Origin: Hyphomonas sp. CY54-11-8
GTDB taxonomy: Bacteria > Pseudomonadota > Alphaproteobacteria > Caulobacterales > Hyphomonadaceae
Reading direction: 5' to 3'
DNA length: 64,000 nucleotides
Assembly (NCBI RefSeq): GCF_000682735.1
Contig: NZ_AWFD01000008.1
Location: 1-64,000, forward strand
Shown here piece after piece: positions 1 to 64,000 of the stretch (position 1 is its first letter; every line of letters begins with the position of its first letter). The notes beneath the pieces were generated by a model that saw only the letters and a list, made by a program, of their open reading frames with translations, had not been told where the DNA came from and did not search any database. Both the position numbers and the translations under genes were made by a program.

Positions 1-1110
1 CTCGACGAACTGGCCGAGCAAGACGACTGGGTCCTCTCGCTGCCCGAGCCCGACGATATCCAGAACCTTCCCTGGCTGGAAACGCTTGGTGAAACCGGGA
101 CCCTGGTACTTCTCGAAAAGCTGGACCGTCTTGCAGAGGATACCGATGGCGAGGCCCGGTCAGACCTGCTGAGCGCAAAGCTGGTCGGGCTTCAGCGACA
201 CCTTTCCCTCGTCTTTCATAGGTTCATCGATGGCGACACGGCAGATCGCAGAAAGCTCAAGCTGCACGTAAACGGGATTGCCGTAGAGGCATTCGATCCG
301 TTTTGCAGAGGGCAGGCCGCAACGCAGGAATTGCCGGTCGAACGCATGTCCATAGGCGGGGAGACGATCGAGATCCGCCCCTACATCTTGCCGCACCATT
401 CCAAGCTCTCGCCGCAGACATGGCGGTACTACAAGGACAGGAGCGATTTTCTCTCGAACCAGGGAGCGTATGTCTACCGGAACGGGCGGCTGATGGCATG
501 GGGTGACTGGTTCCGGATGATCCCGAAAGGTGAAGCCACGAAACTGGCGCGCGTCCGCATCGACTTTCCCTCTACGCTTGACGCCCTTTGGACGATCGAC
601 ATCAAGAAGTCGCGCGCTCACCCACCCCCAGCCGTTCGCGCCAGATTCAAGAGGATCATCGAGAGAATTGCCGGCAGAAGTGTGCGGGTCCATCGGGGAA
701 GGGGAGAGCGGATGCTCCAGGCGGATGCTTCCCCTGTCTGGATACGCACCGTAGGACGTGATGGCATCATTTCCTATGCGCCCGATTTCGATCATCCCCT
801 GCTGCAAGCAGCGATCGCAGGTGCGGATTCGGAGAACGAGGGCGCGGTCCGCGCTGCATTGTCCGCTCTTGGGGCCGCTCTGCCGGTCGACGCGCTCTAT
901 GCGGACTTCGCCGACGATCCGAAGCGGGTGTCCCTGGCGCCGGACAGTACCGACAAGCAGCGTGAAGTCATTGCCGAGCTGAAATCGGTGCTCGATCCGG
1001 ACCGCGAAATGGAGCCGCGGGAATTCGCCCGACTTGTCCTGTCGACTGGACTCGCAGGCCGAAATATCGAAGTGATCGAGGCCGTCGCCCTTGAGTTGTA
1101 TGCGGCCTGA
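1..1110 (+). CDS. MORC/MutL-like GHKL ATPase, C-terminal part (cut by window start)
   Basis: The frame is open from the first base to the TGA at 1110, so only the C-terminal 369 residues are visible and the start lies outside. The GHKL ATP-binding motifs are not in view. The visible part has the S5-fold-like transducer region of prokaryotic MORC-type ATPases that travel with Z1 helicases; recognisable segments are NQGAYVYRNGRLMAWG and the nearby WFRMIPKGE and IDIKKS. In this family the GHKL domain is thought to act as an ATP-driven clamp on DNA. The Z1 helicase gene starts 14 bases after the stop, so the two are probably co-transcribed. An internal ATG at 331 could serve as a start, but the open frame and homology extend upstream of it. 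The family call rests mainly on the C-terminal region and the neighbours. Confidence 0.75.
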   Translation, partial: LDELAEQDDWVLSLPEPDDIQNLPWLETLGETGTLVLLEKLDRLAEDTDGEARSDLLSAKLVGLQRHLSLVFHRFIDGDTADRRKLKLHVNGIAVEAFDPFCRGQAATQELPVERMSIGGETIEIRPYILPHHSKLSPQTWRYYKDRSDFLSNQGAYVYRNGRLMAWGDWFRMIPKGEATKLARVRIDFPSTLDALWTIDIKKSRAHPPPAVRARFKRIIERIAGRSVRVHRGRGERMLQADASPVWIRTVGRDGIISYAPDFDHPLLQAAIAGADSENEGAVRAALSALGAALPVDALYADFADDPKRVSLAPDSTDKQREVIAELKSVLDPDREMEPREFARLVLSTGLAGRNIEVIEAVALELYAA

Positions 1111-1124
1111 GCAGGAGTTGGATC

Positions 1125-3917
1125 ATGTTCGATGACGGGGAAGCGCAACAGGTGCTTCGAGCACTTGTCGGGAAGTTCGGAAAAAGCGGGACAGAACAGC
1201 CTGCGGTAGCGGAACTCGAGGCAACAGCGCGAAGACTTGCTGAGGCCTTTGAATTCGACGTCGATATCGAGTCCATCGTCCTCCAGGCCCGGGAGCAGAT
1301 ATCGCACCGCATGGGCGAAGGGGTATCTCTCCTCGGACCCGATGCCGCGCATGACCCCAAGTGGTTGTCGCATCGGTCGATCGAATGGAAATATTCCGAT
1401 TCCTATCTGGAATTTCTCCGGCAGGACGGATGGTCTCCGAGAATTGCAGATACTCTTGGGGGCGTGACCCGACGCCTTGTCGGTTACCTTCAGGATCCGG
1501 ATGTCGAAGGCAGCTGGGACCGAAGAGGACTTGTCATCGGTCATGTGCAGTCCGGCAAGACGGCAAACTATTTGGGACTGGTCGCTCGTGCCGCCGACGC
1601 GGGTTACAAGTTCATCGTGGTGGTTGCCGGGATTCACAACAATCTACGGCGTCAGACGCAGGAGCGCGTGGACGAGGGGTTTGTCGGAGAGGTCAGTGAC
1701 CCCGCACGAAAGGAAAAGCTCAAGGCACAGACTGGCACCTCGAAGATCGGCGTGGGCCTGGTCGATCCCGACCACCGGCGCCCGGTTTCGCTGACGTCTA
1801 CCGCCGATGACTTCAAGAAGGCTGTTGCCACTTCGCTGCGCAGCGGGCTCGAGGACTGGAGCAAGCCTGTCATCGTCGTGATCAAGAAGAACCGTTCGAC
1901 GCTCAAGGCCCTGAACGACTGGCTCGTGGACTTCAATCGGGACCCGGGACAGAAGCAGATTGCCAATATTCCAATGCTGTTCATCGATGACGAGGCTGAC
2001 AATGCGTCGATCAATACAAACAAGCCCGAGCTGAAGCCGACAACAACCAACAGGCTCATTCGCAATCTGCTCGGTCTGTTCCGGAAGAGCTGCTATGTCG
2101 GTTATACGGCAACGCCTTTTGCGAACATCTTCATCAACCCCGAAGCCTATGATGAGGAGTCCCGCAAGGATCTGTTTCCGGAGCACTTCATTCACTGTCT
2201 CGATGCGCCGGACAACTATTTCGGAGCAGAGCGCCTGTTCCTCGATGACAATTCGAAGGCCCGCCACATCAAGGCCATTTCGGATTGTGAAGACATCATT
2301 CCTCTCAAGCACGCAAAGACGCACGAATTTTCCGAACTGCCCAAGTCTCTGAAGGAGGCAATTCGATCTTTCCTGCTGGTCCGTGCCATACGAACGGCAC
2401 GTGGCCAGCAGAAGAAACACTGCTCGATGCTGATAAATGTCTCGCGCTTCGTGGATGTCCAGCGAGAAGTCGATCGGCAAGTCACGGAATATCTGGAGGA
2501 GCTGCGCAACGCGATTCTGGCCTGCGCGGGCATGCCCGAGGAGATCGCTGACAGGAACCCTCATCTGGCAGCGATCAGATCGACTTTCGAAACGCTGAAG
2601 TTCAACGAGGCCCGAATCGACTGGAAGGAGGTTCTGACCTTCCTGCCCGATGCCAGCCGCTCGGTCGTGACGGCGGTCGTCAACAGCAAGTCACCTGATG
2701 GCTTGAACTACGCGGAATTCTCCGATCGTGGCGAGGCGCTCAACGTGATTGCCATCGGCGGCCTCAGCCTTTCTCGAGGTCTTACAATCGAGGGGCTGAC
2801 GATCAGCTACATGTACCGAAACACGAAGATGTACGACACGCTGCTGCAGATGGGGAGGTGGTTCGGCTATCGCCCAGGCTACGAGGATCTTTGCCGCGTC
2901 TGGCTGGCACCAGATTCTATCGGTTGGTACACGCACATTTCGGAAGCTTCCGAGGAATTGCGTGATCGCATCAAGGAAATGAACAGGGTGAATGCAACTC
3001 CCCGCACATTCGGGCTGATGGTGGAATCCCATCCGGACAGTCTGACAGTTACCGCCATGAACAAGATGCGCGCCGCCGAAACACGAACCGTCAGCGTCAG
3101 TTATGATGGAAAGCTCGTCGAGACATATGTTCTGTCTAGGGCAGAGAAGCCACACGAGGAAAACAGGGCGCTGTTCGAAAGGCTTCACTCCCTCCTTGTC
3201 GACGAGCATGCCGACCAGCTGGTCAGGGGAGGTGAGCGACCGGCATCTCGGGTCTGGCGCGGAGTTCCGGCAGACGTGGTCAATGATTTCCTCGCCGATT
3301 TCCGCGTGCATGCCCACAGTGCCGAGAGGCTGATGAGCGCCCGGAAGTATCTTTCTCTCATCAAGGAACGATTTCCAGTATGGGACATCGCCTTTGTTTC
3401 CTTGGCCAACGCGGGAGGCAAGAGCGATTCCACCCGCTTTGGCGAATTCCACATGGTCCACCAGTCACGCAGTGCGGGAACGAGCGAGGACAAGCTCAAG
3501 GAAATCGAAGGCGGCCTCTTCGTCACCAACAATCAGCGCGTCGCCGGCACAGGAGACGAAAGCGCCGGCCTTAACTCGGAGGAGATGGATGCCGCAATGA
3601 AGGTCGCCGCCTCCCGTGATCGAGAAAAATGGACCGACAGGGATACCCGTCATGTCAGTGTCAGGGGTGCGCCGCTGCTTATGCTTCATCTGATCGACCT
3701 CGAGAACCCGCTGGTGGAGTCTGATGAAAACAAGTTGCTCAAGGGCGCTCCTGCCATTGGTCTGAGCTTTCCCGCGACCGGAGACTTCTCCACGGTCGAG
3801 TACGTCCTGAACCAGGTGATGATCAAGCAGCTGGAAAGCGAACAATTCGATGCTGCCGACGAGGAGGACGATTACGATCGGGATGATGCAGCGATCGACT
3901 CGGGGGAGGCGGCATGA
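1125..3917 (+). CDS. Z1-domain superfamily II helicase/endonuclease-type ATPase
   Basis: A 930-residue protein with clear helicase motifs: Walker A GHVQSGKT at residues 139-146, Walker B FIDDEAD at about 286-292, motif III GYTATPFAN near 326, a motif V-like LSRGLTIEGL, and the Z1 signature QMGRWFGYR at about 575-583. Z1 proteins are predicted DNA translocases found in MORC-type restriction loci. The long C-terminal region after residue 620 has no motif I recognise; the last 25 residues are strongly acidic. The start ATG at 1125 follows a GGAG (1115-1118) and lies 14 bases after the ATPase gene. Its stop overlaps the next start in an ATGA, which suggests translational coupling. It probably supplies ATP-driven DNA tracking to the nuclease encoded next. 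Confidence 0.93.
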   Translation: MFDDGEAQQVLRALVGKFGKSGTEQPAVAELEATARRLAEAFEFDVDIESIVLQAREQISHRMGEGVSLLGPDAAHDPKWLSHRSIEWKYSDSYLEFLRQDGWSPRIADTLGGVTRRLVGYLQDPDVEGSWDRRGLVIGHVQSGKTANYLGLVARAADAGYKFIVVVAGIHNNLRRQTQERVDEGFVGEVSDPARKEKLKAQTGTSKIGVGLVDPDHRRPVSLTSTADDFKKAVATSLRSGLEDWSKPVIVVIKKNRSTLKALNDWLVDFNRDPGQKQIANIPMLFIDDEADNASINTNKPELKPTTTNRLIRNLLGLFRKSCYVGYTATPFANIFINPEAYDEESRKDLFPEHFIHCLDAPDNYFGAERLFLDDNSKARHIKAISDCEDIIPLKHAKTHEFSELPKSLKEAIRSFLLVRAIRTARGQQKKHCSMLINVSRFVDVQREVDRQVTEYLEELRNAILACAGMPEEIADRNPHLAAIRSTFETLKFNEARIDWKEVLTFLPDASRSVVTAVVNSKSPDGLNYAEFSDRGEALNVIAIGGLSLSRGLTIEGLTISYMYRNTKMYDTLLQMGRWFGYRPGYEDLCRVWLAPDSIGWYTHISEASEELRDRIKEMNRVNATPRTFGLMVESHPDSLTVTAMNKMRAAETRTVSVSYDGKLVETYVLSRAEKPHEENRALFERLHSLLVDEHADQLVRGGERPASRVWRGVPADVVNDFLADFRVHAHSAERLMSARKYLSLIKERFPVWDIAFVSLANAGGKSDSTRFGEFHMVHQSRSAGTSEDKLKEIEGGLFVTNNQRVAGTGDESAGLNSEEMDAAMKVAASRDREKWTDRDTRHVSVRGAPLLMLHLIDLENPLVESDENKLLKGAPAIGLSFPATGDFSTVEYVLNQVMIKQLESEQFDAADEEDDYDRDDAAIDSGEAA

Positions 3918-4876
3918 AGGGTCACTGGGACCAGCTTCATCCGCCAGCTGCCGGTTATACATGGAAGCTGAGGCGTTCCGATTCGCCGATCCGCACATTG
4001 TTCGGTCGACACGCGGATGGGCACGTGGCGTTTATGCTGGAAATGGAGCGCGACTATCCCGACCTGCTGAGACGACTGCCTGAAATCCAGGGATTGACCC
4101 TCGATCATCAGATGTTTTCTGAAAGCCGTTCGTACGGATTGCTCGTGGCGCTTCGCGAGGCAAATGACGAGGAACTGTTTGCAAGTCTTTGCGACGATCT
4201 CGCAGACTGTATCGAAGACCTGACAGATGAACGGCAGGCCGTGCTGTCCTTTCTTGGAAGACTGGAGCGCTGGCAGCGCTTCCTTGCACGAGACGGGCGC
4301 CGACTTCTGTCGACGGACAGTATTCGAGGACTGGTCGCAGAGCTCGAGATCGTTCGATACCTCGTTGCCGATCGAAAGCGTTCGGCGACGGAGGTGGTGA
4401 AGGGTTGGGAAGGACCATTGAGGGCTCCCCAGGATTTTCGTCTCCCGAACCAGATGATCGAGGTGAAATCATGGGGTGGTGCAGAAGGCGCGAAAGTCAG
4501 GATCTCGTCCGAAGTCCAGCTGCAGGTGGTCGATCGGCCCATCTATCTCGCTGCGGTTCATCTGGTCGAGGACAATGAATCACCAAGAGGCCAGTCACTG
4601 AACGACATTGTGAAGGCTACCAGATCGATCCTCCCATCGGAGGTCATCAATCTCTTCGAGAACCGGCTGGACGCAGCCCGCTATATCGAACTGCCGTACT
4701 ACGACGCGCCGAGATTCCGGATAGATGCGACCGATTTCTTCGAGGTCGCAGAAGACTTTCCAGCGCTCGTGCCGGATCGGCTGCCTCCAGCGACAACGGA
4801 CGTCCAGTACACACTGGATCTCGCACAGCTTTCAGCATTCAGAATCTCGGAAATACCGGAACCAGCCGATGAGTGA
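3914..4876 (+). CDS. PD-(D/E)XK motif protein (DUF4420-like), candidate nuclease subunit
   Basis: A 320-residue protein that resembles the PD-(D/E)XK motif proteins (DUF4420) encoded beside Z1 helicases. The likely nuclease core runs from about residue 130 (ELEIVRYLV) to the EVKSWGG segment near 183-189, where E and K fit the (D/E)XK catalytic pair; an upstream PQDF at about 174-177 could supply the acidic residue of the PD half. If active, this would be the DNA-cleaving subunit of the locus. Its ATG overlaps the Z1 stop by four bases and its own stop overlaps the start of the AIPR gene by eight bases, so all three are translationally coupled. No signal peptide or membrane segment is seen. 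Family membership is fairly secure; cleavage activity is inferred. Confidence 0.85.
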   Translation: MKGHWDQLHPPAAGYTWKLRRSDSPIRTLFGRHADGHVAFMLEMERDYPDLLRRLPEIQGLTLDHQMFSESRSYGLLVALREANDEELFASLCDDLADCIEDLTDERQAVLSFLGRLERWQRFLARDGRRLLSTDSIRGLVAELEIVRYLVADRKRSATEVVKGWEGPLRAPQDFRLPNQMIEVKSWGGAEGAKVRISSEVQLQVVDRPIYLAAVHLVEDNESPRGQSLNDIVKATRSILPSEVINLFENRLDAARYIELPYYDAPRFRIDATDFFEVAEDFPALVPDRLPPATTDVQYTLDLAQLSAFRISEIPEPADE

Positions 4877-6701
4877 AGTAAAGGTAGAAGACACGTTCGA
4901 GGAATTTCGTCAGGAAGTCCTGGCCTCTGCCGCGGCGAACAAGGACTTCGAGAAGATCGAGTTCCTGAACGCGTTCGGCCGTGAACTCGAGGAATGCGAC
5001 GAGATCGAGGAGCTCCAGACCTGCATCTCCCCGAATATACGCGGTGTTCAGGTCGACGGGTTCGGCTTCAATTCCGATGAAGGCCTCGATCTCTTCATCG
5101 CGGACTTCAATCAACGCTCTGCTCTCGAGACACTTACACGGACCGAAGTGACGACGTTCGTGAAACGCCTGACATCCTTCTTTTCGCGATCCCTTTCGGG
5201 TGAGCTGCATCGCTCCCTGGAAGAGACTTCGGAAGTCTATGCGGTATCAAGAGCCATCCACGAGCGAGGCGGCAAGTTCGGGCGGGTTCGCTTGTACGTC
5301 CTTTCGGAAAGGCAATTGAGCGATCGTTTTGAATCGATCGATTTGTCGCTGAACGAGGATGCAACGCCCGTCGCGCTTCATATCTGGGACATGAGTCGCC
5401 TGCATCGGCTCCGGACTTCCCGGAATCAGAAGGAAGCCATCGAGATCGACTTCGGGACTTTTGCAACGGGGCCAATCCCATGCCTGTCGGCGCACCTTGA
5501 GAGCGATGTCTACAAATCCTATCTTCTGGCGCTTCCGGGCTCCGTCCTGGCAGACCTCTATGCGCGCTACGGCGCGAGACTGCTCGAACAGAATGTTCGT
5601 GCCTTTCTTCAGGCGACCAACAAGGCCAATCGCGGAATTCGGGATACGATCCTGGAAGATCCGGGCATGTTCTTCGCCTACAATAACGGCATTACCGCAA
5701 CGGCCTCTGCGGTAGATGTCGAAGCCGACGGCGACACGACAAGAGTGCGCGCCATACGTGACCTGCAGATAGTGAACGGTGGTCAGACAACCGCATCCCT
5801 GTTTCATGCGCGCAGGAAGGACAAGGCCGATCTGTCCAAGGTCTTTGTCCAGATGAAGCTGACGGTGATCGACGAAAGCAGATTCGAGGAGGTCGTGCCC
5901 AGGATTTCGCAATATGCGAACACGCAGAACACGGTCAATGCCGCGGACTTCTTTGCAAACCACCCGTTCCACATTCGGATGGAGTCCTTTTCGAGAAGAC
6001 TCTGGGCTCCCGCACCACCCGGGCAGCAGACCGAGACCAGATGGTACTACGAGCGAGTTCGAGGGCAGTATGCAGAAGAACAGACACGGCTCGACGCGCG
6101 CGGCAAGCGGGTGTTCCTTCAGCAGAATCCCAAGAGCCAGCTTCTTCGAAAGACGGATCTGGCGAAGTACGACAATATCTGGGACGATGACCCTGTGCGC
6201 GTAAACCTCGGGGCCCAGAAGAACTTCGCCCGCTACGCTGTTCGTATCGGCGAGGAATGGAAGAAGGACGCCGATCGGTTCGACGAGCAGTACTTCAAGC
6301 AGGCCGTTGCAAGGGCAATCATCTTCAAGTCCAGCGAGCGTATCGTGTCGGCGCAAACCTGGTACGAAGGCGGTTATCGCGCCAACATCGTCAACTATGC
6401 CAATGCGCTGCTCTCCCACGCCCTCGGCGCAGAAGATCTGCAGCTCGATGTGGAAGCCCTCTGGCAGGCACAGCGCATTCCGGATTCGCTCTCGTTCGTC
6501 ATAGCGAGCCTTGCGGAAGTCGTGAACGAAGAGCTCACAAGTTCAAGTCGCGGTTTGTCCAATGTAAGCGAGTGGGCAAAGAAGACAGATTGCTGGACAG
6601 CTATCCTGAAGCATCTTCCGCATGCGCGATCGATTGTCCGGAAATCCTGCAGCGATTGGGCCGTGCCGCCAGCGTCACGCCGCCTTGCTTCGGGAACCTG
6701 A
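4869..6701 (+). CDS. AIPR family protein (abortive infection phage resistance)
   Basis: A 610-residue protein with the AIPR family hallmarks FFAYNNGITA (NNGI at about 272-275) and IVNGGQTTASL (VNGGQT at about 302-307). The frame is open upstream to 4725, but the start at 4869 (MSEVKVEDTF) overlaps the previous stop and fits the operon. AIPR proteins are associated with phage resistance and with Z1/MORC restriction loci; their biochemical role is not settled, with nuclease or DNA-binding functions proposed. The 3' end overlaps the convergent methyltransferase gene by 27 bases, so the last nine codons of each gene are antisense to the other. It is the last gene of the four-gene operon. Confidence 0.9.
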   Translation: MSEVKVEDTFEEFRQEVLASAAANKDFEKIEFLNAFGRELEECDEIEELQTCISPNIRGVQVDGFGFNSDEGLDLFIADFNQRSALETLTRTEVTTFVKRLTSFFSRSLSGELHRSLEETSEVYAVSRAIHERGGKFGRVRLYVLSERQLSDRFESIDLSLNEDATPVALHIWDMSRLHRLRTSRNQKEAIEIDFGTFATGPIPCLSAHLESDVYKSYLLALPGSVLADLYARYGARLLEQNVRAFLQATNKANRGIRDTILEDPGMFFAYNNGITATASAVDVEADGDTTRVRAIRDLQIVNGGQTTASLFHARRKDKADLSKVFVQMKLTVIDESRFEEVVPRISQYANTQNTVNAADFFANHPFHIRMESFSRRLWAPAPPGQQTETRWYYERVRGQYAEEQTRLDARGKRVFLQQNPKSQLLRKTDLAKYDNIWDDDPVRVNLGAQKNFARYAVRIGEEWKKDADRFDEQYFKQAVARAIIFKSSERIVSAQTWYEGGYRANIVNYANALLSHALGAEDLQLDVEALWQAQRIPDSLSFVIASLAEVVNEELTSSSRGLSNVSEWAKKTDCWTAILKHLPHARSIVRKSCSDWAVPPASRRLASGT

Positions 6702-8264
6702 AGACACCCGCTCGGTCAGGTTTTCTTCTCTCGAGTCGGCTCCTTGCAGAAGGTTCCAGACCACGTCGGCAATGTTCCGGGCCAGGAAAGGGGGGACTGC
6801 ATTGCCGACCTGTACGTATTGCTGCGTTCGATTCCCGAGGAACACGTAATTGTCCGGAAAGGTCTGAAGTCGCGCGGCTTCCCTCACAGTCAGACTTCTG
6901 CACTGAAGGGGGTCCGGGTGTATGAAATAGTGCCCATCCTTGGAGATGTGGCTCGTGACTGTGGTCGAGGGACGCGACCAGAGCTGGACGCGAAACCGGT
7001 CGGAAAAGTTTCCGGACGTCCAGTTTCCGTGATTGGGCGAAAGAGACTTCGGGAATTCGTGTGCCTTGGGCGAGCGCATGTGAACGAGCGCAAAGACCGA
7101 GGCGAAGAGATATCTGCTGAGGTCGGAGCGAATATGTGTTCTGGCCTCATGATTGTGGGTGCGCTTCAAACGAGGGTCCAGTATCCAGTTTGCGAGTGCT
7201 TCCGGACACCGCTTCGACACGCCGGGGACGCCTTGTTCGGTTCGATCAAGCTCCGCGTTCCTGGCCCTGAACGCCTCCAGACGGTCCACAGCCTTGTCGT
7301 GCAACTTCGGATCGGTCTTGTCCGTCTCCCGAATTATCACCTGGTAGGCGGCCTCGACCGCCCCGCGCCAGTTCTCGAGACTGTCCGGTTCCTTGCTGAG
7401 GCCCGATCTCAGATGCGGAAGCCCCTTCAGGACATTCTGGGAGCTTGCTGGCGGGTAATGCCTGAGACCGATACCGGAGTCGGCTTTCCACAGATCCTTC
7501 CTGATACCGATAATGATGACGCGGTGTCTCGCCTGCGGGAGGCCCCAGTCCTCGGCTCTAACGAGGAAATCCCTCATGGCAAGATCATCGGACTGGTCGA
7601 ACAGCCGGTCCCCGGCATTCAGAGCTACCAGGCGATAGCCTGTTCCTCTCGATCCGGCATTCCGAAGGTCCTCGAGAATCTGAGAGGCGATCACCTGTCC
7701 ATTGACACTGGACGAGACAATGCCCTTGACGTTCTCCATGACGAACAAGGCCGGATTCACGCGTTCGAGGATCCGGATGTACTCTCGATACAGGAAATGG
7801 CGTTGGTCCTTCTCGGGCTTGTATTCCTTGTTTCCCCCATTTCGGGAGCGTCCGGCCAGCGAATAGGCCTGGCAGGGTGGTCCGCCAATCACGATGCAGC
7901 GGTCGTTGGCTTCTGCAACAATTGTATCGAGCCGCTCGTCGATGATGCGATCAGCGGCCTTCTTTCCGAGTTCGAGGCACTGCGCTTCCTCTCGCGCCTT
8001 TTTCCACTCGGCTGGATACAGGGTCGCCCAGTCGGGCTGCTCGCTATTGCCGTTAAGCCAGTCATAGTATTCATCCGGAAAGGCGTCGGAAAATTGCCGA
8101 AGAAAGGCTCTCAGCAATAGCGTCTTGTGGGCTGCCTCATCCTTCTCGACCGAAAGCGAAATCCTGAATCTCCGAGAGCCATCCTCGGCGCGAGATGCGC
8201 AGAACCCTTCAGCAAGGCCGCCTGGCCCTGCAAACAGATCGATGACGTGATATGATTCGGACAA
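6675..8264 (-). CDS. DNA (cytosine-5-)-methyltransferase
   Basis: A C5-cytosine methyltransferase of 529 residues from the chosen start. The motifs are in order: motif I DLFAGPGG at 9-16, the catalytic PCQ loop GGPPCQAYS at 127-135 (Cys131), ENVKG at 177-181, QARHRVIIIG near 244, motif IX REAARLQTFP, and motif X QVGNAVPP. I place the start at a TTG (8264), because it is preceded by GGAGG nine bases upstream and puts motif I at the usual distance from the N-terminus; an ATG at 8396 would add 44 unlikely residues and overlap vsr. It should protect host DNA against the facing operon. The target sequence cannot be read from the protein. It is divergent from vsr across 67 bases and convergent with the AIPR gene. 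Confidence 0.95.
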   Translation of the reverse strand: MSESYHVIDLFAGPGGLAEGFCASRAEDGSRRFRISLSVEKDEAAHKTLLLRAFLRQFSDAFPDEYYDWLNGNSEQPDWATLYPAEWKKAREEAQCLELGKKAADRIIDERLDTIVAEANDRCIVIGGPPCQAYSLAGRSRNGGNKEYKPEKDQRHFLYREYIRILERVNPALFVMENVKGIVSSSVNGQVIASQILEDLRNAGSRGTGYRLVALNAGDRLFDQSDDLAMRDFLVRAEDWGLPQARHRVIIIGIRKDLWKADSGIGLRHYPPASSQNVLKGLPHLRSGLSKEPDSLENWRGAVEAAYQVIIRETDKTDPKLHDKAVDRLEAFRARNAELDRTEQGVPGVSKRCPEALANWILDPRLKRTHNHEARTHIRSDLSRYLFASVFALVHMRSPKAHEFPKSLSPNHGNWTSGNFSDRFRVQLWSRPSTTVTSHISKDGHYFIHPDPLQCRSLTVREAARLQTFPDNYVFLGNRTQQYVQVGNAVPPFLARNIADVVWNLLQGADSREENLTERVSSGSRSKAA

Positions 8265-8331
8265 GTCTCGAGGCCTCCGGCGTTTTGCCGAGTCTATACA
8301 ATTTGGCGTCTCTCGCCAGGATGGAAATTCG
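8265..8331. promoter_or_regulatory. 67-bp divergent promoter region between methyltransferase and vsr
   Basis: This gap separates the divergent methyltransferase and vsr starts and must hold both promoters. It contains GGAGG serving the methyltransferase and an AGGA about ten bases before the vsr GTG. An AT-rich segment, AGTCTATACAATTT (8291-8304), is the only plausible -10 region. Both transcripts probably initiate within or very near it, so the two genes may be expressed together. Confidence 0.5.
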
Positions 8332-8757
8332 GTGGTTGATGTAGTTTCTTCGAAAGTCCGGTCCCGAATGATGGCCGGAATCGGGGGGAAGGACACAAAG
8401 CCGGAACTGGCCCTTCGGAAGGGGCTCTTTGCCCTCGGCTTGCGCTATCGACTTCACGACCGGAAATTGCCTGGTCGACCCGATATCGTGCTTCCCAGGT
8501 GGAACGCGGTTGTCTTTGTGCATGGTTGCTTCTGGCATCGCCATCCAGGCTGCAGGTTTGCCACCACGCCGTCGACACGAACCGAATTCTGGCTCGACAA
8601 GTTCGAGAAGAATGTCGCGCGCGATCAGCGAAACATCGTTGCGCTGCAGACGCTGGGCTGGAGGGTCCTTGTCGTCTGGGAGTGCGACATCAAGGCTGAT
8701 CCGGGCGGCACTTTAAAGCGTGTTGAGCGATGGATCCGCCGTGGGGCCTCCAGGTGA
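8332..8757 (+). CDS. vsr: Very short patch repair endonuclease Vsr
   Basis: A 141-residue Vsr protein, the family's normal length. It shows the expected N-terminus VRSRMMAGIGGKDTKPE, the core GRPDIVLPRWNAVVFVHGCFWH (Asp catalytic residue in GRPDI, zinc/His region at HGCFWHRH), and the C-terminal LVVWECDI. Vsr nicks at T:G mismatches that arise when 5-methylcytosine deaminates, which protects the methylation target sites of a companion C5 methyltransferase. Pairing with the divergent methyltransferase is therefore functionally coherent. The GTG at 8332 is chosen because family members begin just there; the next in-frame ATG (8368) would remove conserved residues. Confidence 0.95.
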   Translation: MVDVVSSKVRSRMMAGIGGKDTKPELALRKGLFALGLRYRLHDRKLPGRPDIVLPRWNAVVFVHGCFWHRHPGCRFATTPSTRTEFWLDKFEKNVARDQRNIVALQTLGWRVLVVWECDIKADPGGTLKRVERWIRRGASR

Positions 8758-8770
8758 TCGTCTCCTTGTG

Positions 8771-8800
8771 CGAACGCCCCTCTGACGAGGGGTCTGTTCG
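8771..8800 (+). terminator. Hairpin downstream of vsr
   Basis: An inner perfect stem CCCCTC-TGAC-GAGGGG (8777-8792) is enclosed by CGAAC (8771-8775) and GTTCG (8796-8800). It begins 13 bases after the vsr stop. There is no strong T-run, so it may terminate transcription only partly. Confidence 0.45.
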
Positions 8801-9038
8801 GAGGCGATGAGCAAATCGTCTCGATGTTCCGATAATCGTGGGCCGCCTCCTGCCCGGCTCGTCTCCGGTCACGCCGCGTTGCGGCGCGCTGCGGGGGCTC
8901 GCCGGCGTGTCGCCGCGCCTGCGCTTCCTCGCTGCGGGGCAGAGGGGGTCGTAGGCGCGGTCGGATAGTCGGTTGCGTCGTGTCACGGGCATTGGAGTGC
9001 TTTCCCGGAAAGCCGGTCGGGGGCGGACGGCGCGTGTG
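8801..9038. other. Gene-free G+C-rich stretch with short hairpins
   Basis: No coding frame with a believable start or family resemblance is seen. The segment is very G+C rich and has a small perfect hairpin CGCCGC-GTT-GCGGCG (8872-8886). It joins the restriction locus to the conjugation-type cargo and may contain a module junction. Confidence 0.4.
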
Positions 9039-9139
9039 CCGGCGCGCGGCCTGGCTGCAAGGCGGCGGGCTTTAGGGGGCGTCGGGGTGGCTGGGGCCTC
9101 TTACCTGATCCCCTTGCAGCCAGTCCTTGTGCGCGCCGG
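9039..9139. repeat. 101-bp two-step inverted repeat upstream of ardA
   Basis: Outer arms CCGGCGCGC (9039-9047) and GCGCGCCGG (9131-9139) enclose inner perfect 12-bp arms CTGGCTGCAAGG (9051-9062) and CCTTGCAGCCAG (9112-9123), with a 49-base loop. As single-stranded DNA this would fold into one large hairpin. Its position 68 bases before ardA resembles the folded single-strand promoters known upstream of leading-region antirestriction genes on conjugative plasmids; that role is inference here. Confidence 0.6.
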
Positions 9140-9206
9140 CTGCCGCGACCTCCGCCGCCCCCTCCCGTCTTGCCGGGAAAAGCGACAGGGCGGGAAGGAG
9201 GATGAG

Positions 9207-9758
9207 ATGACGATCCGCACGACACAAGAGATGGCAACGCCCCGCCGGCCGGAACGCCCCCGAATCTATGTGGCATGCCTTGCCGCCTATAATGCCGGAC
9301 ACCTGCATGGGCGGTGGATCGAGGCGAGCGAACCGGTAGAGGTGAGGGAAGAGGTGCGCGCGATGCTTGCCGCGTCGCCGGAACCGGATGCGGAAGAGTA
9401 CGCGATTCATGACCACGAGGGGTTCGAAGGGTGCCGGATTTCTGAATGGGCGAGCTTCGACCTGGTGTGTGCGCTTGCCGATTTCATCGAGCAACATGGG
9501 CGCCTTGGTGCAAAGCTCTACGGCCATTTCGGCGAAAGTCTGGATGAGGCCTGCGCGGCGCTCGAGAACTATGCCGGTGAATATCGCTCCCTTGCTGACT
9601 TTGCCGAGGAACTCACCCGCGAGACCGGAACGGAAATCCCGAAGGCGCTCGAATACTATATCGACTGGGCCGCGATGGGCCGGGATCTCGAGCTGAACGG
9701 CGACGTGTTCGCCATCACGCTCGGCTTCGACGAGGTGCATGTGTTCTGGAGCCGCTGA
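9207..9758 (+). CDS. ardA: Antirestriction protein ArdA
   Basis: A 183-residue ArdA-family protein: the RIYVACLAAYNAGHLHGRWI opening at residues 18-37 and an acidic body throughout are typical. ArdA mimics B-form DNA and blocks type I restriction and modification enzymes when a mobile element enters a new host. The ATG at 9207 is preceded by AAGGAGG at ideal spacing; a longer upstream open frame lacks this signal and has a shadow-like composition. It lies in conjugation-type cargo directly beside a restriction locus, and a large inverted repeat precedes it. It is the usual size, with no sign of decay. Confidence 0.93.
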   Translation: MTIRTTQEMATPRRPERPRIYVACLAAYNAGHLHGRWIEASEPVEVREEVRAMLAASPEPDAEEYAIHDHEGFEGCRISEWASFDLVCALADFIEQHGRLGAKLYGHFGESLDEACAALENYAGEYRSLADFAEELTRETGTEIPKALEYYIDWAAMGRDLELNGDVFAITLGFDEVHVFWSR

Positions 9759-10063
9759 CGGGGCGACAACGGGCTGTCCGGTGCTTCTTTTCGGCCGAGC
9801 AGCCTTTCCGTCTCGTTCGTCCCTGTCTCTTGCCTTCTGACCTGGACGGCCCGGCCCGGCCCTGAAACCGGCTAGTGCTCACGAATTTCCTCTGCGCGTT
9901 CCACGCATTCATCGCGAGGCAAATTCGCGGGCACCTGCCGGTGCGCCGCTTCGCTTTGCCCCTGCGGGTTCTGGGCCTTTCCAGACCGTCCCTTCGGTCG
10001 GGCGTCGACAGGGACGTGCAAGTTCCCGCTCGGCATCCACGCAAACGAAAAGGAGAACACCCC
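9759..10063. other. Leader region between ardA and the DUF736 gene
   Basis: No believable gene is seen in this 305-base gap. It contains short hairpins, such as GCACC-TGCC-GGTGC (about 9929-9942), and ends with AAGGAG before the DUF736 start. Structured leaders of this sort are common around DUF736 genes on conjugative elements. Confidence 0.4.
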
Positions 10064-10387
10064 ATGGCAAACGCACTCGGCTACGTCCGCGAAACCGCAA
10101 CCGGCTTCGAAGGCAATCTCGCAATGATAAATCTTGCGGCGCCCATCCAGATCGAGAGGAATGCCGAGAAGATGGTGGACGCCCAACCGGACTATCGCAT
10201 TTTCGCAGGCGAGATTCGGACCGAGATTGGCGGCGGCTGGATCGTCAAGGCAAAGTCCAGCGGCAGGGAATACGTCTCCCTGACACTTGCCGACCCGAAC
10301 ATCGGGCCCCGCAAGGTCTATGCGAACCTCGCGCCCGTGAAGGGCAAGAAAGGCCGCCACGTGATACTCTGGAACCCGAAGGACTGA
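10064..10387 (+). CDS. DUF736 family protein
   Basis: A small 107-residue protein opening MANALGYVRETATGFEGNLA and ending in PVKGKKGRHVILWNPKD, the pattern of DUF736. These proteins are abundant on plasmids and integrative elements of alphaproteobacteria; their biochemical role is unknown. The start is set by AAAAGGAG eight bases upstream. A perfect 28-base palindrome, probably its terminator, follows the stop by seven bases. A decayed copy of the same gene lies about 300 bases downstream. I do not infer a function. Confidence 0.88.
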   Translation: MANALGYVRETATGFEGNLAMINLAAPIQIERNAEKMVDAQPDYRIFAGEIRTEIGGGWIVKAKSSGREYVSLTLADPNIGPRKVYANLAPVKGKKGRHVILWNPKD

Positions 10388-10394
10388 TCGCAGC

Positions 10395-10422
10395 GGTGAC
10401 GGCACCTGCAGGTGCCGTCACC
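10395..10422 (+). terminator. Perfect 28-bp palindrome after DUF736 gene
   Basis: GGTGACGGCACC pairs perfectly with GGTGCCGTCACC across TGCA, and the whole 28 bases are self-complementary. TTTCGTTTG follows at once. It fits a rho-independent terminator. Confidence 0.75.
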
Positions 10423-10659
10423 TTTCGTTTGTGTGCTTTAAGCGGTCGCCCGCACGCCTCGCCGAAAGAGCCGCATTGAGCAGGGTGAGGCACCATCACG
10501 AGGTCATGTTCTGCAAACGCTCGTGGCAGCGACCGTCATCCGCCTCATGACCGCTTGCGATCACATTGTGTGATTTCAAGTTGCCGAATTGTGATTGCGT
10601 CAGTCGATTGCCTAGGCCATCGGGAACCGGTTCAGGTACCGCGTCATGGACCAACTGAG

Positions 10660-10743
10660 CGCAGGGGTTTCGATGTCAAAGAGCCTGGCGCGGTTAAAGG
10701 CAGGAATGGCGGCGACATGATCGTCTGGAACGCACAGGACTGA
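10660..10743 (+). pseudogene. Decayed DUF736 copy (3' end only)
   Basis: The last 20 codons before the TGA at 10743 read PGAVKGRNGGDMIVWNAQD, clearly related to the C-terminus of the intact DUF736 protein (PVKGKKGRHVILWNPKD). The resemblance ends upstream of about 10670, where no DUF736 core can be followed. A perfect hairpin 15 bases after the stop mirrors the gene-plus-terminator arrangement of the intact copy. It is best read as a remnant of a tandem or formerly separate DUF736 gene. Confidence 0.65.
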
Positions 10744-10758
10744 GTCTCAGGTACCAGG

Positions 10759-10786
10759 CTGAGCGACAGGGAACCCTGTCGCTCAG
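10759..10786 (+). terminator. Perfect 13-bp stem hairpin after DUF736 remnant
   Basis: CTGAGCGACAGGG and CCCTGTCGCTCAG pair perfectly around a two-base AA loop. The terminator still stands although the gene before it has decayed. No long T-run follows (TAGCCTTAAATAA). Confidence 0.65.
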
Positions 10787-10817
10787 TAGCCTTAAATAAC
10801 AAAAAATACCAAAAATA

Positions 10818-10869
10818 TTAGTTGCTTGACGTCTGCTTTCATTCGTGTGACTTGTCACTCAGCAACTAA
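10818..10869 (+). promoter_or_regulatory. Inverted repeat and possible promoter before the Fic gene
   Basis: TTAGTTGCT (10818-10826) and AGCAACTAA (10861-10869) form a perfect 9-bp dyad spaced by 34 bases in an AT-rich stretch. A -35-like TTGACG (10826-10831) lies just inside the left arm. The right arm ends 23 bases before the Fic start. It could be an operator, perhaps for the Fic protein's own winged-helix domain. Confidence 0.45.
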
Positions 10870-10892
10870 CAAAATGGTCGATTTTCGTTATT

Positions 10893-12068
10893 ATGACAGA
10901 TCAGGCTAAGAACAATCGTCTCGGCGAATATGTCATCAGTTCGGTCGGCGAGGAACGGTATCGCGCCTATATTCCCGCGCCTTTGCCGCCTGATCCGCCT
11001 CTCGACATGACGCGCCTATACCCCTTGCTTGATCAGGCGAGTACCGCGCTCGGCCGGCTTGACGGCATGAGCATGATTCTGCCGGATCCTTCGCTCTTCC
11101 TTTATATGTATGTCCGCAAGGAAGCCGTCCTGTCATCTCAGATTGAGGGGACCCAATCTTCACTTTCGGACCTCCTGCTCTTCGAAGTGGATGAGGCCCC
11201 GGGCGCGCCGCTCGACGATGTAACAGAAGTTTCCTGCTATGTTGCTGCGCTCACCTATGGGCTCACACGCCTGAACGATCTGCCGCTCTCGCTCCGGCTT
11301 CTACGGGAAATCCACGCGCACCTCATGAACAATGCGCGCGGCGGTAACAAGAATCCTGGTGAGTTCAGGACCTCCCAGAACTGGCTCGGCGGCACCCGCC
11401 CCGGCAATGCCGTTTTCGTGCCGCCGCCGCCAGACAAACTCGCAGACTGCCTCGGCCGCTTTGAGACTTTCCTTCACGACGAAACCGTCCGGCTTCCCGT
11501 CCTCGTCAAGGCGGCGCTTGCTCATCTGCAGTTCGAGACAATCCACCCTTTCCTTGACGGCAACGGGCGGCTCGGTCGCTTGCTCATCACACTGATACTT
11601 TGCGCCGAGGGTATTCTGCGCGATCCGCTGCTCTATCTCAGTCTCTATCTAAAGACCCATCGCGCTCGGTACTATGAATTGCTGCAATCGGTTCGCGAAA
11701 CCGGGAATTGGGAGGACTGGATTGAGTTCTTCCTGCAGGGCGTCATTGAGACGTCCCGGCAAGCAACCGATGCAGCGCAAGCGATCGTCAAACTCTTCAA
11801 GGATGACCGCGTCACGATCGAAAAAAGTGGCCGGTCGACGGCTTCGGCTTTGTCTATCCACGCGCTTCTACAAAATCGACCAATCGCGACATCGACGCGC
11901 GTGACAGAAGCGACGGGCATGTCCCTTCCGACCGCGCTCAGGAATCTTGCGTTGCTGGAGGAACTGGGCATTGTCCGGGAAATCACCGGCAAGGATCGTA
12001 ACAAGATTTTCGTCTACGGGAAGTTTCTGGATATCCTGAGTCAGGGAACTGAACCTCTGCAGCGGTAG
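10893..12068 (+). CDS. Class II Fic family protein (AMPylation-type) with C-terminal winged helix
   Basis: A 391-residue protein with the canonical Fic motif HPFLDGNGRLGR at residues 218-229, complete with catalytic His and the phosphate-binding GNGR. An N-terminal inhibitory motif SSQIEG at 81-86 matches (S/T)xxxE(G/N), so it is self-inhibited (class II). The N-terminal region before the Fic core fits the Fic N-terminal helical domain, and the last ~80 residues look like a winged helix (VTEATGMSLPTALRNLALLE). Fic enzymes transfer AMP or related groups to target proteins. No separate antitoxin gene is adjacent, as expected for class II. The ribosome binding site is weak. It is a common cargo gene of integrative elements. 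Confidence 0.93.
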   Translation: MTDQAKNNRLGEYVISSVGEERYRAYIPAPLPPDPPLDMTRLYPLLDQASTALGRLDGMSMILPDPSLFLYMYVRKEAVLSSQIEGTQSSLSDLLLFEVDEAPGAPLDDVTEVSCYVAALTYGLTRLNDLPLSLRLLREIHAHLMNNARGGNKNPGEFRTSQNWLGGTRPGNAVFVPPPPDKLADCLGRFETFLHDETVRLPVLVKAALAHLQFETIHPFLDGNGRLGRLLITLILCAEGILRDPLLYLSLYLKTHRARYYELLQSVRETGNWEDWIEFFLQGVIETSRQATDAAQAIVKLFKDDRVTIEKSGRSTASALSIHALLQNRPIATSTRVTEATGMSLPTALRNLALLEELGIVREITGKDRNKIFVYGKFLDILSQGTEPLQR

Positions 12069-12085
12069 AAGTAAAGAAGGGGGGA

Positions 12086-12101
12086 GGGGTGTTCACACCC
12101 C
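12086..12101 (+). terminator. Short hairpin after the Fic gene
   Basis: GGGGTG-TTCA-CACCCC forms a perfect 6-bp stem 17 bases after the Fic stop. There is no T-run, so this is a weak call. The rest of the gap to 12277 has no gene or other structure that I can support. Confidence 0.3.
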
Positions 12102-12277
12102 ATGCACCTTCGATGCTGACAGACCGCCGAGCGATCCAGTCTCAAACACCCACAGCTAAAGGAGATCTCGTCCGGAAAAGCCGTGTACGGAAGCCTCTGC
12201 TAGCGATTACGAAATGTTCGGAGATCAGCTCACAGCTCAACGATTACGGGCGGATACACCCAAGAAATGCGTATACG

Positions 12278-13369
12278 TCAGCGTTCGTGTTCATTTTCAC
12301 GCTCGCCCGGTCTCTGACGCAGGCTGATCCGCACGCCTTGCATGTTGGATGAAGTTCGTGACGCGTGCGCGATGGCGCTGATCATTTGCTGCACCGAGGG
12401 CAAGGGGCGGGCTGGCGATCGTGTGCGTGCTTCTCCACCAGGTATCGGACCGAGGCGGGCTGGAGCGCCAACCTGCGCTTGCTGCTGGTGTGCTCTGGCG
12501 AGATCGAAGCCGAGCGTTCTGGCTTCCGCCTGCCAAGCCTGGAACAGTGCCGTCCGTTCCCTTGGCCGTTTGGCCTGCCGTGTGCGCAGGGCTGCCAGTT
12601 CCATCCCCTTGGCCGTACGGTAGCCATAGGTGTCGGCCGCGCTTTCGATCGCCTGCCTGCGCTTCGAAAAGGCGCGTTCGATGTCGCGGGGGATCGCGGC
12701 AAGGCGGAAGCTCGTGCCATGGCGCTCCACGGCATGGCCATCGCGCTCGAGTCCATTGGCGAGGTGTGCGCGGTAGATGGCGCCGGCTTCCTTCTGGGCT
12801 TTGTAGAGATTGCGGCTGACGAGACTGCCCCAGCTTCCGTCACGTCGGGGCGCCAGATTGAAGATGAAGGCGTGGGTGTGAAGCTGAGGGTCGAGATCAC
12901 GGCTCGTGTGGTGGTGGAAACGAGCAATCGTCAGGCCGGCGACGGGCTCGCGGATCGCGCCGCCCTTGCCGCGCCTTGTGAATGCGTGAAGGTCTTCGAG
13001 ATGGGTGGTGGCGGCATGAACAGCTTGACGGTGAGCAGCTTCGATCCTGGCGCGTTCAGTAGGGGATGAAAGCGCCCACATGACCGACACCGATTTTGGG
13101 GCCGAGAATGTCATGTCCCAGCCGGGAGCGTGCGACTTTCCAATCTGGGTGAGGCGTGTGCCGGTTTTCGGATCGTGCCCATTCAGAGCAGCTTCGAAAT
13201 CCGCCTTGGAGACGGGGCCTTCAAGCGCGAGCCGTTCAGCGCCTCTGCCGTCCCATTCGCCATCTGCTTCGGCCTCGCCCTGGCCAGTATAGTATTCGTC
13301 CTGAGCCATATGCTTGAAATAGCTGACAGCGGCTGCAACGGACTTCCGGGCGGAGATCGATGCGACCAT
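12278..13369 (-). CDS. MobF/TrwC-type relaxase, truncated before the helicase
   Basis: The 363 residues are an apparently intact MobF relaxase domain. Candidate catalytic tyrosines are at Y17 and Y26/Y27 (SYFKHMAQDEYYT), FSAPKSVSVMWAL is at about 88-100, and the metal-binding histidines sit in FHHHTSRDLDPQLHTHAF (about 151-168). MobF relaxases nick oriT and lead the strand during conjugation; they normally continue into a helicase of several hundred residues. Here the protein stops soon after the relaxase domain, and its last ~25 residues look unlike the family, so the gene is probably truncated by a deletion. Nicking might survive, but unwinding would not. The start overlaps the coupling-protein stop by one base. 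Confidence 0.88.
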   Translation of the reverse strand: MVASISARKSVAAAVSYFKHMAQDEYYTGQGEAEADGEWDGRGAERLALEGPVSKADFEAALNGHDPKTGTRLTQIGKSHAPGWDMTFSAPKSVSVMWALSSPTERARIEAAHRQAVHAATTHLEDLHAFTRRGKGGAIREPVAGLTIARFHHHTSRDLDPQLHTHAFIFNLAPRRDGSWGSLVSRNLYKAQKEAGAIYRAHLANGLERDGHAVERHGTSFRLAAIPRDIERAFSKRRQAIESAADTYGYRTAKGMELAALRTRQAKRPRERTALFQAWQAEARTLGFDLARAHQQQAQVGAPARLGPIPGGEARTRSPARPLPSVQQMISAIAHASRTSSNMQGVRISLRQRPGERENEHER

Positions 13370-15174
13370 CAGGTGTCGTGTTCCCGGGAGAATGTATTCC
13401 GGATGCGCTGGGCGACTTCCGGCGACAGGATCGAAGTCAGGAAGCTGTTTGGTGCGTCAGGCAGCGGCGCAAGCTCCCGCGCAGGTCTTGTCGTCCAGTC
13501 GGCGAGCACACTGGCGGGGCGCAATTCGCTGAGCTGCGGATAGGGGAGGGTGATCTCGTAGGCGTGTTCGCCGGGTCCGATGAGGAGCGCGCGAACACCT
13601 TGCTTGAATGCGCCAAGCCTGTCCGACAGTTCGGACGGTGTGATGACAGGCCGAACTTCCCGCTCCTTTGTCCAGCTTGTTGAAATTTGGCCGCCTGACC
13701 GTGTTTCGCTCTTGCGGTAGAACTCGACGGTCTGCTGGCCGATCAACCGGCTCGTCGTTTCGGCGCTCTGCCCTAAGTTCATGCGGGTGATGATGTGCGT
13801 GCCGATCATGCCGATCCAGGCATCGGCCTGGTCATGCCCGTACGTGTTGCGGATCTGGGAAAGGTCCTGTGCACCGAGCACGACGCTGATGCCCTTGGAC
13901 CGGCCAACATCCAGCAGGGTCGAGAAATGGGGCAGGCGTTCGAGCTGAGGAAACTCGTCGAGGAAGAGCCAGGTACGCCGTGCCGGGTTTTCCTTCATGG
14001 CTGGTGAAGCCGCGTGGGAGGCGAGAAGGCCGATGATGCCGGATAGCCAGGCCTTGGTCAGCTGTGGAAAGCGTCCGTCATGCTGCAGCACGATTGGATG
14101 ACAGGACGGATGGCGCAGCCAGTCGCGGACAGAGAAGGATCGCCCGCGCGAACTGTTTGGCCAGGCTTCGGCGAGGACGCTCACCACGTTCATATGAGCC
14201 TTGAAGGTCGAGATGATGCTTTGCGTCGTCTTGCTGCTTGGCTCTTTCAGGAACTGGATCGCTTCGGGGTGGTAGCTTTCGGCAATACCGAGAAGCGCAT
14301 CCGCATCCGCGACCACCAGCTTCCGGAGGTCTGTCCAACCCCAGCCACGGCCATGTCTGACCTGGAGCGAGATAACGCAGGCAGTCAGGATCTCGCGCGC
14401 TGCGTCTGACCAGATACGGTCGGACCGGCTTTCAGGGATGAGCCGCGCCGCGAGCTCACGCGCTTCCTGAGGCGTCTGGCAGTCGGTCGCAATGTCCCAT
14501 TGCAGGGAGCGAGCGTCATGAGGCGCAATGATATTGCCGATCCTGGGCAACTTCGAGGTCATGTCGCCTTTGACATCGAGCACCAGCACCTTGTCACCTC
14601 GCTCAATGGCCTGAAGCATGAGGTGCAGCATGGCGGTGGTCTTACCTGCGCCGGTACTGCCCCAGATCAGGAAGTGACGGCTTTCACGGTCGCGGCTGAT
14701 GGGAATGCCGGGCGGAAACTCAAGCCCGGATCCAGACCGGCGACACTCGCGTTTTGACAGCGATTGGAGCGCTCGTCGCGCGGTCCTGCCTGCAAGGTGC
14801 TTCCGCCCACGAATGACTTTGGGGGGTGGGCGGGCGGTCATCGTCTGACGGATGAAGCCGATCAGGGCGAGGAGTGATAGTCCCGTCAAAACCGCGACGG
14901 CATTGTGCCGGAGCATGAATTGCCAGGTCGTTCCATAGTGGTCGAGGATGCGTCGGCATCTCGGCCAGTCGGCAGATCCGATAGGGTCGCCAATGAGTGA
15001 GGTGATCCGGGCTTTGCCGCATCTCGCCATGAACGCGCTGTCGTGGCGAGCGTAGACGCCCTCATCGGTATAGGTGCCAGGTGGGTAGAATTCGAAGCCG
15101 AGCTTGTAGGCTCCGATAGCAGTTGCGCCGAACAGGACTGCGAAGGTGAAGAGGACGGGCTTGAGGTGTCTCAT
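13369..15174 (-). CDS. TraD/TrwB-type type IV coupling protein
   Basis: A 601-residue coupling ATPase. There are two N-terminal membrane segments (about 7-24 and 88-108), Walker A GSTGAGKT at 172-179 and Walker B TWLFLDEFPQLE near 401-412. Coupling proteins link the relaxosome to a type IV secretion channel and pump DNA. The start at 15174 (MRHLKPVLFTF) gives a proper first membrane helix, whereas upstream codons to 15288 overlap the neighbouring gene. It is the third gene of a four-gene mobilisation operon and touches the relaxase gene. No secretion-channel genes are in view, so mobilisation would rely on a channel encoded elsewhere. Confidence 0.92.
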   Translation of the reverse strand: MRHLKPVLFTFAVLFGATAIGAYKLGFEFYPPGTYTDEGVYARHDSAFMARCGKARITSLIGDPIGSADWPRCRRILDHYGTTWQFMLRHNAVAVLTGLSLLALIGFIRQTMTARPPPKVIRGRKHLAGRTARRALQSLSKRECRRSGSGLEFPPGIPISRDRESRHFLIWGSTGAGKTTAMLHLMLQAIERGDKVLVLDVKGDMTSKLPRIGNIIAPHDARSLQWDIATDCQTPQEARELAARLIPESRSDRIWSDAAREILTACVISLQVRHGRGWGWTDLRKLVVADADALLGIAESYHPEAIQFLKEPSSKTTQSIISTFKAHMNVVSVLAEAWPNSSRGRSFSVRDWLRHPSCHPIVLQHDGRFPQLTKAWLSGIIGLLASHAASPAMKENPARRTWLFLDEFPQLERLPHFSTLLDVGRSKGISVVLGAQDLSQIRNTYGHDQADAWIGMIGTHIITRMNLGQSAETTSRLIGQQTVEFYRKSETRSGGQISTSWTKEREVRPVITPSELSDRLGAFKQGVRALLIGPGEHAYEITLPYPQLSELRPASVLADWTTRPARELAPLPDAPNSFLTSILSPEVAQRIRNTFSREHDT

Positions 15175-15184
15175 GGTACGATCC

Positions 15185-15496
15185 TCAACCGGCAGTCCGG
15201 CCGCTGAGAGCAAGGAGCAACTGCTCGAACATGGATTCAATGCGTCCAAGCGCGCTGGACTGCTTGTCGATTGTGGTCGAAGCTGCATTGAGGTCCTGGG
15301 ACAGAGCTGCGAGCCTTCGCTCGATCTTCAAGAGGCGTTCGGCCTGCGTGTACGGATCACCGTCTGTCAGGCCCGACAGGATAAGCTCTCGTGCGACGCC
15401 CGTCGGGGTTCCGGACATGCGGCGAGCCCGTACGGTCAGTTGTTCGATATCCGACTCGGCGAGGCGGATCGAAAGGGGCCTGGTTTTACCAGTCAT
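15185..15496 (-). CDS. Ribbon-helix-helix-like mobilisation accessory protein
   Basis: A 103-residue protein. The first 55 residues (RPLSIRLAESDIEQLTVRA and the following helix) look like a ribbon-helix-helix DNA-binding fold, and the rest is a heptad-rich, probably coiled-coil tail. Small proteins of this type next to a coupling protein and relaxase act as relaxosome accessory factors that bind oriT. The ATG at 15496 overlaps the upstream HTH gene's stop in an ATGA; the frame is open further upstream, but that part is antisense-like. The role is inferred from fold and place. Confidence 0.7.
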   Translation of the reverse strand: MTGKTRPLSIRLAESDIEQLTVRARRMSGTPTGVARELILSGLTDGDPYTQAERLLKIERRLAALSQDLNAASTTIDKQSSALGRIESMFEQLLLALSGRTAG

Positions 15497-15756
15497 GGGG
15501 GCGGCCGCTTCGGCGGGTTCTGGGCCTTCTCGCATTCGGCGAGCCAGCGGAACACGGTGCGCCGGCGGTAACGGACAGCCGAGCCCAGCTTCAGGAAGGG
15601 CGGCCCCCCGCCACGGCAACGCCAGGTGGCAAGCGTGCAGACCGGAACGCCGGTCAGCCGAGATACCGAAGGCGTGTCGATGGCCTCATCGAGCCAGCCG
15701 GGATTGTCCTGAAGGATATCCTCGATTTCGGGAAAGTGGTCACGGGGGACGGGCAT
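15493..15756 (-). CDS. Small helix-turn-helix (AlpA/excisionase-like) protein
   Basis: An 87-residue protein with a MerR/AlpA-type helix-turn-helix: SVSRLTGVPVCTLATWRCRG is followed by a wing ending in LGSAVRYRRRTVFRWLAE. Proteins of this shape act as excisionases or as regulators of mobile-element genes. It opens the mobilisation operon, its stop overlaps the next start, and an inverted repeat lies directly upstream, which suggests autoregulation. No recombinase gene is beside it, so regulation or relaxosome assembly is as likely as excision. Confidence 0.75.
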   Translation of the reverse strand: MPVPRDHFPEIEDILQDNPGWLDEAIDTPSVSRLTGVPVCTLATWRCRGGGPPFLKLGSAVRYRRRTVFRWLAECEKAQNPPKRPPP

Positions 15757-15761
15757 GCACT

Positions 15762-15783
15762 CTACTCCTCATACTGTGAGTAG
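15762..15783 (-). promoter_or_regulatory. Dyad at the head of the mobilisation operon
   Basis: CTACTC (15762-15767) and GAGTAG (15778-15783) form a dyad with a ten-base spacer, and an inner CTCA/TGAG repeats the symmetry. It begins six bases before the HTH gene's start, where an autoregulator could block transcription or translation. Confidence 0.4.
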
Positions 15784-16277
15784 GGGCAACCCAGCACAGC
15801 TTAGTCGATCAGAAAAGAGCAACGAAAGCATTGAGTTACCTGGAGATGCCCGGGAATTCACGCGGCTTCACGATGCACCACTGAAAACCACAAAATTCCT
15901 CTCTCATGCGTCCAGACATGACTTTGTATTGAGGTGGCTGAGGCACTCACCAAGCAACAAAAAGTTGTGTGTGGTAAAATAGGCTGTGAATTTAGGCAGC
16001 ACGTTCCGTAGGCTCACGCACGTCGCCTGTCACGACTTCGTCTCGCTCCTGCTGGACGAGATAGTCAAGGATCTGCCCGGGCCTTCGCTGCGGCTCAGTT
16101 CACTGACAATATGTTCTGCTGAGAGTCACATGTTCAGATTGTGACGCGCTCCGCAAGCTGCTTGAGATCCTCCCCGGGGATAGGTGCAGGCCTCGGCAGG
16201 CGCCTGTTTGGACTGACCAGAGTTCTTGTGCTCGTTGTCCCAAGTACCGAGAGTGTATGTGCGCATACTCCTTCGGC
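15784..16277. other. Gene-poor junction with two possible gene tails
   Basis: There is no complete gene here. On the minus strand two short frames end in coding-like tails: one stops at about 15993 (reading QILDYLVQQERDEVV near its end) and one stops at about 16138 (ending EDLKQLAERVTI). Neither has a start or enough length to name a family. The left part (15784-15980) is A+T richer. The stretch sits between the mobilisation operon and the catabolic cluster and looks like a scar from several rearrangements. Confidence 0.35.
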
Positions 16278-16308
16278 AAAAAAATGCCGGAGCACAAGGG
16301 CTCCGGCA
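16278..16308 (-). terminator. Rho-independent terminator of the TonB receptor gene
   Basis: On the minus strand, GCCGGAGC pairs with GCTCCGGC around a six-base loop (16286-16307), and seven T follow at once. It lies 63 bases after the receptor stop. Confidence 0.85.
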
Positions 16309-16370
16309 CAGGTCATTTGAGGAACGCGCAGTATACTCCTCTCAGGGAGTGATATTCGGGTGTCCATACC

Positions 16371-18617
16371 CTAGAACTTGTACACCATCTCCAAACCGCT
16401 CGACGTGCCCGGGCTCGGGTAGATCGTGTCATTGATGATCGGCAGCAAGTGATAGAAGGACTTGTAATTGTCTACATTCTTCACAAAAAGGTTCACGCTG
16501 ATTTTGTCAGATGCTGAGGTAAATCCGACGCTGGCATCTATTTCCTTTACGGATGGAATTTTTGCCCGGTCGTTTTCCGCGGTGGATTCCGAAGAGGATT
16601 CGTAGCGGTATGCCAACCTTGCTCGGATATCACCGTATCCTCCGACCGGTGTCCGATACAGGAGTGCTGCAGCATAGGTCACTGGTGAGACCTTGCTGAA
16701 CTTCAGCTGATCGGCGTCGGAGATGCCATCGCCATCGGTGTCAAAGAAAGTGTAGTCCGCATTGGTGTAGCCATAGTTTCCGGTAAAGATGAGCGAGTCG
16801 CCATCCACAAATCCGTCTCGAAACATGGCGACAGACGTGTCAATTTCGATACCACTAATATCAGCGCTGCCTGCGTTCAGAACCGTTTGCGCAAGTGTCG
16901 GAGGCGGTCCAGTCACAGACCGCTGAAGTCCGTCAACCTGGTTGAAGAACAAAGATCCATTCAGACGCCACCTGCCATCCCAGAAGTCGCTTTTGAAGCC
17001 CGCTTCGTAGCTTTTGAGGGACTCTTCATCGAATGGAATAGGCAACCCATCGAGACCCAAACCTGAAGCGGTCGCGCGGCTGTTGAATCCACCGCTGCGA
17101 AACCCTTTCGATGCAGTCAAAAATGCCAGGAATTGATCAGTAGGCGTCCAGGTTAGGGTAAGCTTTGGGGAAAAGTCACTCCAGTCCTTGCTTGTTTCAC
17201 CGGTAAACGAGCAATCAGCTAGAGCAGGTAGCGTGTCTGTGCCGAACAGCGGCGCAGAGTTGCACCCACCTGTGGAGCGCGGAGCGAGATTGAAATCCTT
17301 TTCTTCGTAAGTGTAGCGCGCGCCAAGAGTTACCGTGAACTGATCGTTGACATAGTAGTCGCCCTGACCGAACAGGGCATAGGAGCGAGTAGATTGCTGT
17401 GCCGCGCCAGCCTGGATCACTTGAATTGGCGCAAGCGGCGGGCCGAGGAACCGTGCTTCTACGAGGTCGAGATTCTGGTCCATCGCAAATAGGCCAACGG
17501 TGAAGTCAAGTGATTCAAACAGGCCTTGGGTTGCATAACGCAATTCAAGGCTGGTCTGGTCATGTTTGATCCGTCCCCGGGTTTCGAAACTTGCCGTCGG
17601 GCCACCGTCCAGGTCGTTTTTCCCATTGTCGCCATAGTCTGTGTTTCGATACCCTGCAACAGCGGTAACAAGACCCCCAGGGGCGTTGATGTTCGCCTCG
17701 AGAACATAGGTTGTCGAAGTGATATCGACCTGATTGTCAGAATTGCGGTTTGCTGTGAAATAGCCGGCAGAATAGGTCGGATCGATCGCGAGAGCTGTAT
17801 CGCTGTCATTCTGATTGCGTTCGACGATGAAGGTCAGGTCACCGACACCATCCTCATCATACTTGATTGCAGCGCGGTAGTTCTTGATGTCCTTGTCCCC
17901 AAGCGTCCCTCCGATCGCATTGAGATTGCCGACGTAGCCGTCTGATTTCAATCCAGCCGCAGATAGAATGATCCCGAGTTTGTTTTCAATGAGCGTCGCA
18001 TCGACATACCCCATCACATCGAGGCGGTTATCACTTCCGATCACGCTGCGAAGCTGACCCGTGGCCCCCGCTTCCAAGCCAGGGCGACGTGTGCGGACTA
18101 CGACCGCGCCACCAGTAACGTTTCGGCCGAAAAGCGTGCCCTGAGGCCCCCTCAAAACCTCGATCGACTCCACATCAAATGTTTCGAGGAAGGATCCAAA
18201 ACGTTGCCCGTAAAATATTCCGTCCTTGATCAAACCGACAGCTGGATCGAGAGAAGCGGTGGATTCCGGCGTACCAAGGCCGCGAATGGCGAAGGAAGCT
18301 GTCCCGGGAGCCAATGACGTCTCATAGAGCTGGGTGTTTGGGGAATAAAATCCGACATCCCGCAGATCGTCGGCAAGTACTGCACGAACTGTATTGGCAT
18401 TGAATGCAGTGAGCGCGATCGGGACATCCTGGGCAGCTTCGCCCGCACTTTTCTTCTGCGCGTTCACGATAACCGTGTCGAGGAAAGCTTCCTCATCTTC
18501 CTTTTCCTGAGCGAGGGCGGGAGCTGCGGCCCAGGCTACCGCCAGCGCTGACAACGCTACGCCGTAGGACAGTCGTCGATAGGCAGAGTGCCGGTCGTTA
18601 CCATAATGAGTTGTCAT
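16371..18617 (-). CDS. TonB-dependent outer membrane receptor
   Basis: A 748-residue TonB-dependent receptor. The signal peptide is about residues 1-36 (cleavage after APALAQ). The plug domain follows, with VPIALTAF, FAIRGLGTPESTAS and the strong VESIEVLRGPQGTLFGRNVTGGAVVVRT; the rest is the barrel, ending in a terminal Phe (MVYKF). This plug style is typical of receptors for carbohydrates, aromatics, terpenoid or other organic molecules in alphaproteobacteria and is less typical of siderophore receptors. It lies downstream of the HD-domain gene on the same strand (60-base gap) and has its own terminator. In context it probably imports the substrate of the AtuA cluster; the ligand is unknown. 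Confidence 0.93.
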   Translation of the reverse strand: MTTHYGNDRHSAYRRLSYGVALSALAVAWAAAPALAQEKEDEEAFLDTVIVNAQKKSAGEAAQDVPIALTAFNANTVRAVLADDLRDVGFYSPNTQLYETSLAPGTASFAIRGLGTPESTASLDPAVGLIKDGIFYGQRFGSFLETFDVESIEVLRGPQGTLFGRNVTGGAVVVRTRRPGLEAGATGQLRSVIGSDNRLDVMGYVDATLIENKLGIILSAAGLKSDGYVGNLNAIGGTLGDKDIKNYRAAIKYDEDGVGDLTFIVERNQNDSDTALAIDPTYSAGYFTANRNSDNQVDITSTTYVLEANINAPGGLVTAVAGYRNTDYGDNGKNDLDGGPTASFETRGRIKHDQTSLELRYATQGLFESLDFTVGLFAMDQNLDLVEARFLGPPLAPIQVIQAGAAQQSTRSYALFGQGDYYVNDQFTVTLGARYTYEEKDFNLAPRSTGGCNSAPLFGTDTLPALADCSFTGETSKDWSDFSPKLTLTWTPTDQFLAFLTASKGFRSGGFNSRATASGLGLDGLPIPFDEESLKSYEAGFKSDFWDGRWRLNGSLFFNQVDGLQRSVTGPPPTLAQTVLNAGSADISGIEIDTSVAMFRDGFVDGDSLIFTGNYGYTNADYTFFDTDGDGISDADQLKFSKVSPVTYAAALLYRTPVGGYGDIRARLAYRYESSSESTAENDRAKIPSVKEIDASVGFTSASDKISVNLFVKNVDNYKSFYHLLPIINDTIYPSPGTSSGLEMVYKF

Positions 18618-18677
18618 AGATTTCCTCCCTGGAATTTTATTGGATATTGTCGTGTCACTGCGTGTCAGCTTGACGGG

Positions 18678-19412
18678 CTAGCGATTCGCCAATTGCTTCT
18701 TTGCAATTGCGATAAACGGATCGGTGCACATGAAGTCCGCATGGTGAACAATCCACGATTCCGTAGACCGTTCATTCAGATCACCTTCTCCTGAATGCGT
18801 CGCAACGATGTGTACAACGGAGTCTGGCAGTCCTGCATCCAGCGCAAGATGAGCGCCGGATACGGAATGTTTCACCAGCCTGCCATGTGAGCTCATGACT
18901 GCCTTGCCATTCAGCATTTCGTATTCCAGCAACTTGCCGACATCTGCGAGAATGGCGCCGGCAAGAACAACATCCAAGTTGATCGGTAGCGCAGCTCCGA
19001 AGAGGCCCGCCATTTCCTTGGCGGACTTATATGCAACAATTGCCACGCACCGCTTGTGGGCGTTGAAGCTCACTGGACAGCCCGGGATCTTTATCGAAAA
19101 CGGAATGTTGTATAGATCTGCTGGATGCAATGTACTCAGCCGGAAAGCGCTCTCCCAGCAGGCAATGACTTGAGAGCGAAGCGTTGTGTCTTCGATCCAA
19201 TCGATTTCCGGCCAAAGGTCGCTAATGTCACTAGCAGGCCCGCCCGATGCTGCGATGGTCTGAGCTTGAGCTAATCCCAGTCCGTTAGAACCGATGACCG
19301 ATGCAAGAATACCCATCACAGAGCCGCCAACGAGCGCGCGTCGATTGGCATCCGCTGCACCTGAGCATGTTTCGCGAGCCGGGTCCTCCCGCGGGGGTGA
19401 CACCTGTTTCAT
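18678..19412 (-). CDS. HD-domain protein with probable Tat-type leader
   Basis: A 244-residue protein. The N-terminal ANRRALVGGSVMG followed by a hydrophobic stretch suggests a twin-arginine leader. The rest resembles an HD phosphohydrolase domain: FNAHKRCV (first His), GAILADVGKLLEYE (HD position), SSHGRLVKHSVSGAHLA, VATHSGEG and HHADF. At the HD doublet the sequence reads AD, so the metal-binding His is missing and activity may be changed or lost. It is probably transcribed with the TonB receptor downstream. A dyad matching one near the AtuA promoter lies 82 bases upstream. The substrate is unknown. Confidence 0.7.
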   Translation of the reverse strand: MKQVSPPREDPARETCSGAADANRRALVGGSVMGILASVIGSNGLGLAQAQTIAASGGPASDISDLWPEIDWIEDTTLRSQVIACWESAFRLSTLHPADLYNIPFSIKIPGCPVSFNAHKRCVAIVAYKSAKEMAGLFGAALPINLDVVLAGAILADVGKLLEYEMLNGKAVMSSHGRLVKHSVSGAHLALDAGLPDSVVHIVATHSGEGDLNERSTESWIVHHADFMCTDPFIAIAKKQLANR

Positions 19413-19493
19413 TTTCCATCCCTTGAGCCAAGTCCTCGATGGGATGTTGGCTTGATTGTTTCAGGGAAGGTACACGCTGATGGCTGGACGAGC

Positions 19494-19511
19494 GTGTAAA
19501 GAAAATGACAC
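19494..19511 (-). promoter_or_regulatory. Candidate Crp/Fnr-type operator before the HD/TonB genes
   Basis: GTGTAA-AGAAAA-TGACAC is an 18-base dyad with one mismatch to GTGTCA-N6-TGACAC, the perfect dyad found at 20360-20377. It sits 82 bases upstream of the HD gene start, in the gap after the regulator gene. Confidence 0.55.
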
Positions 19512-19541
19512 TAAAAAAATATGCGAGCATTCGGGATTGGC

Positions 19542-20225
19542 TCAGTCGATGGCGACGGCCACAGCTTGAAGCGATTGAGGGGACAAGATGAGCCACTCAT
19601 CATTGTCACGCTCAAGGATCCCGCTGTCCCTGAAATACTGAATTTCCTTATGGATGGTTTGTCTAGAGACGCCGAGGATGGCGGAGATTTCCTTGATAGT
19701 GATTGGTGCGGTGATACGGCGGGCTGATCCTTCAGTGCCTTCCGAACAATAGGTCAGCAAGTTATTGAACAGGACGCCAATCTGGTTGCGGATGGGCGAG
19801 GCAGCGACAGTCACGCGAAACGAAAGCATACTGGTAATGACATTGGAAAACTTCCTGCACAGGAGGTCCGGTATCTCAGGATGCTTCTCGTAAAGCCGCA
19901 TAAATGTATCTCGGTCGATCGCCGCGACTGCGCAGGATGTGGCGGCGACCGTTACATGATTGTTGCAGCGGTCGGAGATAACGGCAGTTTCACTGAAGCA
20001 ATTGCCGGGCCGGTACAGTACGAGGATGGCCTGGCTGCCGTCAGGTGTATCCACATACACTTTTGCGTACCCGGTTCGCAGCTGATGAATTCGACGTGCT
20101 CTTTCCCCGGGTTGAGTGATCACGTCACCGCGCTCGAAATTCATGATCTTCATCGCCTGAAGTAATTCATGTCGGGCGTGGTCGGGTAGGGCCGCGATCC
20201 AGTTCTGATCGGAGACGATGCGCAC
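19542..20225 (-). CDS. Crp/Fnr family transcriptional regulator
   Basis: A 227-residue regulator with an N-terminal cyclic-nucleotide-binding-type beta-roll (about 20-130: RGDVITQPGE, GYAKVYVDTPDG, LYRPGNCFSETAVI) and a C-terminal Crp-type helix-turn-helix (about 170-215: TIKEISAILGVSRQTIHKEI). No N-terminal cysteine cluster is seen, so it is not an oxygen-sensing FNR; the effector is unknown. It lies between the HD/TonB and AtuA transcription units. The dyads at 19494-19511 and 20360-20377 fit a homodimer of this family, so it probably controls both units. Confidence 0.9.
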   Translation of the reverse strand: MRIVSDQNWIAALPDHARHELLQAMKIMNFERGDVITQPGERARRIHQLRTGYAKVYVDTPDGSQAILVLYRPGNCFSETAVISDRCNNHVTVAATSCAVAAIDRDTFMRLYEKHPEIPDLLCRKFSNVITSMLSFRVTVAASPIRNQIGVLFNNLLTYCSEGTEGSARRITAPITIKEISAILGVSRQTIHKEIQYFRDSGILERDNDEWLILSPQSLQAVAVAID

Positions 20226-20554
20226 TGTCGAATGGACTCCTCTAAGCGGCTTGGTGAAAGTCTATACGATCAACGATCAGAGAGGCCAGCAAGTTTGCCA
20301 CAGATGAGTGGTGGCTTTCTGATCGCGCTGCGCTCTCCGGGTCGAAGCAGATGTCTTTAGTGTCAAGTTTCTGACACGGCGCCGCGGCGGGATCGGATAC
20401 TATCCTGAAAAAGCTGATCACCGATCAGTCTAAAAAAGTCAGGGAGGATCATCAGCCCGGTCGGCCTTCCGGTCGGACTGACCAGTTGCTTCCCAATTTC
20501 GAAGAACCCGAGGTCCTTGTTTCAGACGGGCTTCTCAATTGGATTTGATAACAA
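20226..20554. other. Divergent intergenic region, regulator / AtuA cluster
   Basis: This 329-base gap has no gene. It must contain the regulator promoter (leftward) and the promoter of the AtuA operon (rightward). The only strong structure is the dyad at 20360-20377, listed separately. GATCA-containing repeats also occur (CGATCAACGATCAGAGA at 20268-20284, and CACCGATCAGTC near 20420). Confidence 0.5.
20360..20377 (+). promoter_or_regulatory. Perfect GTGTCA-N6-TGACAC dyad
   Basis: GTGTCA-AGTTTC-TGACAC is a perfect dyad with the half-site spacing used by Crp/Fnr-family dimers. It lies 178 bases before the AtuA start and 135 bases before the regulator start, in the shared divergent region. Confidence 0.6.
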
Positions 20555-21916
20555 ATGCAAAGCTGCAAAATTCTTGTGCCCACAGGTATGCTGGGGTCCG
20601 GCTGCCCTGAGGAAGCAATTGAGCGTGGCTTTTCGATGCGGCCCGATGCAGTCGCCGTCGACGCTGGGTCGACGGATTCTGGCCCGTATTTCCTTGCTAC
20701 CACCCACTCAAAGATGACACGGGGAGCTGTGAGGAGAGACCTCGCGCAGATAATTCCGAGACAGCTTGATGCGGGCATTCCGCTGATTATCGGAAGCTGC
20801 GGATCAGCGGGTACCGATGCGGGGGTCGACTATGTGGCGGATATTTGCGGAGAAATACTGACTGAAATCGGGCGAACAGCAAAGATTGCCAAGATCTATT
20901 CTGAAATCCGGGCTACCGATCTGGTTGACCGGCTTGCGCGGGGCCAGGTCAGACCACTTCCTCCAAGTTTACCGCTCACCAAGGAGGAAATTGAGTCCTG
21001 TATCCGCATAGTGGGTTTGCAGGGGGCCGAGCCGATGCAGAAGGCCATCAGGGACGGTGCTCAGATAATTCTCTGCGGTCGCGCAACAGATACCGCGGTA
21101 CTTGCTTGCGTGCCTTTGATGAAAGGTTTGCCAACTGGCGCGAGTTGGCATGCTGCCAAAATTGCGGAGTGCGGAAGTGTTTGTACGGAGCGTTTAAGGT
21201 TGGGTGGTGTCATGATTACTGTTACCTCTGCCGGATTCGAAGTGGAACCACTGCACATCGACAATCGGTGCACGGTGGCGTCTGTTTCCGCGCACATGCT
21301 GTATGAAAATTCCGATCCTTTCCGGTTGATTGAGCCGGGCGTCATTCTTGACGCGTCCGGAGCGAAATATGAGCAGTTGGATCACCGCCGAGTTCGCGTT
21401 ACCGGATCTTTCGCCGAAACCACAAGCTATACAATTAAGCTCGAAGCCGCCCGTCTCGCCGGCTATCAGACCATGAGCTTTGTTTGCATCCGCGAGCCCA
21501 AGGTCCTTGAGAGATTCGATCAGTGGCTGTCCAGCCTCGAGGAGGTCTGCGCTAGCTGGATCCGGGACAATATGAATGTGTCCTCTCAAGAGTATGACAT
21601 CGACTTTCGGCCATATGGCTGGAACGGCTTAGGTGGCAACTGGCCTCCAGGCTCGGGTGTTCCTTTCGAAGTCGGACTGATGGTGCTCGTGACGGCGGAG
21701 ACTTCAGAACTTTCACTCCAGATCGCCAGGGCCTGCAATCCTGCGCTTCTTCACTGGTCCGGGGATCCCTCGGCACCCATGCCGAGCTTTGCGTTTCCCT
21801 ATTCACCAGCGGAGACGCCAAGGGGGCCGGTCTATGAATTTGCCATGAACCATGTCGTGACCGTCGATGACCCACTGGATTTGTTTCGCATGGAATACAC
21901 AGAGGGCGGACAATGA
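20555..21916 (+). CDS. AtuA family protein (DUF1446)
   Basis: A 453-residue protein of the AtuA/DUF1446 family, recognisable from the glycine-rich opening VPTGMLGSGCPEEAIERG, the segment AVDAGSTDSGPYFL (about 36-49), IGSCGSAGTDAGVDYV, and IILCGRATDTAV near 170. Family members are tied to acyclic terpene utilisation and other catabolic clusters, but the reaction is not established. A stop codon lies just upstream in frame, which fixes the ATG at 20555; the ribosome binding site is weak. The next gene, DUF4387, overlaps by four bases, and the pair is a conserved partnership. Base composition is lower in G+C than the surrounding chromosome. Confidence 0.9.
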   Translation: MQSCKILVPTGMLGSGCPEEAIERGFSMRPDAVAVDAGSTDSGPYFLATTHSKMTRGAVRRDLAQIIPRQLDAGIPLIIGSCGSAGTDAGVDYVADICGEILTEIGRTAKIAKIYSEIRATDLVDRLARGQVRPLPPSLPLTKEEIESCIRIVGLQGAEPMQKAIRDGAQIILCGRATDTAVLACVPLMKGLPTGASWHAAKIAECGSVCTERLRLGGVMITVTSAGFEVEPLHIDNRCTVASVSAHMLYENSDPFRLIEPGVILDASGAKYEQLDHRRVRVTGSFAETTSYTIKLEAARLAGYQTMSFVCIREPKVLERFDQWLSSLEEVCASWIRDNMNVSSQEYDIDFRPYGWNGLGGNWPPGSGVPFEVGLMVLVTAETSELSLQIARACNPALLHWSGDPSAPMPSFAFPYSPAETPRGPVYEFAMNHVVTVDDPLDLFRMEYTEGGQ

Positions 21917-22218
21917 CGACGCTTCGAGACATCGCGCGACATGTTAGGTCCAAGAATGCTGGTCCATTCTGGGTGACAGTAGACATATTCTTAGATGGAG
22001 ATGCAGAATTCGAAAGGGTGTGCGGTGCGCCATGGCTGAACCCCAATTCCATATCTCAAATCTTTGGTGTCAATGCGTCATCTGTGAAGGTCTTCCCAAT
22101 CCCTGAGCAAAATGTGCTCAAGATTTCATTTCCTCGGCGATATCCTCAAGGGGGGATCCACGATAGGGATCAACACAGCGGGCAACAATTCGTTTTGCTG
22201 CTTGGTCAGAAAGTCTGA
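21913..22218 (+). CDS. DUF4387 family protein (AtuA partner)
   Basis: A 101-residue protein opening TTLRDIARHVRSKNAGPFWVTVDIFL, which is the DUF4387 pattern. DUF4387 commonly follows or is fused to AtuA/DUF1446, so the two probably form one enzyme. Its start overlaps the AtuA stop (ATGA). The C-terminus carries the HDRDQHSGQQFVLLL segment, with several polar residues that could be catalytic or structural. The function is unknown beyond the partnership. Confidence 0.9.
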   Translation: MTTLRDIARHVRSKNAGPFWVTVDIFLDGDAEFERVCGAPWLNPNSISQIFGVNASSVKVFPIPEQNVLKISFPRRYPQGGIHDRDQHSGQQFVLLLGQKV

Positions 22219-22220
22219 AA

Positions 22221-23702
22221 ATGAGTCGTGTGACGGATTCTGTGAAAGAGGCAGGTGCTCGCCCTCGTAAATTGTCGAGACTGACAGCAATTAGTTATGG
22301 CGCGGGTGCATCAGCAGACGGAATAAAAAGCACGGCCTACGGTACGTTCCTGCTTTTCTTTTACCAGCAACTATTGGGGGTGCCGGGCACGCTGGTGGGG
22401 TTGGCGCTAGGTCTTTCAATTATCGTCGATGCGATCACCGACCCTCTAGTGGGGCAATTGTCCGACCGAACATCTACACGGTACGGCAGACGGCACCCTT
22501 ATCTCGCCCTGGCCGCAGTTCCGCTGGCGGTCACCTTTTTCTTCCTTTTTAATCCACCCAAGGGTCTCAGCGATTTCGGCTATTTCACTTGGCTATTGTT
22601 CTTTGCGGTTTCAGCAAGAATAGCGCTGACATTGTACGATATCCCGCATCTGGCGCTTGGGGCTGAAATGGCGCCAAGTTATGAACAAAGAACTGGGCTC
22701 TTTGCGGTCAGTTCCGGGTTCCGCGTTGTTGTGGGAGCGTTGACCACGTTCCTTGCCTACAAGTTTCTGTTTCCGACCACGGATCTATACGATCCTGGTT
22801 TGCTAAATCCCGATGGATATTTTTGGCTTGGCCTGGTCAGTGGCATAATGATGTTCCTGGCGATGGCGGTATGTTTCTTCGGAACACTCAATATCGTGCC
22901 ATTGCTTCGCAAAACGGAGGGGGCGCTGAATGTCAATCTCATTTCAATATTTGGTGAGATGTTCAGGCTCTCGAAAAGCCCCTCATTTCGTGCGGTGTTT
23001 TTCGGTCTCTTCATCTATGTCATGGCCGTCAACATGGATCAGAGCTATTCAGCATATATCGGTCTGCATTTCTGGAACCTGACGACAGAGTCGATGGCCT
23101 ATATGCCACTGGCAAGTCTTGGCGGGGCCATAACAGCGCTTGTTGTCGTTCGGCCCCTTGCCAAGCTTTTGGACAAAAAGCGTTTGCTTATCGCCACGAC
23201 GCTTCTGTCCGTTGTCAATCTCAACATCTTTATTTGCGGTCGCTTGTTCTTCCCAAACCTCTTTCCCGCTAATGGAGATAGCATCATCGTCTGGATGGTA
23301 GGCCTGAATTATTTTCTGGTTGGCTTCATCGGGCTTACGATTTTGACAACCATCAATTCAATGTATGCCGACCTAGCCGACGAGCATGAGCTTTTGACCG
23401 GTAACAGGCGAGAAGCGACGCTGTACGCGACGCGTTCCTTTGCGAATAAGGGGGCAGCCGCTATCGGTGTGACTTTGAGCGGGATTGCACTAGAGATGAT
23501 TTCGTTTCCCGAAGCTGCGAAAGTTGGGGCGGTATCGGAGGGCGTAGTATGGAACCTTGGGCTCCTCTACGGTCCGATCATTTCAATTGTGTGGTTGCTC
23601 ACAGTATGGCTCTACTCGAAATATCGAATAGACCGAAAATCTCACCAAGATATATGCGATCAGATCGCCGCTCGAACACAGGGCGTAGGGGCGAAAGCCT
23701 GA
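22221..23702 (+). CDS. MelB-type (GPH family) sugar/cation symporter
   Basis: A 493-residue inner-membrane transporter of the glycoside-pentoside-hexuronide:cation symporter group (MFS_2). About 12 hydrophobic segments are visible, with the family's cation-site region DAITDPLVGQLSDRTSTRYGRRHPY (about 71-95, given in parts: DPLVGQLSDR and GRRHPY) and the later DEHELLTGNRREATLYA. The family moves glycosides and related organic acids with H+ or Na+. It begins two bases after the DUF4387 stop, so it belongs to the AtuA operon and probably brings the substrate of that pathway into the cytoplasm after TonB-dependent outer-membrane uptake. The substrate cannot be read from sequence. Confidence 0.92.
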   Translation: MSRVTDSVKEAGARPRKLSRLTAISYGAGASADGIKSTAYGTFLLFFYQQLLGVPGTLVGLALGLSIIVDAITDPLVGQLSDRTSTRYGRRHPYLALAAVPLAVTFFFLFNPPKGLSDFGYFTWLLFFAVSARIALTLYDIPHLALGAEMAPSYEQRTGLFAVSSGFRVVVGALTTFLAYKFLFPTTDLYDPGLLNPDGYFWLGLVSGIMMFLAMAVCFFGTLNIVPLLRKTEGALNVNLISIFGEMFRLSKSPSFRAVFFGLFIYVMAVNMDQSYSAYIGLHFWNLTTESMAYMPLASLGGAITALVVVRPLAKLLDKKRLLIATTLLSVVNLNIFICGRLFFPNLFPANGDSIIVWMVGLNYFLVGFIGLTILTTINSMYADLADEHELLTGNRREATLYATRSFANKGAAAIGVTLSGIALEMISFPEAAKVGAVSEGVVWNLGLLYGPIISIVWLLTVWLYSKYRIDRKSHQDICDQIAARTQGVGAKA

Positions 23703-23997
23703 ATTGAGGCGGCCGAAGTGAGGGTGCTGGATGGGAGGGGCTGATCTCCAACATTCCTGTGGGTACAGCTTCCTGACGGCCGTTTGGGAAATGGGGTGCG
23801 GGTTCCTGAAGCGGCATGAGCCTTGCGAAATCGAGCGAAAAGTGAGCGATCCTTGTACAGTTCATAAGCTCGCTTCGTGGTAACCACGGTAACTTTTTTG
23901 AGCTTGACCCAGCAAAGTGTATCAATTGGAGACATAATAGGGTCGGTTTTTATTGGCTTTTTTCAAAATCCAACAATGCCTAGCACCCCCTGATTCC
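23703..23997. other. Gap between the catabolic operon and the tRNA fragment
   Basis: No gene can be supported. A minus-strand frame (23660-23935) opens MSPIDTLCWVKLKKVTVVTT, but its C-terminal two-thirds are low-complexity, and it overlaps the symporter gene. Because it lies beside an attachment site, it could be an integrase remnant, but no recombinase motif is visible. An AT-rich tract (23945-23970) precedes the tRNA fragment. Confidence 0.35.
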
Positions 23998-24044
23998 GAT
24001 TCCTAATCTGTAGGTCGTGAGTTCGAATCTCGCCGGGATCGCCA
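23998..24044 (+). other. tRNA 3' fragment, probable attachment-site repeat
   Basis: The 47 bases read as the 3' part of a tRNA: an anticodon-loop-like TTCCTAA, a variable loop AGGTC, a T-arm with stem GTGAG/CTCGC around TTCGAAT, a 3' acceptor strand CGGGATC, a discriminator G, and an encoded CCA. The loop would place a CCT (Arg) anticodon. The sequence upstream cannot form the anticodon 5' stem, D-arm or GATCCCG acceptor 5' strand, so this is not a working gene. Such fragments mark the far end of an element integrated in a tRNA gene. The orientation predicts the element to the left. Confidence 0.8.
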
Positions 24045-24080
24045 CTTTCCAGACCCAGCGCGAGTGAGGTGGAGGTGGCC

Positions 24081-25895
24081 TTAGTAGCCGAGGGCGAGGC
24101 CGTCCTTGCGCATTTCGCTGGCCGCGCCGTAGCTTTCGCCTGTGAACATGGTGGCCTGATAGCCGCCGAAGCCGCCATCGGTGCCGCCAACGGTCCAGCC
24201 CATCTTGGCGAGCAGCGCCTTCGTCGTTTCCGGTACGCCGGTTTCGAGCTTCAGCGTGCCGAGGCCGGGTGTGTAGACGCCGGTTGGCTCGGACGAGCCG
24301 TCATGGCGCCAGCGCGGGCAATCGCCGGCCGCCTGAAGGTCGAGGTCATAGTCGACCATGTTGAGGATGATCTGGGTCTGCCCCTGCGGCTGCATCCCAC
24401 CGCCCATGACGCCGAACGCCAGCCATGGCACGCCATTCTTCGTGGCAAAGCCCGGAATGATCGTGTGGAAAGGGCGTTTGCGCGGGGCATACAGGTTCGG
24501 CGAGCCTTCCTGCAGGCTGAAGCCCGCGCCACGGTTCTGGAAGCTGAAGCCCAGCCTGTCGGGCATCAGGCCGGAGCCCATGCCTGCATAGTTGGATTGG
24601 ATCAGGCTGACCATCATGCCGCTTGAGTCGCTGACCGTCAGATAGGTCGTGCCGCCCTGGTTCGGGGCATCGCCCGGGAAGGCGCGATCCATCGGCCGGT
24701 CCGGCCGGATGAGGGACGCACGCTGCATGCCGTAGGAATCCGAAAGCAGCATGTCCATCGGGATTTCGGCGAAGTCCGGATCGGCGAACCAGCGAGCCCG
24801 GTCTTCGAAGGCGAGCCGCTTGGCTTCAGCCTGGAGATGGATCGACAGGGCCGACATGAGGCCGGCATCGCGCATGTCGAAATTTTTCAGGATAGAGAGC
24901 ATCTGGAGCGTGGTTGGTCCCTGGCTGTTCGGCGGCATGCCGTAGACCGTGACACCGGAGCGGTAGTCGACCTCGTTCGGCTCCACCCATCTGGCGTGCT
25001 GGGCGGCGAGGTCCTCGCGTGTCATCCAGCCGCCGATGCGCCTGAAATAAGCTTCGATCGTGTCGGCGATCGGGCCGTCATAGTAGGCGTCCCGGCCACC
25101 TTCACCGATCATGCGCAGGGTGCGGGCAAGGTCAGGGTTGCGGACGATTTCGCCTGCTTTCGGCGTGCGCCCGCGTGTGTAGTAGACGGCTTTGATATTT
25201 TCGATTTCCTCGATGCCGGAATTCGGACGCATGAAACCGGCCATGTCGCTTTTCATCCGGTCCGCGATCATCAGCCCGATCGGCATGCCTTCTTCGGCGA
25301 CGTCTGCGGCAGGCTGCATCAGGTCTTTCCAGGGCAGTTTCCCGTAGCGCTGGTGCATGGTCCACCAGGCATCGACGGCGCCCGGCACGGTCACCGCTGC
25401 AGCGCCGTGGAAGGGGACGCGTCCGCGCGGAGACTTCGCCCGCAGCGTATCGAGCGACAGGCCAGCCGGCGAATGCCCGGACCCGTTGAGCCCCACGACC
25501 TTGCCGAGCGCCGGATCCCACATGAGGCAGAAGGCATCACCGCCAATGCCGTTCGCCGTCGGCTCGACCACGCCAAGTGTTGCGTTGGCAGCGATGGCGG
25601 CGTCGACCGCCGAGCCGCCCTTGCGGAGAATGTCGATGGCCACCAACGTCGCGCGCGGATGCGAGGTCGCCGCTACGCCATTCATGCCCCAGACGACGGA
25701 GCGGGAGGCAAAGGGCGAGCCTGCCAGACGGTCGCCCGAATAGATCGTATCGCTGAGCGGTGTGGGCGTATGTTCCGGCGGCGGTGCGGGCGGAGCTGCT
25801 GGCAGCGCTGCTGCAGAACTGGGTTGGGAGGCACACGCCGAAAGCGCCAAAGCCGCCGAGGCCGGCCCGGTGAGGAGGAATTGTCTGCGTTTCAT
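24081..25895 (-). CDS. ggt: Gamma-glutamyltransferase
   Basis: A 604-residue gamma-glutamyltransferase proenzyme. A lipoprotein-type leader (KRRQFLLTG ... LALSAC, about 2-20) exports it, possibly by the Tat route. Core motifs include GVAATSHPRAT, EPTANGIGGDAF and the autocleavage/nucleophile site QGGTTYLTVSD (Thr at about 414). A glycine pair later, GVMGGGMQPQGQ, fits the substrate site. The enzyme transfers or hydrolyses the gamma-glutamyl group of glutathione and similar peptides in the periplasm. It is the first chromosomal gene to the right of the tRNA fragment and is transcribed toward it. Confidence 0.93.
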   Translation of the reverse strand: MKRRQFLLTGPASAALALSACASQPSSAAALPAAPPAPPPEHTPTPLSDTIYSGDRLAGSPFASRSVVWGMNGVAATSHPRATLVAIDILRKGGSAVDAAIAANATLGVVEPTANGIGGDAFCLMWDPALGKVVGLNGSGHSPAGLSLDTLRAKSPRGRVPFHGAAAVTVPGAVDAWWTMHQRYGKLPWKDLMQPAADVAEEGMPIGLMIADRMKSDMAGFMRPNSGIEEIENIKAVYYTRGRTPKAGEIVRNPDLARTLRMIGEGGRDAYYDGPIADTIEAYFRRIGGWMTREDLAAQHARWVEPNEVDYRSGVTVYGMPPNSQGPTTLQMLSILKNFDMRDAGLMSALSIHLQAEAKRLAFEDRARWFADPDFAEIPMDMLLSDSYGMQRASLIRPDRPMDRAFPGDAPNQGGTTYLTVSDSSGMMVSLIQSNYAGMGSGLMPDRLGFSFQNRGAGFSLQEGSPNLYAPRKRPFHTIIPGFATKNGVPWLAFGVMGGGMQPQGQTQIILNMVDYDLDLQAAGDCPRWRHDGSSEPTGVYTPGLGTLKLETGVPETTKALLAKMGWTVGGTDGGFGGYQATMFTGESYGAASEMRKDGLALGY

Positions 25896-26115
25896 AATGA
25901 GGTCTTCAACAGGGGGGAGGGTGAGGGGAAGGCCCCGACCTCAATGCGCCTCGCGAAGAAGCTCAAGCAGAAGCGGCAATCCTTGTGAGCCGAGTTTCAG
26001 ATTGCCCGATTGTTGTTGTCCGCCGGACAGCTCCGCCAATATATGTGGCACCCGTTCCGGCCAGACATCGCAAGCGGCTTGTCCGGCGGCGCGTGGGGAT
26101 TGCAGGCTTTCTTAG

Positions 26116-26538
26116 TCAGCGCGCAAACAGTTGTGAAAGATCCTGAAACGCCTTCATCTCAATCGCGTTTCCGGAAGGATCACGGAAGAACATGGTGGCT
26201 TGTTCGCCAGCCTGTCCCTTGAAGCGGACATAGGGTTCGATGACGAAGTCGGTGCCAGCTGCGGTGAGCTTGTCGGCCAGTTCCTGCCAGTCGGACATTT
26301 CCAGCACGACGCCGAAATGCGGCACCGGTACATCGTGGCCATCGACGCTGTTACCCGGATCGCCGGTCTTGGCGGAGTCCGGAACCAGATGGGCGACGAG
26401 CTGGTGGCCGAAGAAATCGAAGTCGATCCATTCCGGCGCGCTGCGACCTTCCGGACATCCCAGCAGTTCGCCATAGAACTCCCGCGCGGTGTCCAGATCG
26501 TGCACGGGAAACGCCAAATGAAATGGTCGAAGCGACAT
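26116..26538 (-). CDS. VOC family (glyoxalase/bleomycin-resistance-type) protein
   Basis: A 140-residue single-module VOC protein. [25 protein letters not shown] is the usual first beta-alpha unit (written here in parts: [10 protein letters not shown] and [10 protein letters not shown]), and [16 protein letters not shown] is the closing metal-site unit with Glu. The family includes dioxygenases, glyoxalases and resistance proteins, so the reaction is open. The start at 26538 follows GGAGG five bases upstream; an upstream ATG at 26580 has no such signal. Confidence 0.88.
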
Positions 26539-26684
26539 GACACCTCCAAACGTCTTGGTTGCCCGACTTATGTCGCACACAAGCGCGCATGCCTAGCGGT
26601 CATTCGCGCTGGCGTGCACCCGGAGATGTGCCTGCTTGCAATCTGTGCAGCTCAGCGCCAGCGACTCGATTGAGCCGACGAGCG

Positions 26685-28169
26685 CTACTCTGCAGGTGCG
26701 TGCCGCGTGCGCGGGCGTCCTGATCGGGAGTTCCTTGTGCTTGCGGCCAGCAGGACAGCAATCACCATAGCGCAGACCGTAACAGGTATAAGGCTCGCCT
26801 GACCGAGTGCGTCGGAATGTCGGATCGCGTGGACAAAGGTGCCAATGACCAGCAGGATTGCGCCCGCCAGTTTCATCACACGCCGGCAGCGGGGCGCGTC
26901 TCCGATGAACAGGCAAGCCGTCACGATCGCCGTCAGCGGGAACCAGAACAGGGCCACCAGGCCGGCACCTTCGGTGACACCGCTGACCGAGGCCAGCAGG
27001 GTGAGGGCGAGTGCAGCGGGCGTACCCCAGACAATTCCGACCCATCCGGCCTCAAGCCGCGGCGCTGCCCGGCCCTGCGACTGCCGGCGGACAAAGTAAA
27101 TGTTCAAGCCGCTGGCGATGATCGTGCAAAGCGCGAGCCCGAACAGGAAGTAGGCAATCTTGACGGGCAGCCCGCCCCAGTTTCCGAAATGGACATTGTA
27201 AACGGAGCCGGAAATCTGCTGGCCAACTGTACCGTCCGAAAGACCTGTGTTTCCGAGATACTGCCCGTCGGCGTTGAAATTATAATAGTCTCCGAAGATC
27301 AGGCGGTCTGGATGACTGGCAATGACGGAGGCGTGCTGTCCGGCTGTACCCGGATCATGGAGGATGAAATAGGTGGGCGAGATGTCCGGATAGGTCTCTG
27401 CCATATAGGCGAGGGGGGCAGCAATCTCGGCCAGCTCTGTCGATGCTTCATTCACGGCGGGGTCTTCTCCAAAGACGGGGCCGAAAACTTTTGATGTGTC
27501 ATTGTCAAAACTGACAGCCGCAATGGCGAAGGCCAGGACGCTCGACAGGCCAAGGATGGCTCCGGTCAGGGCGTTGGAAATGTGGAAAGGCGCTGTCCAG
27601 ACACTTAGCCGGTTATGAAGGTCAGCCAGACCGACGCGGTCCGCGCTGCGGCGCAGGGCGAATGCATCCCGGAAGATGCGTGGATGGGCCAGAAAGCCGG
27701 ACAGGGACAGCGCGATCAGGAATGCACCCAGAGCCCCAACCACCGTCAGGCCCAGTATGTGAGGCAGGTGCAGGTAATAGTGCAGGTCCAACAGAAACTG
27801 CGTCCACGGAAAATGTTCTCGCCCGGCAACATCACCATCAGCGGTGACGAAAAAGGCCTGCGTATCTGTGGTGATGACCGTTCGGGGGAGGTCTGGCCGG
27901 GGGAAGTTGATGTAAAGGTGCGTGGTCGCCGGGTCTTCGTTTTCGAATACTGTCCGGGCAGCCTTTGCTGCTGCGTCGGGAGAGATCGTCGTCATCTCAG
28001 GCGCGACCGGCTGTTCCCAGCGCTGGAATTCCCGATTGAAGACAGACAGCGTGCCCGTCACTGCCAGGATGTAGATAAGGCCGCCAAGCGCCAGTCCCAG
28101 GATAGAGTGCGCGGCAAGAGACCGGGCCACCCGGACGGTGGAGGATTTGGGCCAGAGAGTCTTTACCAT
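26685..28169 (-). CDS. PepSY-associated membrane protein (iron-regulated type)
   Basis: A 494-residue membrane protein of the PepSY-TM family, with an N-terminal helix at about 20-45 (LALGGLIYILAVTGTL), periplasmic PepSY-like portions, a second helix pair near 150-175 and several C-terminal helices. Conserved histidines in LHYYLHLPH and DLHNRLSVW fit heme or metal binding. Such proteins accompany siderophore receptors and are proposed to reduce ferric siderophores. It is the third gene of the Fur-box operon. The start at 28169 follows GAGGAAA and gives the usual cytoplasmic N-terminus. Confidence 0.9.
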   Translation of the reverse strand: MVKTLWPKSSTVRVARSLAAHSILGLALGGLIYILAVTGTLSVFNREFQRWEQPVAPEMTTISPDAAAKAARTVFENEDPATTHLYINFPRPDLPRTVITTDTQAFFVTADGDVAGREHFPWTQFLLDLHYYLHLPHILGLTVVGALGAFLIALSLSGFLAHPRIFRDAFALRRSADRVGLADLHNRLSVWTAPFHISNALTGAILGLSSVLAFAIAAVSFDNDTSKVFGPVFGEDPAVNEASTELAEIAAPLAYMAETYPDISPTYFILHDPGTAGQHASVIASHPDRLIFGDYYNFNADGQYLGNTGLSDGTVGQQISGSVYNVHFGNWGGLPVKIAYFLFGLALCTIIASGLNIYFVRRQSQGRAAPRLEAGWVGIVWGTPAALALTLLASVSGVTEGAGLVALFWFPLTAIVTACLFIGDAPRCRRVMKLAGAILLVIGTFVHAIRHSDALGQASLIPVTVCAMVIAVLLAASTRNSRSGRPRTRHAPAE

Positions 28170-28179
28170 GATTTCCTCT

Positions 28180-28755
28180 TTAGACGGAGAGACTGAGGTA
28201 AGCGAGGGGCGCAAGTGCTGAGCCGATAACAATCGCGCCTTTGCGCCAGAGGCGGCTGTGCGCGCCAGCGACAACCGCTATCAAGGCCCAGAAGAGGGGA
28301 AACGCGAACATCGCCATGACGAGGTTCGCTGTGTGCTCCACGCCCGACTTCTTGAGCATGACAAAGCCCGCCGTCGACAAGGCGAGCGCTGCCAGCCCGG
28401 CCAGCGGCCCCAGCAAGATACCGGCAGCGACGCTCCGCAGGATTTCAAGTGGACTGGCGGGAGCCGGCTCAGTGACCCGTGCGGCGGCCTCGCGCGCTGT
28501 CTTCCGGTCAGCCTTCACGTAAATCCAGCTGAGCGCCGCCATCGCGGCAATCATGATGACGACGATGCCGAGCGCCGATCCCTTGTCCGGATGACTTGTC
28601 GCAGCCCAGCAGATGACAGACAACGTGATGGCGGACCAGCCACCGGCCAGCCGCCACCCATTCGCTGTCCTCAGGCGCCAGGCGGCCTGCAGCAACCAGA
28701 GGCCGCAGACCGCCATGAGGCACGCAAGGCCCCGGATTAGGAGTGCCGTTTCCAT
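28180..28755 (-). CDS. Membrane protein of a siderophore-uptake operon
   Basis: A 191-residue protein with about five hydrophobic segments: two near the N-terminus, one at about 65-80, and two after a polar loop that contains KADRKTAREAAARV. I do not recognise the family with certainty; small membrane proteins of this kind often sit between a TonB receptor and a PepSY-TM protein. It starts three bases after the receptor stop and ends ten bases before the PepSY gene start, so it is part of the same operon. A role in ferric-siderophore handling is inferred from place only. Confidence 0.8.
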   Translation of the reverse strand: METALLIRGLACLMAVCGLWLLQAAWRLRTANGWRLAGGWSAITLSVICWAATSHPDKGSALGIVVIMIAAMAALSWIYVKADRKTAREAAARVTEPAPASPLEILRSVAAGILLGPLAGLAALALSTAGFVMLKKSGVEHTANLVMAMFAFPLFWALIAVVAGAHSRLWRKGAIVIGSALAPLAYLSLSV

Positions 28756-28758
28756 CGA

Positions 28759-30882
28759 TCAGAAACGGCGCGCGACACGCGCTACCACAGTCCGCTGCTC
28801 ACCGGGGAAGCAATCGCCCCGGGCGAGGCAGGTGCCGTAATATTCCTCATCCATGATGTTGCGGGCGTTGAGGGTGAGGTCCCAGTTGTCCGTCTCGTAG
28901 CCGATCAGCAGATCGCCGAGGACCACGCCATCCGTCACAACGCGGATGGGGCCTACCAGACCGATGCCGTTGCTCTCGTTTTCACCGAGATAGCGGATGC
29001 CGAAACCGGCCTTGAAGTTCGAGAGCGGGCCTTCTTCCGGCTGGTACTGGACCCAAGCCGAGGCCTGGTCTTCTGCGATGGAGGCGAACGGCACATCATC
29101 CGGCGTTTCCGTATCGAGCAGGCTGAGATTGCCTTCGAGATACCAGTCTCCGAGTGTTGTCAGGGCTTCGAATTCGAAACCTTTGGAAGTGCCGGTCCCT
29201 TCCTGCTGGCTGTCCGGTTGGCCGATGATGGATGCCGGGTTCGGGAGGTTCGTTTCCTCGATCTCGAAATAGGCCGCGGTGATATAGGTCCGCGTGCCAG
29301 GTGGCTGGTACTTGATACCGGCTTCCCACTGTTCGCCTTCACGCGGCTTCAGCGGCTGGCTGGTGAAGCCGTCGAGACCAATCACGGGCTCGAAGGATTC
29401 CGCAAAGCTGACATAGGGGGAGAAGCCGTTCTCGAAGGCATAGAGCGCGCCGACGCTGAACGAGGTGGCATCGTCCGACTGAGTGGTTGAGGTTGTCACG
29501 GTTTCGGTGTCATCGTAGCGAACGCCGATATTGAACTTCCACGCGTTCAGGGAGATCTGGTCGTTGATATAGACGCCATAATCTTCCGTCTGCGTATCAC
29601 CCGGATCGTAGAAATTGGACGGATCGTCAAAGGCGGCCGGATAGCCGGGATAGACCGGATCATAAGCGTTAAATGAGCCGATACCGCCCGCATAGATGTA
29701 GCGGCTGCCGGTGGTCACGTCCTGATAGGCTACCCCGGCAAAGACTTCGTGTTCCAGCTGACCGGTGGAGAAGGTGTAACGCGCGCGAATATCGAGTGCC
29801 GATTGTTCGGAGGAGGCCTCGTTTCTGTAGAAGGTGCGCGTGCCGTTGCCGTCCGCGTCGATGCGCGGCGTCCCTGCGCCAAGGAAATCCAAATAGGACT
29901 GCCAGTAGTCGGCTTCACCGTCCTTATAACGGAAGATCCCGTCGACCGAGAAATTCGGTGTGAATTCATGGGAGCCAAGCAGGCTGACCAGAATTGAGTC
30001 GGTATTGTAGCGGTTGAAGCCGGGTTCCCCATGATAGGTCGAGGTATCGATTTCCTGGCCGTTTGCATTTGCGCAGACAATCTCAGGCGTGATGGTCACA
30101 TCGCCGCTGACACAGCCGGTGCCTGTAAGCGGCAGGAACTGGGAGGAGGTGTCGCTGTCCCGGTCGGAATATTCCACCATGGCTGTCAGGCGGGTGGTGC
30201 CATTGTCATAGCTGATGGAAGGCATCAGGATCGTGGCGTCGTCATTGACCCGGTCGACCTGGGTGCCGCTCTCCCGGTAGACGCCGACAAGGCGGAAGAA
30301 GACATTCTCGGCAAGCTGCGCATTGAAATCGCCCGCGGCCTGGTAACGGTCATTGGTGCCGACGTCGAAGACGACTTCGTTGGACTTGTCGGGCCCTGCG
30401 AGTTTCGACACGGCGTTGACGATACCGCCCGGTGTGCCCTTGCCATAGAGGACCGAGGCCGGGCCCTTGAGGATCTCGACCTGTTCGAGGACATAAATAT
30501 CCGTACGCGTGTTATTGTAATAACCGAACAGGACCTGCTGGCCATCCCGGTATTCAGCGGCGTCAAATCCCCGGACGCTTGCAAAATCCCCGCGTGTGGC
30601 CGGTCCATAAGTGCCGGCATCCACGCCAGCTGCATAATCGAAGGATGCAGCGAGGGTCAGCGCGCCCTTGTCGCGAAACTGCTCTTCGGTTTCGATGGAG
30701 ATGGACCGCGCCGTCTCCAGAATCGGTGTTGTCGTCTTGGTCGCGCCGAAGTCCGATAGCTGGCCCGTGACCCGGATGGTTTCGAGCCGTTGTTCGTCGG
30801 GATTTTCGTCACTCATATCCTGGGCATAGGCTGCCCCCGCCGTCAGCATCGCTGCCGCCAGCACACTTCCAAATTTCCGCAT
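28759..30882 (-). CDS. TonB-dependent siderophore receptor
   Basis: A 707-residue receptor. The signal peptide is about residues 1-20 (AAAMLTAGAAYAQ). ETIRVTGQ is TonB-box-like, the plug has EQVEILKGPASVLYGKGTPGGIVN, the barrel is long, and the protein ends in a terminal Phe (ARVARRF). The spacing of TARSISIETEEQFRD and FASVRGFDAAEYRDG is that of the ferrichrome/hydroxamate-type group. The start at 30882 follows AGGGG and gives a proper signal peptide. A Fur-like box lies about 60 bases upstream, so it is probably repressed by iron. It heads the three-gene operon with a membrane protein and a PepSY-TM protein. Confidence 0.95.
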   Translation of the reverse strand: MRKFGSVLAAAMLTAGAAYAQDMSDENPDEQRLETIRVTGQLSDFGATKTTTPILETARSISIETEEQFRDKGALTLAASFDYAAGVDAGTYGPATRGDFASVRGFDAAEYRDGQQVLFGYYNNTRTDIYVLEQVEILKGPASVLYGKGTPGGIVNAVSKLAGPDKSNEVVFDVGTNDRYQAAGDFNAQLAENVFFRLVGVYRESGTQVDRVNDDATILMPSISYDNGTTRLTAMVEYSDRDSDTSSQFLPLTGTGCVSGDVTITPEIVCANANGQEIDTSTYHGEPGFNRYNTDSILVSLLGSHEFTPNFSVDGIFRYKDGEADYWQSYLDFLGAGTPRIDADGNGTRTFYRNEASSEQSALDIRARYTFSTGQLEHEVFAGVAYQDVTTGSRYIYAGGIGSFNAYDPVYPGYPAAFDDPSNFYDPGDTQTEDYGVYINDQISLNAWKFNIGVRYDDTETVTTSTTQSDDATSFSVGALYAFENGFSPYVSFAESFEPVIGLDGFTSQPLKPREGEQWEAGIKYQPPGTRTYITAAYFEIEETNLPNPASIIGQPDSQQEGTGTSKGFEFEALTTLGDWYLEGNLSLLDTETPDDVPFASIAEDQASAWVQYQPEEGPLSNFKAGFGIRYLGENESNGIGLVGPIRVVTDGVVLGDLLIGYETDNWDLTLNARNIMDEEYYGTCLARGDCFPGEQRTVVARVARRF

Positions 30883-30937
30883 TTCAGACCCCTTTTGAGA
30901 TTGCGAGTGAGTCGCATTTACGGGATTGGGTCTGAGA

Positions 30938-30957
30938 TGTAAATGATAATCGTTCGC
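30938..30957 (-). promoter_or_regulatory. Fur-box-like operator
   Basis: The core AAATGATAATCGTT (30941-30954) matches the NATNAT pattern of Fur boxes and lies about 60 bases before the siderophore-receptor start. It predicts iron repression of the operon. Confidence 0.75.
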
Positions 30958-31089
30958 AAATAGAGGCTTTGCTGCAGTCATCCGGTCAATGGCTGTCGCC
31001 GTTTGGGGGGAGGGCGGCGCTTTGCGTCGCGGACGGAGGTCTGGCTGAAGAGACGTGTCTTTGAGCCACAGGTGTCGGAAACGGGCAGA

Positions 31090-31117
31090 GGCCGGCTGCA
31101 GTCACCCGCAGCCGGCC
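31090..31117 (-). terminator. Perfect 10-bp stem hairpin after the autotransporter gene
   Basis: GGCCGGCTGC and GCAGCCGGCC pair perfectly with an eight-base loop, 22 bases after the autotransporter stop on the minus strand. There is no T-run, so termination may need Rho or be partial. Confidence 0.5.
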
Positions 31118-31138
31118 CCCATCCGGAAGGAACAGGAC

Positions 31139-34100
31139 TTACCAGACCATGTTCACACCGAACATCAGCTGCTGAGCGTCATAGTTCGGCGAGTTGTACT
31201 GGCCCCTGTATTCCAGTTCGAGGCCAATCCGGTCGTTCACCTTGCGACGGGCGCTGAACCCGTAATTGTAGGTGTCGAGACCGCGGTCGGTGGATTGCGT
31301 TTGCCAGACGGCGTCACCCAGCCAGACCTTCCGCTCTACGGTCGGATCGTTGCCGAGGTCACGGGTCCAGTCGGCGAACACGGCCAGGTCTGTCCCGGCA
31401 AATTTGCGGGTGACTTCCGCGCCGAGTTTTGACTGAAGCGTATCGCGGCCTTCACCTTCCAGGGTCAGACGCGTCTCGAGGGCTGTGCCTTCCTCAGCGT
31501 ACTTGTGAACGTTGAGGGTCGCCGCGCGCAGGCCGCCGATGGCATAGACGCTGGTCTCTCCGAAGGTGACTGTTTTGTAGCGGGCTTCAAGCTGGGCATG
31601 CGTCATCGAGACCGGCTTGTCCGATTTCGAATAGGTGACGGCATTCGGGAACACCGTTGTACGGTTGGTTTTCACCGCGGCCTGCGTGTGGCCGACAAGA
31701 CCGGACAGGGTCAAGCGCGTTGTCACCGCACGGCTGCCATAGAGGTAGGCAGACATCATCTGGCTGGTCGCACCGTTCGCCGTATCATTATAGATCTCGG
31801 CGGTCTTGTAGCTGCCGGCAACGCCGAGGCGCAGGTCATGACGGTTGATGAAGGTCGCGCCGATGGTGATGCCGTACACGTCTTCATCAAAACCCATACC
31901 AGCTGCATCCGGATCATAGCTGGCGCCACGCGCTTCGGCACGCGACCAGAGATGAATGCCGTTCTTCAGTTCGGTATCGACGCCGCCGATACCGGTATCG
32001 CCTTTAGCGGCAGACAGGATCATGCTGTCGGATCCACCGATGACGGATTCCATGCTTTCCAGAACATGGGCATGGATATCACCCGACAGGGACGCCAGGG
32101 CCGAATTGACCTGCGAGGCCGTCATGCCGTTGAAGTCCGAGAACAGGCTGGTGAGGACACCGTCGGTCGATTGACCATATGCCGTAGCCAGATCGAGCTC
32201 CGTCGCTGCAGCAACAGCGTTCGACCGCAGGCCACCTTCCTGGGCCAGAATACCGAGACTTTGTGCCACGAGTGCAAGCTGGATGGAGTTCTGATTGTAG
32301 ATCAGGTTGAACCGGGTATTTTCCGGAATGCCCGCAGTCGGCTGGTCGATCATGTCGAACGCGCCAGCTATATTGTCGGCCACGACAACCGTGAACACGT
32401 CACCGATTACAGCATCGAAATCATTGTTTGCGTCACCCGAAATGCCCCGAAGGACCGGATTGATCGTACCGTTGGCCGTGAAGGTCACGCCCTCACCTGT
32501 CAGAACGAGCCGGTCGTACGATCCCGCCCCGCCAGCCGCGGAATAGGTGCGGCCGTCGATTTCTGTGTAGAAGAGCGACCCGTCATTGAGCGTGACATCG
32601 CCGGACACGAAGAGGGTGCCAGGTGAATTGCCGGGCTTCAGCATGCCGCCGGGCAGGACCACAACACTGCCGTCCACACCGCCCGTGCCGAGCAGGGAAG
32701 CGCCATCGACAACGGTCAGCAGGTTCGTGCCGAACATGCCGTTGACGTCCAGTGCACCGCCTTCGATATAGCTGTTGCCGCCAAGCCGGGAAATACCGGC
32801 AATCCGAAGGACGCCATCACCGAACTTGCGCAGGCCGCCAGATCCGTCGAGGGCGCCATCGAACGTTCCATCAGTAGACTGATTGAACTCGATCATGCCA
32901 TTGTTCAGGATCTGGCCCTGAAGCGAGTTCGTTGAGCCGACGAGGGTGCCTTCCATGATGTTGGTACCGCCCGTGTAGGAATTGGCACCGTTCAGGATGA
33001 GACGGCCGGCACCTGCGAAGTTCAGCGCGCCGGTTCCGGAAATTTCACCTCCCCAGGTCAGCGCGCCCTGATATACGTCCACCGTGGAGTTGGTGTCGGC
33101 CAGAATCATCTGACGCGTCGAGCTCATGTCATTCCCGGTGACGAAGGCAGCATTTCCGATGGTCAGGGCACCTGTTCCCAGAGCGCCGTCACCGGTCACG
33201 AGCAATGAGCCGCCCTTGATGTGGGTGCCGCCTGTATATGTGTTGGTGCCCGATAGGAGGAGCCGACCAGACCCCAGCACGTTGAGTGTGCCATCGCCCG
33301 AAATTCCGCCTTGCCATTCAACGTCATGGTCCTGAACGTCTAAGCGGGAGTTGGAATGCTCCACGATCATCTGACGCGCAGACATCATGCTTGCACCCGA
33401 CTGGAAGGTGGCATTTCCGATTGTCAGCGGACCGCCACCAAGGTTTTGGTCGTGCGATGCCCGCAGGGTGCCTTCCTCGATGGTGAAGCCGCCCTGATTG
33501 GTGTTCGTTCCGGACAGGATCAGCGTGCCGTTGCCGGTTTTCCTCATGTTGCCGACACCTGTGAAACCGCCGGTGACCGAAACCATGTTGCCTTCGGTGT
33601 CCATGGTGCCGCCCTGGGACTGGACGGTGAAGTCCGCACCAACGAACGTATCCATGTTGAACTGCAGCGTTCCGCCGACGAAATTCGGGTTCACCTGCGA
33701 TGCGCCAAGCTGCGCAGCGGTGTAATAGGTGCTGCCGGTGTCAATGTCCGGGATGGCAGGGGGCTGGGCAGAAGGATTTTCCAGTCCGCTGCCGTCCACG
33801 ACGGAAGAACCGGCCGGCACGCTGTTAAGCGCCACCGAAGAAAATGTCAGGTATCCGCCAACGCCGAAATACTCGCCATTGCCGGTCGCAATTACCGTGA
33901 CCTTGTTGAAGAAGTTGGTGTCGTTGATCGCACCGATAAAATGTTCCGTACCGCCGATGCTGTTCGAGATGCCGCCGAGGAGGAGTGGGCTTGAGGTGCC
34001 GAAACGTAGGTAGACCTCTGAGGCGTTCGCCGTGCCGCCATCGGGCGTCGGGTTGCTGGACGTACAGCAGGTGCCCCAGTCATTCACCATCGTACCGAGC

Positions 34101-34600
34101 GCGTTCATGGAGAACGGAGTCGTGCCGTCGGACTCGAAGAACTGGTACGTGTAGCCAAGTGCCTCTGCACCGGCAAACGTTCCATCATGGCTGTTGCTCC
34201 AGTTGGTGAAACCGTCGCTGCCATTGTCGCCGTTCTGGTTATTGACGGCGGGGCTACCATTCCGGGTCGTCTTTACCGTGACGGATGGAGCGCCACCTGA
34301 ACCGATCACCAGGAACGTGTCTCCTGTCGTGTTCAGAATGTCGAACTCATAGATATGGGACGTCTGCGTGGATCCTGGATTGTCCGCATTGTAGGCATTG
34401 TCGGCCGCGGTGATCGTGTCTTCGAACGTCTGAATACCGGCAGCCACATCGTCATTGAAATAGACAGCGGGGTCCGCTGCAGCGGTGCCTGAATAGAGCA
34501 ACGCGGCGGCGATAGCGGTGAGGGATGCTGCTGTGAAAGAGCGTGCAAGCATCCGGTTGCGCCTGCCGAAGCTGGGTGCACTTATGGTGTATTTTTGCAT
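31139..34600 (-). CDS. Autotransporter with PATR-type passenger repeats
   Basis: A 1153-residue type V secreted protein. An extended leader (about 1-42, ending GTAAADP) is followed by a non-repetitive N-terminal domain of about 300 residues with a CC pair (WGTCC). Passenger-associated repeats follow from about 345 to 560 (for example LILSGTNTNQGG, LLLSGTNTYTGGT, LILNGANSYTGGT), with two near-identical ~85-residue units. The ~270-residue C-terminal beta-barrel ends in a terminal Trp (GVNMVW). PATR repeats help passenger folding during export. The start is fixed by GGAG eight bases upstream. The passenger function (adhesion, enzyme or other) is unknown; the N-terminal domain matches no motif I know. 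Confidence 0.92.
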   Translation of the reverse strand: MQKYTISAPSFGRRNRMLARSFTAASLTAIAAALLYSGTAAADPAVYFNDDVAAGIQTFEDTITAADNAYNADNPGSTQTSHIYEFDILNTTGDTFLVIGSGGAPSVTVKTTRNGSPAVNNQNGDNGSDGFTNWSNSHDGTFAGAEALGYTYQFFESDGTTPFSMNALGTMVNDWGTCCTSSNPTPDGGTANASEVYLRFGTSSPLLLGGISNSIGGTEHFIGAINDTNFFNKVTVIATGNGEYFGVGGYLTFSSVALNSVPAGSSVVDGSGLENPSAQPPAIPDIDTGSTYYTAAQLGASQVNPNFVGGTLQFNMDTFVGADFTVQSQGGTMDTEGNMVSVTGGFTGVGNMRKTGNGTLILSGTNTNQGGFTIEEGTLRASHDQNLGGGPLTIGNATFQSGASMMSARQMIVEHSNSRLDVQDHDVEWQGGISGDGTLNVLGSGRLLLSGTNTYTGGTHIKGGSLLVTGDGALGTGALTIGNAAFVTGNDMSSTRQMILADTNSTVDVYQGALTWGGEISGTGALNFAGAGRLILNGANSYTGGTNIMEGTLVGSTNSLQGQILNNGMIEFNQSTDGTFDGALDGSGGLRKFGDGVLRIAGISRLGGNSYIEGGALDVNGMFGTNLLTVVDGASLLGTGGVDGSVVVLPGGMLKPGNSPGTLFVSGDVTLNDGSLFYTEIDGRTYSAAGGAGSYDRLVLTGEGVTFTANGTINPVLRGISGDANNDFDAVIGDVFTVVVADNIAGAFDMIDQPTAGIPENTRFNLIYNQNSIQLALVAQSLGILAQEGGLRSNAVAAATELDLATAYGQSTDGVLTSLFSDFNGMTASQVNSALASLSGDIHAHVLESMESVIGGSDSMILSAAKGDTGIGGVDTELKNGIHLWSRAEARGASYDPDAAGMGFDEDVYGITIGATFINRHDLRLGVAGSYKTAEIYNDTANGATSQMMSAYLYGSRAVTTRLTLSGLVGHTQAAVKTNRTTVFPNAVTYSKSDKPVSMTHAQLEARYKTVTFGETSVYAIGGLRAATLNVHKYAEEGTALETRLTLEGEGRDTLQSKLGAEVTRKFAGTDLAVFADWTRDLGNDPTVERKVWLGDAVWQTQSTDRGLDTYNYGFSARRKVNDRIGLELEYRGQYNSPNYDAQQLMFGVNMVW

Positions 34601-35019
34601 GGATTAACTCCGGAAAAACTCAACCTTGAGGGGCATATTTGTTGTGTTTTCCATCATACCTTTAGGTAGAAGGAGTACGCCCGCATGGTGAATGACAGGT
34701 TACGGATTATCCACTTTGGCGTTCAGAAGGTTACGTGAAAAGTCTTCAAATTTAACGGGTAAATGAAGTCCAAACAAAATATCGGTGTGCCAGGCGTCAT
34801 ATGCGCGCTGCTTGTATCTGCAATAAAATATACGGTGTTGGGGGCGCAGCTCGGTGGCCTCTCAGGATCGCAGGTTGATGCGTCGGCTTGCCCCAAGGGC
34901 GCCATACTGCTTTACGGGATGTCCTGAACTATACATACCGCATCGCCATCTCCGCAACCAAAGGGAGGCGCGTGCGTGCGGGTCTGGGTAATGCTCAGAA
35001 AAGGTCTGTTTACAGATAA
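34601..35019. other. Gene-free stretch upstream of the autotransporter
   Basis: These 419 bases hold no believable gene. The right part follows the stop of the 3-hydroxybutyryl-CoA dehydrogenase gene and the left part must carry the autotransporter promoter. Base composition is lower in G+C than the genes on both sides. No hairpin or repeat of note is seen. Confidence 0.5.
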
Positions 35020-35898
<879 letters not shown>

Positions 35899-36033
35899 CC
35901 GCTCTCGCCCTGAGTCTTTTCGTCAATTGTCTGACATATCCTGTTTGTGCAGTGCGTCAAAGATCAAGTCAGCACATCAGATGAGCGGGGGCGGCGATGG
36001 CGAACTCGATGGAGATGTTGTTTCCGGACAACA

Positions 36034-36059
36034 AAAAGCCCGGCACAGGCCGGGCTTTT
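36034..36059 (-). terminator. Rho-independent terminator after etfA
   Basis: AAAAGCCCGGC and GCCGGGCTTTT form a perfect 11-bp stem with an ACAG loop, followed by T's on the minus strand. It ends the etfBA transcript 26 bases after the etfA stop. Confidence 0.88.
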
Positions 36060-36084
36060 CGCTTATTGGGTGATCGCGGTTCGC

Positions 36085-37014
36085 CTAGAGCGCGTTCGTC
36101 AGTTCCGGAACGGCGACGAACAGGTCTGCAACCAGGCCATAGTCGGAGACCTGGAAGATCGGCGCTTCTTCATCCTTGTTGATGGCGACGATGACTTTGG
36201 AGTCTTTCATGCCAGCAAGGTGCTGGATCGCACCGGAAATGCCGATGGCGATGTAGAGTTCAGGCGCGACGATCTTGCCGGTCTGGCCGACCTGATAGTC
36301 GTTCGGAGCGTAGCCCGCATCCACAGCCGCACGCGATGCGCCGACAGCGGCGCCGAGCTTGTCGGCGAGCGGGAACATCAGCTCCTGGAACTTCTCTGCG
36401 GAGCCGAGGGCACGGCCGCCGGAGACGACGCGCTTGGCGCCAGCCAGTTCCGGGCGATCCGACTTGACCATTTCTTCCGAAACGAATTCCGACTTGAACG
36501 GGCCCGCCGGGGCGTCGATCGTTTCAACCGAAGCCGAGCCGTCATTGCCGGCTGCGTCGAAAGACGTGCCGCGCACGGTGATGACCTTCTTCGCGTCGGA
36601 AGATTTGACGGTCATGATCGCGTTGCCGGCATAGATCGGGCGCTCGAAGGTCTCTGCATCGATCACGGCGGTGATCTCGGAGATCTGCATCACGTCGAGT
36701 TTGGCAGCGATGCGCGGGGCGATGTTCTTGCCCGTGGTGGTCGCAGCGATGAAGACCGCGTCATAATTCGCCATCAGCGGCACAACGAGGGCTTCCATGG
36801 CTTCGGCCGTCTGCTTGCGCAGCGTCTCGCCTTCAGCCTGGAGCACCTTGCGGACACCGGAGACCTTGGCGGCTTCCGGAGCGACGGCAGCGGCGTTCTC
36901 ACCGGCGACCAGCAGGTCGACGTCGCCCCCGAACTTGGCAGCGGCGGTCACGACCTTGTGGGTCGCGTCCGACAGGCCGCCATGATGATGTTCTGCAATA
37001 ACGAGCACAGCCAT
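36085..37014 (-). CDS. etfA: Electron transfer flavoprotein alpha subunit
   Basis: A 309-residue ETF-alpha (FixB). The N-terminal [11 protein letters not shown] and the FAD-domain signature near the C-terminus ([18 protein letters not shown], followed by [16 protein letters not shown]) are clear. ETF carries electrons from acyl-CoA dehydrogenases to ETF-ubiquinone oxidoreductase in the membrane. It starts one base after the etfB stop and ends at a strong terminator. No truncation or odd residue is noted. Confidence 0.97.
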
Positions 37015-37015
37015 A

Positions 37016-37762
37016 TCAGACGACTCCTGCGGTTTTCAGTTTCGACACGAGGGTGGCGACATCCTCGACCTTTTCACCCGCCTGGCGTACCGGCGGTTCG
37101 GTGACCTGCACGACCGTCAGGCGCGGCGCAATATCGACGCCATAGTCGGCCGGAGCCTTCTCGTCGATCGGCTTCTTCTTTGCCTTCATGATGTTCGGCA
37201 GGGAAGCGTAACGCGGCTCGTTGAGGCGCAGGTCAACCGTCACAACGGCCGGCAGGGCCAGTTTCACGGTTTGAAGGCCGCCATCGACTTCGCGGGTCAC
37301 GGTCAGCGCATCGCCGTCCTTTTCCAGCTTGTAGGCGAAGGTGCCTTGCGGCCAGTCGAGCAGGGCGGCCAGCATCTGGCCGGTCTGGTTGGAATCGTCG
37401 TCGATCGCCTGCTTGCCGACGATCACGAGATCGGGCTTTTCTTCCTCGACCACTTTGGCCAGCAGCTTGGCAACGCCCAGCGGCTCAACCGTTTCGTCGG
37501 TCTTGATCAGGATGCCGCGGTCACCGCCCATGGCGAGAGCCGTCCGGATGGTTTCCTGTGCCTGTTGCGGACCGATGGAAACAATGACGACTTCCGTGGC
37601 GGTGCCGGCTTCTTTCAGGCGGACAGCCTCTTCGACGGAAATTTCGTCGAACGGGTTCATCGACATCTTCACATTGGCGAGATCGACCCCGGTCTTGTCC
37701 GGCTTGACGCGGACTTTCACGTTGTAATCGATCACGCGTTTGACGGGCACGAGGACCTTCAT
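37016..37762 (-). CDS. etfB: Electron transfer flavoprotein beta subunit
   Basis: A 248-residue ETF-beta (FixA) with [19 protein letters not shown] at the N-terminus, [12 protein letters not shown], and the AMP-binding [17 protein letters not shown] region at about 120-136. It pairs with etfA to form the flavoprotein that links beta-oxidation to respiration. A palindromic motif at 37842-37863 lies about 80 bases upstream and may be the operator of a catabolite regulator. It is the first gene of the etfBA operon. Confidence 0.97.
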
Positions 37763-37841
37763 GAGCAGCGCTCCACACGTTTCGAGGGATTGGACTTAAT
37801 AGATGGGCGTTGCCTACAGGCACTGAAAAGCTTTCGCAAGT

Positions 37842-37863
37842 TTGACGTTGACGTAAGTGTCAA
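37842..37863 (-). promoter_or_regulatory. TTGAC-type dyad before etfB
   Basis: TTGAC (37842-37846) and GTCAA (37859-37863) flank a TTGACGTAA core. The TTGACGTTGACGTAA pattern resembles the MerR-family LiuR-type sites known before branched-chain and fatty-acid catabolic genes. It lies about 80 bases upstream of etfB. The regulator is not in view. Confidence 0.5.
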
Positions 37864-37928
37864 TTTGGCGCGCAAAAATAAGTGATTTCTGGCCTTATGC
37901 GGTGCGATTCCTGCAATATGATACCCCA

Positions 37929-38411
37929 ATGACGCGATCCGGACTGCTCCTGAGCCTACTTTTTGCCTTTGCGTCGCCCCTCGTGGTGGCTGCAGAAGGC
38001 ATCTCTGCGCTGGATCCCGGCCTTTATGCGGTGAACACCGAAATTGAGACCAGCCTGCAGGATCCGGGGACCGGCACGCTTCTGGATACCTGGACTGAGC
38101 CTTTTGGCGGGGCGGCCTGCCTGGAAGGGGAGGAAGCCCGCCGCATTCGGCCTGACACTTTCATCGATGAGCGCTGCTACGTTTCGAATGTCCATGCAGA
38201 TCCTTACGGAGAAGCATTCGATGTGGCTTGCACATTCCCCGAGGGCCTGCTGACCGGGACCGGGATCCTTCAGGTCGATCCAACGCGGCCCACCGAATTC
38301 CTGCAGCGGTTCACCTTGCGCAGCCCAGGCCCGGTGGCCTCCCAGCGCGTGACGATAAAGGGCCGCCTGGTCGGCGCCTGCCTGCCGGACGATCTGGCCG
38401 CGGGCCCCTAG
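37929..38411 (+). CDS. Secreted DUF3617-like protein
   Basis: A 160-residue protein with a signal peptide of about 21 residues (MTRSGLLLSLLFAFASPLVVAA). The mature part has GLYAVNTEIE, four or five cysteines (AACLE, RCYVS, VACTF, GACLP) and a beta-rich pattern that resembles DUF3617, a periplasmic family of unknown role. The chosen start at 37929 gives a clean signal peptide; the frame is open further upstream. It is divergent from etfBA. Confidence 0.6.
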   Translation: MTRSGLLLSLLFAFASPLVVAAEGISALDPGLYAVNTEIETSLQDPGTGTLLDTWTEPFGGAACLEGEEARRIRPDTFIDERCYVSNVHADPYGEAFDVACTFPEGLLTGTGILQVDPTRPTEFLQRFTLRSPGPVASQRVTIKGRLVGACLPDDLAAGP

Positions 38412-38424
38412 AGCGCAGCGTCTA

Positions 38425-38433
38425 CGTAGAATC
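38425..38433 (+). promoter_or_regulatory. GTAGAATCC element before first YdcH gene
   Basis: GTAGAATCC contains GAATC (38429-38433), a GANTC site of the type methylated by CcrM in alphaproteobacteria. The same nine bases occur at 38774-38782 before the second YdcH gene. GAATC starts 73 bases before the start codon here. Confidence 0.45.
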
Positions 38434-38501
38434 CGCAATTGGCAATTTCGCCAGCCGGTCTGACATGGCAATAAGACGCGGCATTTTAACGGAGGACATC
38501 C

Positions 38502-38738
38502 ATGTCGAACACGCCCCACGAACTTTCTGCAGAATTCCCGGATCTTGCCGACAAGATCCATGCGCTGAAAACCAGCGATGCGCATTTTGCGAAGCTTGCC
38601 GATGAGTATCACGAGCTGAACCGCCAGATTCACCGCATCGAAACGGACGTGGAGCCTGCCAGCGACGAGCACCAGACCGAGCTGCGCAAGCAGCGTATGG
38701 CTCTGAAGGACGAACTCTACGCCATGCTCAAGGCCTGA
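38502..38738 (+). CDS. YdcH family (DUF465) small protein, copy 1
   Basis: A 78-residue, strongly helical, charged protein opening MSNTPHELSAEFPDLADKI, with ELNRQIHRIETDVEP and RMALKDELYAML. This is the YdcH/DUF465 pattern of small coiled-coil proteins of unknown function that are abundant in stationary-phase and stress conditions in some bacteria. A GGAGG precedes the ATG. It is a paralogue of the next gene and shares an upstream element with it. Confidence 0.9.
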   Translation: MSNTPHELSAEFPDLADKIHALKTSDAHFAKLADEYHELNRQIHRIETDVEPASDEHQTELRKQRMALKDELYAMLKA

Positions 38739-38773
38739 GGCCTTTCCGGCGAAGGCCATGGTGCACGGGTTTA

Positions 38774-38782
38774 GGTAGAATC
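38774..38782 (+). promoter_or_regulatory. GTAGAATCC element before second YdcH gene
   Basis: This is the same GTAGAATCC as at 38425-38433, with GAATC starting 81 bases before the start codon. The flanks (CCGAATGG here, CGCAATTGG there) are also alike, which suggests that gene and promoter duplicated together. Confidence 0.45.
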
Positions 38783-38858
38783 CCGAATGGGGCGGCGAGT
38801 GTCCATCTGTCAGAAACGGCAGTGTAAAGGACGTAGCTAACCCGGGAGGAGGTGCCCG

Positions 38859-39095
38859 ATGACCCAATTGCCCCATGGTCTCGTCGGAGACTTTCCGGAC
38901 GCTATCGACCGTATTCTGGAACTGGAATCCGAGGCGGAGGATTTTGTCCGCCTGGCCGAGGCCTATGAGGCCGTCACCGCGGAATTGCAGGATATCGAAT
39001 GCGGCATCGAGCCGGCTTGCCGGGCCTACATGGCCCAGCTGCGCCGCCAGCGCGATGCATTACGTCAAACCCTGTTTGCCCGTCTGAACGCCTGA
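38859..39095 (+). CDS. YdcH family (DUF465) small protein, copy 2
   Basis: A 78-residue paralogue of the preceding gene, the same length and layout: LPHGLVGDFPDAIDRILELE, VTAELQDIECGIEP, RRQRDALRQTLFARL. It contains two cysteines that copy 1 lacks. GGGAGGAGG precedes the ATG. The stop lies directly against the stop of the convergent DUF4262 gene. The function is unknown. Confidence 0.9.
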   Translation: MTQLPHGLVGDFPDAIDRILELESEAEDFVRLAEAYEAVTAELQDIECGIEPACRAYMAQLRRQRDALRQTLFARLNA

Positions 39096-39575
39096 TCAGC
39101 GCCACAGCTTCGGCTGCGCTTCCTTCACCGTATCGCGGCATCCCTTGTCCCAGGGAAAAAGCCCGTCCAGCAGGCCGGGCCAGACGATCTGCACCAGTGC
39201 CGGATGCCCGCCCTGTCCGTTGCGTGCCCATAGCCAGTCGGCCAGCACAGCGTATTTCTCAAACGCATCGGCGTGGGAGACTTTGCGCGCCACGCAATCG
39301 AAATCCTCGTGCAGGCCTTTCCAGACCTGATTGTCTTCCAGTTTCCGGCCTGTCTTGATCTGGTCGTACACATTGGCCAGCATGTCGTACATCACGTCGC
39401 GGTGCAGACCGAAAACAATGAACTCCGGCGCGTTCAGCGTCTGCGAAAAGCCGACCGTGTACGTGTAGTTCGGGGTCTCCAGTTCCGGGTCGTAGCGATG
39501 AACGGCATACCAGCCATGGGCTTCAATGCTGCCCAGGATCCGCTTTTCTTCCTCGATCACGATACCGCCCGCCAT
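39096..39575 (-). CDS. DUF4262 family protein
   Basis: A 159-residue protein with the DUF4262 pattern: HGWYAVHRYDPELETPNYTYT (in parts: GWYAVHRYD and YTYTVGFSQTL), PEFIVFGLHRDVMYDMLANV and the C-terminal LVQIVWPGLLDGLFPWDKG. The family is soluble and uncharacterised. Its stop abuts the stop of the second YdcH gene, so the two transcripts converge. I infer no function. Confidence 0.88.
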   Translation of the reverse strand: MAGGIVIEEEKRILGSIEAHGWYAVHRYDPELETPNYTYTVGFSQTLNAPEFIVFGLHRDVMYDMLANVYDQIKTGRKLEDNQVWKGLHEDFDCVARKVSHADAFEKYAVLADWLWARNGQGGHPALVQIVWPGLLDGLFPWDKGCRDTVKEAQPKLWR

Positions 39576-39786
39576 GTCTGAATGACGCGCTGTGCCGGGC
39601 CTCGGGTCAAGCTGTTAATCTTCAGATGACGGAGATTTAAGCATGACAGGAAGTTCATGTGGGCAGGGGAGGAGGCGGCTCCGAAAAATCCCGCTTGCCG
39701 GAAACGCGGTTCCGGCGTAAATCGCGCGCCGCCGCCGACCGCTGCGACAGGCACAAACGGGTGGCTGGAGCCATTCTGCACCTCAC

Positions 39787-40116
39787 ATGTCCAATCCGTC
39801 GTTTGACTGCGTGTCCTGCGGCGCCTGCTGTTTCAGCAGGAATCCGCGTTATCTGCAGCTTTTGCCCTGGGACACTTCCCGCAACCTGCCCCCTGAGAGC
39901 CTCTTTACCGAAGACGGCCGCACCTATGTAAAGTTCGATTGCGGTCATTGCGTCCACCTCGACCTGTCGAACGGGAAGGCGGTCTGCCAGGTCTATGAAG
40001 CCCGGCCAGAAGCGTGCCGGGCTTTCCGGGCGGGCAGCTTCGAATGCATCAAGGCCCGCCGCGCCAACGGCATTATGGGCGCCAATGTGAGGGACCGGGA
40101 AGGGGCGCCAGCCTAG
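39787..40116 (+). CDS. YkgJ-type cysteine cluster protein
   Basis: A 109-residue protein with CVSCGACC (residues 8-15), CGHCVHLD (about 53-60) and later CQVYEARPEACRAF, the Cys-rich pattern of the YkgJ/UPF0153 putative zinc- or iron-chelating family. The function is unknown. Its stop overlaps the stop of the convergent gene in a shared CTAG. Confidence 0.9.
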   Translation: MSNPSFDCVSCGACCFSRNPRYLQLLPWDTSRNLPPESLFTEDGRTYVKFDCGHCVHLDLSNGKAVCQVYEARPEACRAFRAGSFECIKARRANGIMGANVRDREGAPA

Positions 40117-41531
40117 TCGTAGAAACATTTCTCCGTGCCGTCGCCCTGATCGTAGCAGTCGCGGCGGTTTGAAGGCGGAGCATTTGGTATCTGGTTCTGC
40201 GACTGGTTGATCATGTTGTTATAGGCCGCATCGGCAGCCTGCTGGCGATCCCGTTGCTCTGCAGCCTGTTTGGCGCGCTTTTCTGCGGCAATGGCGGCGC
40301 GTGCTTCCGCGCCGTCCTCATAGGCTTTCTGGAACATTTTGTTGCCGCGAACGGCGGCCTCGTACTGGCGTCGTTTTTCTTCCGCGACAGCGCGCGCAAA
40401 CTCGGCGGCTTCGGCGCCGGCCTCATTGTCATTCAAAGCGAATTCATACGCCACGGCGGGGACGTACCCGCAAGCCTTGTCGTACCGGAACTCCAGCTGG
40501 GCCTTGCCCCAGCGATTGGTCGCCCAATCCGCCGTACCATAGTGTTCAACGTCCGGGCTGGCGGCGGCCGAGTTGCAGAATTCGGCCGTGAAGTCACCGC
40601 GCACCAGGCCGATCTCTTCGAAGTCGATACCCGCGCTGCGTTCGCCGAAACAGTCTCCGTAAAGCGTAATGGCTGCCACCATCGCGTCGTGTGGCGGATA
40701 TTCCGGCACACGGTCCAGCGGTAGCGGTTTGTACTTCTTGATGGCTCGCTCCATCTTCTTGTCATAGGCGACGCCATACTCGTTCGTTTCGCCTTGCCTG
40801 ACTTTCTTGGACGTGCGGGTCCATGGGCCGAAGGCTTGGGCGCCCCAGTCAGTACCCACGCGGCGCGTGATCATGGGAAGTTCCTGTTTGCCCTTCAGGG
40901 CCCACCACGCGATCACGGCGAGTGTGTTGTCCCTGTCGGAGAATGCCTGCGGGTTTTCCAGCTGTTCCGGCGTGAGATTGCAGGCGGAGACAGGAGCGGG
41001 GGGCGCCATGGATTGCTGCGAAACAGGTTGCGGCGACGGCGGCGCGGCCGCCATGATTTGCGGAGCCGGGACAGGGGCTGGAGCGGGCGGAGGCGCGTTG
41101 CGCTCTGCCCGCGTCGGCCCGGTCGTGCAGCCAAGGCGCTGTTCCGCCCATTTCAGCATGGCGGGCGGCGGCGCGTCGAAACCGGCATAGACCGGCTGCT
41201 TGTCGGAATAGCCGTTCTCGAGTTTGAATGTGTCGCTGTAATATTGCTTGTAAGCGGCGACTTCGGGGAAGTCTTCCCCGCCCGTATTGCAGAGGCCTTT
41301 GCGGCATTCGCTGAGCGAGGTGTAGATCTTGCCGAGATGATCGACCGCGCTGGCGCCGGTGTCCTGCCAGTAGAGGATCGCGCGGGCGCGCGTGTCGTTG
41401 GAGCTGGAATAGTCCTTCTCGAACGCGGCGTAGAGCGCGTCGCCCGTCGGGCAAGTCTGAGCGATGGCAGGCACAGACAGCCCACCAGCGGCAATGGCCG
41501 CGCAGGCGGCGAGTTTTCTGAAATGTCCCAT
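40113..41531 (-). CDS. Secreted hypothetical protein with Pro-rich linker
   Basis: A 472-residue exported protein with a signal peptide of about 24 residues (LAACAAIAAGGLSVPAIAQ). There is a first domain to about 135, a Pro/Ala-rich linker near 138-180 (PPPAPAPVPAPQ), a second domain with several cysteines, and a long charged helix at about 380-440 (EEKRRQYEAAVR and the following Ala/Lys/Arg-rich repeats), ending CYDQGDGTEKCFYD. I do not recognise a family. The layout suggests a periplasmic or envelope-associated structural protein. Confidence 0.75.
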   Translation of the reverse strand: MGHFRKLAACAAIAAGGLSVPAIAQTCPTGDALYAAFEKDYSSSNDTRARAILYWQDTGASAVDHLGKIYTSLSECRKGLCNTGGEDFPEVAAYKQYYSDTFKLENGYSDKQPVYAGFDAPPPAMLKWAEQRLGCTTGPTRAERNAPPPAPAPVPAPQIMAAAPPSPQPVSQQSMAPPAPVSACNLTPEQLENPQAFSDRDNTLAVIAWWALKGKQELPMITRRVGTDWGAQAFGPWTRTSKKVRQGETNEYGVAYDKKMERAIKKYKPLPLDRVPEYPPHDAMVAAITLYGDCFGERSAGIDFEEIGLVRGDFTAEFCNSAAASPDVEHYGTADWATNRWGKAQLEFRYDKACGYVPAVAYEFALNDNEAGAEAAEFARAVAEEKRRQYEAAVRGNKMFQKAYEDGAEARAAIAAEKRAKQAAEQRDRQQAADAAYNNMINQSQNQIPNAPPSNRRDCYDQGDGTEKCFYD

Positions 41532-41585
41532 AAGGTTGAGATACAGGGGATCGCCCAGCGTGCAAATTGTTTTGCGGGCGGGTGT

Positions 41586-42071
41586 CTATTCCTCTGCGTC
41601 TTCCGGCAGGAATGCGACCGTTGTGGCGCGCACTTTCCATGCCCCATCCACGCGCACGAGATAGTCCGTCCCGGCATAGCGCACCGTCCGCGGCGTGCCG
41701 TCGGCTTCCATCAGGGCTTCGGTGGCATTGAAGCGGGCAAGCGCCGTGTCGCCGAGCACTGCAATATCAGCGAATTCGGCCTCATAGCTGACGACTCGGG
41801 CGCCGCCGTCGATATAGTCCCGCACGAGTTGCATGTGCGGGATCTTGGCGCGGGGTTCGGCCTGACCGGCAAACCAGACCGTCCAGTCGTCGTGATACTC
41901 TGACGCCCACGCCTCGAAATCCGTTTCGATTCCCATCGGCCCGTTGGAGAGAAGGTCGGCAATGGCCTGCTGGTCGGCGGACCAGTCCTGCTCGCTGGCG
42001 AGGGCGGGCAGGGACGCGGCGCAAAGGGTGAAGAGGGCGGCGAGGCTGGCGGACCTGAAGGCGCGTTTCAT
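41586..42071 (-). CDS. Exported SnoaL/DUF4440-like protein
   Basis: A 161-residue protein with a signal peptide (to about residue 25, SLPALASE) and an NTF2-like/SnoaL-like fold: DQQAIADLLS, FEAWASEYHDDWTVWFAG, and the closing TDYLVRVDGAWKVRATTVAFL. Such cone-shaped folds bind small hydrophobic molecules or act as non-catalytic domains. Another SnoaL-like protein is encoded at 42674. The function is unknown. Confidence 0.8.
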   Translation of the reverse strand: MKRAFRSASLAALFTLCAASLPALASEQDWSADQQAIADLLSNGPMGIETDFEAWASEYHDDWTVWFAGQAEPRAKIPHMQLVRDYIDGGARVVSYEAEFADIAVLGDTALARFNATEALMEADGTPRTVRYAGTDYLVRVDGAWKVRATTVAFLPEDAEE

Positions 42072-42074
42072 GAT

Positions 42075-42509
42075 TTAGTTCCTCGACGGATAAATGCCTT
42101 GCGCCACGATGCATTGCTTCAGGGCGAGATAAGGCTGCGGGTCGTCGCTGGCGTGGGCGCTGTTCCTGTTATTGTCAGGCAGGGCCCCGCTGGTGCCTTT
42201 CTGGCCAATCGCATAGTTCGGAAGGCCCGGGCCCTGGCCGGCGCCGATGATGGTGCGCCCCCGCAGGTCCGGCAAGGCGAAGGTCGTCCGGCCGTCTCCG
42301 CCATACTGGGTGCCGAGGAGAGAGAAGAGGGCGGTGTTCTCGCTGATCTGCAGCAGCCGCCCATCCGCCTCCAGCGTCCCCCTCGGACAGAAGTTGAACC
42401 CGACCGTGATGATCTCGCCGAGATACTCATCCGGCCCGGCATGCGCCGCAGGCGCCGCCGCCATGAGCGCGCCGGTGAGCGCTGCCGTGATCGCAAGTTT
42501 CCGAACCAT
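42075..42509 (-). CDS. Exported phage-tail-collar-domain protein
   Basis: A 144-residue protein with a signal peptide (to about residue 24, APAAHA) and the tail-collar motif: EIITVGFNFCPRGTLEADGRLL (in parts: GFNFCPRGT and ADGRLLQI), then FSLLGTQYGGDGRTTFALPDLRGR. Tail-collar domains also occur in bacterial surface proteins, and no phage genes are nearby, so this is a domain reuse and no prophage mark. It starts just upstream of the SnoaL-like gene, with a three-base gap, and they are probably co-transcribed. Confidence 0.88.
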   Translation of the reverse strand: MVRKLAITAALTGALMAAAPAAHAGPDEYLGEIITVGFNFCPRGTLEADGRLLQISENTALFSLLGTQYGGDGRTTFALPDLRGRTIIGAGQGPGLPNYAIGQKGTSGALPDNNRNSAHASDDPQPYLALKQCIVAQGIYPSRN

Positions 42510-42673
42510 CGCGTGTCCTCCCTTTTTGTACGGACGACCCTAGACCCTGGGGCCGGGGAGGCAAGGGCAGACGGTGCGCAGCGGAGCCGGGCGCGAACTT
42601 CAAAGACCGAAATGTTTGACTTGGCGCGGCTTCGCGCGGACAGTCGATTCCAAGGATCAGGGAGGACGAGAAA

Positions 42674-43177
42674 ATGACAATCTTTAAATTGGGACTATTG
42701 GGCGCCGCCGCCATGACGCTGGCGGGCTGCGTTGTGGTCGACGAAAGGGCGGCGTCCGTGCCAGTGGCCGACGTGTCGCCGCCGACCGCAATGATGGCGG
42801 AAGAGGCCCGCGCCATTGTCGAGGTCCGCAATGACGATTTCGAGCGGCTGTTTGCGGCGGGCGAGACGATGGAACTCGCCTCGGATCTCTACACGATCGA
42901 TGGCCGCATCGTGCCGCCCGACGCGCCGGACCAGGTGGGCGCCGAGGCGATTGGCGCCTATTGGACGGCGGCCCGTGCTGCGGTCGGATCGGTGGACCTC
43001 CAGACGGTCGAGGCCGTGCCGGTGGGCGAGGGCCATATCGCCGAGCGCACCCACGTCACCCTGTTCGCGCCGGACGGCACAACCATCGGCGGCGGCAAGG
43101 CCGTGATTCTCTGGACGCTCGAAGACGGCGTCTGGAAGATGCAATGGGACAGCTGGAACGACGGCCCGGTGGACTAG
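42674..43177 (+). CDS. SnoaL/DUF4440-like lipoprotein
   Basis: A 167-residue lipoprotein: the lipobox LAGC ends at Cys19 (GAAAMTLAGC). The mature part is NTF2-like (EEARAIVEVRNDDFERLFAAGE, in parts: ARAIVEVRNDDF, and IGAYWTAARAAVGS, then LEDGVWKMQWDSWN). It is probably anchored in the outer or inner membrane facing the periplasm. GGAGGA precedes the ATG. It is related in fold, and only distantly in sequence, to the protein at 41586-42071. The function is unknown. Confidence 0.85.
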   Translation: MTIFKLGLLGAAAMTLAGCVVVDERAASVPVADVSPPTAMMAEEARAIVEVRNDDFERLFAAGETMELASDLYTIDGRIVPPDAPDQVGAEAIGAYWTAARAAVGSVDLQTVEAVPVGEGHIAERTHVTLFAPDGTTIGGGKAVILWTLEDGVWKMQWDSWNDGPVD

Positions 43178-43202
43178 TCCCTTCGGGCGGCGGTAGAAAG
43201 GT

Positions 43203-43427
43203 CTAGTAATGCGGCGGGGGCGAGTTCGCCGGGGCCGCTTCGCTCACTGCCTGTTCGGTTTCGGCGACCCGTTCGCCCAGCCGCGCGACCTGACGCTCCA
43301 GCCGGTCGATCAGCTTCCATTGCGCCGTGATGGCCGCGTTCAGATCCTCAATCGTCTGGTCCTGATGGACCACACGCATTTCAAGCTCGTCGAGGCGAGC
43401 AGAGTCCGGTGAAGTGCTGTCAGTCAT
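43203..43427 (-). CDS. slyX: SlyX family protein
   Basis: A 74-residue coiled-coil protein: RLDELEMRVVHQDQTIEDLN, then LIDRLERQVARLGERV, ending in the hallmark PPPHY. SlyX proteins are small, conserved in proteobacteria and of unknown role. The start at 43427 gives a normal-length protein; a start 12 codons upstream (43463) is possible. Confidence 0.92.
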   Translation of the reverse strand: MTDSTSPDSARLDELEMRVVHQDQTIEDLNAAITAQWKLIDRLERQVARLGERVAETEQAVSEAAPANSPPPHY

Positions 43428-43503
43428 GATGGAGGGATTAGCGCTGCTGGTGGAGCGACGCAATGGCCTCGAAACGTTGAAACGTTGCGGGTGTCAGATC
43501 TTA

Positions 43504-43558
43504 TTTTGTGGGTCAAGGATGAAACCCTCCGCACGCGAAACGCCCTTGACCCGCAAAA
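43504..43558. repeat. 15-bp inverted repeat between slyX and thiC
   Basis: TTTTGTGGGTCAAGG (43504-43518) pairs with CCTTGACCCGCAAAA (43544-43558) across a 25-base loop, with one G-T wobble. It lies 36 bases after the thiC stop and may terminate that transcript; T-rich arms close both sides. Confidence 0.5.
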
Positions 43559-43594
43559 TCAGCAATGTGCGGGGGATAACAGTTGCTAAGCTTG

Positions 43595-45989
<2,395 letters not shown>

Positions 45990-45993
<4 letters not shown>

Positions 45994-46718
45994 GACACCA
46001 GCTTTCCCGCCTGTTCCAGCGTCAGTTCGATCCACAGCGTATCGGCCTGCGCCAGCAATGTGCCGTCGGCGGCGTGCAGGGCGGTTCCGGCAAAATGTTT
46101 CCGTCCTTTGGTCCATTCATGCCAGGCATGGATGATCACCGGCTCGCCGGTCGGGACGGGTTTGTGCTGCGCCGCAACCATCTCCCCCAATAGATAAGTC
46201 GTCTCGATCTCGGGCAGGGCAAAGCCGCCCGGGCAATCGAGCGCCGCCCAGACATATTCCGGGCGGACATGGCCATGCCCGTCATCGAAATTGGCATGCG
46301 GCGTCCAGACGGCCGCGGCTTCCAGATTGTCGCCAAGCCGTCCGCAATGGATGTGCAGGCCTTCGCCTTCCTTCCGGTTCCGTCCGCAGACGAAGCAGGT
46401 GGAGACGCCGCCCGCGCCGAAATAGGTCGGGGTTTCGGCGGCTTTGTGCGCCGCCTCAATGGAGGGTGGAGCAGGCGGGGTGAGCGTTACGTCGCCGGGC
46501 CGCGCTGCCAGGATCGGCAGGCCCTCGTGCTCAGCCACCAGGGTCTGATCCTGACGGGTCACGGGCAGCGGCGTGTCGAGCGGGATGGGGGCAGAGATGC
46601 GGATGATGTGCGGCGCGTCGAACAGGCGGGACAATACGCCGGCCGCATAGCCGCCATTGCCCGAATTGGGCGGCCCATTAAAGGCAGAAGCAATGGTGAT
46701 GTTGCCGACCGGCTGCAT
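45990..46718 (-). CDS. Hotdog-like/thioesterase-type protein under TPP riboswitch
   Basis: A 242-residue protein. Segments such as NGGYAAGVLSRLF, CFVCGRNRKEGEGLHIHCG (cysteine/histidine cluster), and RPEYVWAALDCPGGFAL fit a double-hotdog (acyl-CoA thioesterase-like) fold, but I am not certain of the family. The start at 46718 follows GGAG at nine bases and lies about 30 bases after the TPP riboswitch. It is the first gene of the riboswitch-thiC operon. A role in thiamin metabolism or salvage is inferred only from this position. Confidence 0.7.
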
Positions 46719-46747
46719 GGTTTCCGCTCCGTCCCTCGCGCCGGCCA

Positions 46748-46835
46748 CGCCGCTCTTCGCGGCATTCCCCGGATCAGGTTCAAAGGGTAAAGTCTCAGCC
46801 CTGCCGGCTCATTCCGGTCAGGACACCCCTCGGAT
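46748..46835 (-). ncRNA. TPP (THI-box) riboswitch
   Basis: On the minus strand the sequence shows AGGGGTGTCC at the 5' side, the conserved CTGAGA (in GGGCTGAGACTTTACCC), GAACCTGATC and then GGGGAATGCCG, the hallmark order of the thiamin pyrophosphate riboswitch. It precedes the hotdog-like/DUF1801/thiC operon. It would shut the operon off when TPP is high, probably by hiding the ribosome site. Confidence 0.95.
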
Positions 46836-46936
46836 GGCGCCACCCTAGTGAATCTGGCCGGACTTGGAAAGGGCGAAGCCGTATTGACGGAAGGTGTGCG
46901 CGTCCCGACATAACCCTTCTTTGATGAGCATGTGCC

Positions 46937-47746
46937 ATGCACCTAAATGCCTATTTCGCGCGGATCGGATATGACGGAACGCCAGCCGCGGATCTGGAAA
47001 CCCTTCGGGCGCTAAGCCACCTGCACCCGCGTGCCATTCCGTTCGAGAATCTCGATGTGCAGTTGAAGCGCCCGGTCAGCATGGCGCCGGAGGTTGTGTT
47101 CGACAAACTGGTCACCCGGCGCCGGGGTGGCTGGTGCTATGAGATGAATGGCCTGCTGGGATGGGTGCTCAGTGAGATCGGTTTTGACGTCCGGCGTGTC
47201 GAGGGCGGGGTGATGCGGGAGGCGACAGGCGATGGCGCACTCGGCAATCATCTCTGCTTGGTGGTCCGACTGGATGGTCAGGACTATCTGGTCGATGTCG
47301 GCTTCGGCGGCAGCCAGACTGCGCCGATGGTAATTACGCCGGGCAGTGACGTGCAGGTGCCGTTCGATCTGGAACTCGTACCACTGGAGAACGGCTATTG
47401 GCGCATGGTTCAGTACACGCTGGGCAAGCCGTTCTCATTCGATTTCCACCCTGACCGTTGCGACGAAGCCTTGCTGGCCGACAAATGCGACTGGCAGCAG
47501 AGCAATCCTGGGTCGGTGTTCGTGCAGAACCTTGTAGCACAGAGGCGGACAGGGGGTGCGCATATCAGTCTGCGCGGGCGAGTATTCACCCGGCTCGAAT
47601 CCGGCGCAGAGGAGAGGCGCCTGCTGCAGTCAGGCGCTGAGCTGGTTGATGTGCTGAAGGACGAATTCGACATCGACGAGCCGGAAGCGGAAGCGTTGTG
47701 GCCCGCCATCTGTGCGCGGCACGAGGCATTGTTTCCGCAAGCCTGA
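46937..47746 (+). CDS. nat: Arylamine N-acetyltransferase
   Basis: A 269-residue NAT with the full catalytic triad: Cys67 in RRRGGWCYEMN, His105 in NHLCLVV and Asp120 in VDVGFGG. The N-terminal PFENLDVQL is also typical. The enzyme moves acetyl from acetyl-CoA to arylamines and hydrazines; its natural substrate in bacteria varies. The length is normal. It is divergent from the TPP-riboswitch operon. Confidence 0.96.
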   Translation: MHLNAYFARIGYDGTPAADLETLRALSHLHPRAIPFENLDVQLKRPVSMAPEVVFDKLVTRRRGGWCYEMNGLLGWVLSEIGFDVRRVEGGVMREATGDGALGNHLCLVVRLDGQDYLVDVGFGGSQTAPMVITPGSDVQVPFDLELVPLENGYWRMVQYTLGKPFSFDFHPDRCDEALLADKCDWQQSNPGSVFVQNLVAQRRTGGAHISLRGRVFTRLESGAEERRLLQSGAELVDVLKDEFDIDEPEAEALWPAICARHEALFPQA

Positions 47747-47790
47747 GGGCAAGCTCAGACAGGGTGCGCCCCACCTTGGTGTCTATTCGT

Positions 47791-48789
47791 CTATTCCGCT
47801 GCTTTGGAAGCGAGCTTTTTGACCGCCTTGTCCCAGTCGCGGACCTTGCCCAACTGGTCATTGTAAATACGGATCTGGTCTTCCGGCGTGCGCAACAGTA
47901 CGTCGATATGAGGCCGGGCCTTTTCGGCCAGCGGGCGGGCGATGGCGTCCAGTTCGGCCTTCTGCGCGCGCATCTGCTTGTCGTCATCGAAGGTCTTCTG
48001 CGGCAGGGCCGGATTGGTCCAGATCCAACCACCATTGCCGAAATTGATGTTCTCCAGATAGACGTGCTCCCAACGGGTCAGGCGTTCGACTTCCTGCCCG
48101 TAGAGGCGGGCAAGGTAGAAATCGAGCTCCAGCTTGTGGGCGGGGCAGGCGGCATAGAGCGACTGCAGGCGGTTCCCGGCCCAGCCAAAGCCCGGATGCT
48201 CGTATTTTGTCTTTATCGTGCGATCCCACAGGTTTGCCTCTTCCTGCAGGCGGAAGTCCGCATGATCTGCAAAGGGGCAGGTCGCATAGGCTGTGCCCGA
48301 AATCACCGGATGGACACGGCCCGCCTCCGCCAGCCGGATCATATAGGGCACAGCGTATTTCAGCAGCGATGTGGTCGCAGCATTGTAGCCGAAATAGGTC
48401 TGTTCACTGCCATCTGGCTGTTTCAGCACGCTCGGCTTCTGTTTCGTTTTCCAGGCATAATCGTTCTGCGTGATCGCGGTCAGGGTCAGCGTGATGTAGC
48501 GCTCCAGCGTGTCCAGGTCCGTGGCGGTGCCCATGACGGCGCTGGACAGGGTGGAGGCGATGGCCTGCGCATCCGGTCGGTCCGGGCAGGTCTCGATGGC
48601 CCATTCCGCCAGTTCCAGGATTGCGGCCGGGTCGGTCTGCGTCCCCTGCCGAATGGCCATTTCCATATCGTAGAGCGTCTGCTCGGCCCCGGCGGGGCAG
48701 GCCCGAGCGGATTCGGCGGCTGCAGGAACAAGGGTTGCGAAAGTGGCAAGGGCGAGAAGCGTGAGTGCGCGGATCAGTCTGGTCTTCAT
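47791..48789 (-). CDS. Exported hypothetical protein
   Basis: A 332-residue protein with a signal peptide of about 22 residues (LTLLALATFATLVPAAAES). The mature part is mostly helical, with cysteines in ARACPAG, ETCPDRP, ATCPFAD and AACPAHK that may form disulfides. I do not recognise a family. The start at 48789 gives a clean signal peptide; the frame is open upstream to 49080 but overlaps the divergent gene. Confidence 0.75.
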   Translation of the reverse strand: MKTRLIRALTLLALATFATLVPAAAESARACPAGAEQTLYDMEMAIRQGTQTDPAAILELAEWAIETCPDRPDAQAIASTLSSAVMGTATDLDTLERYITLTLTAITQNDYAWKTKQKPSVLKQPDGSEQTYFGYNAATTSLLKYAVPYMIRLAEAGRVHPVISGTAYATCPFADHADFRLQEEANLWDRTIKTKYEHPGFGWAGNRLQSLYAACPAHKLELDFYLARLYGQEVERLTRWEHVYLENINFGNGGWIWTNPALPQKTFDDDKQMRAQKAELDAIARPLAEKARPHIDVLLRTPEDQIRIYNDQLGKVRDWDKAVKKLASKAAE

Positions 48790-48945
48790 GGTGTCCCCGA
48801 AATGTCCGGGGTTTTGTGGCATGGATGAGGCGGCAGGCACACCTGCGCCGTGATTAACAGCCGCCGCAGTTCCATTAACCTTCTGTCGACCCGATTGGTC
48901 CATGTCTGGTGGCAGACTCTGAACACCCGGACGGGAGATCCGCCC

Positions 48946-49752
48946 ATGGCCTTCGATGCTGCCCTTGCTGCTGCCCCAAAGACCGAGACGAAGCCAACCA
49001 AATGGCAACGTTTCAAGGTCGATCTGTGGCTGACAGACCTGAACCTGACCGAAATCGGGATCATGAAGCATACCCAGCATGAGGCGGAGTCTGACCAGTT
49101 CACCAAGGATATGGAAATCATCGGCCAGATCCGCGAAGACGGAAAACGCTCCGGCATCGTCGCCTACCGCAAGGAATTGTGGAAGGAAGGCAAAGACATG
49201 AAGCGCCGCTTGGTGATCAAGCTGTTCTCAGAGAACATGCACTGGCGCGGCACGATGGAACTGATGATGGGCCGCTCGCTGCAGCTCTCCATCGGCGCGC
49301 GCGGCGTGCCGGTCAGCGCCTTTTCGCTCAACCTGTCACGGTCGAAACAACTGATCCAGCTGGAACGGTCCGCACAGAAATGGCCGCTGTTCCCTGAGAA
49401 ATTCTCCTTCTTTATCGAGACGTCCCGAGGTCCTCGCTTCTATCGATTGCGCCGGAACGTCATCGGCATCGGGGCCGACTACACGCTCTATGACGACAAG
49501 AACCGCAAGATCGGTTCGCTGGACCACCGGATCATCAATCTTGGCGGCAGTTGGATGGTGAAGCTCGACGCGGCACATTCCTATGCGGCGCTGGAATCTG
49601 TGCTGCAGATGTTCTGCACCATGTTGCGTTTCAACGGCGCCGTACGCCGGCACGTCTCGCACGAGGTGGAAATGATCGGTCGCGGCCGGGCCGTGCGCGA
49701 GCTGGATCATCAGGAGGCAGACCTTTACCTCAATCCGCGCCGCCGGCGCTGA
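48946..49752 (+). CDS. Hypothetical protein with a tubby/LURP-like C-terminal half
   Basis: A 268-residue soluble protein. The C-terminal half (ETSRGPRFYRLRRNVIG, YTLYDDKNRKIGSLDHRI, then AALESVLQMFCTMLRF) hints at a beta-barrel with a central helix, as in tubby/LURP/scramblase-like folds; that is a guess from pattern. No signal peptide is present. The start at 48946 (MAFDAALAA) is chosen because the upstream codons lack a ribosome site. No operon partner is clear. Confidence 0.7.
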   Translation: MAFDAALAAAPKTETKPTKWQRFKVDLWLTDLNLTEIGIMKHTQHEAESDQFTKDMEIIGQIREDGKRSGIVAYRKELWKEGKDMKRRLVIKLFSENMHWRGTMELMMGRSLQLSIGARGVPVSAFSLNLSRSKQLIQLERSAQKWPLFPEKFSFFIETSRGPRFYRLRRNVIGIGADYTLYDDKNRKIGSLDHRIINLGGSWMVKLDAAHSYAALESVLQMFCTMLRFNGAVRRHVSHEVEMIGRGRAVRELDHQEADLYLNPRRRR

Positions 49753-49755
49753 GGT

Positions 49756-50124
49756 CTATTTGCCGTCCTTGAGGAACCCGAGTTCCCGCTGGAGCTTTTT
49801 TGTGAGGCCGGCGGCGACCAGCTGGTAAGAGCCTTCAAGATAGGCCTTAAGATCATCGTCGGAAAGTGTATCCGCGCTGTAGCGCTGGATCCACTTCATG
49901 CCGCGTGACGCCAGATGCGGCGCGCCCCGGCAGCCTGGCTGTTCTTTCAGGATGTCGAAGCTCATCTCCGAGACCTTGAACGAGCAGACCATGTCGCCGT
50001 CTTCCTCCCGGCCGATGGCGAAAACCTTTCCGCCTACTTTCCACACCGTCGCCTTGCCCCACTGGATGACACTGGTCGCGTGGGGAAGGCTGCCGCAGAA
50101 TTTGTTGTAGGCCTTGAGTTTCAT
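49756..50124 (-). CDS. MmcQ/YjbR family protein
   Basis: A 122-residue protein with the MmcQ/YjbR pattern (CyaY-like fold): FCGSLPHATSVIQWG, KVFAIGREEDG, CSFKVSEMSFDILKEQPG, and the closing LVAAGLTKKLQRELG. Proteins of this family are proposed DNA-binding proteins, but the role is not established. It ends just before the convergent gene at 49752. Confidence 0.9.
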   Translation of the reverse strand: MKLKAYNKFCGSLPHATSVIQWGKATVWKVGGKVFAIGREEDGDMVCSFKVSEMSFDILKEQPGCRGAPHLASRGMKWIQRYSADTLSDDDLKAYLEGSYQLVAAGLTKKLQRELGFLKDGK

Positions 50125-50134
50125 CGAGAGCGGG

Positions 50135-50533
50135 TCAGAGGCCTTTGGCCTTGTCGCACATGTTTGAGACGAGCGCTTCGGCGAAGGGGCGGGGCTGGTC
50201 CTTGCCGCCGAACTTCACTCCTGAGAGCGACAGTTCATCTCGCGCCTCGTTGTAGAGAACTTCTAGCGTGGCGGCCGTGTTGACGCCGACATAGAGGATC
50301 TCCCCTTCTGCCGTGACGCGTACCGTGTCCGGATCGTCGGTGCGATAGGCGGTCCACAAAGTCTTGGCGTCAAAGTCATTGATGAAATAGCCATTGACGA
50401 TCCTGCCAAGCGACTGGCCCGGACATTCCGCCAAATAGGCATCCTTGGCATCATCGATGACCGAATGGTCACCACATGCAGCGAGCGCGCCGGCAAGCAG
50501 GCCAAAGGCTGCGAGTGTGCGTCGTTTCATCAT
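50135..50533 (-). CDS. Hypothetical lipoprotein
   Basis: A 132-residue protein with a lipobox ending LAAC (Cys20; FGLLAGALAACGDHS). The mature part has two cysteines (ECPGQ, NMCDKA). No family is recognised. It is upstream of the MmcQ-type gene on the same strand, ten bases away, and may be co-transcribed with it. Confidence 0.7.
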   Translation of the reverse strand: MMKRRTLAAFGLLAGALAACGDHSVIDDAKDAYLAECPGQSLGRIVNGYFINDFDAKTLWTAYRTDDPDTVRVTAEGEILYVGVNTAATLEVLYNEARDELSLSGVKFGGKDQPRPFAEALVSNMCDKAKGL

Positions 50534-50677
50534 TTCCCCCCGGAACTGATCAGTCGAAAGATCACGAACTATATGTCCGGAGGGACCGCCTTGGCCAGAT
50601 GGAAGATTTGTTGCGACGCCCGGTTGGAAACGGGTTGCCCCGCCGGGTGCCCGGCACTCCGGCGGGAATAAGGAGCG

Positions 50678-51436
50678 TCAGCCCTGATAGGAATCGTTCA
50701 GCATCTTGAAGACCTGGTCGAAATTGCCCCCGGCTTCGGCGCCGCGCAGGAGCTTGGCGCGCTGGACGCAGACTTCCGCGGGCGTGTCTTCGATGCCGAA
50801 ACTTTCCATCGTTTCGGCGATGAAATCCTTCAGCGGCATATAGCCTTCACGCGTTGACTGGCCGGGCGTGAGGCCCGTCTGGACACCCGGCGGCGCAAGC
50901 TCGATCACTTCGACGGCCGTCTCGCGCAGCTGGTAGCGCAGCGACTGCGTCCAGGCATGCATGGCGGCTTTCGAGGCACTGTAGGCAGGTGTATGGGCGA
51001 GCGGCACGAAGGCCAGGCCCGACGTGACATTGACGACCCGCGCGGTCGCTTGAGCCCTGAGGTGCGGGAGTAGGGCAGCGGTTAGCCGGATCGGGCCGAG
51101 AATGTTGGTCACAATGGTGGCCTCTGCGACGGAGAGATCCACCGGGTCGGCCAGCCAGTCTTCCTTCGCCATGATGCCGGCATTGTTGAACAGCACGTTG
51201 AGCGCCGGGAAATCGCGGGTCAGCTCCTTTGCGAAGCGGGCGATATCGGCGGCGTCCTGAACATCCAGCGTGCGCGCGTGCATGCCGCTGCGTCCGGCAA
51301 TGGTTTCGTCGAGGGTTTTGGCGGTGCGGCCTGCGACGATTACTGTATTGCCGAGGGCATGAAATTCCCGGGCGAGCTCCCGGCCGATGCCCGATCCGCC
51401 GCCCGTCATCAGAATTGTATTGCCTGAAGTTTTCAT
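50678..51436 (-). CDS. Short-chain dehydrogenase/reductase (DltE-like)
   Basis: A 252-residue SDR enzyme: TGGGSGIG (nucleotide binding, about 11-18), NNAGIM, and the YSASKAA catalytic site (Tyr and Lys), with LAPPGVQTGL. The variant style is like the DltE-type oxidoreductases. The substrate is unknown. The start at 51436 puts the TGGGSGIG motif at the usual distance from the N-terminus. Confidence 0.92.
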   Translation of the reverse strand: MKTSGNTILMTGGGSGIGRELAREFHALGNTVIVAGRTAKTLDETIAGRSGMHARTLDVQDAADIARFAKELTRDFPALNVLFNNAGIMAKEDWLADPVDLSVAEATIVTNILGPIRLTAALLPHLRAQATARVVNVTSGLAFVPLAHTPAYSASKAAMHAWTQSLRYQLRETAVEVIELAPPGVQTGLTPGQSTREGYMPLKDFIAETMESFGIEDTPAEVCVQRAKLLRGAEAGGNFDQVFKMLNDSYQG

Positions 51437-51596
51437 GATCTCTCTCCTCATCCGCGGGTTGGTCCCGTCGCAGGTAGATAGGCCGAGACCCGCCGTCTGG
51501 AAGGGGCGCCGGGACGGTTATGCGTTCACAATAAAAGTGATTGGACAAGACGGATCGTGCTTCCGGCGGCGCTCTGTAATTCAGTGTACAGAAAAA

Positions 51597-52085
51597 CTAG
51601 AGCGGCTTCTCAAGGAACATCGCCTGGCCCTTTTCCGGGTCGAGTTCGTAAGCCGCATAGCCGGCGGCTTCGTACACGCTGCGGGCGCGGGTGTTTCCGG
51701 AGAGGACTTCGAGCGTGAGTTTGCAGCAGCCGCGCCGGCGCGCTTCGGCCTCGACGGCATCCAGCAGCATCCTGCCGATTCCCTTGCCGCGGTGGTCGGC
51801 ATGGACGGCAATATCGTGCACGTTCAGCAACGGCTTGCAGGCAAAGGTAGAGAAGCCCTCGAACGCATTCAGCACACCGGCTGGCGCGCCATCGTCAAAA
51901 GCGAGGAAGCTCACCGCGTGTGGCCGCGTCGCCAGTTCGGCGGCGAGATGGTCGCGCGTATGCGCGCTTAGCGGTTTGCCGCCGCCCATCGGGTCCCGCG
52001 CATAGGCGTCCAGCATGTCGACCAGTGCGGCGGCGTCCGCGGGATCGCTGTAATCGGCCTGCCGGATCGTGATACTCATAATCAT
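51597..52085 (-). CDS. GNAT family N-acetyltransferase
   Basis: A 162-residue GNAT protein: IAVHADHRGKGIGRMLLDAVE (in parts: HADHRGKGIGRML is the acetyl-CoA loop) and VYEAAGYAAYELDPEK at the end. The substrate is unknown. Its start overlaps the stop of the ArsC-type gene, suggesting coupling. A start six bases later (52079, MSITIRQ) is equally possible. Confidence 0.9.
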   Translation of the reverse strand: MIMSITIRQADYSDPADAAALVDMLDAYARDPMGGGKPLSAHTRDHLAAELATRPHAVSFLAFDDGAPAGVLNAFEGFSTFACKPLLNVHDIAVHADHRGKGIGRMLLDAVEAEARRRGCCKLTLEVLSGNTRARSVYEAAGYAAYELDPEKGQAMFLEKPL

Positions 52086-52438
52086 CAGCCGAGCAGGGTG
52101 GCCTGCACGTCCTTGCCCCAGCCGACATGCACGGCGCTGCCATTTTCGATGACCGGGCGCTTGATCAGGGTCGGATGCTTGGAGAGCAGGGCCTTTTCGC
52201 CGTTCGTGCCGGCCTTTGCCTTTTCGGCATTGGACAGGCTGCGCCAGGTGGCGGAGCTCTTGTTGACCAGCTTGTCCGGCGCGGCCTTCAGCCAGACCGG
52301 CAGCTTTGCAGACAGGTCGGCCTCGTCACGGATGTCGACAAATTTTACCTTGCTGCCGGCAGCTTCAAGTTCGCGTTTCGCTTTGCGGCAGGTGTCGCAA
52401 TTCTTGAGTCCATAGAGGACGACCGCCGATCCGGGCAT
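52085..52438 (-). CDS. ArsC/Spx/MgsR family protein
   Basis: A 117-residue thioredoxin-fold protein: YGLKNCDTCRKAKREL (CXXC, residues about 14-17), then LVNKSSATWRSLS and IKRPVIENGSAVHVG. This is the YffB/ArsC-like group; most members have no proven arsenate reductase activity. The start at 52438 follows GGAGAG. It is coupled to the downstream GNAT gene. Confidence 0.92.
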   Translation of the reverse strand: MPGSAVVLYGLKNCDTCRKAKRELEAAGSKVKFVDIRDEADLSAKLPVWLKAAPDKLVNKSSATWRSLSNAEKAKAGTNGEKALLSKHPTLIKRPVIENGSAVHVGWGKDVQATLLG

Positions 52439-52541
52439 GCTCTCTCTCCGGTTAGAAAGAGGCGAGTCCCTATCCCCAAAGGCGAGTAGGCACAAGCAGC
52501 CAAACGCGCTGCGGTGCAGCACCCGACAGTGTTTTTTCAGA

Positions 52542-53300
52542 TCAGCGCGCGTTCCGGGCAGGGCTGCGCACAATCGCGACGATCGGACCCATATCGGTGC
52601 CGCCATCATCCCGTCCGAGAGATGGCGCATAGAGCCGGGAAACCACGCCATCGAGATAGAGCGCGTCGGGCGTGCCGAGCCGGTCGCGGAAGAGACGGGC
52701 GAATGTGTCGAAGTTCACCGGCGCGTCGCTGATCGCGAACCAGAGCGTGTCGCCATCGGCGCTGAGGCCGACTCCGTTGCGGCGCTTGCGGCTGGTGCCG
52801 CCCGGATTGAAGGCCGGATGCAGCGCGCCATCGATCACCAGCATCGGGCCGGATTGTGTGGCGAAGCGCGCGCCGGGGGAAAGGGCTTCATAAGCCAGAG
52901 TCTCGGTCACATGCGCGTGGCCTTCGGTATCCACCCAGAACACGCCGTTCGGCAGCAGGCCGAAATTGCCGGGCCCGGCATTGCTGATGAGGCGGGCGCT
53001 CTGCTGGCCGTCCTCGACATAGAGCCCGACCGGGCGGCGGTCCTCATGGTACATGCCGGCGTTCATCGCGAAGACGAGGTCTCCGCCATCGACTGTGACG
53101 GCGTCCGCCAGACGGTCGAAGTCCGCAAACGGCGCGCCATCGGAATGGGTGTGGAACAGGGCAAGGCCCGGATCGTCCGCCGCAAATTGGCAGACTGTGA
53201 AGGGCTGGTCCTCGAACCGGATCGCCTCGCAGGCTTGCACCGTCTCCTCCCGGCAGGCGGGAAGCAGGATCAGCAAGAGGAAGATCGACCAGGTGCGCAT
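52542..53300 (-). CDS. Phosphodiester glycosidase (DUF2233/NAGPA) family lipoprotein
   Basis: A 252-residue protein with a lipobox LPAC (Cys16; LLLILLPACREE). The DUF2233/NAGPA pattern follows: FAMNAGMYHEDRRPVGLYVEDG (in parts: FAMNAGMY and PVGLYVEDG), ATQSGPMLVIDG and the GVGLSADG run. The family's catalytic role is in uncovering phosphodiester-linked sugars in some members. Probably periplasmic or membrane-bound. Confidence 0.88.
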   Translation of the reverse strand: MRTWSIFLLLILLPACREETVQACEAIRFEDQPFTVCQFAADDPGLALFHTHSDGAPFADFDRLADAVTVDGGDLVFAMNAGMYHEDRRPVGLYVEDGQQSARLISNAGPGNFGLLPNGVFWVDTEGHAHVTETLAYEALSPGARFATQSGPMLVIDGALHPAFNPGGTSRKRRNGVGLSADGDTLWFAISDAPVNFDTFARLFRDRLGTPDALYLDGVVSRLYAPSLGRDDGGTDMGPIVAIVRSPARNAR

Positions 53301-53364
53301 GAGCGCAACCTATCCATCCTCCTGAACGCCTTCCAGAGCCCGTTATCAGCCCGTCTCAAATTTT

Positions 53365-53426
53365 TCGATATATCTATATCTTGTATTTTCGATATATCTA
53401 AATTATATTCCGATCAGATATATCGA
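53365..53426 (+). promoter_or_regulatory. Three-copy operator of the PadR gene
   Basis: TCGATATATCTA occurs at 53365-53376 and again at 53389-53400, and its inverse AGATATATCGA lies at 53416-53426. The repeat is 12 bases long, with 24 bases between the first two starts, about two helical turns. It sits directly upstream of the PadR gene, which makes autorepression likely. Confidence 0.75.
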
Positions 53427-53437
53427 AAGGACACAAA

Positions 53438-54079
53438 ATGAGATATCGAAACAGACATTCAAATCGCGGTGCCGGCGTGCACATTTTTGTCGACCAGGGC
53501 GAAGACTGTGTTGGCGGCTGTAATGACCGAAAGGGATGGGGCATGCGCCAGGGACGAGGTGGACGCGGATTCGGACGCGGGCAGGGGAGAGGCCCCGGCG
53601 GTGGCCGTGGTCGCCGCCGCCCGCTCGACCATGGCGATCTCCGCCTCCTGATCCTGAAACTGATCTCGGAAGAGCCGCGCCACGGCTATGAAATCATCCG
53701 CGAGGTCGAAGCCCGCACGGGCGGCGCCTATGTGCCGAGCCCCGGCGTCATCTATCCGGCGCTGGAAGCATTGCTGGATCTGGGCTGGGTGCATGCCGAG
53801 GCAGACGGATCGCGCCGGTCATTCAGGCTGACTGAGCAAGGCGAAGCCGAACTCGAAGCCGAAGCCGCGACGTTGGCACGGATCGAACTGAGGCTGGCGG
53901 ACCTGCTGGACAGCGACCGGCCGGAAGACCCGCTGGACGTGCGCGGGGCCATGTGGCGTCTGCGCCATGCCGTGCGCGAAGCCGTTCGGGCGCACCCGGA
54001 GGATCTGGACCGCCGCAAGGCCGTTGCAGACATCCTGACCGAAGCGCAGGAGCGTATCAGCAAGCTGGACGAAGAATGA
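53438..54079 (+). CDS. PadR family transcriptional regulator
   Basis: A 213-residue regulator from the first start. The N-terminal ~60 residues are rich in Gly/Arg (GRGGRGFGRGQGRG), then a PadR winged helix follows: LRLLILKLISEEPRHGYEII and GVIYPALEALLDLGWV, with a C-terminal helical dimerisation part. PadR proteins repress detoxification and stress genes. The start at 53438 has AAAGGA eight bases upstream; an internal ATG at 53543 would match family N-termini better and is a real alternative. Operator repeats lie just upstream. No obvious target operon is adjacent. Confidence 0.9.
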   Translation: MRYRNRHSNRGAGVHIFVDQGEDCVGGCNDRKGWGMRQGRGGRGFGRGQGRGPGGGRGRRRPLDHGDLRLLILKLISEEPRHGYEIIREVEARTGGAYVPSPGVIYPALEALLDLGWVHAEADGSRRSFRLTEQGEAELEAEAATLARIELRLADLLDSDRPEDPLDVRGAMWRLRHAVREAVRAHPEDLDRRKAVADILTEAQERISKLDEE

Positions 54080-54115
54080 TCGGAACGGGCCGGGAGGTGA
54101 AAGCTTCCCGGTCTC

Positions 54116-55288
54116 TTACGCCTCGGCGTCGCCAGCCTCGGCCGCGAGCGCTTCGCGGCGTTTTTCCGCGGCGGATTTCTTGACGCTTTCAGAGCGCAAC
54201 TGGCCGCAGGCCGCAAGGATGTCACGGCCGCGCGGCGTACGGATCGGGCTGGCATAACCGGCCCGGTTCAGCACTTCGGCAAATTCCTCGATCGTCTCCC
54301 AGTCGGAGCATTCATACGGGCTGCCCGGCCACGGATTGAACGGGATGAGATTGATCTTCGCCGGAACACCCTTCAGCAGGCGGACAAGGTCACGCGCCTC
54401 AGCCAGCGTGTCGTTGACGCCTTTCAGCATGACATATTCAAACGTCACACGTTTCGAATTGCTGAGGTCCGGATAGGCGCGGATCGCGTCGAACAGGGTC
54501 TGCAAATCGTATTTGCGGTTAATCGGCACGATCTCGTTGCGCAGGTCATCATTCGTCGCGTGCAGCGAAATGGCGAGCGCGGCATTGGTGCGGTGGCCCA
54601 GTTCCGGGATCTTCGGCGCCACGCCTGCGGTCGACACCGTGATGCGGCGGCGGCCAATGGCGATGCCGTCACCATCGGAAATCGTGTCGATCGCCTCGGC
54701 GACATTGTCGAGATTGTAGAGCGGCTCGCCCATGCCCATGAACACGATATTGGTCAGGCGGCGGTTCTCGGTCGAGGTCGGCCATTCGCCGAGCTCGTCG
54801 CGCGCGATCAGCACCTGCGCAACGATCTCCTGAGCCGTCAGGTTGCGGACCAGTTTCTGCGTACCGGTATGACAGAAGGTGCAGTTCAGCGTGCAGCCGA
54901 CCTGGCTGGAGACACAGAGCGCCCCCGCCTTGCCGACATCCGGGATAAAGACGCTTTCGCCTTCGATGCCGGGGCCGAACCGGGTCAGCCATTTCTGTGT
55001 GCCGTCGCGCGAGACCTGATGATCGGCGATTTCCGGGCGGTTGAGGATGTAGCGTTCCGCCAGCTGGGCGCGCAGTTCCTTTGCCACATCGGTCATGTCG
55101 GCGAAGTCCTGCGTGCCGAAATGATGAATCCAGCGGCGCAGCTGCTTGGCGCGCATGCCCGATTTCCTCGGATCGACGCCCATGGCCTCCATCTCCGCCT
55201 TCAGCGCAGGCAGGCTCAGCCCGGCCAGAGAAGACGGGGCAGCAGGGACCGCGTCAGGGCGGCGGGAGAGGTCCAGTTCGATCTTCAT
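54116..55288 (-). CDS. rlmN: Dual-specificity RNA methyltransferase RlmN
   Basis: A 390-residue radical-SAM methyltransferase. The CX3CX2C cluster motif CTLNCTFC is at about 129-136, with [21 protein letters not shown] and [14 protein letters not shown] downstream. RlmN methylates A2503 of 23S rRNA and A37 of some tRNAs. Two conserved cysteines typical of the family are present (including the late ACGQLR). Length and motifs are normal. Confidence 0.97.
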
Positions 55289-55459
55289 TTCGCGGGGCCT
55301 ATATCACGGTTGGGTGACAGGCGGAAACCACCAGTACAGCTTTGGTTCACAAGGGGTTCATCCGATCGCCCTCAAAAAGCCACGAGCGGAACATATGTCT
55401 CCGCCGCGCGTTGATACGCGTCCCGAAAAGTGGGCTGATCCAGATATGGAGCTGATAAT

Positions 55460-56098
55460 ATGAAACGTCTCGCCATTGCCGTCTGTGCTGTCTCAATGCT
55501 CGCCGCCTGTGCGGAAGGGCCCAGCCGTAACGTTTGGACCGGCGCCGCTGCCGGCGCGATCCTCGGAGCCGGAGCCGGTACGCTCGCGGGCGGGGACGAC
55601 GGCCGCAATGCTGCAATCGGTGCAGCAGTGGGCGCCATCGCCGGCGCTGCCGTCGGTGACTACATGGACAAGCAGGAACGCGCACTGCGCGAACAGACTG
55701 CTGGTACCGGTATCGGTGTTGAGCGCCAGGGCGACCAGATCGCGCTGACCATGCCATCCAACATCACATTCGATGTCGACAGCTCGACCATCAAACCGGG
55801 CTTCTATGCCACGCTGAACGATGTCGCCACGACGCTGGTCGACTATCCGTCGACGGCTGTGGACGTCATTGGCCACGCGTCTTCGGATGGCCCGGATGAC
55901 TACAACATGCAGCTGTCTCAGCGCCGCGCGGCTTCCGTGCAGAACTACCTCGTCAGCCAGGGCGTTGCCTCGGTCCGCATGCGCGCCATCGGCATGGGCG
56001 AAACCCAGCCGATCGCCGACAACTCGACCGCTGAAGGCCGCGCTGCCAACCGCCGCGTCGAGATCATCCTGACGCCCGTGACGCAGGACAGCTACTAA
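55460..56098 (+). CDS. OmpA family lipoprotein with glycine-zipper region
   Basis: A 212-residue lipoprotein (lipobox LAAC, Cys17). A glycine-rich stretch at about 28-66 (GAAAGAILGAGAGTLAGG and GAAVGAIAGAAVGDYMD) forms a glycine-zipper region likely to enter the membrane. The C-terminal OmpA domain (about 100-205) has VIGHASSDGPDDYNMQLSQRRA and AAVNRRVEIIL-type peptidoglycan-binding motifs (here AANRRVEIIL). It probably links the outer membrane to peptidoglycan. A strong terminator follows. Confidence 0.94.
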   Translation: MKRLAIAVCAVSMLAACAEGPSRNVWTGAAAGAILGAGAGTLAGGDDGRNAAIGAAVGAIAGAAVGDYMDKQERALREQTAGTGIGVERQGDQIALTMPSNITFDVDSSTIKPGFYATLNDVATTLVDYPSTAVDVIGHASSDGPDDYNMQLSQRRAASVQNYLVSQGVASVRMRAIGMGETQPIADNSTAEGRAANRRVEIILTPVTQDSY

Positions 56099-56132
56099 GC
56101 TGCCTCACCCTATTGAGGGTGTGAGATAAAGG

Positions 56133-56165
56133 AAAGGCCAGCCAAAGCACACGGCTGGCCTTTTT
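56133..56165 (+). terminator. Rho-independent terminator after the OmpA-family gene
   Basis: AAAGGCCAGCC pairs with GGCTGGCCTTT around a nine-base loop and is followed by a T-rich run. It lies 35 bases after the stop. A smaller hairpin, CACCC-TATTGA-GGGTG, precedes it. Confidence 0.85.
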
Positions 56166-56244
56166 CTTTGGCCGTTTTCCGGCCGGACTCTACGCGACTT
56201 CTGTGTCCGGAACGTCTATACACATATCCAGCAAGGGGACGCTC

Positions 56245-56874
56245 ATGATCAACGAAGACGCCCCTGTGCATAACCCGCGCGGAAAATTCGGCAAATCCGG
56301 ACCATATCGCGGCGCCGTTTCCGAAGGGATCCGGGGAATGTCCTGGCTGTTTCTGAAAGCGGCGGGCTGGCATGTCGCGACGGACTGGCCGGATGTGACA
56401 AAGTCGGTCGTGATCGCAGCCCCCCACACATCGAATTTCGACGGCCTTCTGATGCTCGCCATAGCAGGCTGGTATCGGCAGAAGCTCAGCTGGATGGGCA
56501 AGGCCTCGCTAGTGTCAGGCCCTTTCGGCGGGCTCGTGCGCCGGGCAGGGTGCGTACCGGTCGACCGATCGAAATCCGGCGATGTCGTCACACTGATGCG
56601 GGAAACCTTCGAGCAGGCCGACTCCCTCCACCTTGCCATTTCACCGGAAGGTACGCGGGATGCGAATGCAAACTGGAAAACCGGCTTCTGGCATATCGCG
56701 AAATCGGCCGGTGTGCCGATGCTGATCGCGGTGCTGGACTTCGGGACAAGGGAAATGCGGTTCGAAGGGCCGATGATGCCGGGCGAAGACATCGGCGCAG
56801 ACATGGCCGAGATCGTCGCGCACTATCGCGATGCTGAAGGAAAGCACCCGGAAAAATTCGTTCTGCCGGAGTGA
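56245..56874 (+). CDS. 1-acyl-sn-glycerol-3-phosphate acyltransferase-type protein (PlsC-like)
   Basis: A 209-residue acyltransferase with HTSNFD (HX4D, residues 61-66) and the SPEGTR motif at 133-138, which fits the PlsC/LPLAT superfamily. It may make phosphatidic acid or acylate another lipid. No N-terminal membrane segment is clear, though the region around residues 66-80 is hydrophobic. The start at 56245 follows AAGGGG; an upstream GTG (56203) is unlikely. Confidence 0.9.
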   Translation: MINEDAPVHNPRGKFGKSGPYRGAVSEGIRGMSWLFLKAAGWHVATDWPDVTKSVVIAAPHTSNFDGLLMLAIAGWYRQKLSWMGKASLVSGPFGGLVRRAGCVPVDRSKSGDVVTLMRETFEQADSLHLAISPEGTRDANANWKTGFWHIAKSAGVPMLIAVLDFGTREMRFEGPMMPGEDIGADMAEIVAHYRDAEGKHPEKFVLPE

Positions 56875-56878
56875 GGCA

Positions 56879-57412
56879 TTAGCGGCAGGTGGCGGCGGCC
56901 TTGTCGATGGCGGCGGCAGATCCGCTGAGCGAGAAGTGATAGGCGACCTGCGTGTTCCGTGCTGACACGGCCTGTACGCGCAGTTCCGAACCTTTCTTCA
57001 GTGCCGTGACGATGCGGGAATCGTCGGAATCGTCGGCAAAGGCTTCGCGGCCCACGGCGAACAGCGTCCAACTGGACCGGCCGACCTGCGCTTTCGGGGC
57101 CATGTCTTCGCGCAGATTGTAGCCAACCTTGAGGCTTGGCTGGTTGCGGGCACGGCCGGATTTCCAGCTGGTCACATAGAACCAGACATCGCCATGGTCG
57201 GCATTCTTCGGCGCCTTGTCGGTGGCCGGGGTTGCCGCATAGCAGATCGTTTCGCCGCCGGTCGTGTCGGTGAAGACCGACCAGTCCTTGTAGCGGCCCA
57301 CAGCTGCAGGCTCAGCTGAGGCGAGCGGGGCAGCGAGGAGAGCGGCGGCGGCTAGCAGGCCAGAAAAGCGGAGGCCAGAAAAGCGGAGGGAAGGGGTCAT
57401 AAATGTATGCAT
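56879..57412 (-). CDS. Invasion-associated locus B (IalB) family protein
   Basis: A 177-residue secreted protein with a signal peptide ending near APLASAEP (about 34). The mature part has GRYKDWSVFTDTTGGETICYA, then DVWFYVTSWKSG, LKVGYNLRED and WTLFAVGREAFADD, the IalB pattern. A tandem 15-base duplication in the signal-peptide region gives LRFSGLRFSG. The family is common in alphaproteobacteria; its role is envelope-related and unclear. A start four codons later (57400) is possible. Confidence 0.9.
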   Translation of the reverse strand: MHTFMTPSLRFSGLRFSGLLAAAALLAAPLASAEPAAVGRYKDWSVFTDTTGGETICYAATPATDKAPKNADHGDVWFYVTSWKSGRARNQPSLKVGYNLREDMAPKAQVGRSSWTLFAVGREAFADDSDDSRIVTALKKGSELRVQAVSARNTQVAYHFSLSGSAAAIDKAAATCR

Positions 57413-57594
57413 CTTCTATACAGCGTCTCGTCCGGTTCGGTTTCTGCCGCCAGTCTAGGTGTCATAGAGTTAAGGCCAAACTTCGGCAAACTGAATGACG
57501 TGGCTGTGGCGGCCGATTTCTGTAACCGCACCTTTGCACAAAAGGTGTGAGCGCCGGATGAACCCCGCTGTTGTTTGCGGTTCAGGCGAGCGGG

Positions 57595-58095
57595 TCAGCC
57601 CGGCAGCTTGCCATCTCCCGGAACGCCGCCCGGCATGATGGGGCGCGGGGCATAGGCGCCGAGGGCGAGGTGGCGGTCATACATGACCATCGCGCCTGCG
57701 AGGCTGAGATTGATGCAGAACTTGGTCGGGATCTTCACGACATGGTCGCAGCGGGCGATCGTTTCCGGCGACAGGCTGCCGCGCTCCGGGCCGAGGATAT
57801 AGGCCGCCTGCACCGGATGGCGGAAGGTTGGCAGCATCACGGCGTCGTCGGTCAGCTCCACGCCGACCAGCTGGCAGCCGCGCGGCAGCTGCATCTCGTC
57901 GATCGTGTCGTACTGGTAGTACGGGATGTGACCCGCCGTTTTGGACGTGTCGGCGGCATAGGCCGCCCGCAGGCGATGCTCTGCGTCGATAGAGAAGAAA
58001 AAGCTCGCCCCGAACGCGTTCGCCGTCCGCATCAGCGCGCCGAGATTCATGGCCTTGGAGATCCGCTCCGACCCGATGGCAAAATATCCGCGCAT
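57595..58095 (-). CDS. TrmH/SpoU family RNA 2'-O-methyltransferase
   Basis: A 166-residue SPOUT methyltransferase with FAIGSERISKAMNLGALMRTA (in parts: NLGALMRTANAFGA is motif 1), YILGPERGSLS (motif 2) and INLSLAGAMVMYDR (motif 3). Such enzymes methylate ribose of rRNA or tRNA; the target here is not known. The start at 58095 fits the family N-terminus. The upstream gene ends five bases away. Confidence 0.93.
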   Translation of the reverse strand: MRGYFAIGSERISKAMNLGALMRTANAFGASFFFSIDAEHRLRAAYAADTSKTAGHIPYYQYDTIDEMQLPRGCQLVGVELTDDAVMLPTFRHPVQAAYILGPERGSLSPETIARCDHVVKIPTKFCINLSLAGAMVMYDRHLALGAYAPRPIMPGGVPGDGKLPG

Positions 58096-58099
58096 GGGC

Positions 58100-58420
58100 T
58101 CAGAATGCTCTCGCAATGAAGCGCAGATAGGCAAGAGAGAGAAGAATGGCCATTGGCGCTGTATAAGTCACCCGCCGGGCAAGGCGCAAATGCGAGATCG
58201 GGGCAGGGTAGGTCTTAGCCAGCCAGGCGGTGTGCTCGCCGATCTCTGCCGACGTGCCGACCGCCGCAATGGCGGCGCGGTAGATGGCATCGCGATAGTC
58301 ACCGCCGAATTTCTCTGCCAGCGCCCGGCGCAGCGACACCGAGATCAGCATCCGCATCTGCGCCGCCAGCACCAGGGTGAAACCGGTTACGCCCAGAACG
58401 ATCCAGCCAGCGACGATCAT
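58100..58420 (-). CDS. Small membrane protein
   Basis: A 106-residue protein with two hydrophobic segments (about 1-22 and 83-104). The central part (GGDYRDAIYRAAIAAVGTSAEIGEH) is polar. No family is recognised. It ends five bases before the methyltransferase start and its ATG overlaps the stop of the asparaginase-type gene, so it probably belongs to that operon. Confidence 0.75.
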   Translation of the reverse strand: MIVAGWIVLGVTGFTLVLAAQMRMLISVSLRRALAEKFGGDYRDAIYRAAIAAVGTSAEIGEHTAWLAKTYPAPISHLRLARRVTYTAPMAILLSLAYLRFIARAF

Positions 58421-59286
58421 GCGAAGGTTGCCACTTCGAACCGGCCGTCGGCATCCATCAAGCCGCGCTTCAGGCCGCCGGAATTGGAGCCTGTGATCAG
58501 CGTTCCGTCGGCGCCGACGGCGATCATGCCGCCTTCGCCGCCGAGGTGTTTAACATCGTCCAGCGCGCCTTGCACGGCATCCTCCAGCGAGGCGCCGCCA
58601 TAGCGGATCCGGGCGGAAACGTCCGCAGCGGCGGCCGCGCGGATGAAATACTCACCAAGGCCCGTACAGGAGATGGCGCAGCGCTCATCCGCCCAGGTGC
58701 CGGCCCCGATCAGGGGCGTATCGCCCACCCGGCCAGGGGTCTTGGACTTCACCCCGCCGGTGGAGGTGGCGGCCGCGAGGTCGCCATACTGGTCCAGCAC
58801 CACCGCGCCGACCGTGCCCATGGCCCGGGCCGGTAGCAGGCAGCGCTCTTCCACCGGCTGGTAATAGGTATCGGGGTCGCGCACTTCTGGCAGGCCATAT
58901 TCCGTCGCCAGCGCCCAGGCGCCTTCGCCCGCGATCAGCACGTGCGGCGTGCGCTCCATGACGATCCGGGCAGCGGCGATGGGGCTGATGATGCCGGAGA
59001 GGGCCGCAACGGCCCCGGCATTGCGGGTACGCCCGTCCATGATGGCCGCGTCCAGCTCATATCGCCCGTCCTTATTGGGCGCAGCGCCCTTTCCGGCCAG
59101 GTGCAGGCCGGACTCTTCGAGCGCCGCGACCATGGCCTCCACAACGTCCAGCGCGGCCACGCCTGAGGCCAGCCGTTTGCCGCCTTCGCGCAGCAGTTCG
59201 GCCATGTGCGCTTCTTCGCGTGAATAGTCGCGCCCGAAAACCGGTCCGGCGCCGCCATGCAGGGCGATGGCCCATTTCCTCGCCAT
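58417..59286 (-). CDS. Isoaspartyl peptidase / L-asparaginase (Ntn-hydrolase type)
   Basis: A 289-residue N-terminal-nucleophile hydrolase proenzyme. ALHGGAGP is near the start. The autocleavage site AATSTGG puts the nucleophile at Thr174, with KTPGRVGDTPLIGAGTWADE after it. The mature enzyme removes isoaspartyl residues and can hydrolyse asparagine. It is cytoplasmic. It heads the three-gene operon with the small membrane protein and the SPOUT methyltransferase. Confidence 0.95.
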   Translation of the reverse strand: MARKWAIALHGGAGPVFGRDYSREEAHMAELLREGGKRLASGVAALDVVEAMVAALEESGLHLAGKGAAPNKDGRYELDAAIMDGRTRNAGAVAALSGIISPIAAARIVMERTPHVLIAGEGAWALATEYGLPEVRDPDTYYQPVEERCLLPARAMGTVGAVVLDQYGDLAAATSTGGVKSKTPGRVGDTPLIGAGTWADERCAISCTGLGEYFIRAAAAADVSARIRYGGASLEDAVQGALDDVKHLGGEGGMIAVGADGTLITGSNSGGLKRGLMDADGRFEVATFA

Positions 59287-59382
59287 AGCTGGTAATACTC
59301 CCTTACGTCAGGCTTGGATTATGAAGGCCACACCGCTACCGTCTGGCGCAGCAAACAACAAGACAGGAAGGGAAGCGCGCTC

Positions 59383-60375
59383 ATGAAAGCTGTGCTGTCG
59401 AAAGAAGTCGGCGGACCGGAAACTCTGGTCCTCGAAGAGATCGCCTCGCCGGAATACGGCAAGAACCAGGTTCTGGTGCGGGTGAAGGCGTGCGGGGTGA
59501 ACTTCCCGGACTCGCTGATGATCAAGGACATGTATCAGTTCAAGCCGCCGCGTCCGTTCAGCCCGGGTGGCGAAGTGGCCGGCTTTGTCGAAGCAGTCGG
59601 GGAAGGCGTCACCCATGTGAAGCCCGGCGACCGGGTTCTGGCGTCCATCGGCAATGGCGGCATGGCGGAACTGGCCGTCGCGGCGGCCCATTCCGTGATG
59701 CCCATCCCGGACGACATGCCGTTCGCCGAGGCGGCGGCGTTCATGATGACCTATGGCACGTCCTATTACGCCCTGAAGGACCGGGCGGACCCGAAAAAAG
59801 GCGAGAAGCTGCTCGTCCTCGGCGCGGCTGGCGGTGTCGGCATCGCGGCGGTCGAGCTTGGCAAGGCGATGGGCCTCGAAGTCATCGCGGCCTGTTCCAG
59901 CCAGGAGAAGGTGGATTTCTGCCTCGGCAAGGGCGCCGACAAGGGCCTCGTCTATGCCCGCGAGCTCGACAAGGACGGCATGAAAGCCTTCTCGAACGAC
60001 ATCAAGGAAATCTCCGGCGGCGGCGTGGACATCATCTATGACGGCGTCGGAGGCAATTATGCCGAGCCAGCACTGCGCGCGATGAACTGGGAAGGCCGTT
60101 TCCTCGTGATCGGTTTCCCGGCCGGCATTCCGAAGATCCCGCTGAACCTGACCCTCTTGAAAAGCTGCGACATCCGCGGCGTGTTCTGGGGCGCGGCGGT
60201 GGCCCGCGATCCGAAGGCGCATGCGCAGAACGTCAAGGAACTGTTCGAGCTCTACACCGCTGGCAAGATCCGTCCGCACGTCTCCAACACCTATCCGCTG
60301 GAGAAGTCGGCCGATGCCATCCTTGAACTGACGGAACGCCGGGCCCAGGGCAAGGTCGTCATCGTCATCGACTAA
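59383..60375 (+). CDS. NADPH:quinone oxidoreductase-type zinc-free MDR enzyme
   Basis: A 330-residue medium-chain dehydrogenase/reductase: KACGVNFPDSLMIKDMYQ and SPGGEVAGFVEAVGEGV in the catalytic domain, then LGAAGGVGIAAVELGKAMG (nucleotide binding, about 145-163). The zinc ligands of alcohol dehydrogenases are absent, which fits the quinone oxidoreductase group. The start at 59383 follows GGAAG. It is divergent from the asparaginase-type gene. Confidence 0.94.
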   Translation: MKAVLSKEVGGPETLVLEEIASPEYGKNQVLVRVKACGVNFPDSLMIKDMYQFKPPRPFSPGGEVAGFVEAVGEGVTHVKPGDRVLASIGNGGMAELAVAAAHSVMPIPDDMPFAEAAAFMMTYGTSYYALKDRADPKKGEKLLVLGAAGGVGIAAVELGKAMGLEVIAACSSQEKVDFCLGKGADKGLVYARELDKDGMKAFSNDIKEISGGGVDIIYDGVGGNYAEPALRAMNWEGRFLVIGFPAGIPKIPLNLTLLKSCDIRGVFWGAAVARDPKAHAQNVKELFELYTAGKIRPHVSNTYPLEKSADAILELTERRAQGKVVIVID

Positions 60376-60417
60376 GCGGCAGTCCATGGCTTTCCCGGTA
60401 CCGGCCTCCTGATCTAG

Positions 60418-61401
<984 letters not shown>

Positions 61402-61438
61402 GGGCGCTGACGGACACTGCTAGTTGAGTCTCAAATGA

Positions 61439-61468
61439 AAAGCCCGCCGGTGCGATCCGGCGGGCTTT
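61439..61468. terminator. Bidirectional terminator between pip and dnaK
   Basis: AAAGCCCGCCGG and CCGGCGGGCTTT form a perfect 12-bp stem with a TGCGAT loop; short A and T runs flank both sides. It serves both convergent genes. Confidence 0.88.
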
Positions 61469-61490
61469 GTCTTTTCCGTTATCTGACGGA

Positions 61491-63395
61491 TTATTTCTTG
61501 TCGTCGTCGACTTCCTCGAAGTCGGCATCGACCACATCGTCGCCATCTGCAGCGGCGTCCGCTGCCGCGTCAGCATGAGCGGTCGACTCCTGCTGGCTGG
61601 CGTAGATGGCTTCGCCGAGTTTCATGGCGGCCGACATCAGGGCCTGATGCTTGGCCTGGATGTCTGCGAGATTGTCCGTTTCGCGGGCTTCTTTCAGCTC
61701 GCCGACGGCTTTCTCGATCTCGCCTTTGACGTCCTCGGAGACCTTGTCGCCATGCTCTTCGAGCTGCTTCTCGGTCTGGTGCACCAGGGCTTCGGCGTGG
61801 TTCTTCGCTTCCACCAGTTCGCGGCGGGCCTTGTCGGCACCTGCATTGGCTTCAGCGTCTGCCATCATGCCTTTGATGTCGTCTTCCGAGAGACCGCCAT
61901 CGGCCTGGATGGTGATGACCTGTTCCTTGCCGGTGGCCTTGTCCTTGGCGGACACGGACACAATGCCGTTGGCGTCGATGTCGAAGGTCACTTCGATCTG
62001 CGGCACGCCGCGCGGGGCCGGCGGGATGCCTTCGAGGTTGAACTGGCCGAGCATCTTGTTGTCAGCGGCCATTTCGCGCTCACCTTGGAAGACCTTGATC
62101 GTCACGGCGGGCTGGTTGTCGTCAGCCGTCGAGAAGACCTGGGACTTCTTGGTCGGGATCGTCGTGTTGCGGTCGATCAGGCGGGTGAACACGCCGCCGA
62201 GCGTCTCGATACCGAGCGACAGCGGGGTCACGTCGAGAAGGACCACATCCTTCACATCGCCCTGCAGCACGCCGCCCTGGATCGCGGCGCCGATGGCGAC
62301 CACTTCATCCGGGTTCACACCTTTGTGCGGTTCACGGCCGAAGAATTTCTTCACCGCTTCCTGGACAGCCGGCATACGGGTCATACCGCCGACCAGAACC
62401 ACTTCGTCGATCTCGGAAGCCGACTTGCCGGCATCCTTGAGTGCTTTCTCGCACGGCGCGATGGTGCGCTTCACGAGGTCCTCGACCAGGGTTTCGAACT
62501 TGGCGCGTGTCAGCTTGATGTTGAGGTGTTTCGGGCCAGTCGCATCCGCCGTGATGAAAGGCAGGTTCACTTCGTATTGCGAAGCGGACGACAGCTCTTT
62601 CTTGGCCTTTTCGGCTTCTTCCTTCAGACGCTGGAGGGCCAGCTTGTCCGTCTTCAGGTCGATGCCCTGATCCTTTTTGAACTCTTCGGCGAGATAGTCG
62701 ACGATGCGAAGGTCGAAGTCTTCACCGCCGAGGAAGGTGTCGCCGTTCGTCGACAGAACTTCGAACACACCGTCGCCGATTTCCAGCAGCGAGACGTCGA
62801 ACGTACCACCGCCAAGGTCGTAAACGGCGATCGTCTTGTTCTCGCCTTTGTCGAGGCCATAGGCGAGGGCAGCTGCCGTCGGTTCGTTGATGATGCGCAG
62901 CACTTCGAGACCGGCAATCTTGCCGGCGTCTTTCGTGGCCTGACGCTGGGCGTCGTTGAAGTAGGCCGGGACCGTGATGACGGCCTGGGTCACTTCGCTG
63001 CCCAGATAGGCTTCTGCGGTTTCCTTCATCTTGGTGAGGATGAAGGCGGAAATTTCCTGCGGGGCGTAGTCCTTGTCGCGGCCTTTGACCCATGCATCGC
63101 CATTCGGGCCCTTGACGATCTCGAAAGGCGAGATGGCCTTATCCTTCTGCGCGGTCGGATCGTCGAACTGACGGCCGATCAGGCGCTTGATGGCGTAGAA
63201 TGTGAAATCCGGGTTGGTCACGGCCTGCCGGCGTGCCGGCATGCCGATGAGGCGCTCGCCGCCTTCGGTGAAGGCAACGACGGACGGGGTCGTGCGCGCG
63301 CCTTCTGCGTTCTCGATGACCTTCGCCTGGCCGCCTTCCATGACGGCAACGCAGGAGTTCGTGGTCCCGAGGTCGATACCGATAATCTTACTCAT
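61491..63395 (-). CDS. dnaK: Molecular chaperone DnaK (Hsp70)
   Basis: A 634-residue Hsp70. [13 protein letters not shown] opens the ATPase domain, with [20 protein letters not shown] (in parts), [16 protein letters not shown] and [14 protein letters not shown]; the substrate domain follows from about residue 385 and the tail is acidic. It folds and protects proteins with DnaJ and GrpE. In many relatives dnaJ follows dnaK, but here a terminator and pip follow instead. A heat-shock-type promoter lies about 140 bases upstream. The start at 63395 follows GGAG. Confidence 0.99.
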
Positions 63396-63758
63396 TTTGT
63401 GTCTCTCTCTCCTTTAGCCGCCACCCGCCCAGTTTCGCGCGGTCTGCTTAGCAGCCCCGCAAGGCAGATGGCTCTGCAAGTGACGTTTTGAGTAGGCGAA
63501 TGGAGGGTTTGAACCTGTTCGCCCGTTCGGTCTGGGATATGGGGAAATTTCAACGCGTCACAAGAGGCCTGCGACGCCTTTTCCATGTCTCGCTGTGCTT
63601 TGCGGCCATAGACCGCGCCTATGGCAGCGAATTGCAGGATTTATTTGAGAATCATTCGCACTTGGGCCAGATTGGCCGGTGGAACAGGCGCTATTCATGG
63701 TCCTTACATGGTCTGTTCCTGGTGTTCTTCATGGTCTGGAGCGGGAGTTATCCAACAG
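63396..63758. other. Intergenic region upstream of dnaK
   Basis: These 363 bases hold the dnaK leader and promoter (leftward) and the upstream region of the DUF2061 gene (rightward). Besides the heat-shock promoter at 63537-63564 I see no other structure I can support. An upstream frame (63621-63758) in phase with the DUF2061 gene is not convincing as coding. Confidence 0.5.
63537..63564 (-). promoter_or_regulatory. Heat-shock (RpoH-type) promoter of dnaK
   Basis: On the minus strand, CTTGTGA (63558-63564) and CCCCATAT (63537-63544) are separated by 13 bases, matching the -35 CTTGAAA and -10 CCCCATNT elements of sigma-32 promoters with an ideal spacer. The leader to dnaK would be about 135 bases. 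Confidence 0.75.
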
Positions 63759-63947
63759 ATGTCATTGCAAGCGTTCAAGACGATGACCTACAGCCTGATG
63801 CACCTGTCAGTGGCGATGACGGTGGCCCTCATCCTGACCGGCAGCTGGCACGCCGCGCTGGCCATCGGCCTGATCGAACCGCTGGTGCAGACGGCCGCCT
63901 ACACGCTGCACGAACGCGCCTGGGCCCGCGCCACGCCCGTCCGGTAA
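63759..63947 (+). CDS. DUF2061 small membrane protein
   Basis: A 62-residue protein with two hydrophobic segments (MTYSLMHLSVAMTVALIL in parts, and HAALAIGLIEPLVQTAAY), the DUF2061 pattern (FKTMTYSLMH). The function is unknown. The start at 63759 is set by family length; GGAG lies a little far upstream (12 bases). Confidence 0.85.
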   Translation: MSLQAFKTMTYSLMHLSVAMTVALILTGSWHAALAIGLIEPLVQTAAYTLHERAWARATPVR

Positions 63948-64000
63948 CGTCTCAAAGCGTTCATGTGCGGGCGGGGGCGAACCGTGCTAGGCCTCTACCT

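Follow-up and report, generated by a model that had tools for sequence, protein, structure and literature searches.

The window analysed here comprises the first 64,000 nucleotides of contig NZ_AWFD01000008.1 of Hyphomonas sp. CY54-11-8. Its left end, which is also base 1 of the contig, carries the six genes listed in Table 1. An earlier note had read these genes from the bare sequence as a GHKL ATPase, a Z1 helicase, a PD-(D/E)XK protein, an AIPR protein, a C5 methyltransferase and Vsr, and open reading frames and family matches (Pfam, PADLOC and NCBIfam) agree on all six at the positions it gave. The orientation that it described was also found: mzaB, mzaC, mzaD and mzaE form an operon on the forward strand, faced by a convergent C5 methyltransferase gene from which vsr diverges. 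The overlap claimed for the operon genes holds for mzaC-mzaD (4 nt) and mzaD-mzaE (8 nt) but not for the first two genes, which are separated by a 14-nt gap. The 3′ ends of mzaE and the methyltransferase gene overlap by 27 nt and, provided the listed starts are correct, the starts of the methyltransferase gene and vsr overlap by 65 nt. A longer reading frame for mzaE begins at an alternative start at position 4725. The NCBIfam scores amount to 159 bits against an equivalog cut-off of 850 for MzaB (the cut gene), 556 against 1500 for MzaC, 128 against 420 for MzaD and 362 against 1050 for MzaE. Since all four lie far under their cut-offs, the genes constitute a divergent mzaBCDE-like set. A promoter and terminator scan of positions 6400-9100 returned nothing useful, and no DNA-level relatives of the locus were found in plasmids.

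Table 1. Genes, domains and motifs of the locus. Positions are those of the window.
Feature	Position	Strand	Evidence
mzaB-like GHKL/MORC-type ATPase, 3′ part, 369 aa	1..1110	+	NCBIfam MzaB NF041932, E 9e-47; PADLOC MzaB, 8e-37
mzaC-like Z1 protein, SF2 helicase/translocase, 930 aa	1125..3917	+	Pfam Z1, 1e-76; NCBIfam MzaC, 1e-166
MzaC Walker A, GHVQSGKT (residues 139-146)	1539..1562	+	V141-T146 invariant in 61 aligned sequences
MzaC motif II, DDEAD (residues 288-292)	1986..2000	+	D288-E290 and D292 invariant in 61 aligned sequences
MzaC DTLLQMGRWFG (residues 571-581)	2835..2867	+	No or almost no variation in 61 sequences
mzaD-like DUF4420 PD-(D/E)XK nuclease, 320 aa	3914..4876	+	Pfam DUF4420, 4e-57
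mzaE-like AIPR protein, 610 aa	4869..6701	+	Pfam AIPR, 7e-98; AIPR_N, 4e-32; NCBIfam MzaE, 4e-108
MzaE N-terminal domain (1-189), PD-(D/E)XK-like fold, Lys position not Lys	4869..5435	+	Predicted model
MzaE AIPR core (about 211-365), possibly ParB/Srx-like, N-G-x-Q-T-T motif	5499..5963	+	Predicted model
C5 cytosine methyltransferase, 573 aa	6675..8396	-	Pfam, 6e-45; best PADLOC match DrmMII, 1e-89
Vsr mismatch endonuclease, 141 aa	8332..8757	+	Pfam, 3e-28; NCBIfam vsr, 147 bits (cut-off 98)

Other features were seen elsewhere in the window. A TrwC relaxase and a TrwB-type coupling protein are encoded 3′ of the locus (12281-15288, reverse strand); this region is a conjugative or mobilisable element near defence genes. 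Between vsr and the relaxase lies a gene for a Fic/DOC protein with a Fic_N domain (10893-12065, forward strand). Farther along are an autotransporter of 1153 aa with PATR repeats (31142-34600, reverse strand) and a 674-aa frame matching PF10712 (NAD-GH; 61467-63488, forward strand). The latter sits next to a family-less 674-aa frame on the reverse strand and could be a shadow frame.

The truncated ATPase gene

The 369-aa MzaB fragment has no Pfam match at E 0.001 and aligns with positions 143-422 only of the MzaB profile, which places the GHKL motifs outside the window. The 5′ end of mzaB was not recoverable from the strain's own assembly. When the corresponding upstream DNA of a congener (L010:2300-3780, 1481 bases) was compared with that assembly, the sole match was to the first 50 bases of the contig studied here; the truncation thus looks like an assembly gap. 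In a second congener (G002) the complete gene specifies 521 aa and matches HATPase_c_3 with E 3e-34. The earlier note's description of the first gene as a GHKL ATPase is therefore to be divided: the domain itself lies off the window, but it is present in full-length relatives, G002 included.

These relatives reveal a peculiarity of the ATP site. Residue counts were made on sequences within a length limit, which among 90 loci admitted 83 of the 86 MzaB proteins present, 84 of 85 MzaD, 65 of 70 Vsr and 77 of 85 methyltransferases. The MzaB N-box reads D-x-x-D-N (D58, D61, N62) in all 82 sequences that cover it, with N62 kept in 82 of 82; residues D88, G90 and G92 of the DxGxG motif and G122, G124 and K126 of the GxGxK motif are kept in 83 of 83. 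The catalytic N-box residue of MutL and MORC is a glutamate. At that position an aspartate is found in 82 of 82 MzaB sequences (L011:10974-12536, reverse strand, and relatives). A PDB sequence search with MzaB gave weak matches to HSP90 and MORC.

The state of mzaB bears on whether the locus is still a working one. A modification cluster that has lost its defence function, and is decaying or silent, would fit the contig ending inside mzaB, as well as the situation in the first congener (G027; L010, 3282-3634), where the first 25 or so mzaB codons lie in a different frame from those of G002. That difference may reflect another start site, a frame break or a sequence error. Against this, none of the five other frames is interrupted in the window or in either congener; their proteins are 70-98% identical and have kept the motifs, and we consider decay improbable. 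The closest congener also has, on the upstream side of mzaB, a gene for a protein of 761 aa that has no Pfam match (L010, 2-2287, forward strand).

The Z1 motor and the MzaD nuclease

The MzaC motifs in Table 1 were scored in an alignment of the window protein with those of 60 of 73 loci, chosen for suitable length. The sequence DTLLQMGRWFG corresponds to the Z1 signature DThhQXuRhFG given in the accessible text of Iyer 2008 (PMC2292703), and its position would be that of SF2 motif VI. Although a PDB sequence search gave no match for MzaC, its predicted model (pLDDT 84) matched HsdR of EcoR124I with a Foldseek E of 1e-8 and LlaBIII with a VIA Z of 14.6 (369 aligned residues, rmsd 5.0). Mfd, RadD, FANCM and many RNA helicases come just behind. 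As these proteins score nearly alike, MzaC can be placed firmly in the SF2 motor class, but not next to any one relative; with that proviso, the MzaC model most closely resembles type I/ISP restriction translocases.

MzaD likewise had no match in a PDB sequence search. Its residues E143, D174, E183 and K185 are each conserved in 84 of 84 aligned sequences, and MzaD is probably the subunit that cuts.

MzaE and the case for abortive infection

No match was obtained for MzaE in a PDB sequence search, and Foldseek against the PDB produced none under E 0.001 (best E 0.65). The predicted model (pLDDT 89, pTM 0.64) nevertheless allowed two parts to be compared separately. The fold of residues 1-189 matched AF1548 (Z 9.3), FokI (8.0), MspJI (7.7) and HamA (7.2). 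Conservation was assessed on 59 sequences, those of the window and of 58 of 64 loci with MzaE of suitable length. Residue 80, at the position of the catalytic lysine, is phenylalanine in 35 of the 59 and tyrosine in 18, so that the nuclease-like N-terminal domain of the model is probably non-catalytic.

The AIPR core gave fold matches to ParB-N (Z 6.5 and 6.2), sulfiredoxin (4.8) and SspE (4.2), all below the tool's own trust level. Thirteen of its residues (E240, N242, R244, N272, N273, N303, G304, Q306, K330, N351, Q353, N354 and D360) are present in 59 of 59 sequences. Profile-profile comparison of AIPR with GmrSD_N/DUF262 and with DndB yielded a probability of 0.2% in each case, against 0.2-0.6% for four control alignments. 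In the first DndB alignment, two of six rows (L112 and L113) probably represented a neighbouring gene; a repeat on three sound rows (L112, L114 and L115), a weak comparison, gave 0.1%. The profile comparisons being negative, the likeness to ParB/Srx comes from the resemblance of fold and motif only. In its accessible text, PMC3506569 places the N-terminal domain of DndB in the AbiU1/AIPR family, which we counted in favour of this likeness. The predicted core is possibly of ParB/Srx-like fold.

AIPR proteins are classed as abortive-infection proteins in the accessible parts of PMC3506569 and PMC9523054, and because they are so called in print, effectors other than DNA cutting may be involved. 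A complex of the GHKL and Z1 proteins could sense infection and the AIPR protein kill or stall the cell, the methyltransferase doing no more than quieting the system on host DNA. The many invariant polar residues of the AIPR core, in which no nuclease site was identified, would suit such an effector. The toxin attributed to AIPR proteins in what is available of PMC3506569 is an N-terminal HEPN RNase. The model lends no support to a HEPN toxin for MzaE: it is alpha/beta, and the matches of residues 1-189, in a comparison that did not extend to HEPN itself, are PD-(D/E)XK nucleases. The predicted N-terminal domain is probably not a HEPN toxin. Both this PD-(D/E)XK-like model and the invariant site of DNA-nuclease type in MzaD argue against abortive infection, which we regard as unlikely.

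Conservation of the locus

Of 200 related genomes, 7 (the strain's own among them) have relatives of MzaC at E 1e-30; they come from 5 of 34 genera, and all seven loci have C5 methyltransferase and Vsr matches near MzaC. A wider scan of genome contigs with a ten-sequence MzaC alignment detected at least 578 relatives. The best 80 of these were kept and annotated with HMMs built from the seed loci; they are the closest relatives and not a random sample. Many of these best 80 of at least 578 lie on short contigs, and matches were recorded for MzaB in 76, MzaD in 75, MzaE in 76, the methyltransferase (Dcm) in 75 and Vsr in 62. Spacing is tight throughout the same 80: mzaB and mzaC overlap or are no more than 60 nt apart in 74 of 76 cases, as are mzaC and mzaD in 75 of 75 and mzaD and mzaE in 74 of 74. 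Two of these best 80 loci contain an MzaA-like match, a short one in each case.

Forty-six of the best 80 of at least 578 have full flanks, that is, at least 6.5 kb to the left and 8.5 kb to the right of mzaC. In this set, which is spread over many phyla, Dcm and MzaE are present in 46 of 46, MzaB in 45, MzaD in 44 and Vsr in 38. All of B, D, E, Dcm and Vsr occur together in 38 of the 46, so that the conservation with methyltransferase and vsr on which the earlier note had made its proposal depend is indeed observed elsewhere. The association of core, methyltransferase and Vsr is not due to chance. The order of Dcm and Vsr varies, and the arrangement seen in the window (Dcm downstream and convergent, Vsr divergent beside it) recurs in 9 of the 46.

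Some loci deserve separate mention. In the plasmid loci L024 and L025 a sigma factor gene precedes mzaB, an arrangement shared with MZA of the Gao type; both loci also carry Dcm and a restriction endonuclease, and L025 has Vsr as well. The copy on a Devosia plasmid (L030, 2343-14640) has its mzaB, mzaC, mzaE and dcm in pieces.

The methyltransferase and Vsr

Conserved residues of the methyltransferase and of Vsr are kept throughout the alignments: C175, E221, R290 and R292 of the methyltransferase in 77 of 77 sequences, and E25, D51 and H69 of Vsr in 65 of 65. The window Vsr matches that of E. coli (1cw0) with 131 bits and E 2e-37. The genome of the strain (3.9 Mb) contains three C5 methyltransferase matches and one Vsr match, the latter being the Vsr of this locus.

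To compare METHYLTRANSFERASE with the core, pairwise identities were collected over the 63 loci that have all six genes. Identities in B, C, D and E correlate with one another at 0.60-0.74 and with those of Dcm at 0.38-0.51. Those of Vsr correlate at 0.48 with Dcm and at 0.24-0.27 with the core genes, values made noisier by the shortness of Vsr. Among the full-flank loci, Vsr accompanies a methyltransferase of the window type in 29 of 31 cases and one of another type in 9 of 15 (Fisher p 0.01, relatedness uncorrected). From these comparisons we infer that Vsr belongs with the methyltransferase rather than with the core.

The same observations weigh on the idea that MzaB and Vsr form a repurposed machine for mismatch or very-short-patch repair, in which Vsr would nick and MzaC remove the strand. 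Iyer 2008 draws this parallel in its accessible text (PMC2292703), and gonococcal MutL is described as binding and stimulating Vsr (PMC6116569, available part); the frequent linkage of Vsr and its invariant residues E25, D51 and H69 are in keeping with it. A Vsr match is missing, on the other hand, from 8 of the 46 full-flank loci, all of which bear the methyltransferase and five of which have B, C, D and E. Moreover, Vsr tracks the methyltransferase more than the core, a nuclease is already supplied by MzaD, and an interaction between VsrA and MutL was not found in Caulobacter, according to the accessible portion of PMC12907096. Taken together, these points make a repair machine very improbable.

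The methyltransferase in its turn does not always keep pace with the core. In 64 of 295 locus pairs whose MzaC proteins are more than 50% identical, some of them with short flanks, Dcm identity is below 35%. Examples with good flanks are L024/L025 (MzaC 66%, Dcm 27%) and L052/L072 (MzaC 59%, Dcm 25%). L070 was discarded as a clean case of exchange, its left flank measuring only about 0.5 kb. Changes of methyltransferase were then counted on a FastTree phylogeny of the four core proteins. With 80 loci, short-flank ones included, and 12 Dcm clusters, 20 changes were counted; frequent exchange was rejected as an interpretation because the true partner may be missed in the short-flank loci. With the 45 full-flank loci and eight clusters, the number was nine, the least possible being seven; 200 shuffles of these loci averaged 13.7 and never fell below 12. 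Nine changes against a shuffled minimum of 12 suggest that methyltransferase and core have for the most part stayed together, with an occasional exchange of the methyltransferase. No segment of the core co-varied with the methyltransferase (best window 0.198; 95% level of the label-permutation null, 0.198), and region-wise conservation of 54 methyltransferases of the window type did not settle the target site. Judging from these neighbourhoods, the C5 methyltransferase is a constant partner that occasionally belongs to another subfamily, and Vsr accompanies it.

A model for the locus

We favour, as reasonably probable, the view that the predicted folds and conserved motifs describe a restriction or defence cassette of the mzaBCDE, C5 methyltransferase and Vsr kind, licensed by methylation and driven by a translocase. 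The C5 methyltransferase would mark host DNA. Inspection of DNA would fall to MzaB, a MORC/MutL-like protein acting as an ATP clamp, together with the AIPR core of MzaE. MzaC would translocate on double-stranded DNA in the manner of HsdR or type ISP enzymes, and MzaD, with its intact E-D-ExK site, would cut. The nuclease-like domain of MzaE may serve contacts with DNA or between subunits, and Vsr would repair the T:G mismatches arising from deaminated 5mC. Given the HsdR/ISP-like model of MzaC, the E-D-ExK site of MzaD and the presence of a C5 methyltransferase in every full-flank locus, an ATP-driven translocator that licenses the nuclease on unmethylated DNA, as the earlier note had supposed, is a reasonable inference.

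The methyltransferase sometimes switches subfamily while the core stays alike, which a restriction enzyme with a fixed site would not easily tolerate; nor was a specificity subunit recognised. One could imagine instead an all-purpose MzaBCDE core that can take its licence from different C5 methyltransferases. Such a core would read whether or not cytosines are methylated but would not itself hold the sequence specificity, and its AIPR part would be a nucleotide-using sensor of ParB/Srx fold, similar in kind to SspE. It would then make sense that a C5 methyltransferase occurs in 46 of 46 full-flank loci and yet belongs to another subfamily in some close relatives; we give the proposal little probability.

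Comparison with known systems

The locus belongs to a group that comparative genomics had already brought to light. A system of five genes, mzaABCDE, was reportedly tested for anti-phage activity by Gao et al. in 2020. It is called validated in the accessible text of Miller et al. 2022 (PMC9523054). Its B, C, D and E genes are homologous to those of the window and in the same order, but here all four fall far under the NCBIfam cut-offs and a C5 methyltransferase and Vsr are attached. No MzaA-like match was present in the congener loci L010 and L011; matches in the genomes lie elsewhere, and the nearest of them, in G002, is a frame of 296 aa at a distance of 7.6 kb from mzaC.

The same paper (PMC9523054) describes this gene set as a putative defence system, "type II", and compares it with mzaABCDE. 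In the parts available, type II and the locus share a Z1 protein of about 925 aa, a PD-(D/E)XK DUF protein, a cytosine methyltransferase, AIPR and an associated MORC, as well as low similarity to mzaBCDE and the rarity of mzaA. Type II is reported there to have a putative transcriptional regulator, whereas none was recognised among the six genes, the region upstream of mzaB lying off the contig. Miller et al. tie DNA repair endonucleases to type I, whereas here Vsr sits with a type II set. Two of our loci, L013 (in G084) and L014 (in G109), probably correspond to type I as presented in the available text: they share Z1, DUF4420, Dcm and Vsr with the window but differ in having two further proteins, no AIPR match and another GHKL-like protein, with a glutamate in the N-box by eye and no Pfam match. 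Their Dcm proteins are 54-55% identical to that of the window, no farther from it than the Dcm of the type II locus L012 (53%), even though their MzaC proteins are less similar to the window's (29-34%, against 41% for L012); their Vsr proteins are 59-61% identical. Positions 2514-6004 of L013 and 2745-6255 of L014 encode the GHKL-like protein, a further protein, which in L013 matches DUF6339, and one unknown protein; L013 also has weak PADLOC PDC-M33 matches.

The membership in the class of Iyer 2008 that the earlier note had proposed is corroborated by the accessible text of PMC2292703, with which the Z1 signature, the E-D-ExK site and the methylase and VSR neighbours all agree. That text describes neighbourhoods of GHKL, SFII helicase, E-D-ExK nuclease, DCM and VSR, with AIPR in a figure legend, and proposes that the DNA is looped between the site recognised and the site cleaved. 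The locus has in common with the MORC/paraMORC class the GHKL protein, the helicase with DThhQXuRhFG, the E-D-ExK nuclease, DCM, VSR and AIPR. C5 methyltransferase and Vsr genes are also mentioned near paraMORC-like genes in the available part of PMC8011034, and an island carrying Z1, DUF4420 and a Dcm-like methyltransferase in that of PMC5379612. A literature search by title and abstract, with most subscription journals outside its scope, turned up no paper recognisable as treating the mechanism of MZA or AIPR.

With the type I and ISP translocases (HsdR of EcoR124I, LlaBIII) the locus shares an SF2 motor fold, as predicted for MzaC. It differs from them in that Pfam recognised no HsdS-like family among the six genes and in that its methyltransferase is a C5 enzyme. 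To go by the accessible literature, the gene set itself is already named and described, as mzaBCDE, as the Iyer 2008 class and as Miller 2022 type II; the first and the last of these had escaped the earlier note. What is added here is the predicted fold of AIPR, the invariant aspartate of the GHKL site, the constant but not fixed methyltransferase and the likeness of the MzaC model to type I/ISP translocases. The class is widespread, and its parts can now be assigned testable roles, in which MzaD probably cuts, MzaC would move and the AIPR N-terminal domain is probably not a HEPN toxin. A constant C5 methyltransferase partner of varying subfamily raises the question of where sequence specificity lies in such a system.
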